From Magnetococcales bacterium (GTDB lineage: Bacteria; Pseudomonadota; Magnetococcia; Magnetococcales; Magnetaquicoccaceae): a stretch of DNA of 64,000 nt. Below the pieces are notes generated by a model. That model worked only from the letters and a program-made list of their open reading frames with translations. It had not been told where the DNA came from and made no database searches. Shown piece by piece: positions 1-64,000 of this stretch (positions are counted from its first letter, which is position 1; each line of letters opens with the position of its first letter). Where the stretch lies: contig JADGAZ010000009.1 in NCBI GenBank assembly GCA_015231755.1, positions 1-64,000 on the forward strand. The letters run 5' to 3'. The translations under genes and the position numbers were made by a program.

Positions 1-7
1 TGATTGA

Positions 8-214
8 AAACATTTTTGCAATTTCCGAAAGTCAAAGGCCAAAACCGGAACGGCCTTCATCCATGGACGAGGTGTAGCTTATTTCGGTCCGGTTCCTGTC
101 CTTGATTTGGGGTCCACCTCAGCGTTGCGCGACATCCATGCATTGATCGCGCTTGGAGTGTTGCGCAAGAGGGTCGGTGGCGGGCGCGGCACGGCTTACG
201 AGCTTGTTGATTGA
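8..214 (+). pseudogene. Remnant of a Fic-family protein C-terminus (winged-helix end)
   Basis: The frame ending at the TGA at 212-214 reads ...STSALRDIHALIALGVL followed by RKRVGGGRGTAYELVD. This closely resembles the winged-helix tail of Fic/DOC AMP-transferases, where a helix of the type ALRDLxxLVALGVL precedes a Gly-rich turn and a YEL end. A stop in the same frame at 5-7 and the lack of a start codon mean only a fragment is present here. It could be the frameshifted end of a gene lying to the left of the window. The Fic assignment rests on this short tail alone, so it is tentative. Confidence 0.3.
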
Positions 215-357
215 ACGGGCAAGAACGTGATCGTCGTGTTTTCAAATTTTCGCTTTGGTGTGTCGTCGCTGTCTGTGTAGAGTATGGGCGGGTTGTGGGT
301 GCGGGTTTGTGGTTTTTGGCATGATGTTGACATCTCTCCAAATGAAAGGTTTTGCCG

Positions 358-570
358 ATGCCTGATCAGATGAACGCCAATGCGGCCTTGAATTTGACCC
401 CTGAAGTCGTGCGGAAGCTGGAAAAGCTCAAGAAAGAGCTGACCATTCTGCAATCCGCCATACAGGACCTGAACGGCAAATCCCCCTATGAAATCGAGGG
501 GAGAATTCGCCAGTATCAGGACAAGGAAGCCGAAATCAAACAACTTCTTCGTGAGATCGGGCTGGGTTGA
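358..570 (+). CDS. Small coiled-coil protein, unknown function
   Basis: A 70-aa acidic/basic helical protein. I chose ATG 358 over the in-frame TTG at 352 because an AAAGG ribosome binding site lies 8 nt upstream of it. Residues about 15-65 have regular heptad-like spacing of Leu, Val and Ile among Lys and Glu (EVVRKLEKLKKELTILQ, then RQYQDKEAEIKQLL), so a coiled coil is expected. There are no Cys residues, no signal peptide and no membrane segment. It ends 38 bp before trxC and may be cotranscribed with it. I do not recognise a family. Confidence 0.6.
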   Translation: MPDQMNANAALNLTPEVVRKLEKLKKELTILQSAIQDLNGKSPYEIEGRIRQYQDKEAEIKQLLREIGLG

Positions 571-608
571 TTCCGGCTGCCTGATCGAGAAAAACAGGAT
601 CGATTGCC

Positions 609-1046
609 ATGAACGAGACTTTTCAGATTGTCTGTCCCTCCTGTGCCGCGACCAACCGGCTGCGGCGTGACAAGCCCGCCATGCAGAGTACCTGCGGCCG
701 TTGTCGGGAGCGGATTTTTCAAGGCGCTCCGGTCAACCTGACGGCGGAGAGCTTTCATCGTCACGTTTCCAATAACCACATTCCGGTTCTGGTGGACTTT
801 TGGGCGGAGTGGTGTGGTCCCTGCAAGATGATGGCTCCGGTGTTTGCCCAGGCCGCCGCCCAACTGGAACCAAACCTGCGGGTCGCCAAACTTAATACCG
901 AGCAGGAGCGGATGATTGCGACGGAGTTCGGCATTCAGAGCATTCCGACCCTGGTGCTGTTCCGGGATGGCCGGGAGATGGCGCGTCAGTCCGGTGCCAT
1001 GCCCTTGAATGCCTTGTTGGCCTGGGTGCGACAGCATTTGAATTGA
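609..1046 (+). CDS. trxC: Thioredoxin 2 (zinc-finger thioredoxin)
   Basis: A 145-aa cytoplasmic disulfide reductase of the TrxC type. The N-terminus carries two CxxC pairs (C9/C12 and C29/C32) that form the zinc finger typical of thioredoxin 2. They are followed by a complete thioredoxin fold with the active site WCGPC at residues 68-72, and the cis-Pro region SIPTLVLF comes later. Length matches the family (about 140 aa). Known TrxC proteins reduce protein disulfides and are often induced by oxidative stress. Here a 435-bp non-coding stretch follows, so trxC probably ends its transcript. Confidence 0.95.
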   Translation: MNETFQIVCPSCAATNRLRRDKPAMQSTCGRCRERIFQGAPVNLTAESFHRHVSNNHIPVLVDFWAEWCGPCKMMAPVFAQAAAQLEPNLRVAKLNTEQERMIATEFGIQSIPTLVLFRDGREMARQSGAMPLNALLAWVRQHLN

Positions 1047-1125
1047 TCGGTCAATGTGAACCCACCCCCGCAGGGGCCGGAGGCGTGGGTCGGTCGTAAC
1101 GTTGCTGTGTGTGGGGGAGATCGCC

Positions 1126-1173
1126 GGTGGTGTCGTCTTATCTGGACGACCTGGGCCAGCGGGAGACACCACC
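1126..1173. repeat. Nested inverted repeat downstream of trxC
   Basis: GGTGGTGTC at 1126-1134 is the exact complement of GACACCACC at 1165-1173. Inside it, GTCGTC (1132-1137) can pair with GACGAC (1145-1150). The two pairings overlap and exclude each other in part, so the RNA could switch between two hairpins. Nothing else was recognised between 1047 and 1275. Confidence 0.45.
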
Positions 1174-1276
1174 AAGACCCCGCCTGCACATCCGCCCGCA
1201 TCAAGCCCGGCAGAGCCATCTGTTTGTGTTTCCCGTCAGACCATCCTGAACCAAAATAAAGAGGACTCAATACGAC

Positions 1277-1320
1277 CCCGCATGACAGGATTTCATCGCG
1301 GGAAGCGCGGGTTTTCTTTT
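1277..1320 (+). terminator. Possible terminator/hairpin after trxC
   Basis: CCCGCATGA and TCATCGCGGG form a stem with one bulged base and a 7-nt loop. They are followed by AAGCGCGGG and a T-rich run (TTTTCTTTT). It lies 230 bp past trxC, so read-through to this point would be needed for it to act on that gene. Assignment as a terminator is uncertain. Confidence 0.4.
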
Positions 1321-1439
1321 GACGCGACTGTCGGTTGGAGGTAAAAAAGAGTATCCGGAAGGCGGTATTGGTCCGGAAGACAGCTATTGCATGATGAATG
1401 TTTGTCTGGGTTGATTGTTTTGGTTTCGTATGATCGGAA

Positions 1440-1459
1440 ATATCAGTAAATGGTGATAT
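1440..1459. promoter_or_regulatory. 20-bp inverted repeat upstream of the ODP-like gene
   Basis: ATATCA (1440-1445) and TGATAT (1454-1459) are perfect complements separated by 8 bp and end 22 bp before the ATG at 1482. The size and position suit a dimeric repressor or activator site. The arm sequence is not the FNR consensus (TTGAT-N4-ATCAA). Which protein would bind is not known. Confidence 0.35.
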
Positions 1460-1481
1460 GATGGTCAGAGGGTCATAAAAA

Positions 1482-2330
1482 ATGATAAAAACAAACATTG
1501 ATTACAATCGTCCAGTCATGTTGGCCGATAATGTGTATTGGGTGGGTCGTTATGATAAAGCCATTGGGTTTGCCAGCAACCCTTATCTGATTGTTGAGGA
1601 TGGGGAGGCGGTTTTGATCGACGGGGGCAGTCGTCCGGATTTCAGTACGGTGATGCGCAAGATTTTACAGGCTGGCGCGGCGCCGGGTGCCATCAGTCAT
1701 TTGATTTACCATCATTACGATCCCGATTTGTGCGGCAGTCTGCCCAATCTGGAAGACATGATTGATAATCCTGCATTGAAGGTGGTTTCCAAGCAGGAAA
1801 ACAACTCTTTCATCAGGCATTACGGAGGCCGGTTGGAACCCCATTGCATCGACGAGATGGGGCGGGAATTGATTTTGAAATCGGGCCGGAGGCTGCGTTT
1901 TATACCAACCCCTTATGCGCATTCATCCGGCAGTTTCATGACCTGGGATGAAAAATCAGGAGTCCTTTTCAGCAGCGATTTGTTTGGCGGTCTTGGAAAC
2001 GGTTCGGATTGGATGTTGTTTCTGAGTCTGGATGCGGTGTGTCATGACTGTCAGCAATCCATTCCCAAAGGTGCTCAAGATCTTTGCGCGACAGTCAACA
2101 CCCCTTGTCCTTTGTCCGGGCTTGCCAATTTTCACCGGAAGGTCATGCCTTCAAATGCCGCCTTGCGGTTTTCGTTGGAAAAGGTGCAAGAGTTGGACCC
2201 GGAGATGATTGCATCTCAACACGGTTCTGTCTTGTGTGGGAAGGCCGTGATCGGGATTGTGATACGGAAATTGATGGCGTTGGATGATGTGGGAATTGAT
2301 GGTGTGTTGAAGGAGATTGCCGGTGCTTGA
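1482..2330 (+). CDS. ODP-type oxygen-binding diiron (beta-lactamase fold) protein
   Basis: A 282-aa protein with the metallo-beta-lactamase fold of flavodiiron proteins, but without a flavodoxin domain. The metal site is visible: YHHYDPDLCGS around residues 76-86 aligns with the HxE/DxD motif of FprA-type proteins, AHSSGSFMTWDE follows at about 146, SSDLFGG at 164 supplies the bridging Asp, and a late SQHG supplies the last His. Stand-alone ODP proteins of this type are known O2/NO sensors in some bacteria. The stop overlaps the start of the histidine kinase downstream, so the two are translationally coupled and probably form one sensory unit. Catalytic rather than sensory use (NO or O2 reduction) is less likely because no flavodoxin or rubredoxin partner is nearby. 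Confidence 0.8.
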   Translation: MIKTNIDYNRPVMLADNVYWVGRYDKAIGFASNPYLIVEDGEAVLIDGGSRPDFSTVMRKILQAGAAPGAISHLIYHHYDPDLCGSLPNLEDMIDNPALKVVSKQENNSFIRHYGGRLEPHCIDEMGRELILKSGRRLRFIPTPYAHSSGSFMTWDEKSGVLFSSDLFGGLGNGSDWMLFLSLDAVCHDCQQSIPKGAQDLCATVNTPCPLSGLANFHRKVMPSNAALRFSLEKVQELDPEMIASQHGSVLCGKAVIGIVIRKLMALDDVGIDGVLKEIAGA

Positions 2331-3621
2331 ACACCATGCTTTGCTGGTCGAATGCGCCAAACGGGAGGATCCTCTGATTGATCAGGTGTTGTCCCTGATC
2401 TTGGAGCAAAAGGCCACGTTGGCGGAAAAGCGTATCAGTGATGCCTTGTTGGTGGAACTGGTCAGGCAATTGGTGGAGTCGGAACGCCAGTTGAGCGAGC
2501 ATAGAGAGTATTTATTAACAATTAAAGAGGTTTTGGAGCGACAGAACCAGGAATTGATTGAAGCCGACCGATTGAAACAGGATGTGGAATTGATCAGCCG
2601 GCACGACATGAAATCCCCTTTGAATGGATTGATCGGCTATTCGGATCTTCTTTTGGAGTCCGGCACGCTCTCCCCGGAACATCAGAACTATGTACGGATG
2701 ATGCGGAAAGCGGGTGTCACGGTGTTGCATATGGTCAATCTGTCTTTGGGATTGTACCGCATGGAACAGGGCTCCTATCGATTGGAGGCTGAGGACATCG
2801 ATTTGATTCCTGTGATCCGGGGGATTCGGGATGATTCCCAGGCCTTGATTTCTGGTCATCTGCTGAAAGTGGTCATCAGGATCCGGAATGGTGGGGGATC
2901 GGATGCTTTTTTTGTGCGGGCGGAAGAGGTTTTGTGTTACTCGATGCTGGCCAATCTGATCAAGAACGCTTTGGAGGCCTCCCCGGAAGGGGCATGGGTG
3001 ACCATCGAGCTGAGTGTGGGTGATGACGGTATGGGGGTGATCGAGATTGGCAACCAGGGGATGGTACCGGAAAAGATCAGGGATCGATTTTTCGAGAAAT
3101 ATGTTACCATCGGCAAGAATGCGGGAACGGGACTGGGTACCTATTCCGCCAGGCTGATCGTGGAGACCTTGGGGGGGACGATCCGGATGGAGTCGTCCGC
3201 GGACAGAGGTACCCGCATAACGGTGACCCTTCCGTTGGCCGAGCGGACCCGGCGGGATCATGGGACGTGGAGTCGATTGCGGTCCGATGATGCCGAACGC
3301 ATCGGGCCGGGTGGGGAGTCGCCAGGAGAGATGGAGTCCGGGAGTGTATCCGGGTTTCCGGATGCGGTTTCGCAACGCATGGAAAGGCTGCAAAAGGCTT
3401 TGGAGGATCGGCGGCTTGATGACGTGGTGCGCGAAATCATCTGGCTGAGGGGAGCCGCTTCTGAGGTCGGTGCCGGGCGTGTGGCCAGTCAGGCGGTGCG
3501 GTTACAGGGGATCGTGGAGATGGAGGCGTGGGATGAAGCCCATGCGGCCTTCTGGAGACTGGAAGCCATCGTGCAAAAGGCCGTCGCGACCCTGAGGGGG
3601 CGTGACGGGGGTGCGACGTGA
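2323..3621 (+). CDS. Soluble histidine kinase coupled to the ODP sensor
   Basis: A 432-aa kinase without membrane segments. I chose GTG 2323, which overlaps the upstream stop and has AAGGAG 7 nt before it; the TTG at 2317 is too close to that site. Residues 20-90 form a long helical/coiled-coil region. HisKA follows with phospho-acceptor H94 in RHDMKSPLNGL, then HATPase_c with an N box (NLIKNALEASPEG) and G boxes (TGLGTYSARLI). The last 90 residues look like an Hpt four-helix domain, but the usual AHxLKG is replaced by IIWLRG, so the phosphorylatable His is absent. No receiver domain or response regulator is adjacent. The input is probably the ODP protein, by protein-protein contact. Confidence 0.85.
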   Translation: MLEHHALLVECAKREDPLIDQVLSLILEQKATLAEKRISDALLVELVRQLVESERQLSEHREYLLTIKEVLERQNQELIEADRLKQDVELISRHDMKSPLNGLIGYSDLLLESGTLSPEHQNYVRMMRKAGVTVLHMVNLSLGLYRMEQGSYRLEAEDIDLIPVIRGIRDDSQALISGHLLKVVIRIRNGGGSDAFFVRAEEVLCYSMLANLIKNALEASPEGAWVTIELSVGDDGMGVIEIGNQGMVPEKIRDRFFEKYVTIGKNAGTGLGTYSARLIVETLGGTIRMESSADRGTRITVTLPLAERTRRDHGTWSRLRSDDAERIGPGGESPGEMESGSVSGFPDAVSQRMERLQKALEDRRLDDVVREIIWLRGAASEVGAGRVASQAVRLQGIVEMEAWDEAHAAFWRLEAIVQKAVATLRGRDGGAT

Positions 3622-3673
3622 CGATTCACGGATATTCAAGTGCTGATGCGGAATTGTGAACAAGGAGACCGAT

Positions 3674-4558
3674 ATGGCTGTACCTTCTCAGACCGGCATT
3701 CTTGCTCCCTTGCCTGCGCATGGACGGGTTGTGGAGTTTGAATCCATTCCTGGCGCGGATGTCGGGCGTGCGTTGTGCGCCCTGAAGAGCTTGCCTCTGG
3801 ATGGCTCCTGTGTGATCGGCCTGGGTCCGGGACTGGTGCAGGGTCTGCGACAGGGGATTCCCGGTTTGCACGCGTTTCCGGCCATGAGCGGTCCCGGTTG
3901 TTGTGTGCCTTCCACCCAGGCGGACTTGTGGTGTTGGGTGCGGGGCGAGGATCGGGGACATATTCTGCATCATGCCCGCGCGGTCACGGCCCTGGTGCAA
4001 GAGGCGTTTCAACCGGTGCGCAGCATCGATCTTTTCAAACACGACCGGGGATTGGATCTGACCGGTTATGAAGACGGCACGGAAAATCCGGATGGAGAGG
4101 AGGCCATGGCGGCTGGCATTCTCAGGGATGCCGGGCCTGGACTGGATGGTTCCAGCTTCGTGGCGGTGCAGCAATGGCGTCACGATCTGGCCATGTTCGG
4201 AACCTTTTCCAGGGAGACCCAGGATCACATCATCGGGCGGCGTCGGGAGGACAATGAGGAGATCGAAGAGGCTCCTTTGTCGGCCCACGTCAAACGCACG
4301 GCTCAGGAAAGTTTCGAGCCGGCGGCATTCATCGTGCGTCGTTCCATGCCCTGGGCGGATCAGTCCGGGGAAGGTTTGGTATTCATTGCCTTTGGACGCT
4401 CCCTGAATGCGTTCGAGGCGCAATTGCGGCGCATGACGGGTCAGGAAGATGGGATCGTCGATGGCATTTTCCGTTTTTCGCGTCCTCTGACCGGCAGCCA
4501 TTTCTGGTGTCCTCCCGCGGGGCCTGACGGATTGGACCTTTCCGCCATCGGTCTTTGA
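3674..4558 (+). CDS. DyP-type heme peroxidase
   Basis: A 294-aa dye-decolorizing peroxidase of the shorter bacterial class (YfeX/DyPB-like). ATG 3674 is chosen because AAGGAG precedes it by 6 nt; the GTG at 3656 has no such site. The diagnostic GxxDG motif is present as GYEDGTENP in the middle of the protein. A later segment, SRETQDHIIGRRRED, contains the likely proximal heme His and the conserved Arg. There is no signal peptide, so it should be cytoplasmic or packaged in a nanocompartment. No encapsulin gene is adjacent. It lies between the ODP-kinase pair and the molybdenum cofactor genes on the same strand. Confidence 0.9.
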   Translation: MAVPSQTGILAPLPAHGRVVEFESIPGADVGRALCALKSLPLDGSCVIGLGPGLVQGLRQGIPGLHAFPAMSGPGCCVPSTQADLWCWVRGEDRGHILHHARAVTALVQEAFQPVRSIDLFKHDRGLDLTGYEDGTENPDGEEAMAAGILRDAGPGLDGSSFVAVQQWRHDLAMFGTFSRETQDHIIGRRREDNEEIEEAPLSAHVKRTAQESFEPAAFIVRRSMPWADQSGEGLVFIAFGRSLNAFEAQLRRMTGQEDGIVDGIFRFSRPLTGSHFWCPPAGPDGLDLSAIGL

Positions 4559-4633
4559 GTGTAAACGTTTTCGGGTCGGGATTGGGGAGAATGATGGGGT
4601 GAGCGCCGGGTCCAGGAGAAGGATAGTGGTGAA

Positions 4634-5845
4634 ATGATCTCGTTTCAGGAGGCGTGTTCCTGGGTGCTGGCTGAAACCCGGCCTGTGGAGGAGGGGGTCT
4701 GGGTCCGGGTGGAAGAGGCTTTGGGGCGGGTGTTGTCGGCTTCGGTGCTGGCCTCTGCCGACGTGCCCAACCATGACAATTCCGCCATGGATGGTTATGC
4801 GGTTTGCAATCAGTCCTTTTCCGATGCCGGGTCGGAGGTCACCCTGACGGTGGTGGCGGATCTGCCGGCGGGGGATCGGATGACCCGGCGGTTGGGGGTG
4901 GGAGAGGCGGTGCGGATCATGACCGGGGCGCCGATTCCTCCTGGCTGCGACGGTGTGGTGATGCAGGAGTTGGTGCAACGGGATGGTGATCGGGTTGTGG
5001 TGCCGGTGGCCGGTCGGAAGATCGGCGAGAACATCCGACCTGCGGGAGAGGATATTCCCGCCGGATCGGTGGTGTTGAACCGGGGATGTCGGTTGCGGCC
5101 CGCCCATTTGGGATTGTTGACCTCGTTGGGTTGCGAACAGGTGGAGGTGTACCGGCGACCGGTGGTGGCTTTGTTATCCACGGGCAACGAGGTGGTCAGG
5201 GCGGGGACGCCTCTGCAACCCGGACAGGTCTATGACAGCAACCGGAGCGCCCTGCGCGCCGCTCTGATGGCCCTGGGGGTGGAGGTGCTGGATTTGGGGC
5301 TGGTGCGGGACAATCGTGAGGCGATTGCCACCGCTTTGGCCCGGGGCGGGGCCGAGGCCGATGCGGTCATCAGCACCGGCGGGGTATCGGTGGGGGATTA
5401 CGATCTGGTCAAGGAGGTGCTGCTGGACCAGGGGGCGATCCATTTCTGGCAGGTGGCCATGAAGCCCGGCAAGCCCCAGGCTTATGGCCAATTGGGCCGT
5501 GCCCGGTTTTTTGGGTTGCCGGGCAATCCGGTTTCGTGTCTGACGGTTTTTTTGTTGATTGTCCGTCCCGCCTTGTTGCGGCTGATGGGGGCGGCGGATG
5601 AGCCTCCGAAACGCATGCGCGCAACTTTTCGCGGCGCTTTGCACAAAAAACATTCCCGGATGGATTTCATTCGGGGGGTGGCCCATTTTGATGAAAACGG
5701 GGTCTGGGTGGAGACGACAGGACACCAGGGATCGGGCATTTTGACCAGTCTGTCCAGGGCCAATGTGTGGATTGTCCTGCCGGAAGCCCCGGCCAGACTG
5801 GTTGATGGGGATGATGTGACCATTCAATGGATCGAATATGAGTGA
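4634..5845 (+). CDS. moeA: Molybdopterin molybdenumtransferase MoeA
   Basis: A 403-aa enzyme that inserts molybdate into adenylylated molybdopterin. It has the full MoeA layout: NSAMDGYAV near residue 50, the [14 protein letters not shown] motif at about 97-110, the MoCF-binding core ([26 protein letters not shown] and GLPGNPVS), and a C-terminal beta-domain. Length is normal for the family. Its stop overlaps the moaC start by 8 bp, beginning a tight moeA-moaC-moaA operon that supplies the cofactor for the molybdoenzyme encoded 2 kb further on. Confidence 0.97.
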
Positions 5846-6350
5846 CGCGGCGGAGTTGACCCATTTCGACGAGCGGGGTGCGGCCCGCATGGTGGATGTG
5901 TCGGCCAAGGGGGTCACGGAGCGGGTGGCGGTGGCCGGAGGCGAGGTGATCATGGCGCCGGAGACCTTGCGGCTGATTCTGGATCGGGGGTTGTCCAAGG
6001 GGGATGTGCTGGAGACTGCCCGACTGGCTGGGATCATGGCGGCCAAGCGGGTGGACCAGTTGATTCCCTTGTGTCACACCCTGGATCTGACCTCGGTGGC
6101 TGTGGCGTTCGAGCCGGATTGGGCGGGCAGTCGGATGCGAATTCGCGCCGAGGTCAAATCCCTGGGACGGACCGGGGTGGAGATGGAAGCCATGACCGCC
6201 GTATCCGTGGCCGGGTTGACCATCTATGACATGTGCAAGGCCGTGGACCGTTGGATGGTGGTCGGCGGCATCCGTCTGCTGGAAAAACGCGGCGGCAAGA
6301 GTGGACACGTGGTGCGGCGGGACGACAATCCGGCTCCAGAGACGGATTGA
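5838..6350 (+). CDS. moaC: Cyclic pyranopterin monophosphate synthase MoaC
   Basis: A 170-aa enzyme that, with MoaA, converts GTP to cyclic pyranopterin monophosphate, the first step of molybdenum cofactor synthesis. It starts with the family signature of an N-terminal [18 protein letters not shown] stretch. The core motifs [10 protein letters not shown] and [13 protein letters not shown] and the catalytic KAVDRWM are all present. It overlaps moeA by 8 bp and is followed after 7 bp by moaA. Confidence 0.97.
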
Positions 6351-6357
6351 AAACGCC

Positions 6358-7356
6358 ATGCCCCTGACCGATTCCTTTGGCCGCGTCATGCGTTATCTGC
6401 GGGTGTCGGTGACCGACCGGTGCAATTTGCAATGTGACTATTGCCGTCCGGCGGGCGAACCTTTGTTGCCCAATCACCAGCAGTTGTTGACCCTGGAAGA
6501 GATCGTGCGTCTGAGCCGCCTGTTTGTGGAGTTGGGCATCGACCGCATCCGCTTGACGGGAGGCGAGCCTTTGTTGCGTCGCAATCTGGTGATGTTGGTC
6601 CGGGAACTGGCGGCCTTGCCGGGATTGCATGAGCTTTCGTTGACCACCAATGCCCTGCTGTTGGACCGCTATGCCGACGCGTTGCGCCAGGCCGGATTGC
6701 AGCGGGTCAACATCTCCCTGGATACCCTGAATCCGGAAACCTTTACCCGCATCACCCGGGGCGGGGATGTGAGCCGGGTGCTGGCGGGAATCGAGGCCGC
6801 GGTGCGGACCGGGTTGAAACCCGTCAAGATCAATATGGTGGTGATGCGTGACATCAACGACCACGAAATCCCGGATATGATCGCTTTTGCGGTGCGGCAT
6901 GGCCTGGTGTTGAGATTTATCGAAACCATGCCTGTGGGGCGGGCGGGATTGGGCGGGGCGGAACGTTATGTCCCGGCGGACGAGATTGTCAGCCGGGCCT
7001 GTCTCGGGGAAGGTCGGCATTGGATGCCGGTCGCCAACCCCCGGGAGGTGGGATCGGGTCCGGCGCGTTATTTTCGCATGGCCGGGAGCGAGGCGGAGGT
7101 GGGGATCATTTCGGCCCGTTCGCGCCACTTTTGCGACACCTGCAACCGCATGCGTCTGACCTCCCGGGGAGAGCTGGTATTGTGCCTCGGAGGCATGGAA
7201 CGGGTGGATCTGAAAACCCTCCTGCGGGACGGGGCTTCGGATCAAACCCTGCTGGATGGGATCCGGGCCGGCGTAGCCCGTAAACCCCAACGTCATCACT
7301 TCGAGCTGGGCGAGGCGGGGGCTTCCTCCTGGAACATGTCCGGGCTGGGAGGGTGA
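6358..7356 (+). CDS. moaA: GTP 3',8-cyclase MoaA (radical SAM)
   Basis: A 332-aa radical SAM enzyme. ATG 6358 begins the conserved MPLTDSFGRVMRYLRVSVTD leader; an upstream in-frame extension lies inside moaC and is not used. The SAM cluster motif CNLQCDYC gives C22, C26 and C29. The second, substrate-binding cluster is in the C-terminal segment FCDTCNRMRLTS...LCLGG. The protein ends in Gly-Gly, the tail needed for activity in MoaA. With MoaC it makes cPMP. moaD, moaE and mobA are not in this window. Confidence 0.97.
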   Translation: MPLTDSFGRVMRYLRVSVTDRCNLQCDYCRPAGEPLLPNHQQLLTLEEIVRLSRLFVELGIDRIRLTGGEPLLRRNLVMLVRELAALPGLHELSLTTNALLLDRYADALRQAGLQRVNISLDTLNPETFTRITRGGDVSRVLAGIEAAVRTGLKPVKINMVVMRDINDHEIPDMIAFAVRHGLVLRFIETMPVGRAGLGGAERYVPADEIVSRACLGEGRHWMPVANPREVGSGPARYFRMAGSEAEVGIISARSRHFCDTCNRMRLTSRGELVLCLGGMERVDLKTLLRDGASDQTLLDGIRAGVARKPQRHHFELGEAGASSWNMSGLGG

Positions 7357-7398
7357 AAGCGTCCGTTTCCTTGCTGGATCGCTGAAGTTTGCGCAACG

Positions 7399-7427
7399 GC
7401 GAGGCAATCTCTGGCCGTTTGCCTCGC
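7399..7427. terminator. Hairpin between convergent moaA and the sigma-54 regulator
   Basis: GCGAGGCAA (7399-7407) pairs perfectly with TTGCCTCGC (7419-7427) across an 11-nt loop, between two convergent genes. A T-run occurs about 12 bp downstream on the + strand, so it may work as a (bidirectional) terminator although it is not a textbook one. Confidence 0.45.
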
Positions 7428-7455
7428 ATCCGTCCTGTTTTTCAGCCGTGACCCG

Positions 7456-8796
7456 TCATTCGGGCATGTTTTCGGCGATCCCTTCTCCCAGCTTGCGATA
7501 CAAGGTGCGTTCGCTGATGCCCAGTCTGGAGGCCAACTCCTTTTTGTTGCCGCGAAAGGTATGGATGAGGTGTCCCAGATACAGAGCCTCCCAGGCTTCC
7601 AGGGTCATGATGTTCTCTTCGTGGAGGGAGGGAAAAAGATGTCCCAAGGCGTCGGCAGGTCCACGGGTGGGGGTGATGCCCATATGTTCGGGTAGAATAT
7701 CGGTTCCGTCGCTCATCAGGCATCCCCGGGTCATCAGGTTGAGCAGTTCGCGTATGTTGCCGATGAAGGTGTGTCGGGTCAGGGCCTCCAGGGCGGCGGC
7801 GGTCAGGCGTTTACCCCGGCATTCGTCCAGGCGCAGGATCAGGGTCTGCGCCAGCACCGCGATGTCTTCCCGTCGTTCGTGCAGGGGCGGCAGCACAATG
7901 GGAAAGGTGCTGATCCGGTAAAACAGATCCAGACGGAACTCCCCTCGCTCCACCATGGTGGGCAGATCCCGATGGGTGGCGCAAATCAAACGGAAATCCG
8001 TGTGCAACGCATCGATTCCCCCCACACGTCGGAAGGTTTTGGTCTCCAGCAATCTCAGTAGCTTCACTTGCAACTGCAATGGCACATCACCGATTTCATC
8101 CAGAAACAAGGTGCCATGGTCCGCCAGTTCCACCAGTCCTTTTTTCTGGAGCAACGCTCCGGTGAACGCGCCTTTTTCGTGACCGAACAATTCCGATTCA
8201 AATAACGCCTCCGTCAGTCCGGAACACTCCACCGGGACAAACGACATGTTGGCCCGTGGACTCTCTTCGTGAATGGTGCGGGCAACCACCTCCTTGCCGG
8301 TGCCGGATTCCCCGGTGAGCAGCACCGATACCCGGCTTTTGGCGACCCGATCAATCAGCTTGAGCATGTTCTTGAACGCCGGAGAGTGACCAACCAGTCC
8401 AAGGGGTTTGGGTGACACGCTCGCGATGCGGGTTGGACTGAAGACCTCCAGCAGATGGCTGATTTGACCATCGCTGTCCATCAGGGGGCGCATTTCGACA
8501 TGCACATACTGTCGTCCCTGGGGGGTGATGTGGATGTGCAGCATGCGTTGCGGGGTTTTGGTTTCGAGACAGGCGGACATCGGGCAAGGTTCCCCCACTT
8601 GATCGCAGGGGCGGTCGTATTGATGGGACAACTCGTAGCAATAACGGTGAATTTCCGTGTCGGGTTCATGGTATTGATGGGAATAGGCCCGATTCCAGGC
8701 CACGACCCGGTAATTCAGATCCATCAGCAGTGCGGGTGTGCTGTAGCTGTCGAGAAAAGATGATGCTTCTAATAATAGAGATGAATGACCTGACAT
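7456..8796 (-). CDS. Sigma-54-dependent activator with Cys-rich PAS domain
   Basis: A 446-aa enhancer-binding protein. Residues 15-120 form a PAS-like input domain with four Cys (C53, C64, C71, C76) in an RYCYEL...RPC...CPMSAC arrangement, suggesting redox or Fe-S sensing. The AAA+ domain has Walker A GESGTGKE at 162-169 and the sigma-54 contact motif GAFTGA at 209-214. A Fis-type helix-turn-helix (KKELASRLGISERTLYRKL) ends the protein. It is transcribed divergently from the molybdoenzyme operon, whose upstream region contains a -24/-12 promoter. That makes it the likely activator of the operon. There is no receiver domain, so the signal is probably sensed directly. Confidence 0.92.
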   Translation of the reverse strand: MSGHSSLLLEASSFLDSYSTPALLMDLNYRVVAWNRAYSHQYHEPDTEIHRYCYELSHQYDRPCDQVGEPCPMSACLETKTPQRMLHIHITPQGRQYVHVEMRPLMDSDGQISHLLEVFSPTRIASVSPKPLGLVGHSPAFKNMLKLIDRVAKSRVSVLLTGESGTGKEVVARTIHEESPRANMSFVPVECSGLTEALFESELFGHEKGAFTGALLQKKGLVELADHGTLFLDEIGDVPLQLQVKLLRLLETKTFRRVGGIDALHTDFRLICATHRDLPTMVERGEFRLDLFYRISTFPIVLPPLHERREDIAVLAQTLILRLDECRGKRLTAAALEALTRHTFIGNIRELLNLMTRGCLMSDGTDILPEHMGITPTRGPADALGHLFPSLHEENIMTLEAWEALYLGHLIHTFRGNKKELASRLGISERTLYRKLGEGIAENMPE

Positions 8797-8841
8797 GTTA
8801 TCGTTCCTTTAACGTAATTTTGAAAAACTTCGGATGGATTT

Positions 8842-8885
8842 TGCCATAAATGACAAGCAAAAAGATCGGTCTGACATTTATGGCA
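8842..8885. promoter_or_regulatory. Two 14-bp palindromic sites, candidate activator UAS
   Basis: TGCCATAAATGACA (8842-8855) and TGACATTTATGGCA (8872-8885) each fit the dyad TG-N-CAT-NN-ATG-N-CA. They lie 30 bp centre to centre, about three helical turns. They also lie about 170 bp upstream of the -24 element at 9031, the usual distance for enhancer-binding proteins. Both are close to the regulator's own start, so autoregulation is possible. Confidence 0.65.
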
Positions 8886-9030
8886 GTTTAGCGCATGTCG
8901 CCTCCATAAACCAGACCTGGAAAACATGGATGCGGAACCGGAACGGTATTTGTTCAATCCATTGATTTTAATTGCGTTATTTTGGAGTATCCGGTGGGTG
9001 GAATCGGGAGGATTCGCCAAGAAAATTCAA

Positions 9031-9047
9031 TTGGTACATTCGTTGCT
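9031..9047 (+). promoter_or_regulatory. Sigma-54 (-24/-12) promoter of the molybdoenzyme operon
   Basis: TTGGTACATTCGTTGCT matches the RpoN consensus (TGGCAC-N5-TTGC): GG and GC are separated by exactly 10 bp and TTGCT is intact at -12. The start of transcription would fall near 9058, leaving a leader of about 75 nt before the ATG at 9135. This also argues against translation starting at the in-frame ATG 8982. Adjacent to a sigma-54 activator gene, the call is well supported. Confidence 0.75.
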
Positions 9048-9134
9048 CTCATGACTGACAAGACTAAGGATCCGGGCGACGGATTGGTCGTTCGTGAGCA
9101 TGAATCATCCAGGAAACAACGGGAGAAAACGGTT

Positions 9135-11912
9135 ATGACTTGGCGATTACCCAAACTGTCCAGACGTACAGTGATGCAGGCCGGACTTGGCGCGGCAGGT
9201 TTGAGTCTGCTTCAACCGGGACGTTGGATGGGGTCGGCGGAAGCCCGTCCCGAAGCCCAGCAGGCCTCACAAAAGACAGTCTACAGCATTTGCAATTTCT
9301 GTTCGTCCTTGTGCAATCTGCAAGTCACGGTCAAAACCGAAAACGGCACCAGCCGCATCACCAAACTGGACGGCAATCCCCACTCCACGTTGAACCGGGG
9401 CAAACTGTGCGCCCGGGGTCAATCGGGATTGCGTCAGGTCTACGATGTGGACCGCATCAAGACCCCCCTCATCCGGGTGGAAGGCAGCAAACGCGGGGAA
9501 GGCCGCTTCCGGGCCGCCACCTGGGAGGAGGCTTGGAGTTACATCGCCGACAAGGCCAAAAAGGCCGACATCAAACCCTGGGAATACACCATGGTGGGCG
9601 GCTGGACCTCTTGTGTCTTCTACATGAACTGGGCGGTGCCGTTTGCCCTGTCCAATGGCATTCCCAACATCATCGCCTCTCCCATGCAACACTGCGTGGC
9701 CTCGGGCCATCTGGGCACGGACTCGGTCACGGGCAATTTCAATATCCACGACGAGGTGTTGCCGGACTACGACAACGCCAATTACATTCTGTTCGTGGCC
9801 AACAATGCCTCCATCGGCGCGGTTTCCACCTCCCGCATGGTCCGTTTCGCCACCGGGCGCAAGAATGGTGCGCGGGTGGTGGCGTTGGACAGCCGTCTTT
9901 CCGAAACCGCCTCCAAGGCGGATGAATGGATCATGATCCGTCCCGGAACCGATCTGGATTTCATGATCGCGTTGATCCACGTCATTCTGGAAGAAAAGCT
10001 GTATGACGCCGAGTTCCTGAAACGTCACAGCAACATGCCATTCCTGGTCCATCGGGGCGAGGATGGCCAGTGGAAGATCTCCACGGATGAACAGGGCCGT
10101 CCCTACGCGATTCAGGCACTCACCGGTCAGGTGGTCACGCTGCCCGCCTACACCAACGACAACAGCCTGGACATCAACGGTCAGCCCACCGCTTTGGCGT
10201 TGTACGCCCCCAAGGATATGGTACTGGACGGCAAACCGGTGATGACGGTCCTTCAGGCCCAAGAGGCGGAAATCGCCAACCATACCCCCAAATGGGCCGA
10301 AAAGAGTACCGGCATTTCCGCCTTCACCATTCAGCGCATCGCCCGTGAGTTCGCCAGGGCCGGACGACCGATTGTCGATCCCGGTTGGCACGGGGCCCGT
10401 TACGCCAACATCAACATGTTGCGGCGTACCCAGGCGATGTTGCAGGCGTTGGTGGGGGGCATCGACCGGGAAGGTGGCTGGATCATGTCCGGGGAGTATC
10501 ACCACAAGGTCGCCAACTGGCAGGAAGCCAAAAAGGCCGGAAAAGCCATGCCCGGTCCCTTGATGACTTCCATGGCGGGCATTCCGTTTGTCGGGGAGTT
10601 GATCAAGGCCTTGTCCAATGGCAAGACCTTTCCCCATGGCAAGCCGGCGTGGGCTTTCGCTTTTTCGGCGCAGGAGCGGGCGGCGGGTCGCGAAGGGGTG
10701 GCGGTGCCGGCTCTGGCGGATACCGGTTTCTGGGAATCCTTGAACGGTACGTTGACCTATGGGGGCGAGCCTTATCTGAGTCGGGCGGTTGTCATCAATG
10801 CCGCCAATCCGATCCGTCATTATTATCCGGACACCCGTTGGAAGGACATCCTGTCCCACAAAAACATGGAACTGGTGGTGGTGGTGGATGTGCTGCCATC
10901 GGATACCATTCTGTACGCAGATGTGGTACTGCCTAATCCCACCTATCTGGAACGGGACGAACCCACCTTGTATGGCAATGGGGTCAATCACGACCTGACC
11001 CTCACCACCCGTTTCGCGGCCATCGACCCCTTGTTCGATACCCTGGAAACCCCGGACATTCTGCTGCATCTGAGTGAAATCATCAGCGGCAGCCATGAGC
11101 CTTTCATGGGGGCGTTGGAGCAACTCAGTGGCATTCCGGGCAAGGAGACCTGGGCCGCCTATCAGAAATTCCGCAAGCAAAAGGCCCGCAGTCCATTTGC
11201 CAAGGCCTGTCGCGAGACGGCTTTTGAATCCACCGCCGCCCGTCTCCACACCCGACCGGAGGTGTTGGAGCAGGAACTGTCCAAACGGGGCATTTTCCTG
11301 GAACAAAATCGTGATGACATCCTGGCGCATCACGCCATGCCACGGAAAATGGCCCTGCCCACCACCAGTGGACGCTTGGAATTTTACGGCAATCTGTTTT
11401 TGTGGTTGCAGCAGATGGGTGGAAAAGGGCCGTCGTTCAACCTGCTGGCCGCTCCCATGGAGGTGCAATGCCGTTCCGGTCTTGCCATGTCGGATCCGCT
11501 GGAAGCCGACGAATTCTATTTCACCTATGGCAAGACTCCCACGGTCTCTTATGGATCCACCAACAGCAACAATCCGGTGTTGGCGGCCATCAACCGTTTC
11601 AAGAAGGACATCTATACCGGCATTTGGATCCATCCGGAACGGGCCACGACGTTGGGCATTCAATCCGGGGACCGGATTCTCATCAGCAACACGCTGTCGG
11701 GACAAAAAGCCGAGGGTGTCGCGTTTGTCACCCGCCTGCTCCATCCGGATACGATGTTCATGCACTCCTCGTTCGGGGTGGAAAACAAGGCGTTGCGGTT
11801 GAGTTACGGCATTGGCACGGCAAGCAACAAGCTGATTCCCAATACGGTGGAGCCCTTGGTGGGGGGATTCCGTTCCCAGGAATTCACGGTTCGCATCGCC
11901 AAACTGGCTTGA
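9135..11912 (+). CDS. Tat-exported molybdopterin oxidoreductase, PsrA/PhsA-like catalytic subunit
   Basis: A 925-aa DMSO-reductase-family enzyme. ATG 9135 opens a Tat signal peptide (SRRTVM at 9-14, then a hydrophobic stretch to about 27), so the enzyme works in the periplasm. The N-terminal [4Fe-4S] site is C53-x2-C56-x3-C60-x31-C92. C187 in SPMQHCVASGH is the likely Mo ligand. The bis-MGD domains and the C-terminal barrel (TFMHSSFGVE-like region) complete the family length. With the next two genes it forms a complex iron-sulfur molybdoenzyme of the polysulfide/thiosulfate/tetrathionate/arsenate reductase group. The substrate cannot be read from sequence; a sulfur compound fits the SQR-like and Qmo genes in the window. 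The operon is preceded by a sigma-54 promoter. Confidence 0.9.
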   Translation: MTWRLPKLSRRTVMQAGLGAAGLSLLQPGRWMGSAEARPEAQQASQKTVYSICNFCSSLCNLQVTVKTENGTSRITKLDGNPHSTLNRGKLCARGQSGLRQVYDVDRIKTPLIRVEGSKRGEGRFRAATWEEAWSYIADKAKKADIKPWEYTMVGGWTSCVFYMNWAVPFALSNGIPNIIASPMQHCVASGHLGTDSVTGNFNIHDEVLPDYDNANYILFVANNASIGAVSTSRMVRFATGRKNGARVVALDSRLSETASKADEWIMIRPGTDLDFMIALIHVILEEKLYDAEFLKRHSNMPFLVHRGEDGQWKISTDEQGRPYAIQALTGQVVTLPAYTNDNSLDINGQPTALALYAPKDMVLDGKPVMTVLQAQEAEIANHTPKWAEKSTGISAFTIQRIAREFARAGRPIVDPGWHGARYANINMLRRTQAMLQALVGGIDREGGWIMSGEYHHKVANWQEAKKAGKAMPGPLMTSMAGIPFVGELIKALSNGKTFPHGKPAWAFAFSAQERAAGREGVAVPALADTGFWESLNGTLTYGGEPYLSRAVVINAANPIRHYYPDTRWKDILSHKNMELVVVVDVLPSDTILYADVVLPNPTYLERDEPTLYGNGVNHDLTLTTRFAAIDPLFDTLETPDILLHLSEIISGSHEPFMGALEQLSGIPGKETWAAYQKFRKQKARSPFAKACRETAFESTAARLHTRPEVLEQELSKRGIFLEQNRDDILAHHAMPRKMALPTTSGRLEFYGNLFLWLQQMGGKGPSFNLLAAPMEVQCRSGLAMSDPLEADEFYFTYGKTPTVSYGSTNSNNPVLAAINRFKKDIYTGIWIHPERATTLGIQSGDRILISNTLSGQKAEGVAFVTRLLHPDTMFMHSSFGVENKALRLSYGIGTASNKLIPNTVEPLVGGFRSQEFTVRIAKLA

Positions 11913-11950
11913 GGGTGGAGTCCCATGTCGTTTAATCAAGGAGTTTATTC

Positions 11951-12550
11951 ATGACCCGTTATGCAATGGTCATCGACCTGAATACCTGTGTGGGATGCAA
12001 CGCCTGCATGGCCGCCTGCTCTCTGGAAAATCAGACTCCGGTCTGGTCGGACCAGTGGCGTACCTATGTGCAGGACCGGGAGTTGGGAGAGGGGCGTAAC
12101 GTATCCCGTCGCATCATGCCCAGATTGTGCAATCACTGTTCCAATCCCCCCTGCATGTCGGTCTGTCCCACGGGTGCGACCTATCAGACCGATACCGGCG
12201 TGGTGCTGGTGGACGAAACCTTGTGCATGGGTTGTCAGGCCTGTGCCATGGCCTGTCCGTATGATGCCCGTTACGCCTATACCCGTGAGGATATCAAGAC
12301 GGGCAAGGAGTATTACGGCGTGCTGAATCGCAAGGCTCCCAGCATGGACAAGTGCACGTTTTGCAACCATCGCCTGGAACGCGGAGAACCGCCGGCTTGC
12401 GTGCAAACCTGTGTCGGGTATTCACGTATGTTCTGCGATTTGGACAATCCATCTTATCATGCCACGACTTTGGTAAAAAGTGGCAAGGCCAAACCATTGA
12501 TGTCCCATCTCGGAACCCGGCCCAACGTTTACTATGTTCCGGAAAGATAA
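11951..12550 (+). CDS. Four-cluster ferredoxin subunit of the molybdoenzyme (PsrB-like)
   Basis: A 199-aa electron-transfer subunit. Four cysteine groups are visible: CVGCNACMAAC near residue 13, CNHCSNPPCMSVCP near 60, CMGCQACAMACP near 95, and CTFCNHRLERGEPPACVQTC near 135. This is the usual pattern for four [4Fe-4S] clusters in PsrB, DmsB and NrfC proteins. There is no signal peptide, so it would be carried across the membrane with the Tat-bearing catalytic subunit. It starts 38 bp after the catalytic gene and 10 bp before the membrane subunit gene. Confidence 0.93.
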   Translation: MTRYAMVIDLNTCVGCNACMAACSLENQTPVWSDQWRTYVQDRELGEGRNVSRRIMPRLCNHCSNPPCMSVCPTGATYQTDTGVVLVDETLCMGCQACAMACPYDARYAYTREDIKTGKEYYGVLNRKAPSMDKCTFCNHRLERGEPPACVQTCVGYSRMFCDLDNPSYHATTLVKSGKAKPLMSHLGTRPNVYYVPER

Positions 12551-12560
12551 AGGAGATGTT

Positions 12561-13517
12561 ATGGAAGTCATGACCTTCACGACGCAGAGCAACTGGACCT
12601 GGTGGTTTGCCATCTATCTGTTTTTGGGGGGGATGGGGGCTGCGGTCATCGCGGTCAGTTTTCTGACCCACATGTATTTGAGTAAGACCAAAGAACTGGT
12701 GATGTGGGGCGCTCTCTCCGGTGTGGCGATGATGGCGGTGGGTTCGGGCATGTTGTTTTTGCATCTGCTCAACAAATGGGCCGCCATCTACATCCTGACC
12801 CCCTGGGGGGTGTTCCACAAGCCGGACTCCTGGATCGCCTGGGGATCGCAGTTCATCATCTGGTTGCAAATCACGGCGTTGCTTTACGCGTTGCCCTTTA
12901 TGGTGGAAAAACCCCGCCTGCTGAACTGGCCTTTGGTGGGTACGGTCCTGAAACTGGATCTGGTGCGGGCCGTGGCGGCGAAAGTGGCCCCAATCCAAGG
13001 TATTCTCGGTTGGGTTTCGATCCTGACAGGCATCGGCACGGTGGTGTATACCGGTCTGTTGTTGCAAAGTTTTCCGGCTGTGGCCCTGTGGCACAATCCG
13101 GCGGTGCCGATTCTGTTCACGGTTTCCGCTTTTTCCACGGCCATGGCGTGGTTGCTGATCGTGATGTATCTCTTTATTTATCACCGGGTGGATCACTCGA
13201 TCCGCATTCTGTACGAGCGGGTGGACGTGGTGTTGATTACCGCCGAGTTGGTGATTCTGTTCTCGTTTTTCAACTATACCCTGTCCGGCTCCGAAGGGGG
13301 CTATCGTTCGGCGGCGATGCTGTGGGGATCCGCGGGCTGGGTGGTGGGCTTCATCGGTTGTGGGTTGCTGGTGCCTTTGGCGCTGGAGTTGAAGTGCGTC
13401 TTTGGAAACTGGGGTGGCAAACGGGTGATCGTACCGGCTTCGATGCTGGTGTTGACCGGTGGTTATCTGTTGCGGCACTACTTCATGGCCGCGGGCATCT
13501 ACGCGTTTCCCTGGTGA
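12561..13517 (+). CDS. NrfD/PsrC-type membrane quinone-interacting subunit
   Basis: A 318-aa polytopic membrane protein with about eight to nine hydrophobic helices. ATG 12561 is chosen because AGGAG precedes it by 5 nt. The first helix region (WWFAIYLFLGGMGAA) is typical of NrfD/PsrC proteins. Such subunits carry no heme and exchange electrons between the menaquinone or ubiquinone pool and the Fe-S subunit. It completes a three-subunit CISM complex with the two upstream genes. The TorD-like gene begins only 4 bp after its stop. Confidence 0.92.
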   Translation: MEVMTFTTQSNWTWWFAIYLFLGGMGAAVIAVSFLTHMYLSKTKELVMWGALSGVAMMAVGSGMLFLHLLNKWAAIYILTPWGVFHKPDSWIAWGSQFIIWLQITALLYALPFMVEKPRLLNWPLVGTVLKLDLVRAVAAKVAPIQGILGWVSILTGIGTVVYTGLLLQSFPAVALWHNPAVPILFTVSAFSTAMAWLLIVMYLFIYHRVDHSIRILYERVDVVLITAELVILFSFFNYTLSGSEGGYRSAAMLWGSAGWVVGFIGCGLLVPLALELKCVFGNWGGKRVIVPASMLVLTGGYLLRHYFMAAGIYAFPW

Positions 13518-13521
13518 TGAC

Positions 13522-14190
13522 ATGAATGATCCGTGTGAACCCGCCTGTGGTGGTCCCGGAGCGTTGCGTCACGGCTCCGGAGATCCCCACGGCGAGCCAT
13601 CCGGCCACGGTTCCTTCGGCTGCCAGGAGCCTCGGCTTCTGGCAGCCGAATTGAGTCTGCTGGCCCATCTGCTTTCCCAACCGGTTGCCGAATCCCTGGA
13701 AGCCCTGGAAGAAGAGGCGCTCACCTCCGCGCCCTGGTTGGCCGACGTGCTGCCGGAGTTGCGCCAACTGCCGCTGGATGCTTGGCAGGGTGAGCATACC
13801 CGATTGTTTGTCAACGGGTTCCCCAAAACCATCTGCCCGCCTTTTGTTTCCTTTTGGCGCCATGGCCAATGGGGCGGACCGCTGGAAGGGGTATTGTTTC
13901 AGTTGTATCAGCGGATCGGGCTGGAGGTGGCGGAGGGGCAGCCACTGGATTATCTGGGGGTCTTGTTGCAGGCGTCGTCTTATTGCCTGGAGGTGATGGC
14001 CAGCAAACCGGTGGATGTCGTTTCGCCGGAAAGTGAAGTCTTGACCCATTTGTTGCGGGACCATCTGTTGTTGTGTCTGCCTGAGTTCGCGGCGGCGTTG
14101 CGTCAGTCCGCCGGGTTGATTTTTTACCGGACCCTGGGGGAGCGGTTTGAACGGCTCGCGGTCCGACTGGCCGCGGGGGGGGTGACATGA
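13522..14190 (+). CDS. TorD/DmsD-like molybdoenzyme maturation chaperone
   Basis: A 222-aa all-helical cytoplasmic protein. The core signature of the family is visible as EHTRLFVNGFPKTICPPFVSFW around residues 95-115, equivalent to the E-x-x-RLF...PPYxS motif of TorD and DmsD. Such chaperones bind the Tat signal of the catalytic subunit and hold it until the cofactor is inserted. The first 35 residues are a Gly/His/Pro-rich extension not usual for the family. It overlaps the next gene by 4 bp (ATGA). Confidence 0.82.
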   Translation: MNDPCEPACGGPGALRHGSGDPHGEPSGHGSFGCQEPRLLAAELSLLAHLLSQPVAESLEALEEEALTSAPWLADVLPELRQLPLDAWQGEHTRLFVNGFPKTICPPFVSFWRHGQWGGPLEGVLFQLYQRIGLEVAEGQPLDYLGVLLQASSYCLEVMASKPVDVVSPESEVLTHLLRDHLLLCLPEFAAALRQSAGLIFYRTLGERFERLAVRLAAGGVT

Positions 14191-14777
14191 CCTCCGGTTG
14201 GATCCTGCATCCGGCGGATGACGCGGCCCTGCAAGCGGTCACCGTGGAGCGTTATACCCAGTTGTATCAAAGCCATCGGCAGGAGGGGATGGAGAATGGG
14301 GTGGATTTCTGGGCCATGCCGCCCCGGGGTTGGCCAGTGGAGGCCCGTTCGTTCCGCCATCTGGATCCCTGGAGGATTTTCTTGTTGCTGACCCCCTGGA
14401 TGCTCATGCGGGTGCTGATGCCGATGCGGGATCCGGGTCTGCCGTTGCCCCCGGGATGGGGGGAGCCGGATGGTCCGGAGTCCGGCGGCCTGCTGGGGCC
14501 GCTGTTGACCGTGTATCTGCTGGGACAAAAACAGATGGCCCATTTGCATCGGGATCCGGTTCTGGGTGACTATCTGATTCAACCTCTGGTACAATCCTTG
14601 CATAAATATGCCAATCCCGAGGCGGTGTTTTCCGCCTGGACCGAAACGGTGCAACGCCGTGACGCCTTCGTCCAGGCCAGCAACCGACGTTGCGACTGGC
14701 AACAGGATTTGTCTCGCAGGGAGATCTTTTCTGGATTGTTCCGGGAGCGTAAACCTTCCTGCGATACGACAACTTGA
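14187..14777 (+). CDS. HybE-family-like protein (hydrogenase-chaperone fold) in the molybdoenzyme operon
   Basis: A 196-aa soluble protein. Residues 40-80 (VEARSFRHLDPWRIFLLLTP followed by WMLMRVLMP) match the pattern of the [NiFe]-hydrogenase assembly chaperone family HybE/HupJ, where VEAVxFRxWEG...LVTPWFMNLVLLP is conserved. The later segment LGDYLIQPLVQSLHKYANPE corresponds to the family's G-x-Y-x-x-xSLxSPMxEFAD region. No hydrogenase gene is nearby. The 4-bp overlap with the TorD-like gene indicates a role in maturing the molybdoenzyme, perhaps its Fe-S subunit. The family call is by pattern only. Confidence 0.6.
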   Translation: MTSGWILHPADDAALQAVTVERYTQLYQSHRQEGMENGVDFWAMPPRGWPVEARSFRHLDPWRIFLLLTPWMLMRVLMPMRDPGLPLPPGWGEPDGPESGGLLGPLLTVYLLGQKQMAHLHRDPVLGDYLIQPLVQSLHKYANPEAVFSAWTETVQRRDAFVQASNRRCDWQQDLSRREIFSGLFRERKPSCDTTT

Positions 14778-14808
14778 ATTGTTTGACTTTATGGAGGAGG
14801 ATCCCCGG

Positions 14809-15795
14809 ATGAACCATTTGCTGCGTTGTCTGGCCGTGGTGGGCCTGTTGGGCGCCACCCCTGTCGCTTTTGCCGCGGACGAAACGCCACCCGCCGAGAT
14901 CATGCGTTATGCCATCGAGGGCAATCTGGATGGGGTTGTCAAGGCGCTGGAGCAGGGGGCGGCCATCAATCAACCCAGTCAGACCGGCATGACGCCGCTG
15001 ATGTGGGCGATTCAGGAATCCCATTTCAAGCTGATTGACATGCTGTTGGAAAAAGGCGCGGATGTGAACGCCTTTCATCCCCGGGCCGGATGCACCGCGC
15101 TGATTCTGGCCAGCGAGTGGTTGCAGCCCCAGACCGTGGATGCTTTGCTCAAGCGCGAGGCCAATGTCAACTATCAGACCAATCACGGCTGGAGCGCCTT
15201 GCTGAAAACCTCCCGGCTGGCCCTCAAGACTCCGGAAGAGCGGGCTCGTCAGAAGCGGGTGGTGGAGAGTCTTCTGGCCCACGGCGCCAAGATCGATGCC
15301 CGTGACAACAAGGAGCGGACCTCCCTGATGCTCGCCGCCAAGGTTGGCAATACCGAGCTGGTGGCCCAACTGCTGGAACACAAGGCGGATATCAACGCCC
15401 AGGACAAAACCGGCAACAGCGCTTTGATGTTGGCGGCCCAGGAGGGGCAGTTGGAGAGTGTCAAGCTGTTATTGAAGCACAACGCGTCGTTGGAAAAAAA
15501 TCATATCTGCGGATGTACCGCGTTGCTTCAGGCCGCGGAACATGGGCACACGGAGGTGGTGAAGACTTTGTTGGATCACCATGCGGACATTCACGTCAAA
15601 AACGAAGACGGCATGACCGCCCTGATGTTCGCTTCCATGAAAGGCCATCTGGAAACCGTGGCGTTGCTGCTGGAACGGGGATCCCGGATCAATGAGATGA
15701 ACAACAAAGGGGTCACGGCCCGGTTGATGGCTGTGGAAAACCATCACGAGAAGGTGGAACAACTGCTTCAGGAGTCGGGTGGCCGCTGTTATTGA
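14809..15795 (+). CDS. Periplasmic ankyrin-repeat protein
   Basis: A 328-aa secreted protein. ATG 14809 has GGAGGAGG 8 nt upstream. Residues 1-23 are a signal peptide ending VAFAAD. The rest is built from about nine to ten ankyrin repeats of about 33 aa with the usual G-x-TPLMxA...G....V..LL...A.v..... pattern. Two repeats carry GCTALILA or GCTALLQA with Cys in place of the usual residue. It lies 31 bp after the HybE-like gene and before a terminator, so it is probably the last gene of the molybdoenzyme operon. Periplasmic ankyrin proteins are known to act beside exported heme enzymes such as catalases; here it may protect or scaffold the exported enzyme. Confidence 0.85.
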   Translation: MNHLLRCLAVVGLLGATPVAFAADETPPAEIMRYAIEGNLDGVVKALEQGAAINQPSQTGMTPLMWAIQESHFKLIDMLLEKGADVNAFHPRAGCTALILASEWLQPQTVDALLKREANVNYQTNHGWSALLKTSRLALKTPEERARQKRVVESLLAHGAKIDARDNKERTSLMLAAKVGNTELVAQLLEHKADINAQDKTGNSALMLAAQEGQLESVKLLLKHNASLEKNHICGCTALLQAAEHGHTEVVKTLLDHHADIHVKNEDGMTALMFASMKGHLETVALLLERGSRINEMNNKGVTARLMAVENHHEKVEQLLQESGGRCY

Positions 15796-15830
15796 CCTGC
15801 GGATTTCCTTAAAGACAGCGTGAATCGGCA

Positions 15831-15858
15831 AGGGGCGGTGTGAACCGCCCCTTTTTTT
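15831..15858 (+). terminator. Rho-independent terminator of the molybdoenzyme operon
   Basis: AGGGGCGGT and ACCGCCCCT pair perfectly across a 4-nt loop and are followed by seven T. It lies 36 bp after the ankyrin gene stop and just before the end of the convergent SQR-like gene. Confidence 0.85.
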
Positions 15859-15871
15859 ATCGCAAGGGGGA

Positions 15872-17002
15872 TCAGGTGTAGGGGCGGAGGCTTTTGTACT
15901 CCAGAAATTGCTTGACCCAGTGCATGAGCCGCAAGGGGGGCAGGATCAGATCGAACCACTCCAGCCGCGAGACCAGCATGCCGGAGTTCAAGGAATCGAC
16001 GATGCAAATCAGTTCGTTGCGGAAGGTGGCCTGTCCCGGTTTTCCCATCAGATCGTCATACAGATTGGCAGCGGCGGCCCGGGCTTGCAGTTCGGCCATA
16101 TGGGCCTGTTTGGCCCGCCATTCCGGTCCGGGCAGACTGGCGGCATCACCCGCCACATAGACTCGCTCATGGCCTGTCACCCGGCAGTGGGCATCCGCTG
16201 TGATGAATCCACCCGCAGAGAGTGGAAATCCGGTCTCCGCATACCAGGGCAGTCCACCCATGCCCGGAATGAACAACGTCAGGTCGGCGGCCAACTCTCC
16301 TCCCTCCAGCGTGACCCCGGACGGGGTGAACCCCAGAATTTTTTCTCCCAGTCGGGTGGCGATTTTCTTTTCCGCCATGGTGGACAACAGACCTTGCACC
16401 GCCCGGGGGCCAAGCCGTTTGCCGGGTTCCGCCATGGGGGAGAAAAAGACCAGATTGAAACGATCCCGGCGGCCTGTGCGCAACAAATGGGTGTGCATGC
16501 CGAACAGATATTCAAACATGGGGCCTCCCCGTACCCCCTGGGGATCCACGGGATTGCCAGCAAACCCGAAGGCGATGGTTCCCCCGGACATCTGTTGCAA
16601 TCGATCCCGTACCGTTTCTACCATGGGAATGCCGGCGCAGGGATTGATGGTATGCTCGATGCCGGGAAGCTTGCGCAAATAGGTGCCACCGCTGGCGATC
16701 AACAGGGCATCGTTGTGGATTGCGCCATCCGCGGTGGTGACGATGCGTCCCTTGTCCCGGATCCCTGTGGCTTCCGCCTGATGATGATGCACCCCCATGC
16801 GCTGAAAGAATCCACTCAGATCCGCCACGATTTCCGACCCGTTTCGTTCCCCGGAGGGAATCCAGATCAGACTCGGGTAATAGAGAAATTGTGGTTTGGG
16901 AGAGAGGACCGTCAGTTCCAGTTGACGGCCTGGATCTTTTTTCCGGAGTGTCTTGATGGCTTCCAGTGCGGCGAAATTGCTTCCCAGGATTGTTATCCGC
17001 AT
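15872..17002 (-). CDS. Sulfide:quinone oxidoreductase-like FAD-dependent oxidoreductase
   Basis: A 376-aa two-dinucleotide-binding-domain flavoprotein (SQR/FCSD/NDH-2 superfamily). The N-terminal Rossmann segment (ITILGSNFAALEAIKTLRKK) is a poor GxGxxG. ALLIASGG and VYVAGDAASLPG are the usual central and C-terminal FAD motifs, and the C-terminus (RLMHWVKQFLEYKSL) is the amphipathic helix expected in membrane-attached SQRs. Only part of the SQR cysteine set is evident: C122 and the Cys in ELICIVDS near the end, with no clear third Cys in the FAD-proximal position. Sulfide is therefore a reasonable but unproven substrate. It is convergent with the sulfur-type molybdoenzyme operon. Confidence 0.72.
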   Translation of the reverse strand: MRITILGSNFAALEAIKTLRKKDPGRQLELTVLSPKPQFLYYPSLIWIPSGERNGSEIVADLSGFFQRMGVHHHQAEATGIRDKGRIVTTADGAIHNDALLIASGGTYLRKLPGIEHTINPCAGIPMVETVRDRLQQMSGGTIAFGFAGNPVDPQGVRGGPMFEYLFGMHTHLLRTGRRDRFNLVFFSPMAEPGKRLGPRAVQGLLSTMAEKKIATRLGEKILGFTPSGVTLEGGELAADLTLFIPGMGGLPWYAETGFPLSAGGFITADAHCRVTGHERVYVAGDAASLPGPEWRAKQAHMAELQARAAAANLYDDLMGKPGQATFRNELICIVDSLNSGMLVSRLEWFDLILPPLRLMHWVKQFLEYKSLRPYT

Positions 17003-17469
17003 CGTACATCCTTCATATCGATCATGAATGAGGATCCGTCATTCTCTTTGTGCCGCGAAACGATGGCTTTCTTCAGGTTTCCCTCCGGTCTGCACGCTGG
17101 CTGAGGGAGGTGTCTTGCATGGGGAGGGCATCGTTTCACGATGGTTTCCCCATCATCAAGCATGCTCCATTTGAGGCAAGTTCGTCAACCCGTGCCACCG
17201 GACCGGCGGCTTTGGCTTTGCCATTCGGATGTCGTCGGATGGGGGGATCGCAAAAAGGGGAGGGGGAATGAAAAAAATGGGAATCCGGCCAAATTTCTTG
17301 AAATGAATCGGGGAAGTATCCATTATGAATCCACTTCAGCAAGGCGGGCCCGCCGGATGGTGGTCGTGGCCATGAGGGGTCCGGCTTTGTCTGGGAGGGC
17401 GGGAGCGCGGGCGGATGCTCGGAAGCGTGTTTGGTGTGTGCCGGTTGCAATCTCTTGGGAATGAGAATC
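17003..17469. other. Non-coding divergent region, nothing recognised
   Basis: This 467-bp stretch separates the divergent SQR-like and PstS-like genes and must hold both promoters. I found no Pho box, tRNA, strong hairpin or credible ORF in it. Confidence 0.5.
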
Positions 17470-18291
17470 ATGAAACGTGCATTATCTGGAAGGGGTGTTG
17501 CTGTTTTTTTGGTGTTTCTGGTGATCGGCATGGTTCGTCCGGGTTGGTCGGAAACCTTGAAAGTGGGGGGTACCGGTTCCTCCGCGCCGATTGTCACGCG
17601 ACTGTTCGACGCCTTCAGCAAACAGGCGCCCGGGGTGAGCCTGGATCAGGTGAGTCCGCCACTGGGTTCCGGCGGAGCCATGAAAGCCCTGGCGAAAGGC
17701 AGTCTCGATCTGGCTTTTTCCGGTCGTTCCCCAACCCCGGAAGAGCGGACACGGATTGGCAACTCTTTTGAACTGGCGGTGACTCCGTTTGTTTTTGTCT
17801 CGGCGGGAGGGCAGAAGAAAAATGGCTTCACCCTCGACGAACTGGCGACTGTCTTCGATGGCAGTCAGACAACCTGGGATGGGGGCGTGCCGATCCGTCT
17901 GGTGCTGCGGGCCAGCTTCGAGAGCGATACGCTGGTGATGAAGTCCATGTCTCCGGCCATGGCCAAGGCTGTCGATGTGGCCGGGAAGCGTCCGGGCATG
18001 GTGATTGGTCAAGACGATCTCGATACCCTGGCCTTGCTGAAACAGACCCCGGGTTCCTTTGGACCGACCACCCTGGCCCTGGTGGATGAGCGTCTGACCG
18101 TGTTTGCCATCCAGGGCGTGACGCCCTCTCTCGCCACGATTCAGGATGGCAGCTATGCATGGCGCAAAGTCCTCACGGTGGTCGTGCCGCCTCAGCCGAA
18201 ACCTGTGGTGACGCAATTCGTGGATTTCCTGCACAGCAAGGAGGCCAAAGCCGTGCTGCTGAGTCATCATTATCTGCCGCTCGATCCTTGA
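17470..18291 (+). CDS. PstS-like periplasmic substrate-binding protein
   Basis: A 273-aa protein with a signal peptide (residues 1-25, ending around GWS). The mature start [19 protein letters not shown] and the GSGGAMKAL and [10 protein letters not shown] segments are typical of the PstS/PBP-like fold that binds phosphate or other oxyanions. No ABC permease or ATPase gene follows. Instead a membrane hybrid kinase begins 8 bp after the stop, so this protein probably delivers a ligand signal to the kinase rather than feeding a transporter. I do not know the ligand. Confidence 0.8.
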
Positions 18292-18299
18292 GCGTATCC

Positions 18300-21296
18300 A
18301 TGTCCCAGGTCTGTTTCTACCACTCCATCTCCCGCACCGTCACCAGACTGGCAGCCGGAATCGCCTTGTTGCTGGTGGTGCTGCCGGTTTTGCTGTACGG
18401 CAGTTTTGTGGTTTCCAGCATGGATCGCGCCTTGGAGGCCAGTCTTGTTTTTCAGACCAAGACCATCGAACAATACATTCAAAAACAGCCGGACAACTGG
18501 GAAAACAACGCAAGCAGAATACAAGCCATGTATGAGTCGTATGTCGAACCCAGTCAGTATTTTCGTCTGAACGACCGGGATGGGCAGATGGTGTTTTCCG
18601 GAGGTCCGGAATGGCGCTGGTATTTCCATGGTCACAGCAAATCGGTGCATGCCTTCGGCCATCCGGTGGGCGTTCTTGTGGTCGGGGTGTCGTTGTGGGA
18701 CGAGTTGGTGATCGGTGGGGTGGTATTGCTGGTCGGTTGTTTGATTGCCTGGGTCATTTTTGGTCCGGGGCGACGCATTCCCCTGGAGGCCCTGCGTTGC
18801 GCCGAAGAGGCGCTGGCGGCGTATCATGGGCATCTGGAGGAGATGGTGCGGGAGCGCACCGCGGAACTGGAAGTCGCCCTCGACCATGCACGCTCCTCCA
18901 ATCAGGCCAGGCTGGAATCCGATCAGGCCAATCTGGCCAAGAGCCGGTTTCTCGCCAATATGAGCCATGAGATCCGCACCCCCATGAACGGGGTGATGGG
19001 CATGATCGATCTGGCCTTGAACACGGACCTTTCGCATCGCACCCGGGATTTTCTGGTTCAGGCCAGAAGATCCGCCCGCAACCTGTTGCGGGTGATCAAT
19101 GATATTCTTGATTTCTCCAAGATCGAAGAAGGCAAAATGACCTTGGAATCCCTGGAATTTCATTTGTACGAATTGCTGGAAGAGGCCATCGATGCATGCA
19201 AGCAGGGCGCCGTCAACAAGGATATCGAATTGATCGTGGTGGCGCCATCCCATGCCATCGGTCTGTTGTTGGGTGATCCATTGCGTCTGCAACAGGTGTT
19301 GATCAACCTGATCAGCAACGCCATCAAATTCACCTCCCACGGAGAGATCACCATTCGCGCCGAACCCATCGGGTTGACGGCGGATGCGGCGCGGATCCAT
19401 TTTTCGGTTCAGGATTCCGGCATCGGCATCGCCCCGGAACAGCAGGTCAGACTGTTTCGCTCCTTTACCCAGGCGGATGACAGCATTACGCGCAAATTTG
19501 GCGGCAGCGGGTTGGGGTTGACCATTTGCAAACGTCTGGTGGAAATGATGGACGGTGAAATCTGGCTGGAAAGTGCCGTCGGTCAAGGTAGCACTTTTCA
19601 TTTCACCGTGCTTTTGGGGCACCGATCGGAGCCTTCCGCCTTGGTTTTGCCCCAGGATCTGAAAAATTTGCGGGCTTTGGTGGTGGACGACAATGCCACG
19701 GTACGCATGGTCTATACGGAAACCCTGCGCTCTTTCGGCCTCGTGGCCGAGGCGGTGGACGGTGGCGAGGCGGCGTTGCTGGCGTTACGTGCCGCGTTGG
19801 CCGGTGGGCGTTCCTATCACCTGATTTTCATGGATTGGAGCATGCCCGGCATGGATGGGATCGAGGCCATCCGGATCATCCGTGGTGATCCGCAGTTGAC
19901 CTGGACCGTGCAGGATTTGTCCGGGCATGAGCCGATTGTGCAAACGGATGACAACCCCATTAGCTTGCCAAAAATTGTTCTGACCACGGCCTTTGGTCAG
20001 GAAGCCGCCGAACAGGGAGCGGGAGAACTCCAGTTGGACGCCTGTTTGATCAAACCGGTGACCCCTTCCCATCTGTTTGACACCATTCTGGAACTGTTCG
20101 ACCGGAAAATGGTCCGTTCCCATGCCACCGCTTTGCCGATCATGGACCGGCAGCACATTATTCAGGCCCTGGGGGGTGCCCGGGTCTTGCTGGTCGAAGA
20201 CAACAGCATCAATCAGCAGGTGGCCCGGGAGATTCTCAGAAGTATCGGAATCGTGGTGGATATCGCCGAGAACGGCCTGGAAGCCGTGAGTCTGGTGATG
20301 ACCAGAACATACGATCTGGTGTTGATGGATGTCCAGATGCCCGAAATGGATGGCTATGCCGCGACACGCGCCATCCGCGCCGACTCCCGTTGGCAGGCTT
20401 TGCCCATTCTCGCCATGACCGCCCATGCGATGCAGGAAGATTATGATAAGAGTATGGAAGCGGGCATGAACGATCACATCACCAAGCCCATCGATCAGCA
20501 GCAGTTGATCCTGGCCTTGATGCAATGGATCAAACGCAAGCATAAACCGCTGCAACACGCATCGATCCCGGTACTCAACAGGCCGGAATTGACCGCGGCA
20601 CCCATGTCCCGGGATCCGGAGCCTGTGGTTTCCGGGATGCGGACCGTCTGTCTGCCGTCATCCCTGCCTGGAATCGGGGTCAATCAGGCCCTGGAGCGGC
20701 TGAATGGGAATCACAAGCTGTTGCGTTCCGTGCTGCTGGAATTTGAACGGGAGTTCTCCGACAGCGATCAGCGTATTGCGCAAGCGTTGCGGGAGGATGG
20801 TCCGGAGGAGATCCAGTCCGCCATGCGTCTGGCCCATACGGTCAAGGGCATCGCGGGCAATCTTTCCGCGGATGCGCTGTTTATGGCGGCCCAGGCGTTG
20901 GAACAGGGCCTTCGCGCCCATGAGCGTCACAACTGGGTGGGATTGACGCAGACGTTTCAGGTTGAGTTGCGTCAGGTGTTGTCTTCCATCGTCTTGCTGA
21001 AAGAGGCCTATTCCCAGGGATTGTCTCCGGAAGGGACGTCTTGTCTCGATCTCTGCCGGGATCCTGCGGTTGTTGTCCCTTTGTTGAAACAATTGGTGGT
21101 CCAGATCGATCATTACAATCTTTTGTCGCTGGATCTTTGTGCGCAATTGCAGACCCTGTTATCGGGAGGGGAATTGCAAGAGGTGGTGGATCAGATGGCG
21201 CAGAGTCTGGATCGATTTGACTTCGAGGAGGCATCGTCCTATCTTGGTCAGATCATTCAGGCACTTCATATCGATCTGGATTTTACCAATGGATAG
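18300..21296 (+). CDS. Membrane hybrid histidine kinase with two REC and one Hpt domain
   Basis: A 998-aa kinase. ATG 18300 is used. Two membrane helices (about 17-40 and 140-160) enclose a small periplasmic domain. A coiled coil follows, then HisKA with H223 in [12 protein letters not shown], HATPase_c ([17 protein letters not shown]), REC1 (LVVDDN...[10 protein letters not shown]), REC2 ([11 protein letters not shown]...[10 protein letters not shown]), and an Hpt domain with H846 in [10 protein letters not shown]. All phosphorelay residues are intact. It follows the PstS-like gene by 8 bp and overlaps the next kinase by 8 bp, giving a three-gene signalling operon. No DNA-binding output is encoded nearby. 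Confidence 0.93.
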
Positions 21297-24057
21297 TAAT
21301 CGCAAGCAGACCGTTTTGATTGTTGATGATGTGCCTGCCAACATCAAGATCGTCATGGGAATTCTGGAAGACTATTATGAATTGATGGCCGCCAACAACG
21401 GTGCGACGGCGTTGAAGATCGCCAGAAGCAGACGCACCGACCTGATCTTGTTGGATGTGGTCATGCCGGGAATGAACGGCTACGAGGTTTGCCAGGAACT
21501 CAAGGAGGATGCGAAAACCCGAGAGATTCCGATCATCTTTTTGACCGCCAAAGACAGTGCGGGAGAGGAGAGCTTTGGATTTTCCCTGGGGGCGATCGAC
21601 TATATCACCAAACCCTTCAAGCCTTCGGTTGTGCTGGCCCGGGTTCGCGCTCATCTGGAATTTGAAAAAAACCGGATGGAGTTGCTGGAACGGGATGCCA
21701 ATCTTCAGGCCATTCTCGACTACGCCTCCGACGGGATCGTGTCCGTGGATTTGCAGGGCCGCATCGTGGCCAGTAACGAGTCGGCCAAGAAGTTGCTGGG
21801 CTATTCCCATGCCCAACTGGATGGCATGCCCATCGAGTCGGTGATCGTCGATCCGGAGATGCAGACCTTTTGGCAGGAGGCGATTGCCCGTTCCTTTCAC
21901 ACGGGCAACGATGCGCGCACCATGCAGCGGCGTATTTCCTGTGTGGGCCACTGTGCGGATGGTCGGATCATCGATCTGGAATTGGCGATGACCATCGGTC
22001 AATGGAAAGGAGAGGTGCAACTGACCATCTTCTTCCGTGATGTGACCTCGGAAAAAGCCCTGCTTCACTCGCTCAAGGATACGTTGCAGGCTGCGGAATC
22101 CGCCAATCGGGCCAAAAGCAGTTTTCTGGCCAATGTGAGTCATGAGATTCGCAGTCCCATGAATGCCATCATTGGCATGACCGATCTGATGATCCATTCA
22201 TCGGTTTCACGGGAAGAGAGCGATAATTATCATCAGATCATTCTGAATGCCTCCCTTTCTTTGTTGCAACTGGTCAATGACTTGTTGGATCTTTCCAAGA
22301 TCGAGGCGGGACAGTATACCATCGAGCACATTCCTTTTGATTTGTGCGGACAGGTGGAGAGTGCCTGCGAGACTTTGGCGTTCAAGGCCCACCAGAAGGG
22401 GTTGGAGTTGATTGGCCATGTGCCGCTGGAGTTGCCGGAAACCTTGATGGGAGATCCCTTGCGGGTGCATCAGGTGCTGACCAACCTGATCAACAATGCC
22501 ATCAAGTTTACCGATCAAGGGTCGGTGGTGGTTGAGGTGGAACAGATCCCGGTCACCGAGGCTTCCGACCCGAGCGGGGTGAGTCTGCATTTTTCCGTGA
22601 TCGATACCGGCATCGGCATTCCCGCAGACAAGTTCGGTATGGTGTTTGAGAAATTCACGCAGGCCGACGAGTCCACCACCAGAAAATATGGGGGTACGGG
22701 TTTGGGGTTGTCCCTGTGCAAGCATTTGGTCTTGTTGATGGGCGGGGAGATCTGGGTGGAAAGCGTGGTGGAACAGGGCAGTGCTTTTCATTTCACGCTT
22801 CCTTTTCAGACGGCTTTGGAACAGCGCACGCATCGGCAGGCCTGTCTGGAGCAGCGGGGAAGATCATCCGGATCGGAGCCGCTTACCATTTCCGGGGTGC
22901 GGGTGTTGCTGGGGATCGGACATCCCATACTCGGTCGGGTGGTTCAGGAGATCCTGAAGGATTTTGGGGCCACGGTGACGGTGATTCCTGATCTGGCCGG
23001 GGTGCAGAGCCGGTTGAAGGAACTGCCGGGGCAGCCGTCGCCTTTTGACATCATTGTGTTGGATGAACCGTTGCTGTGGCAGGATGTGGCGCAGCCGGAG
23101 TGGCTGGAAGAGCGGCTTGGGCATTATGGCCGGATTCTGGTGTTGTTGCCCACGACCTTGAGTTCCAATAAACTGGAACGGATTCCGTGGCTGAAACATC
23201 CCCTGACCCTCAAAAAGCCGTTGCGCTGTTATGCGCTGAGAAAAAGCATCCTCCAGGTGTTGGGGCACCTCCCCATGGAGCAGACGACAGGAGAGATTCC
23301 GCAAGGTCAGCGTTCCTCTGGTTTCATCGCGTTGCAGATTTTGCTGGTCGAGGATTTGGTGCCCAATCAGGTGTTGGCCACCGTCATTTTGCAGCAGGCG
23401 GGTCACCTGGTGACGATCGCCAATCATGGTCAGGAGGCTCTGGATCTGCTGATGGCCCGGCAAACCGCCTTCGATCTGGTACTCATGGACTTGCAGATGC
23501 CGATCCTGAACGGTTTTGATACCACGGAACGGATTCGTCACGCGACTTCAGATCAAATCATCAATCCCGACATTCCCATCATCGCCATCACCGCCAATGC
23601 GCTCCAGACCGAGGAGCAAAAGTGCAAGAATCTGAATATGAACGGGTTTATCCGCAAGCCCTATCGTGCCCATGAACTGCTGAAGGCCATTGAACCGTTT
23701 TTGAAATTCCGATCCGGTCCGCTGGTCCACAAGGAGATCGTACTGCAACCGGTGGAGGTGGATTCCTCGACTTTGGCAGAATATCGGGCTGAATTTTTGA
23801 AACGGGGTCCGGGTTTGATGTCCGAGCTGCGTCGGGCGGTGCAGAATGGTCATGAGCGGCAGACCGTGAAATCCCTGTTGGATCTGCGTACCGCCGCCGA
23901 GATGGTCGGTTCGTCCCGTCTGGCCACCCAGGCCCTGCGACTCAAAGGGAGTGCGGAACTGGGTGACTGGGATGAGGTGTACGCCAAACTCGAAATCCTG
24001 GAAATCTTTTTTCAGCAGACCGAACAATTGGTGCGGGCAGCGTTGTCACCGCCGTGA
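21289..24057 (+). CDS. Soluble hybrid histidine kinase: REC-PAS-HisKA-HATPase-REC-REC
   Basis: A 922-aa cytoplasmic kinase starting at ATG 21289 inside the end of the upstream kinase gene. The order is: N-terminal REC ([22 protein letters not shown]); PAS (residues about 145-260); HisKA with H285 in [12 protein letters not shown]; HATPase_c ([17 protein letters not shown]); a degenerate REC-like domain ([11 protein letters not shown]) lacking the acidic pair; an intact REC ([21 protein letters not shown]); and a C-terminal Hpt-like domain in which AHxLKG is replaced by LLDLRT. The N-terminal REC could accept phosphate from the Hpt domain of the upstream kinase. It converges with the DUF3050 gene, with 19 bp between the stops. 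Confidence 0.92.
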
Positions 24058-24076
24058 TGGTGGTTCAATCCGGGCG

Positions 24077-24874
24077 TCACACCGGCGGAACACGCCGCCG
24101 CAACAAGGCCTGATGCACTCCGTCCCAGAAATGGATCCGGGCCGTCATGGCGCGACGGGCGGCCTCTTCGGCGGCGGCAATGTGCGTCGGATCGTTGGCG
24201 CACAGGAGGTGCAGCATTTTCAGGGAGAGGGGACCATGATGGTCTTCGTCCAGGTGGATATGGCGCTCCAGATAATAATGGAAGACCGGAGCCTGTGATG
24301 AATCGATGGCCATTTGGCGCAACAAGGCTCTGAACATGGGAGGAATGATGTGCTCCCGACCCAGGGCAAAGGCGGCGGCCACCACATGGGGCTGATCCGA
24401 GGCGAGGAAGGAGAAGGTCTCCTCCATGAAATGCCGGGATGCGGCGGGAATGGTCTCTTGGTGCTGGTGCAGGGCGTTCCGGAACCCTTGAGCCGCTGCG
24501 GTTTGCGCAAAGTCCAGCGCGCCTTTCGGCGAGGCGCCGATTTCCGCCATGGCTTGAGCATACAGCTCAAAATGGCTGGCATAGGTGGGTTCTCCGGATG
24601 GAGTCGGCAGACCAAGATCCGATTCCTCTTCCAATACGATGTCGTTGATGAAGCGTCGAATCGTTGGATGGCCCACCGGTGCCCAGGGCAGAGTGGTGGG
24701 AGCGAGACGGTTTTGCAGATATTTCAGCAGTGTCATGAAATCCCACACGGAAAAGACATGATGGGACATGAACAGCCGCAAGTCGTCCAGGGAGTGGACC
24801 GCGCCATAGACCGGGTGCGCGTCCAGTTGTGCGCGCAAGGGGTGCAAACTTTCCAGGGAAACGGTCAGGGACAT
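24077..24874 (-). CDS. DUF3050-family protein (heme-oxygenase-like fold)
   Basis: A 265-aa protein. The start at 24874 has AGGAG 5 nt upstream; a TTG start at 24913 would add 13 residues. The opening PLRAQLDAHPVYGAVHSLDD and the segments SHHVFSVWDFMTLLKYLQ and HIHLDEDHHGPLS are typical of DUF3050 proteins. Those are predicted to fold like heme oxygenases and diiron oxidases. Many conserved His/Glu (H50, H51, EEES, HLDEDHH) could bind iron. No biochemical function is established for the family, and the flanking kinases give no clue. Confidence 0.8.
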   Translation of the reverse strand: MSLTVSLESLHPLRAQLDAHPVYGAVHSLDDLRLFMSHHVFSVWDFMTLLKYLQNRLAPTTLPWAPVGHPTIRRFINDIVLEEESDLGLPTPSGEPTYASHFELYAQAMAEIGASPKGALDFAQTAAAQGFRNALHQHQETIPAASRHFMEETFSFLASDQPHVVAAAFALGREHIIPPMFRALLRQMAIDSSQAPVFHYYLERHIHLDEDHHGPLSLKMLHLLCANDPTHIAAAEEAARRAMTARIHFWDGVHQALLRRRVPPV

Positions 24875-25197
24875 GGCAGCTCCTGTCTCGGGATGGATCA
24901 TCCCCCGATTCAAATCAAGAGGTTGCGGAATGGGGGGCGGTGATGCGCCATCCGAAAAAATAACGGACGCACATTAACCTCCCTGTGGCCATTTGTCAAA
25001 GTTTCAAGGCGGCACGATCAAGTCCGTTGGATCGGGTATCGGGAGTGTTTTTTTGAAGAGGGCAGGCGGTATGAAAATTCGGCAGTTTTTTTGGTATCAG
25101 GATGGCGGTCTGAGGCGATTGGTCCCTGGATGGCCATAAAAGGGCGCCGACAAGAGGTGTCAGGGGGCGTGTGATACTCGGAGGCAAGATTTGTATA

Positions 25198-25255
25198 AAG
25201 ATGTGCGTGGAACGCGGCCCGGAAAGGCTTTCCGATGGCGGCCCACGCACATCTT
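25198..25255. repeat. Long perfect hairpin with nested stem
   Basis: AAGATGTGCGTGG (25198-25210) pairs with CCACGCACATCTT (25243-25255), 13 bp without mismatch. Inside it CGGAAAG-G-CTTTCCG (25220-25234) forms a second hairpin. It lies 35 bp beyond the stop of the small secreted protein gene on the minus strand but lacks a clear T-run, so it may be a terminator, an mRNA-stabilising 3' structure, a REP-like element or a small RNA. The rest of the gap 24875-25289 shows nothing recognisable. Confidence 0.5.
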
Positions 25256-25289
25256 GAGAGGCTAGGAGGCTTTCAGGCCGGGATGGACA

Positions 25290-25604
25290 TCAATCACCCC
25301 AGTTGGAATACTTGCTGCAAATCTTGTCCAGTCTTTTGCCGGCATCGGTTTCGGAGAATTTGGCCAGATGACCTTTGAAATTGTCCGGGGTTTCGTTCCA
25401 CATGCAGGTACAAAAGGCTTCGGCTTTCGATTGGCCGGCAATGGGGCTGAGTTCTCCACCGCCTTCCCATCTGGTCATGGAATATTCTTTGCACTGTCTG
25501 AACTGGGGATCGTCACCGGGAACGGTGTTGTATTCGTCGGCGGCTTGCAGCGATCCGCTCAACAGCAGGGCTGCTCCAAACAGAGCCATTTTAAGCATTT
25601 TCAT
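25290..25604 (-). CDS. Small secreted Cys-containing protein, unknown
   Basis: A 104-aa protein with an N-terminal signal peptide (MKMLKMALFGAALLLSGSLQ then AADE), leaving a mature domain of about 82 residues. The mature part has four Cys (FRQCKEY, AFCTCMW, KICSKYS), which could form two disulfides or bind metal, and a polar helical C-terminus. AGGATAT precedes the start on the minus strand. I do not recognise the family. It is a single-gene unit with a stable hairpin just after its stop. Confidence 0.7.
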   Translation of the reverse strand: MKMLKMALFGAALLLSGSLQAADEYNTVPGDDPQFRQCKEYSMTRWEGGGELSPIAGQSKAEAFCTCMWNETPDNFKGHLAKFSETDAGKRLDKICSKYSNWGD

Positions 25605-25996
25605 GATCGTATATCCTTGTTTGATTGGTAACCGGTTGTTTGGTTGAAGGGGAAGAGTGGATTTTTTTCGGATTTTCAGAGAAAAAAACTATGCAACAAA
25701 AAAAAGTGCGTATTGATGATGGGGTGTTGTCAAAAGAATCACGGGATCAAGCTGAATTGATCCTGAAATGTAACCGCTTTGATTGGCCTTGTCAAGAGGT
25801 GAGCTGATTTGTCATGGTGTTTATCCAGGGCACGTGTTCGTATTGGGGGTGGTGTGACGAGCGTTGACCGGCTGTCCTGCAAAACATGAAGATGAATTGC
25901 GTGAGAGGGGAAGGATCGGGACGAGTGACCGGGGGTGTGATGAAGAGGCGCCTCGGAAGGTTGTGTTGGAAAGAGAAATGAATCAAGGAGATTGAT
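25605..25996. other. Non-coding region, nothing recognised
   Basis: This 392-bp stretch between divergent genes is more AT-rich than its surroundings. It contains only short unlikely ORFs and must hold the promoters of the small secreted protein and of arsC. No repeat, RNA or operator was recognised. Confidence 0.4.
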
Positions 25997-26359
25997 ATGC
26001 AAAACGAGAATGTGGTCATCTGGCACAATCCGCACTGTTCCAAGTCGCGTCAGGCTCTGAAACTGTTGGAAGACCATGGCGTCTCTCCCCGGGTTGTGCG
26101 TTATTTGGATGCGCCACCGGACGCTCAGGAATTGGGACGGGTATTGACCGCGTTGGGTTTGGAGCCGCGTCAATTGATGCGCACCAACGAGGTGATTTAC
26201 AAGGACCTGGGTCTGGCGGAAGCCACGCTGGACCGGTCGCAACTGATTGCCGCCATGGTGGCCAATCCGCGTTTGATCGAACGTCCGGTGGTGCTGGTGG
26301 GAAATCGCGCTGTGGTGGGCAGGCCGCCGGAGAAGGTGGTGGATCTGTTGGAATCATGA
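25997..26359 (+). CDS. arsC: Arsenate reductase (glutaredoxin type) family protein
   Basis: A 120-aa thioredoxin-fold protein with the catalytic HNPHCSKSRQAL motif near residues 10-21; the Cys is the arsenate-attacking residue. The typical ArsC middle (RTNEVIYKDLGLAE) and the C-terminal signature (LIERPVVLVGNRAVVGRPPE) with its Arg residues follow. This matches glutaredoxin-dependent ArsC rather than Spx. No arsR, arsB or acr3 is adjacent, so a housekeeping or stand-alone resistance role is likely. A GGAG precedes the start. Confidence 0.9.
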   Translation: MQNENVVIWHNPHCSKSRQALKLLEDHGVSPRVVRYLDAPPDAQELGRVLTALGLEPRQLMRTNEVIYKDLGLAEATLDRSQLIAAMVANPRLIERPVVLVGNRAVVGRPPEKVVDLLES

Positions 26360-26390
26360 GGGGAAGCGTCACGTTTGAGCAGGAGTGTGC

Positions 26391-26843
26391 ATGGATATCT
26401 ATGTGGATGCGGACGCCTGCCCGGTGAAGGGTGAGGTGATGCGGGTGGCCGAACGCCATGGGTTGATGGTCCACATGGTCAGCAACCAATGGATGCGCCT
26501 GCCGTCGAGTCCAATGTTGCGGGTTGAGGTGGTTTCGGGGGGCTTGGACAAGGCGGATGACTGGATTGCCGAACGGATTGGCCAGGGGGATGTGGCCATC
26601 ACGGCAGATATTCCCCTGGCTGCCCGCTGTCTGGCCAAAGGGGCGCGGGTGCTTGGACCCACGGGCAAACCTTTTGATGACGACGGTATCGGCATGGCTT
26701 TGGCCATGCGTGATCTCAACGCTCAATTGCGGGATGCGGGAGAAATCCGGGGAGGCGGGCCACCCTTCGGCCCCAAGGACCGGTCACGGTTTTTGCAGGC
26801 TTTGGAAGAGGCGATTCAGGCCATCAAGCGCATGACGCGGTGA
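26391..26843 (+). CDS. YaiI/YqxD family protein (DUF188)
   Basis: A 150-aa member of the conserved YaiI/YqxD family, which has a PIN-like/NYN-related fold. ATG 26391 has AGGAG 5 nt upstream. The opening IYVDADACPVKGEV, the middle GGLDKADDWIAERI with DVAITADIPLAARCL, and the end GGPPFGPKDRSRFLQALE are diagnostic. Several Asp could form a metal site, but no activity has been established for the family. It follows arsC by 31 bp and ends at a terminator. Confidence 0.92.
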   Translation: MDIYVDADACPVKGEVMRVAERHGLMVHMVSNQWMRLPSSPMLRVEVVSGGLDKADDWIAERIGQGDVAITADIPLAARCLAKGARVLGPTGKPFDDDGIGMALAMRDLNAQLRDAGEIRGGGPPFGPKDRSRFLQALEEAIQAIKRMTR

Positions 26844-26875
26844 AAAAGGGGGGGTATCTTCGGCCTGGATGCATA

Positions 26876-26908
26876 AAAAAAGCCCACGCATGATATCGTG
26901 GGCTTTTT
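26876..26908. terminator. Bidirectional rho-independent terminator
   Basis: AGCCCACG (26881-26888) pairs with CGTGGGCT (26897-26904), flanked by an A-run before and a T-run after. It can serve the YaiI gene on the + strand and the tRNA-Glu transcript on the minus strand. Confidence 0.85.
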
Positions 26909-26957
26909 CATCTTCCTGGTACGAAATTTTTGATGATTTTGATGATATTTTAAAAAA

Positions 26958-27033
26958 TGGCGTCCCGTACGGGAATCGAACCCGTGTTGCCGGCGTGAAA
27001 GGCCGATGTCCTAGGCCACTAGACGAACAGGAC
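26958..27033 (-). tRNA. tRNA-Glu (TTC anticodon)
   Basis: The minus strand reads as a complete 76-nt cloverleaf with encoded CCA. The acceptor stem GTCCTGT pairs with ACGGGAC, allowing one G-U. The anticodon loop is CTTTCAC with anticodon TTC and the T-arm contains GGTTCGATTCC. It resembles bacterial tRNA-Glu closely. Confidence 0.95.
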
Positions 27034-27390
27034 TTGGTGTTACTTGGTGTTGCCAATACTTTGTGTTGCAAACTCTTGGGGCTAGTCGAGTGGGAGACGG
27101 TGTTTTGTCGATTTCCCTGGGGCCGTGTGTTGCCTTGTTCCTCGATTGCTTCAATCCGGATCTTATAACCGAATTGCCGTATCCATTGCAACCCTTTTTT
27201 GTGACCGGATTGCATTTTTTTCAGCAGGGCTTTTCTTGACCGGCATCGGGGAGAAAAAGGAACGATTCTTTCGGGGCGGAGCGAATTACACTTGACTTCG
27301 TGTCCCACTGGTTTAAAATCCATCCGCTATGGTGTCTTCCCCTCTTGATGAAAACGTCCTTGGCGCTTTGGCTCCGGGACTGGTCAGCAT
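27034..27390. other. Spacer between divergent tRNA-Glu and tRNA-His
   Basis: A non-coding stretch of 357 bp. Its only recognisable element is the sigma-70-like promoter for tRNA-His at 27292-27319. No convincing promoter for tRNA-Glu was found. Confidence 0.5.
27292..27319 (+). promoter_or_regulatory. Sigma-70-type promoter for tRNA-His
   Basis: TTGACT (27292-27297) and TAAAAT (27314-27319) are separated by 16 bp, close to the sigma-70 consensus. Transcription would begin near 27326, about 65 nt upstream of the tRNA. Confidence 0.55.
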
Positions 27391-27467
27391 GGCGGATGTA
27401 GCTCAGTTGGTAGAGCCCCGGATTGTGATTCCGGTTGTCGTGGGTTCGAGTCCCATCGTTCGCCCCA
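27391..27467 (+). tRNA. tRNA-His (GTG anticodon)
   Basis: A 77-nt cloverleaf including the extra G(-1), which pairs with C73, and an encoded CCA. The anticodon stem-loop CCGGATTGTGATTCCGG gives GTG. The D-arm (GCTCAGTTGGTAGAGC) and T-arm (GTGGGTTCGAGTCCCAT) are standard. Confidence 0.95.
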
Positions 27468-27666
27468 AATTCCTTGAAGCACGCCAAGCACCCCAGGTTC
27501 AAATTGGTCGGTTCGTCAATTCCCTTTTGTGTGTCCCCATTGCTGTTTTTGAGGCTCACCTGCGAAAGTGGGGGATTGGCCGGATACGGCAAAGAACCAC
27601 ACTCGTTGTTGCTCGGATCGGGTTGACGTCACCACGCAAAATGATCCTCCGGTCCATTGGTGACAT

Positions 27667-27714
27667 ACCGATTGGTGAAATGCCCGATTGGTGAAATGCC
27701 CGATTGGTGAAATG
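27667..27714 (+). repeat. Three tandem 16-bp copies of the tRNA-Leu 5' end
   Basis: ACCGATTGGTGAAATG (27667-27682) is followed by two exact copies of CCCGATTGGTGAAATG (27683-27698 and 27699-27714). The last copy is the acceptor and D-arm start of the tRNA-Leu gene. The second copy, with its preceding G at 27682, repeats the whole 5' acceptor strand GCCCGAT. Confidence 0.9.
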
Positions 27715-27781
27715 GTAGACACGCGGGATTTAGGTTCCCGTGCCTCGCGGCGTGAGGGTTCGAGTCCCTTGTCGGGCACCA
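27698..27781 (+). tRNA. tRNA-Leu (TAG anticodon)
   Basis: An 84-nt class II tRNA with encoded CCA. The acceptor GCCCGAT pairs with GTCGGGC and the anticodon arm CGGGATTTAGGTTCCCG gives TAG. A variable arm (TGCCTCGCGGCGTGA) and the T-arm GGGTTCGAGTCCC follow. Its 5' end is preceded by two further tandem copies of its first bases. Confidence 0.93.
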
Positions 27782-28039
27782 TGGCCACCATGGCCATCGT
27801 CGATCACCAGCCCCATTGGTGTCTGAGGTCCGGATTGCATCCAGGTTGTCATCAACGGGATTGGAAGGGGGAACCCCGATGGATTACAAGCTGGTTTTTC
27901 GATCCCGCGTCGATCCGGAAGCCGATCACCTCCCAATCAGGCCCATGATTTCCGGACAGGAGCCATTCCCGGCTTCCAAGGATGTTCGGGTTTCCGACCG
28001 CCTCCGTCAGACCGCCCTCACCGATTGGATGGGAGCGTG

Positions 28040-31000
28040 ATGAAAGAGAAGCTCGTTTCGGCGCTGTTGCCACTTCTCTGGACCGTCCTGCTTGCCGCAT
28101 CCTTGTTCTGGAATCTGTGGAATGCCGGGCGTGACTCGGAGTCCATTGTCATGGCGTTTGCCCGCGCCTTCAGTGACGCACTCATCAGCACCCATCTGTG
28201 GAATGCCAATCTGGGTGGGGTATACGTCAAGGTCACCGACGACATCCAATCCAATCCATACCTGAATCCCGTCATGCGGGATCTGACCACCCGTGACGGG
28301 GTGCGGCTGACCCTGATTCATCCCTCCCAGATGTTGCGACAGATCGCCGAAGTTTCCCAGTATGATCAGAAGGTGCGTTATCATCTCATCGCCCTGCGTC
28401 CCATCCGGTCCGCCAACACTCCGGATGGCTGGGAAACGGGGGTGTTGCGCGCCTTCCGGAATCCGGATGATGAACGTCTCGAACTGGTGGCGTCCACCCT
28501 GCATTTTCGTTACATGCGGCCACTGCTGGCGCAAGAAGCCTGCCTGAAATGTCATGCGGGTCAGGTGGCCCGGGTGGGTGAGATTCTGGGTGGGGTCTCC
28601 TTGACCATTCCGGGCGGGGTGCATCTGAACGCGTTGCGGTCGTCACGGCTGGCGTGGGGGGTATCTCATGGGGTGGTCTGGCTGCTCGGACTGGGGGGGA
28701 TGTACGCCTTTCGCAGGTTTCGTGATCGACAGAGGCAATTGCTCGATTACAGTCGCGAGGCCTTGTTGCAGGAAAAAGCCTCCGCGGAAAACGCTACACG
28801 GGAAAAAAGTGAACTCCTCGGACAACTGCTGCAAAAATCATCCAAGCTGTCCAAACAGAACAAAGAGCTGGAACTGCTCGGACAGATCCGTTCCGTCACC
28901 AATCGCCTGTTGATCGATGCCCTGGAGCCTCTTTCCCTGATGGAACATCTGGAAGAGGCCATGTTTCTGATCACCGCGACCCCCTGGTTCGGCATTCAGC
29001 CACGGGGATCGATTTTCTTGTGGGACGAGGCTTCCGGAGAACTGGTGCTGGCGGTGCATCATCAGCTTTCCGAGCCGTTGTTGACCTTATGCGCCCGGGT
29101 GCCTCTTGGTCATTGTCTGTGCGGTCGGGCGGCTCAGACCCGTCAGGTGGTGTTCACCAGTCATCTGGGGGATCGTCATGAAATCCGCTTCGAGGGGATG
29201 GAGGAGCATGGTCATTACTGTTTGCCCATTCTGACCGGGGATCGTCTGCTGGGGGTGCTGAATCTCTATGTGGATCACAACCATACCCCGACCACCGAGG
29301 AGGCCAATTTTTTGCGTTCCGTGACCAGCACCCTGGCCGGAATCATCGTGCGGGCCGAACAGGATGAACAACTGGCCGAAGCCAAGCGTCGCGCCGAGGA
29401 GGGCACGCGTGCCAAGAGCGCCTTTCTGGCCAACATGAGCCATGAAATCCGTACCCCCATCAACGCCATTCTCGGTCTTGGCCATCTGCTGGAACAGACC
29501 ATTCTCTCCGGACAGCAGTTGGACTATCTGCGCAAGATCCGTTTCTCTTCCCAGTCCTTGTTGAACATCATCAACGATATTCTGGACTTTTCCAAAATCG
29601 AGGCGGGCAAGCTTTCCTTGGAGTCGGTGCCGTTTCATCTGGAGGAGATTTTGGGCCATGTCATCGGACTGGTGGAACACAAAGCCCGGGAAAAAGGATT
29701 GGTCATTCTGCTCGACATTCCGCAGGATCTGCCTTGCACCTTGCGGGGCGATCCGTTGCGACTTGGGCAGGTGTTGACCAACCTGATCGGCAATGCGGTC
29801 AAGTTCACCGAGTCCGGGGAGATTGCGGTCAGTGTCCAGCCTTATTATTATTCTGAGAGTTTTGTGGTGCACTGTTTTTCGGTGCAGGATACCGGCATCG
29901 GCCTGACCCCGGAACAGCAGGCCGGACTGTTTCAGGCGTTCAGTCAGGCGGATCTTTCCACCACGCGTCGTTTTGGCGGCACCGGATTGGGTTTGGCCAT
30001 CAGTCGGCAGTTGGTCCGCATGATGGGCGGGCGGATCTGGGTGGAGAGTGAACCGGGTCGGGGCAGTCTGTTTGCTTTCACGGCGGCCTTTTGGCGTCAG
30101 GATCAGCAGACGGTCTTGCAGGATGCCGATGCCCGCCATCATTCGTTGACGCGGGATCCGGCCAGTGATGAGCGGGCTTTGGCGGCCTTGCGGGGTGCGT
30201 CTGTGTTGGTGGTCGAGGACAACGACATCAACCAGCAGGTGGCCAAGGAGATTCTGCAACAATGGGGACTGGTGGTGACGGTGGTGGGGGATGGTCGGGC
30301 CGCCATTCAGGCGGTGGAACAGGCCCATCCCCCCTTTGCCGCGGTGTTCATGGATGTGCAGATGCCGGTGATGGATGGTTATCACGCCACCCGCGCCATT
30401 CGCGGACTGGCGGTGGGCGGGGATCTGCCGGTGATCGCCATGACGGCCAATGCCATGTCCGGGGATCGGGAGCGGAGTCTGGCCGAAGGGATGAACGATC
30501 ATCTGGTCAAACCCATCGATGTGGATCTTCTCAAGGCGAGTGTGTTGCATTGGGTCAAGCCGGTCCCTGGTGGTGGAGTTGAGGGGGAGGTGAAAGCGGC
30601 TGTCGTCGTGTCGGCTGAGGCGCTCCCGGCGTGTGTCCTGCCCGAGGTGTTGCCGGGGATCGATCTGGAGGACGGTTTGCGGCGGGTGGCGGGCAATCGG
30701 GGATTGTTCGCCCGCTTGATCCTGGAATTCTGTCGCAAGTACCGGCGTTCCGGCGAGACCTTGCGCAAGGCTTTGGATGCTGGCGAGGTGGGTGAGGCCC
30801 GTCGTTTGCTGCATGCCCTGGGGGGGATGGCGGGCAATCTTTCGGCCCGTGATCTCCATGGCACCATCAACGCTTTGAGAAACGCCATCAAACAGGAACA
30901 CAGGGGAGAGATTCCGGTTTTGCTGGATCAGTTTGATCAGCACTTGCGGATCGTGGTGGAATCGGCTTTCCTTTTGGAGGGGTTGAACCGGTCGGAACCG

Positions 31001-31279
31001 TCGACGACCCCCGATGTCGGGACCGAGAATTTCGCCTGGGATGTCTCCGTGGTGGCGCCATTGCTGGAGCAGACCATGTATCTTTTGGGGTCCAACAATT
31101 TGGCTGCGAAACGGATGATGCCTGCCATTCGTGAGGCGTTGCCTGGGCCGCGTTTCCAAGAGGAGATCCGCGCCATGGAAGAAAACGTGAATCAACTCGA
31201 TTTTGCCGCCGCGCGTCCTCCTTTGGAGGCCATTGCCCGCGCGCTTGCTTTGATCCTGACCACGGGTGAGACTCCATGA
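28040..31279 (+). CDS. Heme-binding (CxxCH) hybrid histidine kinase with GAF, REC and Hpt
   Basis: A 1079-aa membrane kinase starting at ATG 28040. Membrane helices at about 8-28 and 205-224 enclose a periplasmic domain of the DUF3365/Tll0287 type with one c-type heme motif, C168-L-K-C171-H172. A coiled coil and a GAF domain (about 285-438) follow. Next come HisKA with H468 in [12 protein letters not shown], HATPase_c ([17 protein letters not shown]), REC ([11 protein letters not shown]...[10 protein letters not shown]), and an Hpt domain ([14 protein letters not shown]). In the Hpt domain the His is one place shifted from the usual AHxLKG, so its use is likely but not certain. Heme-based redox or gas sensing is the probable input. 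It overlaps the next gene by 4 bp (ATGA). Confidence 0.92.
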
Positions 31280-32193
31280 AAAAAAACCGGGAAAAACCGG
31301 TCATCCTGGTAGTGGATGACGAATCGATCAATATCGAGGTGTTGGATGAGATTCTGCGGCGCGATTATGTCGTGTTGTTTTCCACCCATGGCAAGATGGC
31401 CCTGGAGATGGCCGTTGTCCAGGATCCGGATCTGGTTCTGCTGGATATCATGATGCCGGGGATGGATGGTCATGAGGTGTGTCGCCGACTGAAGGCCGAT
31501 AGCCGCACCCGGGCGATTCCGGTGGTGTTCGTGACCGCCATGAGTGGCAAGGAGGATGTGGTCGAGGGATTGCGGCTCGGGGCCTATTATTATTTGACCA
31601 AGCCGGTGGACCCTCCGGCCATTCAGGCGGTGATTGCCGCCGCATTGCACGAATACGCCACCCATTGCGCCTTGCAGGAAGAGGTCAACAAGACCGCCAG
31701 CATTTTTGGGCTGTTGGAGAGCGGTCGATTCCGGTTTCGCACCATCGAGGAGGCCCGTTCACTGGCGGTGCTGCTGGCCAAGGCCTGTCCCGAGCCGGAA
31801 AAACGGGTGCTGGGTTTGACGGAGTTGATGGTCAACGCGGTGGAGCATGGCAATCTGTCCATCAGTTATCAAGAAAAGAGCGCCTTGCACAAGTCGGGCA
31901 GTTGGGCCGATGAGATCGAACGGCGTCTGAACCGGCCGGAATATGCCAAGAGAAGCGCGACCGTCGAGTTTGTGCGGGATGGGGGGGAGATCCGGTTTTT
32001 GATTTGTGATCAGGGGGAGGGGTTTGACTGGCGCGCCTTCATGAAGATCGATCCGGACCGGGTTTTCGATTCCCACGGTCGGGGCATCGCCATGGCCAAC
32101 ATGCTCAGTTTCGACGCGGTGCGTTATCTGGGCAAGGGCAACGAGGTGATGGCGGTGTTGAGTATCGTCCAGTCCGGGGAGGCGCGGTGGTGA
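31276..32193 (+). CDS. Response regulator with RsbW-like HATPase output domain
   Basis: A 305-aa protein with an N-terminal REC domain ([12 protein letters not shown]; phospho-Asp in [19 protein letters not shown]; Lys in TKPVDP) and a C-terminal HATPase_c_2 domain. The latter contains [14 protein letters not shown] (N box) and a late [12 protein letters not shown] box. The family resembles anti-sigma kinases of the RsbW/SpoIIAB type, which act by binding or phosphorylating partner proteins rather than DNA. It is translationally coupled to the heme kinase and is its likely direct partner. A matching STAS anti-anti-sigma protein is not in the window. Confidence 0.88.
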
Positions 32194-32278
32194 TGGCCTG
32201 AGAGGGCTGGCGGCAAAGCGCGTTTTTTCCCCCGTCCGGGGCGTGTGGGAGCGTGCGACGGGGGCAGGATCGGGGCGT

Positions 32279-32932
32279 TTATCCGTTGCGGGATCCGGTG
32301 ACGCCGCAAAAGATCAGTCTGGGCATGATGGTGTCGCCAACCCGGTCAATGCGGATGCGGGCCATGGCGGCATAGGGCACGGAGATGCGGGAGAGGTGTT
32401 CCAAAGGCGTGAACAGCACCAGTCCCAGCAGAACCCGGATCACCCCGCCATGGGCCACCACCAGAATCCGTTCCCCGTTGCCTTGGGGATGGGTGAGGGT
32501 ATCGTTCCACAAGGCCCGCAGCCGGATCTGCACATCCCGCAGATGGTCACCTCCCGGCGGAGGGTTGTCGAGGGGATTTTTCCAGAAACGGGTGAGACGG
32601 TCCGCGTCCGTGGCCAGGATTTCGGCGGAGGTTTTGCCTTCCCAGGCTCCGAAGCTCATCTCCCGCAAGGAGGGATTGATTTCCGGCTGGAGGTGGAGCC
32701 GTTCCCCCAGGGCATGGGCGAATTCGGCGCAGCGGCGCAGGGGCGAGGAGTAGATCCGGTCCCAGGGGCCGTGAATGCGGGTGGTGTTCCACATGGCGTC
32801 CCATCCTTCCGGGGCCAGGGGGTCGTCCAGGGAACCTCGATACTTCACCCCGCCTACGGGAGCGCCGTGACGCAGCAGATCGATGACCAGTCCGGTGTCG
32901 CCGGAGCGATTTTTGTAGTCGGGTGGGATCAT
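32279..32932 (-). CDS. cobC: Histidine phosphatase, probable alpha-ribazole phosphatase CobC
   Basis: A 217-aa histidine phosphatase superfamily member with the catalytic LLRHGAP motif near residue 20, Arg in YSSPLRRCAEFA, and the second His in VVAHGGVIRV. Overlap by 4 bp (ATGA) with cobT identifies the likely substrate as alpha-ribazole-5'-phosphate, the product of CobT, in the lower-ligand branch of cobalamin synthesis. On sequence alone a phosphoglycerate mutase-like phosphatase could not be excluded. Confidence 0.85.
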   Translation of the reverse strand: MIPPDYKNRSGDTGLVIDLLRHGAPVGGVKYRGSLDDPLAPEGWDAMWNTTRIHGPWDRIYSSPLRRCAEFAHALGERLHLQPEINPSLREMSFGAWEGKTSAEILATDADRLTRFWKNPLDNPPPGGDHLRDVQIRLRALWNDTLTHPQGNGERILVVAHGGVIRVLLGLVLFTPLEHLSRISVPYAAMARIRIDRVGDTIMPRLIFCGVTGSRNG

Positions 32933-33990
32933 GGCGTGGGTGGTGCGGTCTCGTTGAGCAGAGCGCAGGCGGCGCGCAGCAGTGGCAGTGCGGCCAGGGC
33001 GCCGGTGCCCTCTCCCAGACGCATATCCAGGTTGAGGAGCGGGCGGGTTTCCAGGCTGCGGAAAACGGCGTATTGACCGGGTTCGGCGGCCCGGTGTCCG
33101 AAGAAGAGCCATTGTTTGAGGGGGGGATGCAGAGTCACGGCCACCAGAGCGGCCACCGAGGCGCAGAAACCATCCACGATGGCGGTGATGCCCAGTCGGC
33201 CACAGGTGACGTAGGCCCCGCACAAGGCCACGGTCTCGAATCCTCCCAGACGGCGCAGCACATCCAGAGGCGTGGAAAAGAAGCGTTGATGATGATCCAC
33301 GGCGCTTTGGATCGCCTGGGCCTTGATCACCAGGGTTTCAGCCGGGATACCGGCACCGGGACCGGCCACGGTTTCCGGGGGAATGCCCAACAGGGCGCAG
33401 GCCACGGCTCCCGCCGAGGTGGTTTTGCCTGCGCCGATCTCTCCGCCGATGAAGATCCGGCAGCCGTTGTGCGCGGCGCGTTCCACGGCCTCCCGACCGG
33501 CGGCCAAGGCGGCGGCGAGTTGCGGTTCGCTCATGGCCGGGGTGGTGCGAAAGTCGGTGGTGCCGTTGCCGACCCGTTGGCGGATCAGGCCCGGCAGGGC
33601 GCCCGGATCGTGAAACAGTCCCACATCCACCACTTCGTGGTGAATCCCGAAGGTACGGGCCATCACGGCGCTGGCGCTGGTGCCGTTCAGGCAACTGTGC
33701 AGCAGGGTCGGGGTCACCTCGACCGACATGCCCGACACGCCCGCGTTGGCCACGCCGTGATCGGCGGCGAATACGGTGATCTGGCACGGGTCGGCGGACG
33801 GATCAGGCCGATGCTGCATGGCGGCCAAGCGTTCCGCGATCTCTTCCAGGGCGCCCAACGCCCCTGGCGGGCCGGGAAGTCGGGCAAAATGGTTGCGTGC
33901 CGCCTGCGCCATGGATGCGGAGATTGGTTTGATCGGTTGGTGCAGCCAAGTGGAAGTCACGTTAAAGAAAACTCCAGCGGTCGAAATCAT
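32929..33990 (-). CDS. cobT: Nicotinate-nucleotide:dimethylbenzimidazole phosphoribosyltransferase CobT
   Basis: An enzyme of up to 353 aa that makes alpha-ribazole phosphate from DMB and NaMN. The family motifs are clear: LPGPPGALGALEEIAERLA near the N-terminus, VFAADHGVANAGVSG, the NGTSASAVMARTFGI region, GGEIGAGKTTSAGAV, GAYVTCGRLGITAIVDGF, and the C-terminal catalytic Glu region RLGEGTGALAALPLL. The true start may be the GTG at 33960 or further in, because no good ribosome binding site is seen at 33990. cobC follows with a 4-bp overlap. No cobalamin riboswitch was recognised upstream. Confidence 0.92.
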   Translation of the reverse strand: MISTAGVFFNVTSTWLHQPIKPISASMAQAARNHFARLPGPPGALGALEEIAERLAAMQHRPDPSADPCQITVFAADHGVANAGVSGMSVEVTPTLLHSCLNGTSASAVMARTFGIHHEVVDVGLFHDPGALPGLIRQRVGNGTTDFRTTPAMSEPQLAAALAAGREAVERAAHNGCRIFIGGEIGAGKTTSAGAVACALLGIPPETVAGPGAGIPAETLVIKAQAIQSAVDHHQRFFSTPLDVLRRLGGFETVALCGAYVTCGRLGITAIVDGFCASVAALVAVTLHPPLKQWLFFGHRAAEPGQYAVFRSLETRPLLNLDMRLGEGTGALAALPLLRAACALLNETAPPTP

Positions 33991-34160
33991 CCAGGGTTTG
34001 AATCTTACCCGAATATGGTACCTTCAATCTGGGAAAAAGGCCAGAGGAGGTGGAACGGACGAAATTTTTTCGCGGTGCGTTCGGTCGGTTGCCATGGAAG
34101 GCGGCAACCGGGTAAACTAGGGATTCAGTCATTATCGTAAACCGCGCGAAGGGAGTTGCC

Positions 34161-35930
34161 ATGCGGGAGATTGTCATTGGACTCGTGGCCCGCAGTCTGG
34201 AACGGCTGGCCGGAGAAGGGGTTTTGTCCAGAGAGTTGGCGGCTGCGTTTCTGGATCGGGGAGCGGAATTCAAGGTGGAGCGCCCCCGGGAGAAGTCCCA
34301 TGGGGATTTTTCCACCAACGCTGCGTTGGTTCTGTCCCGCATGGCGGGAATGAAGCCCAGGGAGTTGGCCCAGCGGCTGCTTGCTGCCATGCCCACGGAT
34401 CAGACCGCCGGGGTGCGTTGCGAGATCGCCGGACCGGGTTTCATCAATTTTCATTTCTCCCCGGAGCGGTTGCGTGGACTGATTCCGGAAATCGCCAGCC
34501 GTGGTCCCTCCTATGGCCGTTCCCGCAGCGGGGCCGGACAGCGGGTGTTGGTGGAGTTCGTTTCGGCCAACCCCACGGGGCCGATGCATGTGGGGCATGG
34601 CCGGGGCGCGGTGACCGGGGATGCCATCGCCCGTCTGTTGTCCGCCATCGGCTGCGAAGTGGAGCGGGAGTATTACATCAACGACGCCGGCGCCCAGATC
34701 GACGTGTTGGGCCGGTCGGTGCTGTATCGCTATCGGGAGTGTCTGGGCCGGGAGGTGGTGGCCCCTCCGGATTATTATCCCGGGGAATATGTGATCGAAA
34801 TCGCCCGCGCCCTGATCGATCGGGATGGGGAGCGGTGGCTGGAGCGTTGCGACTATCTGGCCCGTGACCATGCGGCGGATAAAAGCGGCCTGGAAAGACC
34901 CCCCGTGGAGGTGGTGGATTTTGCCATCTCCTGGGTCATGCGGGAGATCCGCGCCGATCTGGAATCCATGCGGATCCACTTCGACCACTGGTTTTCCGAA
35001 CGCACCCTGCACGCGGAAGGGGGCATCGATCGGGCACTGGCCCATCTGTCGGCCCATGACTGGATCCACGAAGGGGTGCTGGAACCCCCCAAGGGACGGG
35101 AGGTGGCCGCGTCTGAGGAGTCGGACAGCCGGGTGCAGTTGCTGTTTCGCTCCTCCCGACTGGGGGATGACTCGGATCGCCCCTTGTTGAAGGCGGATGG
35201 CACCCCCACCTATTTCGCCGCCGACATCGCCTATCATTTCCACAAGGCCCAGCGGGGCTATACCCGATTGGTGGATGTGTGGGGCGCGGATCATGGCGGT
35301 TATGTCAAGCGGGTCCAGGCCGCCTTGGAGGCCATGACCGGCCAGAAGGATCTGCTGGACGTGGTGTTGACCCAGATGGTCAATCTGACCCAGGGAGGCA
35401 AGCAGGTGCGCATGTCCAAGCGGGCCGGAACCTTCGTGACCCTGCGGGAGGTGCTGGACGAAACCGGAGCCGATGCGGTGCGTTTCTGGTTTTTGACCCG
35501 CTCGTCGGGTGCCGGACTGGATTTCGATTTGGATCTGGCCAAGTCCAGGAGCAACGACAATCCGGTTTTTTATGTGCAGTATGCCCACGCTCGGGTCTAC
35601 TCTTTGCATGCGAAGCTCAAGGAGAGAGCGTTGCCGGAGGTGGAGGGGGATTTATCCCGTTTGACCGCCGCCGAAGAGATGGATTTGATTCGTCTGCTCG
35701 GGTTGTTCCCCGAAACCGTGGAAGGCGCGGCCTTGAGTCGCGAGCCGCATCGCGTGACCTATTATCTGTCGGAACTGGCGGCGGCGTTTCATGGCTATTA
35801 TAATAATTATCGCATTCTGGATGAGGATCCGGATTTGCGTGGTGCCCGATTGGCGCTTGTCCGTGCGGCTGGACAGGTGATTGCCAACGGGTTGGATTTG
35901 TTGGGTGTTTCCGCTCCGGAATCAATGTGA
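34161..35930 (+). CDS. argS: Arginyl-tRNA synthetase
   Basis: A 589-aa class I synthetase. The HIGH motif is HVGH within SANPTGPMHVGHGRGAV, the KMSKS equivalent is RMSKRAGTF, and the C-terminal anticodon-binding DALR domain ends with ...RAAGQVIANGLDLLGV. The N-terminal Add-1 domain and the overall length are normal. GGGAG precedes the ATG. It is followed by a SPOR-domain gene whose GTG start overlaps the argS stop (GTGA). Confidence 0.97.
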   Translation: MREIVIGLVARSLERLAGEGVLSRELAAAFLDRGAEFKVERPREKSHGDFSTNAALVLSRMAGMKPRELAQRLLAAMPTDQTAGVRCEIAGPGFINFHFSPERLRGLIPEIASRGPSYGRSRSGAGQRVLVEFVSANPTGPMHVGHGRGAVTGDAIARLLSAIGCEVEREYYINDAGAQIDVLGRSVLYRYRECLGREVVAPPDYYPGEYVIEIARALIDRDGERWLERCDYLARDHAADKSGLERPPVEVVDFAISWVMREIRADLESMRIHFDHWFSERTLHAEGGIDRALAHLSAHDWIHEGVLEPPKGREVAASEESDSRVQLLFRSSRLGDDSDRPLLKADGTPTYFAADIAYHFHKAQRGYTRLVDVWGADHGGYVKRVQAALEAMTGQKDLLDVVLTQMVNLTQGGKQVRMSKRAGTFVTLREVLDETGADAVRFWFLTRSSGAGLDFDLDLAKSRSNDNPVFYVQYAHARVYSLHAKLKERALPEVEGDLSRLTAAEEMDLIRLLGLFPETVEGAALSREPHRVTYYLSELAAAFHGYYNNYRILDEDPDLRGARLALVRAAGQVIANGLDLLGVSAPESM

Positions 35931-37015
35931 ATCCCCGTTATCCCACTTCCAGGCAGTTCCGGCGTCACCGGAGCCGAAAATTGGGTCGTCCCTTGCTGCT
36001 GTTGGGCTTGATGGCGGGCGTGGCTTTGTATTGGATTTTTTCCTCTTCCCCGGCGCCCCGGAAACCGGAGGTGGCTGCGGTTTCGGAGAGCAGAAACCTG
36101 GAAGAGGAGATCGCCGCCCATCTCAAGACCACGCAACCGGCTGCGGTGACCCCGCCTCCCGCGGCAGAACACGGACGCCACGACAACAAGGAAAAGGACA
36201 AGGAAAAAGAAAAAGCGGGAGCCTCAGGGGATGGTCGCAGAATTGCCATGATCGATCCCCCCTCCCTGACCGATCCCACGGGCCGGCTGGAGGCCCCGGA
36301 AACCCCGGTGCCCTCCGAAGGATCGGCTGCGGCCAACCATGCCCCGAAGCCGTTCACGCCAATACCGGTCCAGGCCAGGAAACCCTTCGAGAGTCCCAAG
36401 TCGTCGGACGCCGCCAAATCCACCGAATCGTCCAAGAGCGCAGACGCGGCCAAATCCGTCTCTCCGGGGGGCAAATCCGGCGACAAGAACAAAGCGGAAC
36501 CGGAATCCACCGCAGAGAAAAATCCGTCGGGAGAGCATGAAGCGAAAAAAAGCAGCGAACCCGAAGATCCCCCCATGCCTTCCGCGCCCAAGGAGTTGGC
36601 TCCCAAGGCGCGTCCGCCGGATGTGCCGATCACTTTTTATGAAGAGTTGCCCAAACGCAAGGTGATCGTGCCCCTGGAAGAACCGGTGGAAAACGCCAGC
36701 AGCGCCAAATCCACCACCAACGTTGCCGCCGATGCGCCGCCCCCCCGTTCTCCCGCCACGCCGGAGAAAAATGGCGCCCGCACGGGTCCTTATGTGGTGC
36801 AATTGGCGGTGTTCAACGACGCCCAGCGCGCCGCCACCATGGCCGGAGACCTCCAGAAAAAAGGCGTGCCCGCCCGGGTGGTCAAAAGCAAGGATGGCAC
36901 TTTGTATCGGATCCGTTTGGGTCCGTTCCCGACCCATGCCGAGGCCACCCGTTCCGTGACCCAATGGAAACTGGGTGGACAATCCACGTTGATTTTTCAA
37001 GATAACGAGGGATAA
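35927..37015 (+). CDS. SPOR-domain membrane-anchored protein
   Basis: A 362-aa protein that starts with GTG overlapping the argS stop. A short basic cytoplasmic tail is followed by one membrane helix (residues about 20-40). Then comes a long low-complexity periplasmic linker rich in Pro, Ala, Lys, Glu and Ser (about 45-270). The C-terminal SPOR domain (PYVVQLAVFNDAQRAATMAG ... YRIRLGPFPTHAEAT) completes it. SPOR domains bind denuded peptidoglycan at the division site, so a cell-division or cell-envelope role like DedD/FtsN is expected. The argS-SPOR arrangement is common in proteobacteria. Confidence 0.88.
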   Translation: MNPRYPTSRQFRRHRSRKLGRPLLLLGLMAGVALYWIFSSSPAPRKPEVAAVSESRNLEEEIAAHLKTTQPAAVTPPPAAEHGRHDNKEKDKEKEKAGASGDGRRIAMIDPPSLTDPTGRLEAPETPVPSEGSAAANHAPKPFTPIPVQARKPFESPKSSDAAKSTESSKSADAAKSVSPGGKSGDKNKAEPESTAEKNPSGEHEAKKSSEPEDPPMPSAPKELAPKARPPDVPITFYEELPKRKVIVPLEEPVENASSAKSTTNVAADAPPPRSPATPEKNGARTGPYVVQLAVFNDAQRAATMAGDLQKKGVPARVVKSKDGTLYRIRLGPFPTHAEATRSVTQWKLGGQSTLIFQDNEG

Positions 37016-37033
37016 GTCATCCTGTTGCCTCCC

Positions 37034-37342
37034 TCAGCATGGGAGTGTAGCCGGTTTCAGTTGGGAAATCAGCCCTGGAGGCGGGATGTCGAGAAATTGA
37101 ATCGCAATGCCCTCTGGAGTCAGGCGTGCCACCTTGCAGGGCATGATGGAGCGCATGATCAGGGGCATCAGGTGAAACAGCCCGATCTCCTCCAGGTCGA
37201 TTTCGATCGCTGGATAGCCAATCTCAAAATAGACCCCGCTTTCACTGACATCGACCGTGTTGCCGATGTAGGCCCGACGGTTCGGCAATTCCAGCAAAAC
37301 CCTCGCCAGGACCTTGATGCGTTCCGCCCGATTGAAAGCCAT
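37034..37342 (-). CDS. PilZ-domain protein (c-di-GMP receptor)
   Basis: A 102-aa single-domain PilZ protein. An Arg-rich start (NRAERIKV) and the DVSESGVYFEI motif correspond to the RxxxR and (D/N)xSxxG c-di-GMP-binding elements, although the first has one residue fewer between the Arg. The remainder (CKVARLTPEGIAIQFLD) is the typical beta-barrel end. It is monocistronic and converges with the SPOR-domain gene. Which process it controls is not shown by the context. Confidence 0.78.
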   Translation of the reverse strand: MAFNRAERIKVLARVLLELPNRRAYIGNTVDVSESGVYFEIGYPAIEIDLEEIGLFHLMPLIMRSIMPCKVARLTPEGIAIQFLDIPPPGLISQLKPATLPC

Positions 37343-37583
37343 TCCTTGGTTTCCGAGTAAAGAATTGACAATTGTTCATTTATCTCCTGTATGCGCAGTA
37401 TAGGTGAGTGTCTTTTGAAAATCCATCGTAAATTTTGCTGGTTTGCAATTTTTTCCGATTATCGAGATATCGGGATGGGCGTGCTTGTGAACCAACTGGT
37501 TTCAAATAGGCCGGGAATCGGCGTTCCGGCGGTTTCACCAGGGCTGTTGAGGCATCGGGCAGACAAGTGGCAAGTGGCTGTAC

Positions 37584-39827
37584 TCAGCTCGGCTCGTCAC
37601 GGATGCCCGAGGGGTGGCCGTTGTCCATGGCCAACACCGCAAGCTGTTCGATTTCGTCGTCGGCCAGCACCCGGGCCAACTCCCGATAGGCGTTGAGACC
37701 CCGCACGCTGCGCACGCAACTGAACAACGGTCTGGCCTGGATGCGCATGCGGCTGTCTTGCCGCGTGGTCTGAAGAATGCCCCGCAGACGGCTCAAATGT
37801 TCGGCGGTGAACCAGGAGCGCCACAAATGGGTCAGGCGGTCCCAGGCCGCCACCCCGTCTTCCCGACTGGCATGGTCCGCTTCGTCCAGGGTCCAGGCAT
37901 CCGGATCCAGCACCGAACGCAGAATGATCAGATTCAACGAATAGATCGCCAAATGGCCCAACAGTGGCAACGGGTTGAACCAGGGGGTGCGTTCGCCGGT
38001 CATCAGGGCCGGAGGCAGATTGCCTTGCAAAATCCAATGGAGCTGACCGTGGACCATTTCGTTCAGGATGATCAGGAAGTTTTCCCGATCCAGGATGGTG
38101 CCCCGTTCCCCTTTTTCCGGCATGAAGCAGCACTTCACCCGTTCTCGCAGCATGGCCAGAATGCCGGGACGGTCGAACAGCGGGGTATGGCTCAGGGTGG
38201 CCAACCATAAATCCGGCGTGGTGGCCGGATTGCGGAAACGCTCCTCGGAGAGCTTGCGCAAGGTGCGATTGCGTCCCCGTCGTTCCCGGCAGATGCGGGA
38301 GGCTTCGTCCCAGGTGGTGCGCAGAATGAAATCCGCGCTCATGAATTCCCCGAAGGCCGCGTGCCAGAAAGAATAGGTGCGCAAGACCTCCTTTTCCCGT
38401 CCGACTCCGCCGGAACGGGCGCGCCCCTCCCGTGACGACTCCACATGCACAAAAAACAGCCGGTCCAGAATGTGCCCGTTCTGCCCGCCTGGTCCGCTTT
38501 CTTTGGGGGGGGAGAGGGGATCGCCGCCGTCGTTGGGCGGGGCGAGCAGCAGTGCCGCGTCCCGTTCCAGGTCGTCGGAGCGGATGGACAGGGCGTGACG
38601 ATGAAACATTCCCAACGCCGCCGCTCCCAGGCGCAGCAACTCTTGATTGATGAGTTCGTTCTGGGAGCCGGGGGGCAGACTGCGGGTCACGAACCGTTGG
38701 GTGATCTGCTGATAAAGCGCCGCCCGGCTCAAGGGACCGCAGGCCCGCAGCGGATTGCCATCCGCGTCGAATACCGCCAGCAGGGTCAGCAGAAAGGGGG
38801 TTTCGGCCAGTTGCAGCACCGCCGGGTTTTCCGGGGGTGTCAGGGGCTGAACGCCGGTGGCGCGGAAATACCCCCGATTGGAGCGGTTCCACAAGCGCAT
38901 CCAGTGGCTGCGGTGGGCCTCGTCGAAGGGTTCCAGGCGCAAGACCACCGCGCCGGCGGGAATGTCCGCCCGATCGATCACCTCGGTGCGACTGGTGAGA
39001 ATCAGACGTACCGGACGCCCCAACGAGGCTTCCAATTCCTGAAAGCGTCTGGCTTTTTCCGGATAGTCCCGGAACACCTTCTCGTTGGCCCCCAGCAGAT
39101 CGTTCATGCCGTCCAGCAGGATCACCGGATTCTGATCCCGCACCGAACGGCTCAGACTGCCCCATTCGATCTTGCGTCCGGTTTCCAGACGCAATTGTTC
39201 TTCGATCTGGGCCTGGATGGTGGCTTTGGCGTCCACGCTGCCCAGCACCACGCGCACCGGATGAAAGGCCGACGCGCACAAATGAGCGGCCAGAATCCGG
39301 GTCAGGAGGGTTTTGCCGGAACCGGTGGGCCCGAGGATCACCAGAGGCGTGGCCAGAGAGGAGTCCGACAGCAGCCAGGGCAGCAGAAAGCGTCCCAGAT
39401 CCTCGCGTTTTGGAAATCGCGCCCAGAACAGGTCATCCCCGTAATGCCGTTCCCCGGTTTCGTGACGCACGGCCCGAAAGGATGGGGGAATGAAGGATTG
39501 CACCATGCGGGGTGGGGTCATGGCGTGGCCCCGCAGGACCGGCGCCTGGTTGACCGGAAACAGAGGCGCTTCCAGTTGCTGGGTATAGCGTCGGGTCAGC
39601 TCCTTCCAGGTGGGATCCGGATCCTTGGCCGGGCTGGCGGCCTGGATCGAGCGGATCGCTTTGCGCAATCGGGAGAATCCCACATCCATGACGGGGTGCC
39701 GTCCCGCAGGCGTGGTCTGGGTGTCGTCCAGGGGACGGGAGAGGAGCAGTCGGGCCTTGGGAGGCAGTTTGGACCATTCATCGTCGATGAAGGGTGCGAT
39801 ATCGTAGTGGGGTAAGCCGTGATCCAT
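37584..39827 (-). CDS. NACHT/STAND-like P-loop NTPase
   Basis: A protein of about 747 aa from the ATG at 39827 (an in-frame ATG at 39869 would add 14 residues). A TATACT box at 39911-39916 on the minus strand suggests transcription starts near 39904. An N-terminal region of about 150 residues of unknown fold precedes the ATPase. The ATPase has Walker A GPTGSGKT at 166-173, Walker B VILLDGMNDLL at 235-245, and a sensor LILTSRTE at 275-282. This arrangement is typical of NACHT/STAND ATPases. The remaining 400 residues look helical (repeat-like sensor region) with no recognised effector domain. Many bacterial NACHT proteins act in antiphage defence, but this one stands alone between a PilZ gene and the hdr operon. 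Confidence 0.78.
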   Translation of the reverse strand: MDHGLPHYDIAPFIDDEWSKLPPKARLLLSRPLDDTQTTPAGRHPVMDVGFSRLRKAIRSIQAASPAKDPDPTWKELTRRYTQQLEAPLFPVNQAPVLRGHAMTPPRMVQSFIPPSFRAVRHETGERHYGDDLFWARFPKREDLGRFLLPWLLSDSSLATPLVILGPTGSGKTLLTRILAAHLCASAFHPVRVVLGSVDAKATIQAQIEEQLRLETGRKIEWGSLSRSVRDQNPVILLDGMNDLLGANEKVFRDYPEKARRFQELEASLGRPVRLILTSRTEVIDRADIPAGAVVLRLEPFDEAHRSHWMRLWNRSNRGYFRATGVQPLTPPENPAVLQLAETPFLLTLLAVFDADGNPLRACGPLSRAALYQQITQRFVTRSLPPGSQNELINQELLRLGAAALGMFHRHALSIRSDDLERDAALLLAPPNDGGDPLSPPKESGPGGQNGHILDRLFFVHVESSREGRARSGGVGREKEVLRTYSFWHAAFGEFMSADFILRTTWDEASRICRERRGRNRTLRKLSEERFRNPATTPDLWLATLSHTPLFDRPGILAMLRERVKCCFMPEKGERGTILDRENFLIILNEMVHGQLHWILQGNLPPALMTGERTPWFNPLPLLGHLAIYSLNLIILRSVLDPDAWTLDEADHASREDGVAAWDRLTHLWRSWFTAEHLSRLRGILQTTRQDSRMRIQARPLFSCVRSVRGLNAYRELARVLADDEIEQLAVLAMDNGHPSGIRDEPS

Positions 39828-39968
39828 GAAACGTATTGACTCCGGTCGGAATCGGGATGGGGGATCCATCCCGAGGCACGCTTGGGGTTTGGGTGTGTGC
39901 GGAACAGGGGAGTATAACGCAAAAATTGACAGACCAGAATGGTTTGATATCGGAGCGGGTCGGATCGT

Positions 39969-40010
39969 CAAAAAAAATCGCCCCCGGATGGGGAAACCAC
40001 CGGGGGCGAT
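39969..40010 (-). terminator. Rho-independent terminator of the qmo-hdr operon
   Basis: On the minus strand ATCGCCCCCGG pairs with CCGGGGGCGAT (11 bp, 12-nt loop) and is followed by a run of eight T. It lies 29 bp beyond the hdrB stop. Confidence 0.92.
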
Positions 40011-40038
40011 GGGGTGCCGAAGGTCGGCGCAAGAAGGG

Positions 40039-40923
40039 TCAGGCGAAACGGCGCAGGGGTTCAGCCGGGATTACCTGCTGATGCAAAGCCGCTTCCTGCC
40101 AGCTTCCGCCCCAGGCCAGGACGAAGAGCTGGGAGTAGTAGAGGATCGGAATGTTGAAATGGGTGCCCAGGGTTTTGTTGATCATGCCCTGATAGACTTC
40201 CAGGTTCAATTGGCAGACCGGGCAGGGGGTGATGATCACCTCGGCGCCGTTGTCCACCGCGGATTGCAGGATCTGCTTGGTCAGGACGCAGGCTTTTTCC
40301 GTTTCCGAGAACATCAGTGCGCCGCCGCAACAGGCCACCTTCATGGGGAAGGGGACCGCCGTGGCACCGGTGGCTTCGATCATCTTGTCCAGATAGAGGG
40401 GATTTTCGTAGCTGTCGCCGCACACGCCGAAGGGGCGGTTGGTCTGACAGCCCACATATCCCGCCGCCTTGAGGCCGGTGAGGGGCTTGGTGACCTTGGA
40501 TTTCAGGGTCTCCCAGCCGATGTCCTCGATGAGCACTTCCACCATGTGACGGGTCTTGATGTGTCCATCGTAGGAGAGTCCGGCTTCGGCCAGGGCGGTG
40601 TTGATGTCCTGTTTGATGCGGGGTTCTTCTTCGATGCGCTCGTTGGTCTCCCGCATGGAGAGCCAGCAGGCGGCGCAGGTGGCCACCAGATCCGTGTTGC
40701 CTTTTTGTTTCTGGGCCAGGGCGAAGTTGCGCGCCGACATGGCCATGCGGGGAAGCTGTCCACCGCCGGCGTAGCCGATGGAGGCGCTACAGCAGTTCCA
40801 GTCGTCGATTTCGTTGAGCTGGATGCCCAGGATGCGACACATGGATTGAATCGAGTTCTCCATGTTGGCGGCTGAGGCGTTGTGTTCGGAACTGCATCCA
40901 GGAAAGAAAGTGTACTCCTTCAT
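40039..40923 (-). CDS. hdrB: HdrB-like CCG-domain heterodisulfide reductase subunit
   Basis: A 294-aa protein with two Cys-rich (CCG) domains. The N-terminal half has FFPGCSSE, WNCCSAS and the CAAC group; the first CCG is CCS here. The C-terminal half has GCQTNRP, VACCGGALMF and TPCPVC. In HdrB such motifs bind the noncubane [4Fe-4S] clusters that reduce a disulfide. Here it is the last gene of the qmoA-qmoB-hdrC-hdrB operon, overlapping hdrC by 4 bp. It therefore probably replaces the soluble half of QmoC in electron transfer with APS reductase or a related donor. Confidence 0.88.
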   Translation of the reverse strand: MKEYTFFPGCSSEHNASAANMENSIQSMCRILGIQLNEIDDWNCCSASIGYAGGGQLPRMAMSARNFALAQKQKGNTDLVATCAACWLSMRETNERIEEEPRIKQDINTALAEAGLSYDGHIKTRHMVEVLIEDIGWETLKSKVTKPLTGLKAAGYVGCQTNRPFGVCGDSYENPLYLDKMIEATGATAVPFPMKVACCGGALMFSETEKACVLTKQILQSAVDNGAEVIITPCPVCQLNLEVYQGMINKTLGTHFNIPILYYSQLFVLAWGGSWQEAALHQQVIPAEPLRRFA

Positions 40924-41510
40924 GCCTTGTTCTCCAGTTTTGCCTCAAGTTCGGCGGCTTTTGCCAACATTTTCGTAAAGCCGTCATATCCTTTGATCTT
41001 GCCCCGGAAGGGGATGGGATTGAGACGGCGGGTCTTGAGCATGCCCAGGGCGGAGTCGCGCATTTCCAGACCGCGTTGAATCCCGGCGCCGATGCCATCC
41101 TGGAAATAAAGCCGCATGGTGAGCATGGCTTCGCCGACACGTCCCGTGGCGGTGATGTTCTTCCAGAACACCTCCACGGCGAAGCGACGGGTGGGCTGCA
41201 TGGGATCGACCGCTTTTTCGGTTTCGGCGTAGCGGGCCAATCCGTGGATGATGTGGGTGATGGGCAGTTCGCGGGGGCAGCGGACAATGCAGTTGTAGCA
41301 CGAGGTGCACATCCACATGTCGGAGCTTTTCAGCACCTCGTCGCGTTTGCCGGCGCGCACCATCTGGAACAGTTGCCGGGGCGAGTGCTGCCAATGGGCG
41401 CGCAGGGGGCAGGAGCCCGCGCATACGCCGCACTGCATGCACATCTTGATCCAGTGGCCCATTTCGGACTTGTTGTAGACGTCTTTGGCGAAAGACAGGT
41501 CGTAAGCCAT
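40920..41510 (-). CDS. hdrC: HdrC-like [4Fe-4S] subunit
   Basis: A 196-aa ferredoxin-like protein with two [4Fe-4S] motifs, CMQCGVCAGSCP near residue 22 and CTSCYNCIVRCP near residue 67, followed by a helical C-terminus. This is the HdrC layout. There is no transmembrane segment, in contrast to QmoC, where an HdrC-like domain is fused to a cytochrome b domain. It links the QmoAB flavoproteins to HdrB and lies 78 bp downstream of qmoB. Confidence 0.88.
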   Translation of the reverse strand: MAYDLSFAKDVYNKSEMGHWIKMCMQCGVCAGSCPLRAHWQHSPRQLFQMVRAGKRDEVLKSSDMWMCTSCYNCIVRCPRELPITHIIHGLARYAETEKAVDPMQPTRRFAVEVFWKNITATGRVGEAMLTMRLYFQDGIGAGIQRGLEMRDSALGMLKTRRLNPIPFRGKIKGYDGFTKMLAKAAELEAKLENKA

Positions 41511-41588
41511 GTGTATTGTCTCCCCTCCGACCCTGCAAGCGTGGCGGTTGGACCGGACGCTTGGCAGGGTCGGTGTGTTGAAAGCGCG

Positions 41589-43811
41589 TTAGAAACCCTT
41601 GTAGGGGTTGGGGTTCAGGTTGCTGATCTGCTCCACGAAATCACCGATCACCCCCGGAAGGGTTTCGGCGTCCATGATGTTCACTTCGACCATTTTCACC
41701 CGATTGGATTCCAGTTTCAGGCGTTGCAGGGTCTCGGAGACCTTGCTCAGACGGTTTTCCGCCAGGGCCGAACCGCGCACATTGTGGCACTGGTAGTTGT
41801 CGCCGTGACGACATCCCATGAGCAGCACGCCGTCGAAACCCTTGGACATGGCGTCCGCGATCCACACCAAGCTCAACGATCCCATGCAGCGCAGGGGGAT
41901 GATCCGGATGTAAGGGCTGATGGGGCTGCGCAGACGACCCATCATGTCCAGGGCCGGAACCGCGTCGTTGGTGCAGGCGAAGACCAGAATGCGGGGTTTT
42001 TCCTCGTCTTCTTCCGGGATCTCGATTTCCTTGATCATGGTGCTGATCATATCCACCGAGTAGTTGGCGAAGGAGATGATCTTCTGCGGGCAGGCACCCA
42101 TGCAGGTGCTGCACCGCCGGCACCGGGCCGGATTGAACAAAGGATTGCCCTTGTCGTCTTCGTTGATGGCGCCGAAGGGACACTCCTCGGTGCAGCGTTT
42201 GCACTGGGTGCAGCCTTCCGCCCGATAGGAGGGGAAGGAGAGGTCACCGGAGCGGGGATGGACCGCCACACCTTGGGCCACGGCTTCCACGGCCTGGATG
42301 GCTTTCAGGGCCGCGCCGGAGGCGTCGGTCATGGTGGCGGCGATGCCCATGGGGCGTCGGGCCGGACCAGCCACATAGATGCCGGTACGCCGGGTCTCGT
42401 AGGGAAAACAGATGAAATGGGAATCCGGGAAGCCATTGGCCCCCAGACGGGGCAGGCTAGGTCCCTGGCGATACTGGAGATTGAGGATCGAACCCGGGAG
42501 TTCATCCCGTCCCGTGCCCACGGGGGAGGGGGAGTTGGGATCCAGGGTATCCACGGTGGAGACCATGCCTGTGGCCAGCACCAGCAGATCCACATCCAGG
42601 GATTCGTTGGCGCGGATCAGGTGATCTTTCACCTTGACCACCACACCGCCCTTGGGATTGCCGGCCACTTCGGTGACATCACCCTTGATGAAGACGCCGC
42701 CTTCTTCCTGGACCTTGCGATAGAAATCCTCCATCTGGCCCGGGGTGCGGATTTCCTGATAGACCAGATAGGTGGAGGCGTCCGCCCCGTACTGATCGAT
42801 CACATACATCGCCTGTTTCATCGAGTAGATGCAGCAGGCGCCGGAGCAGTAATCCAGATGTTCCTTGTCCCGTTGTCCGGCGCATAGGGCAAAGGCGACC
42901 CGTTTGGCGGGTTGACCGTCGGATTTGCGGACGATCTTGCCTTCTTTGGCCATTTTTTCGAATTCGTCGCTGGTCACCACATCCGGTGAGGCGCCGTAGC
43001 CCAGGGAGGAGGGCAGTTTGGTGGGATCGTACAGGTCGAAGCCCGTAGTCACCACAATGCTGCCGACCCGGACCTCTTTGGTGCTGGTGGCGTTCTTGAT
43101 GATGAGATCGAACTGGCCCGGCTGTCCGGAGGTCTTGGTGACCGTGGCGTTCTTGAAGATCTTGATGCGGTTGTCCGCTTCCACTTCGGAGATGAGGGCA
43201 CCGATAAAGTTGTCCGCCAGATCCCGATAGGGCGGTTTGTTGTCCGGGGTGACTTTGAACATGGTGTTCATTTTGCCGCCCAAGACATCGCTTTTTTCCA
43301 CCAGCACGGCCTGATAGCCCGCTTTGGCGATGTCGCGGGCCGCCGTGAGGCCGGCCAGACCGCCACCCACCACCAGCACATCCTTGGAGCCTTCGGAGTG
43401 CAGGAACGGATCCGGGACGTTCATCTTCTTGATTTTGATGGAGCCGAGGCGCAGATAGTCTTCCGCCATCATCTGGCGGTCTTCTTCGGCGGTTTCGTCT
43501 CCGTCCTTGACATCCTGCACCCAAAGACATTTGTCCCGCAGATCCACCCGATCCATCAGATCGATGTCGAAGCGGAACTCGGCGCTCTTTTCGCGATGGG
43601 AACAGGCGGCGATGATGACGGCGTTGACCGTGCCCTCATCCAGATCCTTTTGGATCATGGCCACCCCTTCGGCGCCGCACAGCAGGGCGTGATCCTTGAC
43701 CACCGGAATTTTTTGTTCCTTGGAGGCGATCGCCTTGAGGGCCTTGAGATCCAGGGCGTCGCCGATGCCGCATCCGGTGCAGATGTAACAACCGATTTTC
43801 TTTGGTTCCAT
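41589..43811 (-). CDS. qmoB: QmoB: HdrA-like flavoprotein fused to MvhD-like domain
   Basis: A 740-aa protein, the usual QmoB length. An N-terminal Cys-containing segment (GCYICTGCGIGDAL, LLCGAEG) is followed by an FAD-binding HdrA core (VLVVGGGLAGLTAARDIAKA, GGKMNTMF) and an inner CSGACCIYSMK group. Two [4Fe-4S] motifs follow (CTQCKRCTEECP and CRRCSTCMGACP). A C-terminal MvhD-like domain has the [2Fe-2S] cysteines (FACTND, RCMGSL, MGCRHGDNYQCHN). QmoB works with QmoA and QmoC to connect the quinone pool with APS reductase in sulfate reducers and sulfur oxidisers. aprBA is not in this window. Confidence 0.92.
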   Translation of the reverse strand: MEPKKIGCYICTGCGIGDALDLKALKAIASKEQKIPVVKDHALLCGAEGVAMIQKDLDEGTVNAVIIAACSHREKSAEFRFDIDLMDRVDLRDKCLWVQDVKDGDETAEEDRQMMAEDYLRLGSIKIKKMNVPDPFLHSEGSKDVLVVGGGLAGLTAARDIAKAGYQAVLVEKSDVLGGKMNTMFKVTPDNKPPYRDLADNFIGALISEVEADNRIKIFKNATVTKTSGQPGQFDLIIKNATSTKEVRVGSIVVTTGFDLYDPTKLPSSLGYGASPDVVTSDEFEKMAKEGKIVRKSDGQPAKRVAFALCAGQRDKEHLDYCSGACCIYSMKQAMYVIDQYGADASTYLVYQEIRTPGQMEDFYRKVQEEGGVFIKGDVTEVAGNPKGGVVVKVKDHLIRANESLDVDLLVLATGMVSTVDTLDPNSPSPVGTGRDELPGSILNLQYRQGPSLPRLGANGFPDSHFICFPYETRRTGIYVAGPARRPMGIAATMTDASGAALKAIQAVEAVAQGVAVHPRSGDLSFPSYRAEGCTQCKRCTEECPFGAINEDDKGNPLFNPARCRRCSTCMGACPQKIISFANYSVDMISTMIKEIEIPEEDEEKPRILVFACTNDAVPALDMMGRLRSPISPYIRIIPLRCMGSLSLVWIADAMSKGFDGVLLMGCRHGDNYQCHNVRGSALAENRLSKVSETLQRLKLESNRVKMVEVNIMDAETLPGVIGDFVEQISNLNPNPYKGF

Positions 43812-43816
43812 GGTTT

Positions 43817-45076
43817 CTATCCTCTCTTAACCGCGGCGTGGATCGCCTTCATCGCCATGGCCGTGGCGGACTGGACCGAACTGGCCACGTCCGTCGGCGC
43901 CGCCGCGCATCCGGCGGCCAGAACACCTCCGGTGACAAAGCCGTATGCGTCGTGGCTGGCCTGATCCGAGGGCACCTGGGCATCGACCGCCGAGTTGGGC
44001 TCCATGCCGGTGGCCAGCACCACCAGATCAAACGGCATCGCGTAGCGTTCGCCGGTGAGGGTGTTTTCGCCGATGACCACCGGGTTGCCGTTGGCATCTT
44101 CTTCGATGCGGGCGGGCTTGGATTTGATCCAGGAGATGTTGGCGTCTTCCCGGGTTTTTTGCAGGAAGGATTCGTAACGGTCCATGGCCCGCAGGTCGAT
44201 GTAGAAGACCGTCACCTTGGAGTCCGGATATTGATCCCGCACATAGGCGGCCTGTTTCATGGAGGCCAGGCAGCAGACGCGGGAGCAAAACGGCAGATAG
44301 TTATGATCCCGGGATCCGGCGCATTGAATGAAGGCGACATTTTTCGCCTCTTTGCCGTCGGACGGACGGATGATCTTGCCACCCGTGGGACCGTAGACAC
44401 TCGCCAGACGCTCGAAGCGCATGTTGGTGGTGACATTGGCGTATTGACCGAAACCGTAGGGCAGAATCTTTTCGGCGTCGTAAGGTTTCCAGCCCGTGGC
44501 CCAGACCACGGCCGCGACCTGTTCTTCGATCACGGAGGCTTCCATGTCGGGCTGGATGGCCCCGGCGGGACAGATCTTGGCGACCTGTTTGGCCTCATCG
44601 GTTTTGGCGTAGGCCGGATCCATGTAGTACCAGCTCGGGAACGCCATGGCATGGTTGTTGCGGATGGCCTTGACTTTGTTCAGACCGAAATTGAACGGAT
44701 CCGCAACCTCGGTGGTGCATACCGCCGCGCATTCGCCGCAGCCGGTGCAGGCCTCGGTGACGAAACGGGGATTCTTGCGGATGCGAACCGTATAGTTGCC
44801 TTCGGATCCCTGGATCTCTTCCACTTCGGAGAGGGTCAGATAGCGAATGCGCGGATTGTTCTTGATGCGCTGGAAATTGATCTCCAGCCCGCAGACCGGG
44901 GAGCAGAGTTTCGGGAAATACTTGTTGTGTTGCGCGACTCGGCCACCGAGGTGTGGATCCTTTTCCACTAAAAGCACGTTGTATCCGGTTTCGGCTGCCT
45001 CGACGGCGGTCGTAAGCCCGCTGATTCCACCGCCGACGACCAGGATGGTTTGGCCTGCGGCATGAGCATCCGCCAT
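43817..45076 (-). CDS. qmoA: QmoA: HdrA-like FAD/Fe-S flavoprotein
   Basis: A 419-aa HdrA-type flavoprotein matching QmoA in length. The start ILVVGGGISGLTTAVEAAET binds FAD and GGRVAQHNKYFPKLCSPVCG carries a Cys pair. A [4Fe-4S] motif CTGCGECAAVC is followed by a later conserved Cys (KICPAGA). The segment CAGSRDHNYLPFCSRVCC is typical for the Qmo/HdrA family. It is the first gene of the operon, 5 bp upstream of qmoB. Together QmoA and QmoB may carry out electron confurcation or bifurcation; that is known for HdrA and inferred here. Confidence 0.92.
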   Translation of the reverse strand: MADAHAAGQTILVVGGGISGLTTAVEAAETGYNVLLVEKDPHLGGRVAQHNKYFPKLCSPVCGLEINFQRIKNNPRIRYLTLSEVEEIQGSEGNYTVRIRKNPRFVTEACTGCGECAAVCTTEVADPFNFGLNKVKAIRNNHAMAFPSWYYMDPAYAKTDEAKQVAKICPAGAIQPDMEASVIEEQVAAVVWATGWKPYDAEKILPYGFGQYANVTTNMRFERLASVYGPTGGKIIRPSDGKEAKNVAFIQCAGSRDHNYLPFCSRVCCLASMKQAAYVRDQYPDSKVTVFYIDLRAMDRYESFLQKTREDANISWIKSKPARIEEDANGNPVVIGENTLTGERYAMPFDLVVLATGMEPNSAVDAQVPSDQASHDAYGFVTGGVLAAGCAAAPTDVASSVQSATAMAMKAIHAAVKRG

Positions 45077-45384
45077 GGTTTACCTCCGATTGATGGTTTA
45101 TGATGAGTGTTCGGCCATTTTTTTGTGCTTGTGAACCCCAGAACCCCTCAGTTCGCAAGGACCGGTCTGGCTTTTTGGGCCGGGTTGATGCACCATGTTC
45201 AGCATTCTCTTATATGCTGATGTTCTTACACCGTGATGCATCTTAAGCGCAAGGGGTCCAAGATTCAACAGCTTTTTTTATGGCACCATTTTTTTGTGAT
45301 ACCGTCTTTTTTGTTTGTACATTGACAAAAGAACCCTCCCAGAATGGCCAAACGTCACCCATGCCAGAAGAATCAAGGATCGCC
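45077..45384. other. Divergent non-coding region upstream of qmoA
   Basis: This 308-bp stretch holds the promoters for qmoA and the M16 peptidase. A weak hairpin (CAGCAT at 45200-45205 with ATGCTG at 45214-45219) and a GATGCATC palindrome at 45235-45242 are visible. No clear sigma-70 or sigma-54 promoter was identified. Confidence 0.4.
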
Positions 45385-48300
45385 ATGACCCATCCCGATT
45401 TTGAACTGTTGCGCCGCGAACCCGTGACCGCCCTGAAACTGACCGTGGAATCCTACCGGCATCGCATCACCGGCGCGCGACATGTCCACCTGATGGCCGA
45501 CGATCCTCACAACGCCTTTCTGGTGGCTTTTTTGACCGTGCCGCTGGACTCCTCCGGGGTGGCCCACATCCTGGAACATACCGCCTTGTGCGGCAGTCAA
45601 CGTTATCCGGTGCGGGATCCGTTTTTCATGATGCTGCGGCGTTCCTTGTCCACCTTCATGAACGCCTTCACCTCCAGCGACTGGACCGCCTATCCCTTTG
45701 CCACCCAGTCCCGCAAGGATTTCGACAACCTGTTGCGGGTCTATCTGGACGCGGCGTTTTTCCCCAATCTGCACGCGCTTGATTTTGCCCAGGAGGGGTG
45801 TCGGGTGGAGTTCGTGGATCCCAACGATCCCAAGACCGATCTGGTGTTCAAGGGGGTGGTCTACAACGAAATGAAGGGGGCGATGAGTTCTCCGGCGCGG
45901 GTGTTGTCCCACACCCTGTCCGAACAGCTCTTTCCCACCACGACGTATCATTTCAACAGTGGCGGCGATCCGGAAGAGATACCCTCTTTGACACTGGAAG
46001 GGCTGAAAGGGTTCCATGCCCGTCACTATCATCCCTCCAACGCCATCTTTATGACTTATGGGGATATCTCCGCCCATGAACATCAGACCCGCTTCCAGGA
46101 TCTGGTGTTGTCTCATTTTCAGGAGAATACCGGGGCTTCCTCCATTCCGGACGAGGTGCGCCACACCGCGCCGCTGCGGGTGGAGGGAACTTATGCCCTG
46201 GATGGGGCCGATGAGATCCAGGGCAAGACCCATGTGGTGCTGGGTTGGCTGCTGGGACGCAGCATGGAGCTGGAAACGTTGCTCAACGCCCATGTGCTTA
46301 ACGGGGTGTTGCTGGACAACAGTTCTTCGCCCCTGCTGAAACTGCTGGAAACCTCGGAACTGGGGGCCTCGCCCTCTTCGTTGAGCGGTCTGGACGATTC
46401 GGGACGGGAGCTGGTGTTCGCCTGTGGCCTGGAGGGATCGGAACCGGAACACGCCGATGCGGTGGAACGAGAGATTCTCGACTTGTTGGAGCGGGTTTCC
46501 CGGGAGGGGGTGGAGCCGGAACGGCTGGAATCGGTGCTGCATCAGTTGGAACTCTCCCGCCGCGAGATCGGTGGGGATGGCATGCCCTATGGGCTGAAAC
46601 TGTTGTTGAACGCCTTGACCCCGGTGCTGCACGGCGGGGATCCCGTGACCGCTTTGGCTTTGGATGAGGCTTTGGTGGCTTTGCGGGAGCGGGTGAAGGA
46701 TCCGGATTTCATCAAGGGGTTGGCCCGTCAATGGCTGGTGGACAATCCCCATCGGGTGCGGGTGGTGTTGACCCCGGATCCGATCCTGAATGCCAGGCGC
46801 GCCGAGCAGGAGGCGGAGCGGTTGCGGGTGATTCGTGCCGCCATGGACGACGCGACGCGGCAGCAGGTGATGGAACAGGCCCGCGCCCTGATGGCGCGTC
46901 AGGAGTTGGAAGACGATCCGGAGATTCTGCCCCGGCTGGAACTGGGGGATATTCCCGACGACATCGCCATTCCGGAAGGCACGGAAGCCCCGTTGGGTCA
47001 ACTGCCGGTTTTCTGGTTCAAGGCGGCCACCAACCGGTTGGTGTATCAACAATATGTGCTGGATCCTCCCGCGATGCCGGATGAGTTGCTGGAGTTGTTG
47101 CCGATTTTTTCCACCTGTCTGCCGGAGGTGGGATGCGGGGGCCGGGACTATCTGGAGACCCAGGCCCATCAATCCGCCATCAGCGGCGGCATCGCGGCCC
47201 GGATCGGCATGCGCTCCTCGGTGGACGATCTGGAGCGGTTTCGCGGTGTGTTTTGCATCTCCGGCAAGGCGTTGTCCCGCAATCAGGATGCGTTATCACA
47301 ATTATTGAAAGATACCATCGACACCGCCCGCTTCGACGAATGGACCCGTTTGCGGGAACTGGTGGCCCAGATGCGCTCCTCGGCAGAGATGCGGGTGACC
47401 GAAAACGGACATGTGTTGGCCCTGTCAGCCGCCGGAGCGGGACTGAACGCCGTGGCGGCCTTGAACGATCGCTGGGGCGGGATGTTGGCGGTCAAGCGGT
47501 TGAAGGCTTTGGACAAGGCGTTGGATGATCCAGGCGAGTTGGCGGCTTTCGCCGGACGGCTGGAGGCGTTGCGGGAGGTGTTGCGACAGGCGCCGGGCCG
47601 CATGTTGATCGTGGGGGAGGAGGAGGATTTTGCCAATTTCGCCGAGGGATTGTCTCGAACCTGGGGTGGAAGGGAAAGAGTGTCGGATCTGGGGGGCGGC
47701 ATCCATGCGGGACCCTTGGCCGGACCCGAGCGGCACGCCTGGGCCACGGTCACCACGGTCAATTTTTGCGCCCGGGTTCACAAGACCGTGCCTTATGCCC
47801 ATCCCGACGCTCCGGTTCTGGCGGTATTGGGGCTGTATCTGAAAAACGGTTATCTGCATCGCGCCATTCGCGAGCGGGGAGGGGCGTATGGCGGCGGGGC
47901 CGGGTATGATTCGGACAGCGGACTGTTTCGCTTTTATTCCTATCGGGATCCCCGTCTGGAAGAGACCCTGGCGGATTTCGAGCGTTCCATCGAGTGGTTG
48001 ACAAGCGGCAAGGCCGACGCCCGCGCTCTGGAAGAGGCGATTCTAGGTGTGGCGGGCTTGATCGACCGTCCCGGCTCTCCGGCTGGCGAGTCCAAACGGG
48101 CCTTTCACGACGCCCTGTATGGCCGTCTGCCCGAGGTGCGACGCGCTTTCCGCAAGCGGGTGCTGGAGGTGACCGGGGCTGACCTGCGCCGCATGGCCGA
48201 GACCTATCTCTCCCCGGTGGGCGCCGGATACGGTGTGGTGACCCAGGCGGAGATGATGGAAAAAGGGCTGGGCGGGGACTGGATCAAGCGGACGTTGTGA
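45385..48300 (+). CDS. M16C (presequence protease-like) zinc metallopeptidase
   Basis: A 971-aa insulinase-family peptidase. ATG 45385 begins THPDFELLR; an in-frame ATG at 45361 would add 8 residues. The inverted zinc motif HxxEH is present as H61-I-L-E64-H65 followed by CGSQRYPVRDPF. The downstream Glu region (YNEMKGAMSSP) and the conserved YG...GGAYGGGAGYD loop near the C-terminus are in place. All four M16 half-domains are present in one chain, as in PreP/Cym1-type enzymes that degrade short unstructured peptides inside a chamber. There is no signal peptide, so it should be cytoplasmic. Confidence 0.93.
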   Translation: MTHPDFELLRREPVTALKLTVESYRHRITGARHVHLMADDPHNAFLVAFLTVPLDSSGVAHILEHTALCGSQRYPVRDPFFMMLRRSLSTFMNAFTSSDWTAYPFATQSRKDFDNLLRVYLDAAFFPNLHALDFAQEGCRVEFVDPNDPKTDLVFKGVVYNEMKGAMSSPARVLSHTLSEQLFPTTTYHFNSGGDPEEIPSLTLEGLKGFHARHYHPSNAIFMTYGDISAHEHQTRFQDLVLSHFQENTGASSIPDEVRHTAPLRVEGTYALDGADEIQGKTHVVLGWLLGRSMELETLLNAHVLNGVLLDNSSSPLLKLLETSELGASPSSLSGLDDSGRELVFACGLEGSEPEHADAVEREILDLLERVSREGVEPERLESVLHQLELSRREIGGDGMPYGLKLLLNALTPVLHGGDPVTALALDEALVALRERVKDPDFIKGLARQWLVDNPHRVRVVLTPDPILNARRAEQEAERLRVIRAAMDDATRQQVMEQARALMARQELEDDPEILPRLELGDIPDDIAIPEGTEAPLGQLPVFWFKAATNRLVYQQYVLDPPAMPDELLELLPIFSTCLPEVGCGGRDYLETQAHQSAISGGIAARIGMRSSVDDLERFRGVFCISGKALSRNQDALSQLLKDTIDTARFDEWTRLRELVAQMRSSAEMRVTENGHVLALSAAGAGLNAVAALNDRWGGMLAVKRLKALDKALDDPGELAAFAGRLEALREVLRQAPGRMLIVGEEEDFANFAEGLSRTWGGRERVSDLGGGIHAGPLAGPERHAWATVTTVNFCARVHKTVPYAHPDAPVLAVLGLYLKNGYLHRAIRERGGAYGGGAGYDSDSGLFRFYSYRDPRLEETLADFERSIEWLTSGKADARALEEAILGVAGLIDRPGSPAGESKRAFHDALYGRLPEVRRAFRKRVLEVTGADLRRMAETYLSPVGAGYGVVTQAEMMEKGLGGDWIKRTL

Positions 48301-48453
48301 CCTGCGGGATGGTTCGGCGGTCAGGATCCAGGATGAAATCGATCAGAACAAGGGGGGGAAAGCCAATCTGGCATGGATTTTTTGCGAGGAGATGCTAAAA
48401 TCGTCCCTGGAATTTGATTTCTGGCCGATGTGACTGCGAGGGAGTCCGAAAAG

Positions 48454-49767
48454 ATGTTGCTCCGTTTTGGCGTGGAGAATCTGTTCTCCTTTCGGGATTA
48501 TCAGGAGATCTCCCTGGTGGTCCCGAAACGTTCCAATCAGGATGCGGTCCGTGGTGTGTTGTCGGGGCCGGGGATCAAGGATCCTGTGGTGCCTGTCGCC
48601 GCGATCTATGGCGCCAATGCCTCCGGGAAAAGCAATCTGTTGGCTTCTTTGCTTTTTTTTGTGAAGGCCATCCGGTGGTCCCACAGTGAACCGGGAATGC
48701 CGAATGCTCGGGTGTCTTTTGGGTTGGATGACGTATCAAAACAGGCGCCCTCCCGGATGGAGTGTGATGTCATCGCCAATGGCGTTCGTTACCAGTATGG
48801 TTTTCGTATCGATGATCAAAGGGTGTTGGAAGAGTGGTTGTATGAGTTTGCCGTGGGTTCCCGGCACCGTATTCTGTTTCATCGCAACCATGCTGAAACG
48901 GAAGAGTTTTATTTTGGTCCATACCTGAAAGGCAACAACCGGGCCATTCAAGAGCAGACCCGGAAGGACAGTCTGTTTCTTTCCACGGCTGGAATAAACA
49001 ACCATAAGACATTGAATCCCTTGTGGAATTTTTTCTCTGATGATCTGATTGGTAATCTTGGGATCGATGAAAGGTCTCGTATTTCCTCCAGCATGAATGA
49101 CTTGGAATCAAACTCTGTTTTGCGCGAGCAGGTGGTTTCTTTCCTGCGGGAAGCGGATACAGGGATTTCGGGTATCAAAATGAGTGATATGCCATCAGAA
49201 TTACAGGAAAAAATAATCAAAAATGTTGATCGTCAATTCTCAAACAACCAGAGTATGCGAGATATTGCAAAAAGACTCGTTCCGGCTATGAAGAATATCT
49301 TGTTTCAGCATTCCATCGGCTCCAAGGATTATACGCTGCACCACGGCCTTGAAAGCCGGGGGACGCAGACCATGCTTGGCCTTGGGATCCAGGTGTGCCG
49401 GATTCTGGAGCGGGGTGGGGTGCTGGTGGTGGATGAATTGGAATCCGGTCTGCACCCTTTTGTGGCCAAGCGACTGGTGGATCTGTTTCAGGACAGCAAC
49501 ACCAATTCCACAGGGGCGCAACTGCTGTTTGCCACCCACTACACCCATCTGATGACCGATCTGGCCCCGGCCCAGATCTGGTTGTGCGAAAAGAACGGGC
49601 AGGGCGCGACGGAAATTTATCCCCTCACCGCTGCCCAACCCCGCAAGGGGGAGAATCTGGAGCATGGCTATTTGAGAGGCCGATATGGCGGGGTGCCGTA
49701 CATGGGGCCCATCGAGAATGTGTGGCCATTCAGGAAAAGAATCAAAGCCGGGGAAGTGGTTCCATGA
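48454..49767 (+). CDS. RloA/AbiLi-like AAA ATPase of a two-gene defence system
   Basis: A 437-aa ABC/SMC-like ATPase. ATG 48454 has GGGAG 9 nt upstream; a GTG at 48430 is possible. The start LLRFGVENLFSFRDYQEISL is typical of AAA15/OLD-type ATPases. Walker A is GANASGKS at 53-60, and Walker B (VLVVDELESGLHP) lies near 322 with the D-loop and FATHYTH switch His near 360. The middle section (about 48.9-49.3 kb) is clearly more AT-rich than the neighbours, suggesting recent transfer. It overlaps the RloB-like gene by 4 bp. RloA-RloB pairs match the AbiL abortive-infection system. Confidence 0.85.
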   Translation: MLLRFGVENLFSFRDYQEISLVVPKRSNQDAVRGVLSGPGIKDPVVPVAAIYGANASGKSNLLASLLFFVKAIRWSHSEPGMPNARVSFGLDDVSKQAPSRMECDVIANGVRYQYGFRIDDQRVLEEWLYEFAVGSRHRILFHRNHAETEEFYFGPYLKGNNRAIQEQTRKDSLFLSTAGINNHKTLNPLWNFFSDDLIGNLGIDERSRISSSMNDLESNSVLREQVVSFLREADTGISGIKMSDMPSELQEKIIKNVDRQFSNNQSMRDIAKRLVPAMKNILFQHSIGSKDYTLHHGLESRGTQTMLGLGIQVCRILERGGVLVVDELESGLHPFVAKRLVDLFQDSNTNSTGAQLLFATHYTHLMTDLAPAQIWLCEKNGQGATEIYPLTAAQPRKGENLEHGYLRGRYGGVPYMGPIENVWPFRKRIKAGEVVP

Positions 49768-50450
49768 CTGCCAGGAAGCCCGTCCGCCCGACCCCTCCCG
49801 CACGATCTTTGCGCACGGACCCGCCTCCACGTCCTCCCAGACCCGATTTGATCATCTGTTGTGAAGGCGAGAATACCGAACCTCTTTATCTGGAAGCCTT
49901 TGCAGCGCGGCACGGTGTGCATCTGAAGCGCGGTACCCATATCTTTGGGCCATGCGGAGTGCCTGAGACGGTATTTGAATGCGCTCTCAAGAAGAAAAAA
50001 GAGAAAGATCATGAGAATCGCCGCAATAGAACAGAATTCAGGGTCTGGATCGTCATCGATGTGGATGAACATGCGCAGAGGATTCCGGGACTCTTGAAAC
50101 GCGCCGAAAATAAAGGCATTGAGGTGGCCCTGTCCAATCCCTGTGTCGAGGTTTGGGCCTTGTATCATTTTGATCCGCCCCCGACTGCGGAACTTGACCG
50201 ACATATGGCTCAATCGAAACTGCAACAGCGGATGCCGTCTTATGACAAGGACCAGGGCAAGTATTTTGATCTGGATAGGATGAATCCAGGGTATGAAAAG
50301 GCGGTCAGAAATGCCCGTCAGGCCCGGGAATGCGCGGAACGGGAAGGAACCATTCTGGCGAATCCTGCCTCCAGTCTCGATCGACTGATGGAGTTGATTC
50401 GCCAGATGGGCAGCAGACCACAACCGACGCCAGCTTCCAATCCAGCGTGA
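49764..50450 (+). CDS. RloB/AbiLii-like TOPRIM-fold effector
   Basis: A 228-aa protein. After a Pro/Arg-rich start, IICCEGENTEPLYLEAF holds the first TOPRIM Glu (E34). VIDVDEH at about 97-103 holds the Asp pair, and SNPCVEVWALYHF follows. This order is diagnostic for RloB, which has a TOPRIM-like nuclease fold. The family is the presumed toxin half of RloA-RloB/AbiL modules, held or activated by the ATPase. The ATGA overlap with the upstream ATPase gene and the isolated position fit a mobile defence cassette. Confidence 0.83.
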   Translation: MTARKPVRPTPPARSLRTDPPPRPPRPDLIICCEGENTEPLYLEAFAARHGVHLKRGTHIFGPCGVPETVFECALKKKKEKDHENRRNRTEFRVWIVIDVDEHAQRIPGLLKRAENKGIEVALSNPCVEVWALYHFDPPPTAELDRHMAQSKLQQRMPSYDKDQGKYFDLDRMNPGYEKAVRNARQARECAEREGTILANPASSLDRLMELIRQMGSRPQPTPASNPA

Positions 50451-50508
50451 TTCGGGTTGCCGGAGGGTTGATCTTGACGCTTTGGTTGCAAGCAAGGAGC
50501 GATGACAC

Positions 50509-51597
50509 ATGATCCTGGTAACGGGTGGAGCCGGTTTTATCGGAGCCAATTTTGTCCACTCCTGGCTGGAGCGGACCGGTGAGGCGTTGGTCAATCTCGA
50601 CAAGCTCACCTATGCGGGCAATCTGGCCAATCTCGCCGCCTTGCGGGGGGATGCCCGGCATGTGTTCGTTCAGGGGGAGATCGGCGACCGGGAGCGGGTG
50701 GGGGCGTTGCTGGACACGTATCGACCCCGCGCCGTGGTTCATTTCGCGGCGGAGTCCCATGTGGACCGCTCCATTTTAGGGCCGGGGGAGTTCATCCAGA
50801 CCAACGTGGTGGGGACGTTTCATCTGTTGGAGAGGGTGCGGGACTACTGGAGCCGTCTGCCGGAGACAGCTGCGGAAGGGCCGAACCGGCAGGATTTCCG
50901 TTTTTTGCAGGTCTCCACCGACGAGGTGTTCGGCACCCTCTCCCCCACGGACCCCCCCTTTGCCGAAAGCAACCCCTTTTTGCCCAACAGTCCCTATGCC
51001 GCCTCCAAGGCCGCTTCCGATCATCTGATCCGCGCCTGGCATCACACTTTCGGCCTGCCGGTGCTGACCACCCATTGCAGCAACAACTATGGGCCGTATC
51101 AGTTTCCGGAGAAACTGATTCCGTTGATCATTCACAACGCCTTGGCCGGCAAGCCTCTGCCCATTTACGGGGATGGTCTCCAGGTGCGGGACTGGTTGTA
51201 TGTGGAGGATCACTGTCAGGCCATCATGCGGGTGCTGGAGGCGGGACAAAAGGGGGAGACCTACAACATTGGCGGATGGAACGAACAGCCCAATATGGAT
51301 GTGGTTCGGATCATTTGCTCGGTGCTGGATCGCCTGCATCCCAGGGCGGATGGACGCGGTTATGCCGAGCAGATCACCTTTGTCAAGGATCGTCCCGGCC
51401 ATGATCGTCGTTACGCCATCGACGCGGGCAAGATCGAAAGAACGTTGGGCTGGAAACCCGCCGAAACCTTTGACAGCGGCATTCTGAAAACCGTGCGCTG
51501 GTATCTGGATCATGCCGAATGGGTACACGGGGTGACCAGTGGCGCCTATCGTCAATGGGTGCATCGCCAGTATGGGGAGGCATCCTCCCCGGTCTGA
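50509..51597 (+). CDS. rfbB: dTDP-glucose 4,6-dehydratase
   Basis: A 362-aa short-chain dehydrogenase-type enzyme that converts dTDP-glucose to dTDP-4-keto-6-deoxyglucose. The NAD-binding TGGAGFIGANFV, the FAAESHVDRSI segment, the STDEVFG signature and the active-site YAASKAASDHLI (Y-x3-K) are all present. The C-terminus has RPGHDRRYAIDAGKIERTLGW. ATG 50509 has AAGGAG 9 nt upstream. rfbA, rfbC and rfbD are not adjacent, so the gene is separated from the usual rhamnose cluster. Confidence 0.95.
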   Translation: MILVTGGAGFIGANFVHSWLERTGEALVNLDKLTYAGNLANLAALRGDARHVFVQGEIGDRERVGALLDTYRPRAVVHFAAESHVDRSILGPGEFIQTNVVGTFHLLERVRDYWSRLPETAAEGPNRQDFRFLQVSTDEVFGTLSPTDPPFAESNPFLPNSPYAASKAASDHLIRAWHHTFGLPVLTTHCSNNYGPYQFPEKLIPLIIHNALAGKPLPIYGDGLQVRDWLYVEDHCQAIMRVLEAGQKGETYNIGGWNEQPNMDVVRIICSVLDRLHPRADGRGYAEQITFVKDRPGHDRRYAIDAGKIERTLGWKPAETFDSGILKTVRWYLDHAEWVHGVTSGAYRQWVHRQYGEASSPV

Positions 51598-51674
51598 TTG
51601 GTTTGGATGACCCTTTTGGGTGGGATTTCCAGACGCCACGCCAGAAGGTGTACCGGATAAACTCCCTTGCAAGC

Positions 51675-51691
51675 ATCCCCTCCCCCAGGAT
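51675..51691 (+). promoter_or_regulatory. Candidate RcnR/CsoR-type operator
   Basis: ATCC and GGAT flank a C-tract (ATCCCCTCCCCCAGGAT), which on the other strand is the short inverted repeat around a G-tract bound by RcnR/FrmR-type repressors (for RcnR, TACT-G6-N-AGTA). It ends 11 bp before the ATG of the repressor gene. Confidence 0.4.
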
Positions 51692-51702
51692 AGGATAAGG
51701 TC

Positions 51703-51972
51703 ATGGACAAGCATACCCATCACCCTGAAATCGTCTCGCGTCTGAAACGGGCCTCGGGCCATCTGGTGAAAGTCATCGCCATGATCGAATCCGGCCAAGG
51801 GTGCGAAGCGGTGGCCCAGCAGCTTCAGGCGGTGAGCAATGCCCTGGTGACGGCCAAGCGGCAATATGTTTCCGATCACATCGAACATTGTCTCGATGTC
51901 CAGGACGACATGAGCATGCGGGATGTGGTCGCCCAGGTCAAAGCCATGAAGGTCATGACCAAATATTTGTAG
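51703..51972 (+). CDS. CsoR/RcnR/FrmR-family transcriptional repressor
   Basis: An 89-aa helical repressor of the metal/formaldehyde-sensing DUF156 family. The pattern VSRLKRASGHLVKVIAMIES followed by GQGCEAVAQQLQAVSNAL is characteristic. The conserved Cys in GQGC, the His/Cys in DHIEHCL, and the N-terminal His residues (HTHH) resemble the RcnR metal site (N-terminal His, Cys35, His60, His64). That favours nickel/cobalt or zinc over copper. It precedes a CDF exporter gene by 31 bp, which it presumably represses. Confidence 0.87.
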   Translation: MDKHTHHPEIVSRLKRASGHLVKVIAMIESGQGCEAVAQQLQAVSNALVTAKRQYVSDHIEHCLDVQDDMSMRDVVAQVKAMKVMTKYL

Positions 51973-52003
51973 CGACAATTTTTTCTCAAGAGGGAGACCA
52001 CCC

Positions 52004-53437
52004 ATGTCCGATGCCGATGTCACCACCCCGATTCATGGCGATCACGGGGGGCCTTTGTTGCGGCATGCCGATGGGTGGTTGGAACTGTCGGTGTTTGAAA
52101 CCGGAGTGCCACCCCGTTTCCGGCTGTATTTTTTGGGTGAGTCGATGGAGGCCGTGAATCCGCCCGCTCCGGATACGGTGCGGGTGGAGAGCGAACGGGC
52201 TGGCGATGTGCGGCAGGCCTTCACCTTTCATCACGACGGGGCCTTTCTGGAATCCCATGAGGAGATCCCGGAACCCCATGAATTTTTGCTGCGGGTGGAA
52301 CTGGAACCGGGCCGCCAACGGCTGGCGATTCTGTTCACCGAAGAGGGGCATGATCACGACCATGGGCACGCTTCGGAACCGGCTCATGCCCATCCGGATG
52401 AGGACGGGCACGGGCATCCGGAAGCGGCTCATCCGGATGATCATGGCCACCATGGGGATCACGGTCACCACGGAGAGCATGGTCATCATGATCACGGCCA
52501 TGATCACGGCTCTGGGCTGCTCGGCTGGCTGAAAGGGACTTTCGCCCACTCCCATGACGTGAGCGACAAGGTGGATTCGGTGATGGAATCCAGTGAAAAA
52601 GGGATTCGCGCCCTCAAGATTTCGTTGGTGGGGCTTGGCATCACGGCGGTGCTTCAGGTGTTTGTGGTCTTGTATACCGGATCCGTGGCCCTGTTGGCCG
52701 ACACCATCCACAACTTTGCCGACGCAGCCACCAGCATTCCGTTGTGGATCGCCTTTGCCCTGGCCAAACGCGGCCCCAATCAGCGGTTTACCTACGGCTA
52801 TGGCAAGACCGAGGATGTGGCCGGCGTGATCATCGTCGGCGTGATCTTTTTTTCCGCCTGTGTGGCGGGTTACGAGGCCTTTGAGAAATTGATCCACCCC
52901 GCGCCCATGGCACACCTGGGATGGGTGGCGGCTGCGGCGTTGATCGGATTTGTCGGCAACGAGGCGGTGGCGGTCTATCGCATCCGTGTGGGTCGGGAGA
53001 TCGGTTCCGCGGCGTTGATCGCCGATGGTCACCACTCCCGTGTGGATGGTTTTACCAGCCTGTCGGTGTTGATCGGGGTGCTCGGTACGTCGATGGGCTT
53101 TCCGCTGCTGGATCCGTTGGTGGGCATCGGCATTACGGTGGCCATCTTGTTTATCGTCAAGGATGCGGCCCGTGCGGTTTGGCATCGACTGATCGACGGC
53201 ATCGAACCGGAAATCCTCGATGAAATCCGGCATGCCCCGGAGCATGTGCCCGGCGTGCGGGCCGTGCGCAGCGTGCGGGCCCGTTGGATCGGACACAAGG
53301 TCTACAGCGATGTCACCATTGCCGTGGATCCGGAGCTTTCGGTGCGGGTGGGAACGGCCATCGCCCATGCGGTGGAAAAATCCCTGCGGGATCATGTCCG
53401 CCTGCTTGGCGAGGTGGTGGTGCGGGTGCAGGCTTGA
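52004..53437 (+). CDS. Cation diffusion facilitator with N-terminal extra domain and His-rich linker
   Basis: A 477-aa metal exporter. Residues 1-112 form an extra, apparently beta-rich domain (FRLYFLGESMEAV, HEFLLRVELEPGRQRLAI) not usual in CDF proteins. Residues 116-168 are an extreme His/Asp/Gly tract. The CDF core follows with six membrane helices; the transport site motifs are ADTIHNFADA in helix 2 and ADGHHSRVDGFTSL in helix 5, and a cytoplasmic C-terminal domain ends the protein. The His tract suggests zinc, nickel or cobalt. Together with the upstream RcnR-like gene it forms a metal efflux unit beside the zinc uptake block. Confidence 0.9.
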   Translation: MSDADVTTPIHGDHGGPLLRHADGWLELSVFETGVPPRFRLYFLGESMEAVNPPAPDTVRVESERAGDVRQAFTFHHDGAFLESHEEIPEPHEFLLRVELEPGRQRLAILFTEEGHDHDHGHASEPAHAHPDEDGHGHPEAAHPDDHGHHGDHGHHGEHGHHDHGHDHGSGLLGWLKGTFAHSHDVSDKVDSVMESSEKGIRALKISLVGLGITAVLQVFVVLYTGSVALLADTIHNFADAATSIPLWIAFALAKRGPNQRFTYGYGKTEDVAGVIIVGVIFFSACVAGYEAFEKLIHPAPMAHLGWVAAAALIGFVGNEAVAVYRIRVGREIGSAALIADGHHSRVDGFTSLSVLIGVLGTSMGFPLLDPLVGIGITVAILFIVKDAARAVWHRLIDGIEPEILDEIRHAPEHVPGVRAVRSVRARWIGHKVYSDVTIAVDPELSVRVGTAIAHAVEKSLRDHVRLLGEVVVRVQA

Positions 53438-53439
53438 TG
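53424..53439 (+). repeat. Direct repeat, left copy, at the end of the CDF gene
   Basis: GGGTGCAGGCTTGATG occurs here, spanning the last codons of the CDF gene. An exact copy is at 58986-59001 and a one-mismatch copy lies at 59014-59029. The copies bracket the znu-zur-permease block. Confidence 0.7.
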
Positions 53440-53707
53440 ATGACGGAGGGGGTTGGTGCGGGTGCAGACTCGGCGAGCGGAATTTTGACCGCTGGCGCAA
53501 GAAGTCGATGTCGAGTGGGGATCTGTCGATGCCGTCTGCGGTGCCGATGTTTTAGCGTCTGGGGAGGTGTTGCCGTCTTCTGCGGTGTCTGGAGGAGGAA
53601 TCGGTGCGTTGGGAGCGCGCGCCGGGAACCCGACGGCGCTCCTGCCGCGACCGTTTCGTCTGCGGAATCGTCATGACGATGGGGGCGTTTCAACAGAAAA
53701 ATAAAAA

Positions 53708-54589
53708 TCAGTCGCGCATGGCCTGTTGCAACTGTTCCACATTGTGTCGGAACAGTTGCAGATAGGTTGCCGCCGGTCCGTTGGACGCGGAAAGGGATTC
53801 GACATACAAGGTTCCACCGGCCTTGGCGCCGGTTGCTTGGCCGATCTGTCGCACCAGGCGAGGATCGTTGGAACTCTCCAGAAAATAGGCGCTGATGCCT
53901 TCCTGCTTGATCTGTCGGATCACCCCGGCAACCGTGGCCGCAGAGCTTTCCGATTCGGTGGAAAGTCCTTGTGGCGCGAGAAAGGTCAAGCCATAGCGGT
54001 CGGCAAAGTAGCCAAACGCATCATGCCCGATGAGCAGCTTTCGTTGTTTTGCAGGGATGGCCTGCATGGCCCGACGCGTCTCTTCGTCCAACTGTTGCCA
54101 CTCTTCTTGATAACGCGTCCCCCTGTCCTGATAGGTTTTGGCGTGATCCGGATCGGCTTCGGAAAGCGCCTTGACGATGTTCCGGCTGTAGATCACGCCA
54201 TTGGCCGCGCTGTTCCAGGCATGCGGATCGGCAATCTGTTGGCCATCTTTTTCCATCATGCGAGGCGCAATGCCCGTCGTGGCGACTACGGGTTGTCCAG
54301 CGAAGCCGGAGGCGGCGACCAATCGCTCCATCCACCCTTCCAGCCCCAGACCATTCATGACCACGACCTTGGCGTTTTTCAGGTGGCGCAGATCGGCGGG
54401 TGTCGGCTCGTAAGTGTGGGGATCCCGATCCACGCCGACCAATGTCGTCACCTGCACATGGGGACCACCCACCTGTAAAACGATATCCCCCAGAATGGCG
54501 TGGGTGGCCACTACGTTCAGAGGTTTGGCCTGGACGTTTGGCAACATCCCAAAAAATAGACCGGCAGCAACAAGAAATATCATTTTCAT
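53708..54589 (-). CDS. znuA: Zinc/manganese ABC transporter substrate-binding protein
   Basis: A 293-aa cluster A-I periplasmic binding protein. ATG 54589 has AGGAG 8 nt upstream. A signal peptide (1-22) precedes VVATHAILGDIV (first His), DRDPHTYEPTP (second His), IADPHAWN and GHDAFGYFADRYG, with the acidic ligand near the end (FLESSNDPRLV). The long His/Asp loop of E. coli ZnuA is missing, so manganese would be possible from sequence alone. The divergent Zur gene and the palindrome favour zinc. It is the last gene of the znu operon. Confidence 0.88.
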   Translation of the reverse strand: MKMIFLVAAGLFFGMLPNVQAKPLNVVATHAILGDIVLQVGGPHVQVTTLVGVDRDPHTYEPTPADLRHLKNAKVVVMNGLGLEGWMERLVAASGFAGQPVVATTGIAPRMMEKDGQQIADPHAWNSAANGVIYSRNIVKALSEADPDHAKTYQDRGTRYQEEWQQLDEETRRAMQAIPAKQRKLLIGHDAFGYFADRYGLTFLAPQGLSTESESSAATVAGVIRQIKQEGISAYFLESSNDPRLVRQIGQATGAKAGGTLYVESLSASNGPAATYLQLFRHNVEQLQQAMRD

Positions 54590-54608
54590 GCTCAAGACTC
54601 CTGCAAGG

Positions 54609-55481
54609 TTATTTCGCCAAGGATGGCGAGAAAAGACGCTGCCAGATTCTGCCCGCCGGAGCGGCCAGCAACGACAGCGCGAACAGCAGACCCGCTGTCA
54701 GGACAATGGCTGGTCCCGATGCCAGTTGACCATGAAACGAGATCAGCAGACCCAGATAACCGGAGAGCCATCCCACCAGAATGGCCATCACCATCATCGT
54801 CTCCAGCGTGCGTGTCCAGAGTCGGGCGATGGCGGCGGGAAGCATGATCATTCCCACGGCCATCAAGGTGCCCAGGGTCTGGAATCCGGCCACCAGATTG
54901 ATCACGACCAGCACCAGAAACAGAAAGTGGTATCTTTTGCTGCGTCCATCCACCTGCCGCAAGAATTCGGCATCGAAGCACTCAGCCACCAGCGGACGCC
55001 AGAACCAAGCCAGCGCCAGCCAGGAGAGCGACGCGATGCTTCCCACCAACAGCAGTGCCGGCGCGTCTATGGCGAGAATCGTACCGAACAACACATGCAT
55101 CAGATCGACATTCGATCCCCGCCAGGAGACGAGCAGCACGCCGGACGCCAATGAGGTCAGATAAAAACAGGCAAACGCCGCCTCCTCGCCCAGTACGGTG
55201 CTGCGGCTGACCTGTCCGGAAAGCAAAGCCACCAGCAACCCCGCCAGCAATCCACCCATGCCCATGGCCGGATAGGAGAGTCCCGCGATCAAGAAGCCGA
55301 TGGCGGCGCCAGGCAGAATCGCATGGCTCAGGGCGTCGCCCACTAGGCTCATGCGACGCAGCACGAGCATCACCCCGATCGGACCTGCCCCCAGACCCAA
55401 AGCGACACAGGCCAGCAGCGCCCGACGCAGAAATCCGAACTCCACGAATGGAGCGATCAGAAGTTCATGCCCTGTCATCAT
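54609..55481 (-). CDS. znuB: Zinc ABC transporter permease
   Basis: A 290-aa inner-membrane permease with about eight or nine hydrophobic helices. The ABC-3 family signature LVLRRMSLVGDALSHAILPG is near residue 40 and TLGTLMAVGMIMLPAAIARL marks the later coupling region. It lies between znuC, with which it overlaps by 17 bp, and znuA, 19 bp away. Together these form a complete uptake transporter. Confidence 0.92.
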   Translation of the reverse strand: MMTGHELLIAPFVEFGFLRRALLACVALGLGAGPIGVMLVLRRMSLVGDALSHAILPGAAIGFLIAGLSYPAMGMGGLLAGLLVALLSGQVSRSTVLGEEAAFACFYLTSLASGVLLVSWRGSNVDLMHVLFGTILAIDAPALLLVGSIASLSWLALAWFWRPLVAECFDAEFLRQVDGRSKRYHFLFLVLVVINLVAGFQTLGTLMAVGMIMLPAAIARLWTRTLETMMVMAILVGWLSGYLGLLISFHGQLASGPAIVLTAGLLFALSLLAAPAGRIWQRLFSPSLAK

Positions 55482-56244
55482 TCCCCCCCGATTCTCCAGC
55501 AGAAGTCGATTCCTCCCCGTTTTCCGCCATGTTCTGTGCCCGCAGCAGATTGGTTTCGGTCAGCACCGCGTCGGTTTTTCCCCAGGCGATCCCGGTGCGC
55601 GCCAGCAGCAGAGTCTGGGGAAAGTGATGCCGGATCTGATCCAGATCGTGCAAAATGGCAATCACCGTGCGACCTTCTTGTTTCCAGAGGGCCAGCAGGG
55701 CGAGCAGATCCCGGGTGGTGCGGCTGTCGATGGCCGCGAACGGTTCATCAAGCAAAATGACCTGCGCGTCTTGCATCATGAGTCGGGCAAACAGAACACG
55801 TTGCAGTTGTCCGGCAGACAAGCTTCCGATGCTGCGCTGTTCCAGTCCGGTCAACTGCACGGCGGCCATGGCCGCTTCGGCCCGTTGCGCCAATCCACGA
55901 GAGATTGCGCTGAAACCTCCCATCTGCCGCCAAGCGCCGAGCATCACGACATCGGCGACACGCATGGGAAACGAACGATCCAGTTGGGTCGATTGCGGCA
56001 ACCAAGCTTTTTTCTCCCAGGATTCTTCTCGCCATTGCACGGATCCCGCCGTCAGGGGAAGTTCGCCCAGCAGTGCCTGAAACAGTGTTGATTTTCCCGC
56101 GCCATTGGGGCCGGTCATCGCCGTCAGTTCGCCCTGGACAAAACGACCGCTCAAGCGTTGCACCGCCACATGACGCCGATAGCGTACCGTCACTTCCCGC
56201 ACAGTGATCACGGCACGGCCACAGCCCAGAAAATGCCGATCCAT
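55465..56244 (-). CDS. znuC: Zinc ABC transporter ATPase
   Basis: A 259-aa ATPase. Walker A is GPNGAGKST, the Q-loop is LPQST, the signature is LSAGQLQRVLFARL, Walker B is VILLDEPFAAID, and the switch His is in ILHDLDQI. The C-terminus is a short Glu/Ser/Asn-rich tail. The start at 56244 has GGAGGAG about 13 nt upstream, within the small ORF 56208-56357, so translational coupling to that ORF is possible. Regulation by Zur is expected from the palindrome 135 bp upstream. Confidence 0.92.
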   Translation of the reverse strand: MDRHFLGCGRAVITVREVTVRYRRHVAVQRLSGRFVQGELTAMTGPNGAGKSTLFQALLGELPLTAGSVQWREESWEKKAWLPQSTQLDRSFPMRVADVVMLGAWRQMGGFSAISRGLAQRAEAAMAAVQLTGLEQRSIGSLSAGQLQRVLFARLMMQDAQVILLDEPFAAIDSRTTRDLLALLALWKQEGRTVIAILHDLDQIRHHFPQTLLLARTGIAWGKTDAVLTETNLLRAQNMAENGEESTSAGESGGNDDRA

Positions 56245-56357
56245 AACATCACCACCACTCCTCCGGCCCAGCACAGGCGAATCATCGCTGGCTTGGCCAA
56301 CAGCGATCCCCGGAATCCAGGCTCCTTCCGGTCGCGTTGATTGTACGCTTCTTGCAT
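56208..56357 (-). CDS. Possible 49-aa single-pass membrane peptide leading the znu operon
   Basis: Reading the minus strand from ATG 56357 gives a 49-codon frame: about 25 charged or polar residues (MQEAYNQRDRKEPGFRGSLL...), then one hydrophobic helix (LCWAGGVVVMLWIGIFWAVA) and VP before the stop. AGGG lies 9 nt upstream of the ATG. The frame ends inside the znuC start region, and the znuC ribosome binding site lies within it. Its amphipathic start plus single membrane helix is typical of small membrane proteins. No homologue is known to me, so it may be only a leader. Confidence 0.45.
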   Translation of the reverse strand: MQEAYNQRDRKEPGFRGSLLAKPAMIRLCWAGGVVVMLWIGIFWAVAVP

Positions 56358-56378
56358 GACGCAGCCCTAATATGAAAC

Positions 56379-56391
56379 GATATAATATATC
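56379..56391. promoter_or_regulatory. Candidate Zur box between znu and zur
   Basis: GATATAATATATC is a perfect palindrome (GATATA-A-TATATC), similar to the AT-rich core of alphaproteobacterial Zur boxes. It lies between the divergent znu and zur transcripts and directly upstream of the zur -35 box. Confidence 0.6.
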
Positions 56392-56396
56392 AATTA

Positions 56397-56425
56397 TTGA
56401 CAGCGTAGTGGAGACAATCTATCGT
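56397..56425 (+). promoter_or_regulatory. Sigma-70-type promoter of zur
   Basis: TTGACA (56397-56402) and TATCGT (56420-56425) are separated by 17 bp. The transcript would start near 56432, about 67 nt before the zur ATG. Confidence 0.5.
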
Positions 56426-56498
56426 GTCAAGCGAATTCTAAGGTGGCGACATCGCGTCGCAATCGCTTAAAAGAGACAACCGCAACCCTTGGAGGCCC

Positions 56499-57074
56499 AT
56501 GTCCACTGATGCCATTCCCGCTGATGCCATTCCCGCTGATGCCATCCTCGCTGATGCCATCTCCGCTGATGCCATGCCTGCGGATTTCACTCCAAAGAGC
56601 GCCCATTTTCCGGAGAGCGAACACGATCATCAACATTGTCAATCCTGGATTCTACAGCGGGCCGAAGAGCGTTGCCGTCAACAGGGCATGCGTTTCACCC
56701 CGCAGCGGCGGGAGGTGCTGAACATTCTGGCGACCTCTCATCGTTCGATGGGCGCCTATGATATCCTGGGGCAAATGCAGACCGGACAATCCCGTCGTCC
56801 GCCACCGGCAGCGGTCTATCGGTGTCTGGAGTTCTTGCTGGCGCAGGGATTGATCCATCGCATGGCCGGACGCAACGCCTATTTTGCCTGCACGCGGGAA
56901 GGTCATGATCAGGAGATTCAATTCTGGATCTGTCGGCATTGTGGCGTGGTTGGCGAAACAGAGTCGTCGATTCTGGCCGCAGAGTTGCGCAATCTTGCGG
57001 GAACGCTCGATTTCGTGGTGCGGTCGGCGAACGTGGAGATTGAAGGGGAGTGTCGCGCATGTCGAACCGCTTAG
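56499..57074 (+). CDS. zur: Fur-family zinc regulator Zur with repeat-bearing N-terminus
   Basis: A 191-aa Fur-family protein. GGAGG lies 4 nt before ATG 56499. The first 28 residues are five near-identical DAIPA-type repeats encoded by a 15-bp tandem repeat. A winged-helix DNA-binding domain follows (RFTPQRREVLNILATSHRSM; PPPAAVYRCLEFLLAQGLIH), then the dimerisation domain with the structural zinc cysteines CRHCG and CRAC near the end. Genomic context (znuCBA divergent, permease and YcgQ-like genes downstream) identifies it as Zur rather than Fur or PerR. Its end overlaps the permease gene by 16 bp. Confidence 0.88.
   Translation: MSTDAIPADAIPADAILADAISADAMPADFTPKSAHFPESEHDHQHCQSWILQRAEERCRQQGMRFTPQRREVLNILATSHRSMGAYDILGQMQTGQSRRPPPAAVYRCLEFLLAQGLIHRMAGRNAYFACTREGHDQEIQFWICRHCGVVGETESSILAAELRNLAGTLDFVVRSANVEIEGECRACRTA
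56506..56580 (+). repeat. Five tandem 15-bp repeats in the start of zur
   Basis: CTGATGCCATTCCCG occurs twice exactly (56506-56535). It is followed by three variants (CTGATGCCATCCTCG, CTGATGCCATCTCCG, CTGATGCCATGCCTG) up to 56580. The unit is a multiple of three, so copy-number change would keep the reading frame. Confidence 0.9.
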
Positions 57075-58183
57075 AGACCGACCACGCCCATCAGACGATG
57101 GCGCATGAAAAATGGATCGGATCGCTTCTGCTGCTGGTCTTCGTGTTGGGCGCTTTTCTGCCGGTGTTGGGAAGGAATGCCGACAGTGTGCTTCCCTTCC
57201 TGGACCGGGTAAACGCCATGCCCGGAACCGGCTGGCGTGAGAATTTTGTCACCTATTTCGTCTCGATCGTCCTGGAAGGCGCTCCTTACATGCTGCTTTC
57301 CGCCTGCGCCGGGGCGGTGATCGAACTGCTGGTGCCGCCCCACTGGTTGCCCCGGACTGTACGCAGGCTGGGCGTCTGGGGAGTGCCGGCTGTGGTGTTG
57401 CTGGCGCCACTGTTTCCGATCTGCGAATGCGGCATCGGTTTCGTGGCGCGCCGACTCTTGCGCATGGGTCTGCCGTTGCCGCATACCCTGGCCTATCTGT
57501 TGGCGGCGCCCATTCTGAATCCGCTGGTCCTGGCTGGCACCTGGATGGCCTATGGACAGAATTGGCTTTATCCTCTGTTACGCGCCACCGGAGCCATTCT
57601 GGTCGCGCTGGCGGTCGCTTCGATTTTTCGCAAGGCCGATGCGCGGGTGTTGACCTTTCAGCCGGAAGCCGCCGCTTCCCCGCCTTCCTGCTCCCACGCC
57701 CACGGCGACGCCTGCGCTCATGCCGACCATCGGCAGAGCCTGTTTTCCCGGTTGCGTCATGTGTTGATCCACACCCGGGAGGATTTTCTGGATTCGGCGC
57801 TTTATTTTCTGTTCGGAGTCTTCGCGGCCAGCCTGATGAAAAGCTTCATCGATCCGGTCTGGATCAGCGCGTTCGGACAGGAGAGCCTTGCCGGTCCTGG
57901 CGTCATGATGATCATGGCCTTTGCCCTGTCGTTGTGTGCCGGTGCCGATGCGTTCGTATCGGCCAGTTTTAGCGGATTTTCGATTCCGGCCCATACGGCC
58001 TTTCTGGTTCTGGGGCCGATGCTGGACATCAAACTGCTCTTCATGTATCGCACGATTTTCTCCTCGCGTTTCATTCTGAAGCTGGCCGTGACCATCGTGC
58101 TGGGCGTTTCGGCCTATGTCTTCGCGTTGCAACTGCTGCCCAATGGTTGGCTGGCGTTGCTGGGCTTGCCGTTTTTGGGTTGA
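57059..58183 (+). CDS. Permease of the UPF0718/ArsP_1 (YcgR/YraQ) family
   Basis: A 374-aa polytopic membrane protein. ATG 57059 has AGGGGAG 8 nt upstream. Two homologous halves are each marked by conserved signatures: APLFPICECGIGFVARRL in the first and ALSLCAGADAFVSASF in the second. The Cys pair CEC and the His/Cys-rich cytoplasmic loop (CSHAHGDACAHADH) could bind zinc. Members of this family pair with a YcgQ-type protein and are often in Zur regulons. The transported species is not established; a zinc or zinc-complex role is inferred. Confidence 0.85.
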   Translation: MSNRLETDHAHQTMAHEKWIGSLLLLVFVLGAFLPVLGRNADSVLPFLDRVNAMPGTGWRENFVTYFVSIVLEGAPYMLLSACAGAVIELLVPPHWLPRTVRRLGVWGVPAVVLLAPLFPICECGIGFVARRLLRMGLPLPHTLAYLLAAPILNPLVLAGTWMAYGQNWLYPLLRATGAILVALAVASIFRKADARVLTFQPEAAASPPSCSHAHGDACAHADHRQSLFSRLRHVLIHTREDFLDSALYFLFGVFAASLMKSFIDPVWISAFGQESLAGPGVMMIMAFALSLCAGADAFVSASFSGFSIPAHTAFLVLGPMLDIKLLFMYRTIFSSRFILKLAVTIVLGVSAYVFALQLLPNGWLALLGLPFLG

Positions 58184-58204
58184 ACTGGAAAAAAAAGGAT
58201 GGCC

Positions 58205-58978
58205 ATGAACATTCCGTCACGACTCTGGAAAGAGTTGCAACTGCTCGGCTGGTTACTGTTTCTGGGCTACATGATTCTGACCGGCAAGGATCAAAGCTAT
58301 CTGGCCTCCTTGCAGCATCAGATTCTGCTGGTCGGAGGTGGTTTGCTGTTTTTGGCCTTTTTGATCGGCCTGTTCGGCAGCGTCACGCCCACCGAGACGT
58401 TTCACCATCGCGGCGCCGTCCTTGCCCTGGCCTGTGAATCCCTGGGACATTGGGTTCCCCTGTTGATCGTCGGTTTGATGGGCGTGACCACTCTCAACAT
58501 GGATCTGGCCTCGTTGCGCGACCGGATTCAGATGCGGGTTCTCGATCCCAACCAGACAGTCGAAGATCTCGGCGCCAAATTGCGTTATCTGAAGCCGGGG
58601 GAATATCTGGAGGTCACGCACATTCAGCTTTACAACGATTCCCGACTGGAATCGAATGCCCGGATTTCCCTGATCGGACGGGTCGCCCGCCTGAATGCGG
58701 AACAGCATCGAAAAGCCTTTCCCCACGACTCCACCAAAGAGAACAGTCTGCTTTTATACCGTTTTGCCATTGCCTGTTGCGCTGCGGACGCCTCGCCTCT
58801 GACCGTGATCCTGGAAGGAATCCCGCCTGAGGCAACTTTGTCGGAAGAGGAGTGGTATCGGGTCAGCGGAGTCACCCAAACACCGCAAGAGAGCGGTCCC
58901 ATCTTCCTTCAGGTGGAACGGTTGGAGACTATGAGCGCTCCCGAAAAACCCTTCCTGAGCTGGTTGGACGCCTTGTGA
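58205..58978 (+). CDS. YcgQ-like membrane protein (TIGR03943 family)
   Basis: A 257-aa protein. ATG 58205 has AAGG 6 nt upstream; ATG 58199 is also possible. Three or four hydrophobic segments occupy residues 15-105 (LLGWLLFLGYMILTG, ILLVGGGLLFLAFLIGLFG, WVPLLIVGLMGVTTL). An extracytoplasmic beta-rich domain follows (YLEVTHIQLYNDSRLESN..., LIGRVARL, FAIACCAADASPLTVIL). The last part matches TIGR03943/YcgQ proteins, which always accompany an UPF0718 permease. It is the third gene of the zur operon. Confidence 0.82.
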   Translation: MNIPSRLWKELQLLGWLLFLGYMILTGKDQSYLASLQHQILLVGGGLLFLAFLIGLFGSVTPTETFHHRGAVLALACESLGHWVPLLIVGLMGVTTLNMDLASLRDRIQMRVLDPNQTVEDLGAKLRYLKPGEYLEVTHIQLYNDSRLESNARISLIGRVARLNAEQHRKAFPHDSTKENSLLLYRFAIACCAADASPLTVILEGIPPEATLSEEEWYRVSGVTQTPQESGPIFLQVERLETMSAPEKPFLSWLDAL

Positions 58979-58985
58979 GCGTCTT

Positions 58986-59029
58986 GGGTGCAGGCTTGAT
59001 GGAGGAGATGTGCGGGTGCCGGCTTGATG
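58986..59029 (+). repeat. Direct repeat, right copies, after the YcgQ-like gene
   Basis: GGGTGCAGGCTTGATG at 58986-59001 matches the left copy exactly. TGCGGGTGCCGGCTTGATG at 59011-59029 matches 53421-53439 with one mismatch. Both lie between the YcgQ-like gene and dnaE. Confidence 0.7.
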
Positions 59030-59055
59030 GGGGAAGGGGAGCGACTGACTGATCC

Positions 59056-62573
<3,518 letters not shown>

Positions 62574-62577
<4 letters not shown>

Positions 62578-63407
62578 TCGCTTTTGGTGCGGGCGGGGGG
62601 AGTGGGGGCGGGATCGGTGTTTTTCCCCCCCTGGTGGGCCGGAGAGAGTTTTGTCAAGGCGGGTGGAGTCCACTGTTCGGCCAGGGTGTTGGCCTTCTTG
62701 ATTTGTTCCGGGGTCATCTCCTTGTGGAGTTGGGCGCGTTTTTTCAAGGCGGCGGGATCCCCCTGGGAGATGGCGAGATTGAACCACAAGGCGGCTTCAA
62801 CCGGATCCTTTTCCACGCCCTGGCCCGCGGCCAGCAGGCCAGCCAGCGCGGTTTGCGCCTTGGCGAACTCCTGATCGGCGGCCTTGCGCAGCCAGGAGAC
62901 CGCCTGCTGCGGCTCTTTTTCCACCCCCTGGCCCCCATCCCGCAGGGCGATTCCCAGATTGTACTGGGCCTCGGCCAACCCCTGTTCGGCGGCCTGACGC
63001 AGCCATTTTTGCGCCTCTTGGGTGTCGGTGCGACGATGGATCTCCCACAAGGCGACCTGAGCTTCGGCCTGTCCCTGTTCGGCGGACTGGCGGAACCAGC
63101 GGATCGCCTCCCGATCGTCCTTGGCGACGCCTTTGCCGTCGTGAAACATCATGCCCAGATGGTATTGGGCCTCCGCGTGTCCTTTTTCGGCGGCCATGCG
63201 ATACCATTTGATGGCGGCCTTGTAGTCCCGGGGTACCCCCAGGCCGTCCCGATGGATCATGGCGAGATTGTTTTGCGCTTCGATCACCCCCTGGTTGGCG
63301 GCGCGTATGGTTTCGTCCAGGGACTGGACTTTTTCGTATTCGGCGGCCAGGGTCGGGGTGGTGGAGAGCAGAGTCAGGAGAAACAACAGTGCCGGTACTT
63401 TGAACAT
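62574..63407 (-). CDS. Secreted Sel1-repeat (TPR-like) protein
   Basis: A 277-aa protein. The start at 63407 has AGGAA 7 nt upstream; ATG 63425 would add six residues. A signal peptide (FKVPALLFLLTLLSTTPTLAA) is followed by about five Sel1 repeats of 36 aa (for example AIKWYRMAAEKGHAEAQYHL and AIRWFRQSAEQGQAEAQVAL). A Pro/Lys-rich tail ends the protein. Sel1 repeats mediate protein contacts, often in envelope or signalling complexes. It is translationally coupled to dnaE by a 4-bp overlap, an unusual partnership. Confidence 0.87.
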
Positions 63408-63616
63408 CGGCCAGTTCCTGTTCATGATGCGTTGGTGCCACGATAAGGGGAATACGTTGAATGCGGATATAGTGACGTTTTTCGTGCCAAAGAGAAAGGA
63501 TTTAGTTGCAGCGCTCACGGCCAGGAGTCCGCTTTGGCTCGCATGCTGGGTCACGGTAATGAAACGAACCGCCCTCGGCCTGGCGCCATGAGGGTCGAAA
63601 AGGGGTCGGAAGCGGG

Positions 63617-64000
63617 TCATGAGGGGTACAGGGGAGGCAGAACAAGGGAGTTGGCGGGGGATGTCTGTCCGGCGGTGGCGCGGGTGGATTGCCAGGCTGT
63701 CCACAGTCGTTCTCCCTGCCAAGGGAAGGGGGTGGGACCGTAGAGCGTGGCCTGCAGTTGGGCGATGGCGTCGGCAAGTTCCCCGGGCAGGGGTTCGGAA
63801 AGGGCGAGCATGATCAGGGCGGCCTGGGCGGCTTTGGGGTCATTGGCCAGACAGGCGGCGCGCAGTCGGGCTTCGGCCTGACGGGCCTGGGTCGCGGCGG
63901 CGGCCAGCGGGTCGCTGGAGGGAGAAGCCGGGGCCTTGTGTCGTCGTGTGCCGCGCCACCACAGGAGGGCGGTGATCATCCATCCCAGAATCGCCATCAG
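63617..64000 (-). CDS. C-terminal part of a BatD-like protein (cut by the window edge)
   Basis: The readable frame gives 127 residues to the window end. A membrane helix (AILGWMITALLWWRG) is followed by a helical cytoplasmic tail. The tail contains ARLRAACLANDPKAAQAALI and DAIAQLQATLYGPTPFPWQG followed by ERLWTAW. This resembles the end of BatD (aerotolerance) proteins, where LRxACRxxDPxAAxxALLxW and LxxLxxALYG..xxWxGxxLWxA patterns occur. The start is outside the window, so the identification rests on this tail and the position of the single helix. Confidence 0.5.
   Translation of the reverse strand: MMAILGWMITALLWWRGTRRHKAPASPSSDPLAAAATQARQAEARLRAACLANDPKAAQAALIMLALSEPLPGELADAIAQLQATLYGPTPFPWQGERLWTAWQSTRATAGQTSPANSLVLPPLYPS

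Follow-up and report, generated by a model that had tools for sequence, protein, structure and literature searches.

The window, that is, the whole 64,000-nucleotide stretch of a Magnetococcales genome analyzed here, carries a sigma-54 activator gene and a molybdoenzyme operon that are transcribed divergently. This arrangement raises the question of whether the gap between them is the control region of the operon and, if so, to which signal the activator responds. The features of the locus are listed in Table 1.

Table 1. Predicted features of the activator-molybdoenzyme locus (positions in the window)
Feature	Position	Strand or type	Remarks
Probable FisR-type sigma-54 activator	7456-8796	-	PAS sensor with Cys53/64/71, AAA+ with GAFTGA, Fis-type HTH
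Divergent gap	8797-9134	338 bp	Between the activator ORF (7456-8796, -) and the molA ATG (9135)
Upstream activator site 1 (putative), TGCCATAAATGACA	8842-8855	14-bp palindrome	Conserved in 13/13 gaps
Upstream activator site 2 (putative), TGACATTTATGGCA	8872-8885	14-bp palindrome	Conserved in 13/13 gaps
IHF consensus match (tentative), WATCAANNNNTTR	8955-8967	-	0 mismatches; shuffle p=0.022; center at about -97
-24/-12 sigma-54 promoter (predicted), TTGGTACATTCGTTGCT	9031-9047	+	Predicted +1 at about 9058; site aligned in relatives
molA, PsrA/PhsA-like molybdopterin catalytic subunit, twin-arginine signal	9135-11912	+	Arg10-Arg11 conserved
molB, ferredoxin-type Fe-S subunit	11951-12550	+	Nearest solved relative PsrB (2vpw_B)
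molC, NrfD/PsrC-type membrane subunit	12534-13517	+	Pfam NrfD, 91 bits
TorD-family chaperone	13522-14190	+	Pfam Nitrate_red_del; syntenic in relatives
HybE-like chaperone	14187-14777	+	Pfam NiFe-hyd_HybE, 29.9 bits (cutoff 25); syntenic in relatives
Ankyrin-repeat protein, signal-peptide-like start (by eye)	14809-15795	+	Syntenic in most relatives
Terminator: 10-bp GC-rich hairpin, then T run	15830-15853	+	Operon end

Promoter and palindromes in the divergent gap

The original prediction placed a -24/-12 promoter with an exact 10-bp spacing between GG and GC in the 338-bp gap, and the sequence bore this out. The site TTGGTACATTCGTTGCT has GG at 9033-9034 and GC at 9045-9046 with 10 bp between them, and fits the pattern YTGGCAC-N5-TTGCW. 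The best sigma-54 site of the gap scored 16.1 bits, which was equaled in 0 of 500 shuffles; the matrix weights were approximate and chosen by us, and the conserved alignment of the promoter described below is independent of them. The relaxed consensus TGGYAC-N5-TTGC matched at two places in the window against 0.32 expected, and the second match (14587-14601), which lies inside the HybE-like gene, was taken as chance. The genome also contains an RpoN gene (PF04963 at G000:C18, 215.9 bits).

The starts of the two palindromes are 30 bp apart, corresponding to 2.9 helical turns, so that the predicted spacing of three turns held. Measured from the predicted +1, their centers lie about 210 and 180 bp upstream, and the distance of about 170 bp given by the original prediction fits when it is taken to the -24 box. 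The exact single-palindrome pattern occurred at 10 places in the genome against 1 for a control pattern, the other places being isolated, and the pair with 0 mismatches was unique in the 3.84-Mb genome. The IHF consensus match lies between the activator sites and the promoter. It is exact here but was not consistently conserved in the gaps of relatives, and it was therefore dropped as a conserved part and kept as tentative only.

Conservation of the control region within the order

We looked for the activator in 61 genomes. The search for the molybdoenzyme covered 48 genomes from the order and about 400 from the phylum. Orthologues of the molybdoenzyme (approximately 70-85% identical) were found in 15 genomes, all within this order, and the junction was readable in 13 of them including the source genome. 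In all 13, the activator was divergent from the molybdoenzyme, and the gap contained a pair of TGNCA-N4-TGNCA palindromes 30-32 bp apart together with a sigma-54-like site at the matching place. The score of the pair was 15 or 16 of 16 in each gap (p<0.002 each, against dinucleotide shuffles). The palindromes, whose persistence in relatives keeping both genes had been set beforehand as a test of the prediction, were conserved in every readable gap. Since the genomes are related, the 13 gaps do not represent 13 independent events; the identity of the activator to the source protein drops to about 50%, and the gaps barely align outside the sites. When the pair was searched genome-wide, five of the six exact matches with a 17-bp spacer were orthologous gaps, as were five of six with an 18-bp spacer, and the reversed controls of the spaced-pair search gave no matches in whole genomes.

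The -12 element was TTGC in most relatives, and TTGA or TTGT in genus g14. Because the latter variants were also found in promoter-like sites at FisR-type loci outside the order, they may be tolerated in this regulon. The promoter site of genome G020 was weak (shuffle p=0.062). The distance from the center of site 2 to the +1 varied from 142 to 180 bp across genomes, which is compatible with DNA looping. The molA gene of G020 (L149, G020:C174, 5008-7964) falls into two overlapping frames, probably owing to an assembly or frameshift break.

Two genomes, G035 and G045 (L141 and L144), served as a natural control. Their activators are 76-80% identical to the operon-linked ones of their own genus, and the molABC operon was not found in either assembly (G035 is 99% complete, G045 only 78%). 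Across the gap, a gene for the protein adenylyltransferase SelO is divergent from the activator, and the palindrome pair was absent from both gaps (best score 10-11, p 0.4-0.9). A tree of the activators placed all 14 that are linked to the operon in one 16-row group with those of G035 and G045, a group whose support of 82/90 is not firm. In the stretches of relatives that were inspected, no SelO gene lay near the activator, so that a simple deletion between activator and SelO is not supported as the source of the G035/G045 arrangement.

In summary, the predicted sigma-54 control by the divergent activator is supported by 13 genomes in which the palindrome pair, the promoter, the order of the genes and the activator clade are all conserved, by the intact GAFTGA motif in the AAA+ domain and by the presence of RpoN.

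The activator and its sensor domain

The activator matched the Pfam models Sigma54_activat (222 bits), PAS_4 (36.7 bits) and HTH_8 (31.4 bits), and its AlphaFold model (mean pLDDT 81) showed a PAS-like order of helices and strands. Its scores were far below the family cutoffs for NifA (313 vs 528.9 bits) and NtrC (274.8 vs 558.6 bits), and nitrogen control by these families was rejected on these scores.

The sensor had been described as a PAS domain with four cysteines. All four are present; however, the conserved set consists of three, since Cys53, Cys64 and Cys71 were invariant in the alignment of 35 homologues (35/35; this order, Gammaproteobacteria and Betaproteobacteria), whereas Cys76 gives way to Ser, Ala, Val or Leu in 12 of them and can no longer be regarded as part of a defining four-Cys sensor. 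The residues His58, His87 and His89 are also invariant and close to the cysteines, leaving metal binding possible.

In the Cupriavidus metallidurans homologue, read from its ATG, the only N-terminal cysteines are those at 53, 64 and 71. Next to its gene are a Blh/SQR-like gene and an MBL gene of the persulfide-dioxygenase-like kind; the latter shares 71% identity with the persulfide-dioxygenase-like MBL protein at the locus of an Oxalobacteraceae homologue. The gammaproteobacterial activator homologues adjoin cytochrome bd genes. Based on the shared positions of the three cysteines and the gene context in Cupriavidus, the activator is probably of the FisR type and senses sulfane sulfur, which narrows the original expectation of redox- or substrate-sensed control. 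The reactive cysteines of FisR were reportedly numbered 53, 64 and 71 by Li and coworkers in 2017. On reaction with sulfane sulfur, FisR is reported to form a tetrasulfide link and thereafter to activate sigma-54 transcription, in Cupriavidus that of sulfide-oxidizing genes (PMC8469610, PMC12170894).

FisR-type paralogues were observed at other loci of the order. One of them (4992-6401 in L147, G024:C31:7500-18800) lacks the fourth Cys and is divergent from another molybdopterin oxidoreductase (7755-10736; 24.6% identity to molA), which has a ferredoxin subunit; a short gene separates the two. This is a second FisR-type gene beside a molybdoenzyme. In L131, L134, L142, L143, L146 and L148, the paralogues are divergent from a recurring short gene whose product resembles NYHxIxxWIexRxxxYxINlExWV, with no Pfam match for the one tested. 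A cation efflux gene is located near the paralogue at some loci.

The target operon and its neighborhood

The six genes of the operon are packed between 9135 and 15795, and their order is kept in relatives. The ATG at 9135 is the likely start of molA, since it aligns with the starts of the other full-length orthologues and is followed by the conserved Arg10-Arg11 (motif identified by eye), and since the in-frame ATG at 9051 precedes the predicted +1. The best matches of molA were PhsA (NCBIfam) and Thermus PsrA (solved structures), followed by ArrA and DMSO-II relatives, and that of molB among solved structures was Thermus PsrB; among family models, molB scored best on TtrB and DsrO. As molA reached 321.6 bits against a cutoff of 694 for the PhsA equivalog NF012032, the system was named PsrABC/PhsABC-like and not PhsA. 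The structure model of molA (mean pLDDT 44) was unusable. The predicted periplasmic sulfur-type reductase is thus compatible with the Arg-Arg signal and the best matches. A periplasmic role of the ankyrin protein in enzyme assembly is possible.

The cofactor genes moeA, moaC and moaA (4634-7356; MoeA and MoaC named by eye from the translations) adjoin the activator gene. The genome contains dsrA, in line with sulfur metabolism, and a reconstruction for a freshwater member of the order described reverse Dsr-type sulfur metabolism (PMC6783814). An SQR-like flavoprotein gene (15872-17002) on the opposite strand is convergent with the operon. Its orthologues in G007 and G009 are on the operon strand directly after the ankyrin gene. 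The activator is linked to molABC and not, as FisR typically is, to sqr/pdo genes. At 1482-3621, a gene for a metallo-beta-lactamase-fold protein of the ODP family (ODP, 187.8 bits) extends over the beginning of a histidine-kinase-like ORF (2317-3621). Proteins of the ODP family can bind oxygen, and the two genes may encode an oxygen-sensing pair.

Proposed mechanism and alternatives

The sites and their conservation, the co-occurrence of the genes, the domain layout, the invariant cysteines and the synteny are read from sequence; the binding of the activator, its inducer, DNA looping, the start of the transcript and the substrate of the enzyme are inferred as follows. The one-component activator would bind both TGNCA-N4-TGNCA palindromes and contact the RNA polymerase-sigma54 at 9031-9047 by DNA looping, possibly aided by IHF at 8955-8967. 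Cytoplasmic sulfane sulfur (polysulfide or persulfide) would modify Cys53, Cys64 and Cys71 of the PAS domain, and the modified domain would release the AAA+ ATPase, which would open the promoter. One transcript would then cover molABC and the genes for the TorD-family chaperone, HybE-like chaperone and ankyrin protein. The product would be a periplasmic, quinone-linked PsrABC/PhsABC-like molybdoenzyme, and the sensed class of compounds is accordingly probably its substrate or close to it. We consider this whole explanation, with 8842-9047 as the control region of a FisR-type switch for a PsrABC/PhsABC-like operon, to be likely. The chances appear evenly balanced for the wider proposal that a FisR-type sensor was re-wired in this order from sulfide detoxification to a respiratory polysulfide/thiosulfate-type molybdoenzyme, with intracellular zero-valent sulfur as the switch and TGNCA-N4-TGNCA as a family-wide FisR operator.

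The alternatives concern the signal, the enzyme and the target of the palindromes. The same sigma-54 switch could sense oxygen, redox state or metal if the Cys/His cluster of the PAS domain bound a metal or Fe-S center or formed disulfides. The invariant Cys53, His58, Cys64, Cys71, His87 and His89 could ligate a metal, and cation efflux genes adjoin some paralogues in the order; however, this mode of sensing seems unlikely, as the closest characterized relative by context and Cys positions is FisR, which is reported to react with sulfane sulfur, and the controlled operon resembles sulfur enzymes. A larger, though still minor, chance is given to a switch that works as described for an enzyme that functions as an oxidase or has another oxyanion (arsenate, tetrathionate or selenate) as its substrate. 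Within this enzyme superfamily, the substrate cannot be read from sequence alone, and both the ArrA and DMSO-II scores of molA and the TtrB and DsrO scores of molB leave room for such a substrate, whereas a sulfur compound is favored by the PhsA and Thermus PsrA/PsrB matches and by the FisR-type regulator.

It is also conceivable that the palindromes mainly autoregulate the activator gene and that the -24/-12 site is driven from elsewhere or inert. The palindromes are located 46-89 bp upstream of the activator gene start, so the activator may control its own gene as well; in relatives, the sites are closer to the activator start than to the operon start, and TGNCA-N4-TGNCA-like sites occur near the activator start in several FisR-type homologues elsewhere. 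As a main function, however, autoregulation appears very improbable, because the pair is gone in the operon-less G035 and G045 while the activator persists, and the genomes with the operon retain an aligned promoter-like sequence. Autoregulation and control of molA are not mutually exclusive.

Comparison with known systems

The regulation of the synthesis of Psr/Phs-type sulfur molybdoenzymes is poorly described, and a conserved switch whose sensor, operator and promoter are defined provides a direct, testable handle on it. The operator may help to predict FisR targets elsewhere, for example in the cytochrome bd operons of Gammaproteobacteria or in sediment bacteria that cycle sulfur. If TGNCA-N4-TGNCA is truly family-wide, FisR regulons would become readable from genomes. 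The pairing of a FisR-type sensor with a PsrABC-like target was not found in the searchable literature, and a term search of that literature, requiring at least four of five terms, gave no paper that links polysulfide or thiosulfate reductase to sigma-54 activators.

The nearest systems are the FisR of Cupriavidus pinatubonensis JMP134 and the C. metallidurans homologue, which are likewise one-component PAS/AAA+/Fis proteins with Cys 53/64/71, divergent from their target. The Cupriavidus FisR-type gap contains TGNCA-type half-sites and a TGGCAC-type -24 element as here; however, the targets there are persulfide dioxygenase, SQR and similar genes, whereas here the target is a PsrABC-like operon preceded by two regularly spaced palindromes. 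The FisR of Acinetobacter baumannii is also divergent from its target, the sulfide-induced operon pdo1-sqr-tauE with a predicted sigma-54 promoter, but differs in responding to sulfide without the regulatory cysteines (PMC7315123), so that the cysteine rule is not universal among FisR-named proteins.

On the enzyme side, subunits A and B match Thermus thermophilus PsrABC (2vpw) and PhsA best, with an NrfD-family C subunit and a twin-arginine signal; molA has 925 aa compared with 765 aa in 2vpw_A, and the operon here adds two chaperone genes and an ankyrin gene. NifA, NtrC and the EBPs of Desulfovibrio likewise combine upstream sites with a -24/-12 promoter but differ in sensor domain and targets; most of the Desulfovibrio EBPs control one to four operons each (PMC4641369). 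The parts of the present switch are therefore of known types, and it is the pairing of a FisR-type sensor with a PsrABC-like target that is apparently new.

Follow-up and report, generated by a model that had tools for sequence, protein, structure and literature searches.

Tandem copies of the tRNA-Leu(UAG) 5' end upstream of its own gene in a Magnetococcales genome

How does a tRNA gene come to be preceded by a series of copies of its own 5' end, and do these copies influence the maturation of the tRNA? These questions are raised by a locus in the window studied here, a stretch of 64,000 nucleotides that corresponds to positions 1-64000 of contig C9 in a Magnetococcales genome (G000; 3.84 Mb in 44 contigs, assembly 97.84% complete).

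Structure and transcription of the locus

The gene for tRNA-Leu(TAG), with the CCA end encoded, is located at positions 27698-27781 on the forward strand (ARAGORN; Rfam RF00005). It forms a complete cloverleaf according to ARAGORN and scores 48.5 bits against RF00005, for which the cut-off is 29. On the same strand lies the gene for tRNA-His(GTG) at 27392-27467 (ARAGORN; RF00005), while a gene for tRNA-Glu is located on the reverse strand at 26958-27033 (ARAGORN). In front of tRNA-Leu, TRF identified an array of period 16 that spans 59 bp (27656-27714) and comprises 3.8 copies, of which 93% of positions match. Its units are head-to-tail copies of the first 16 nucleotides of tRNA-Leu(UAG), placed upstream of the gene. 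When read in the register of the tRNA, the copy that adjoins the gene, GCCCGATTGGTGAAAT at 27682-27697 (forward strand), is identical to nucleotides 1-16 and contains the complete 5' acceptor strand, and the unit at 27698, which is the tRNA itself and the presumed master copy, is also GCCCGATTGGTGAAAT. The next copy outwards, TACCGATTGGTGAAAT at 27666-27681 (forward strand), differs from nucleotides 1-16 by two changes. A decayed distal copy on the same strand, CGGTCCATTGGTGACA at 27650-27665, was recognised from the TRF output and the tRNA register and is offset by one indel. The decay of the units in G000 rises with the distance from the tRNA, and the leader copies hold tRNA sequence alone, ending where the GG of the D-loop starts in the tRNA.

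The preliminary description had counted three 16-bp units, two of them identical and one with a single change. This holds in the register that begins at 27667, in which the third unit lies inside the tRNA; the leader proper contains two good copies and the decayed third at 27650, which had been overlooked. It had correctly noted that the 5' acceptor strand of tRNA-Leu is present in full in the middle copy when the G before it is included.

The self-match of the array at lag 16 was 31/32, whereas the window, when shuffled 10 times by a Markov model, reached maxima of 21-23/32, and the array is therefore not due to chance. A comparison of all tRNA genes in G000 with their 120-nt leaders gave a best 16-nt match of 16/16 for tRNA-Leu(UAG), while none of the remaining 45 of the 46 genes exceeded 10/16; tRNA-Leu(UAG) is the sole gene so arranged. 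In G000, the 15-mer core of the unit is found with no mismatches only at the three array places, and all of the 15 other matches have two mismatches.

The only promoter-like site within 27200-28100 is a sigma-70-like sequence, TTGACT-16-TAAAAT, at 27292-27319 on the forward strand in front of tRNA-His (one found in the scan, 0.3 expected). No terminator-like site was found. Since the sole promoter-like site precedes tRNA-His, the two tRNAs are presumably driven together from 27292-27319, with the array in their spacer.

Divergence between the sister genome and congeners

The genome G006, labelled Magnetococcales, is the sister of G000, with 96% amino acid identity in ArgS as compared to 84% for the next relative. 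The flanks of the locus are colinear in the two genomes, with 89-94% nucleotide identity over 28026-40570. Upstream of the tRNA-Leu gene in G006 there are two perfect leader copies, in comparison with two plus the decayed one in G000, while G005, G007 and G009 have an orthologous, near-identical tRNA-Leu behind tRNA-His in single copy with no leader copies; each species is represented by one genome in this comparison. For G003, G004, G008 and G010, which fall outside the comparison, the locus with tRNA-His and tRNA-Leu(UAG) was not recovered and the matches were to other tRNAs. The tRNA-Leu repeat pattern was matched by 2 of 48 Magnetococcales genomes and by 2 of 398 genomes in a sample of the phylum, in both cases G000 and G006.

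Nucleotide 13 is G in all three copies in G006, which read GGTGGAAT, and A in the three good copies in G000, which read GGTGAAAT. The G in G006 is most simply derived, because the outgroups have A. Its presence in every G006 copy implies either that the array was renewed from the tRNA copy or that arrays originated separately in both sisters. The identity between G000 and G006 was 119/184 in the spacer, 28/31 in the array and 83/84 in the tRNA, and the divergence of the array was significantly lower than that of the spacer (Fisher p 0.003), with two of the three array differences being the same A-to-G change that separates the tRNA genes. Judging from these substitutions, the array appears to be young, and to have been renewed from the tRNA end or to have arisen twice. 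Purifying selection could be an alternative cause of its conservation.

Arrays in other bacteria and viruses

We searched the contigs of 84,980 species genomes with the tRNA-Leu 5'-repeat pattern, a scan in which tRNA-Leu was the only tRNA kind covered and from which the genome of the window was possibly left out by design. Four stretches were obtained, one of which (L086) is G006. Two others have two leader copies plus the gene with a 17-bp unit, namely L085 from Desulfobacterales GB_4872_bin42 at tRNA-Leu(CAA) and L087 from a Nitrosomonadales MAG at tRNA-Leu(GAG). The fourth, L088, was rejected since it contains a partial single copy only. Like the array in G000, those in L085 and L087 have three copies, counting the tRNA, that abut directly. 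They differ in that the unit comprises nucleotides 1-17, and thus 17 bp rather than 16 bp, in that other isoacceptors and other phyla or classes are involved, and in that each leader copy has a change in the acceptor strand. This rare arrangement has therefore originated independently in two or more unrelated bacteria.

Among the relatives of L085 and L087, we read 30 loci from 54 matching genomes for G049 and 30 from 56 for G048. Of 62 distinct tRNAs in these loci, arrays were seen on the two query genes only. A putative insertion with inverted repeats, MITE-like in appearance, is located at about 5870-6025 in L087, between a secG-like gene (named from its sequence) and the arrayed tRNA-Leu(GAG); the tRNA is closer behind the secG-like gene in the relatives read. 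Two seemingly remote arrays, L198 (G049:C85) and L199 (G111:C167), were discarded as they contained no tRNA gene and no comparable repeat array. The former, from the Nitrosomonadales genome G049, has at 727-854 an array of the heptamer CGGCTTA with 18.3 copies and 99% match.

The scan patterns require an exact repeat and periods of about 14-19, or of about 17-23 in the case of the Ser-type pattern, because of which absence in these scans is weak evidence. With this scope, the class-I tRNA pattern (exact repeat, periods of about 14-19) was found in 0 of the 398 genomes of the phylum sample, and neither the class-I nor the Ser-type pattern (exact repeats) was found in the viral contigs. The tRNA-Leu pattern identified nine stretches in viral contigs, all of them single partial D-arm copies lacking a matching acceptor strand, which were not accepted as arrays. 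Five related viral contigs (L122, L124, L126, L127 and L129) contain, immediately in front of the gene, one 12/17 copy of the 5' end of tRNA-Leu(TAA), which may be what is left of a single duplication after decay. No bacterial precedent for tandem arrays of tRNA 5' ends was found in the open-licence full-text literature.

An artefact of assembly might be suspected, given that G000 is in 44 contigs and that related assemblies are often interrupted at the orthologous locus. However, the 59-bp array fits within ordinary reads, its distal copies are distinguishable, and the same architecture is seen in G006, L085 and L087, which are separate assemblies. Because arrays are present in separate assemblies, we give this explanation next to no credence.

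Origin of the array

The array is probably a young local duplication of the first 16 nucleotides of tRNA-Leu(UAG) that was expanded by slippage and homogenised, with effects that are likely to be near neutral. Replication slippage, which we take as the enzymatic route, was one of the possibilities raised in the preliminary description and is the best supported of them, in that the copy number differs among congeners, the decay is graded and the copies appear to be homogenised. We suggest that the first 16 nucleotides were duplicated locally by slipped-strand or unequal recombination. Only the copy that continues into the remainder of the tRNA is under selection, and it would therefore act as the master. 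Adjacent to the tRNA, new units would be added or old ones overwritten, while the distal units would decay, and the distal decay observed in G000 is consistent with such addition or overwriting beside the gene. The leader copies would be carried in the transcript of tRNA-His and tRNA-Leu and be lost when RNase P cuts off the 5' leader; in G000, this enzyme is predicted to meet mainly the native acceptor stem.

Simple slippage is opposed by the finding of no two-copy intermediate and by the other two full arrays, both of which also have three copies. It looks as if the three-copy state reflects more than one round of expansion or some selection. We also considered self-complementarity of the unit as a driver of slippage in a comparison of 131 distinct tRNA 5' ends, 47 of them from tRNA-Leu; this was rejected because the value for the unit, -11.0 kcal/mol, was exceeded by tRNA-Leu 5' ends that are free of arrays.

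The common start of the units (nucleotide 1 or 2) and the common stop (before G18) across lineages could hint at a boundary defined by the tRNA, but shared boundaries are partly expected because the search pattern limits the periods to 14-19. Such a boundary would also result from RNA-templated insertion, by which a 5' tRNA fragment (nucleotide 1 to about 17) would be copied repeatedly into DNA at its own gene, since in every lineage seen the units begin with the mature tRNA 5' end and finish within the D-loop. Given the part of the boundary that is imposed by the search pattern, and that plain slippage equally produces a head-to-tail tandem at the parent gene, this mechanism strikes us as extremely improbable. 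If the array is indeed a product of slippage, it offers a clear example from nature of a repeat that has an essential RNA gene as its end unit, so that the sequence itself reveals in which direction the repeat is renewed.

Evidence bearing on integration and on the source of the tRNA

tRNA genes are common targets for integration. A past integration event had been put forward in the preliminary description, and the array might represent the scar of site-specific integration or excision by a mobile element at the 5' end of the tRNA. Fragments of the 5' end of the tDNA are listed for 159 of 3919 islands in Islander (PMC4383910), and these resemble the array in G000 in being partial tRNA copies in direct orientation and on the correct side. 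In contrast to these fragments, the array consists of several abutting copies of exactly nucleotides 1-16, which is not expected from a scar, and it has no island, distal fragment or integrase among the neighbours tested. All other matches to the unit in G000 (97.84% complete) have at least two mismatches, and no distal tRNA fragment that bounds an island was found. None of the ten neighbouring gene products tested (18159-33990) has a recombinase domain; nine have sensor-kinase/receiver, ArsC, DUF188, DUF3050, phosphoribosyltransferase (DBI_PRT) or histidine-phosphatase domains and one had no match. The flanks, as noted, are colinear with G006.

The tRNA itself provides the other argument for a mobile source. 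The tRNA-Leu(UAG) shared by G000, G005, G006, G007 and G009 is identical to the gene in G001 and G002 at 64 of 81 positions, and in G002 the differing tRNA-Leu(UAG) is also located behind tRNA-His. The gene of the G000 clade looks closest to viral tRNA-Leu(TAG) genes (74/81 for L228 and 70/81 for L230), a closeness that is favoured because the viral contigs were chosen by an exact 17-nt match to the 5' end. It is thinkable from these identities that the host tRNA-Leu(UAG) was replaced by a virus-type tRNA, and complementation of a disrupted host tRNA by phage-encoded tRNAs has been described (PMC10865867). Yet an array upstream of the tRNA was seen in 0 of the 18 viral contigs with the same 5' end. 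Taken with the lack of a distal unit, of a recombinase domain in the ten neighbours and of any break in colinearity with G006, this leaves the integration scar very unlikely.

Predicted folding and processing of the precursors

We estimated with which 5' strand the 3' acceptor strand pairs, using nearest-neighbour energies for unmodified RNA. In G000, the native 5' strand had a pairing probability of about 0.92, as compared to about 0.005 for the nearest leader copy, which is perfect. The corresponding values were about 0.84 and 0.02 in G006, and 0.62 and 0.37 in L085, while the model failed for L087, where the native probability was 0 at any copy number. The suggestion that a decoy strand misleads RNase P is thus unsupported for G000 by the thermodynamic model, and is more plausible for the array in L085 from Desulfobacterales. 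An effect of even or odd copy numbers, with leader copies that pair with each other and thereby spare the tRNA, was rejected as not robust. The native acceptor probability was 0.97 with two copies and 0.54 with one in G000, as compared to 0.73 and 0.98 in G006, so that the trends are opposite, and the folding of L087 fails.

These predictions bear on the alternative that the array is functional, with repeated 5' strands that shape the folding of the pre-tRNA or the access of RNase P, or that release short 5' fragments, and so tune the supply of tRNA-Leu(UAG). In agreement with this, the leader copies are better conserved than the spacer between G000 and G006, similar three-copy arrays at tRNA-Leu genes are present in two unrelated bacteria, and pairing in the L085 model is divided between the native strand and a decoy. 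Furthermore, pairing of the leader with the 3' RCCA has been reported to inhibit bacterial RNase P (2022; PMC9433436). On the other hand, three congeners with a near-identical tRNA manage without the array, arrays are lacking in those relatives of L085 and L087 that were read, the predicted effect of copy number is opposite in sign in G000 and G006, and the decoys scarcely pair in G000. We consider a functional leader unlikely, although it is kept alive by the convergent arrays of unrelated lineages and by their state of three copies. The more specific proposal of a convergent leader device, in which tRNA-Leu genes of unrelated bacteria would reiterate their first 16-17 nucleotides and the matched copies, as spare 5' strands of the acceptor and D-stem, would alter the manner or the speed of pre-tRNA folding and RNase P cutting, or directly yield short 5' fragments, appears quite improbable. 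If functional, the arrays would represent a compact cis-acting control of tRNA maturation that has evolved more than once. For genes of this type, one matching strand is insufficient for assuming where the 5' end of the tRNA lies.

Comparison with other tandem repeats

The array has features in common with ordinary VNTRs and short tandem repeats, namely identical head-to-tail units, graded decay and copy numbers that vary between related genomes. It differs from ordinary VNTRs in that the end unit belongs to an essential structured RNA gene, by which one copy would be fixed as the master.

The tyrT repeats carry the 3' end of the tRNA and are located downstream of the gene. These repeats (rtT RNA) in E. 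coli and Salmonella are similar to the array in G000 in that tandem units contain part of a tRNA gene and adjoin that gene, and their copy number changes between Salmonella strains, as exemplified by the 175-bp VNTR of rtT RNA in Salmonella Paratyphi A, for which one strain is reported to have one copy fewer (PMC2658671). The units in G000 are instead derived from the 5' end and lie upstream; with a size of 16-17 bp, they duplicate the acceptor strand together with the D-stem's first strand.

A second strong short tandem array in the window is located at 56506-56575, with period 15, 4.7 copies, 92% matches and the unit CTGATGCCATCCCCG; position 56515 is the only other place in the window at which the self-match reaches 29/32. 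At the 3' end of the tRNA-Leu gene, a 9-bp tandem duplication, CACCATGGC at 27777-27796 on the forward strand, overlaps the CCA end, as indicated by TRF and by comparison with G006, which has a single CACCATGAC at this site without the 9-bp duplication. The tRNA-Leu gene in G000 thus has small tandem duplications at both ends.
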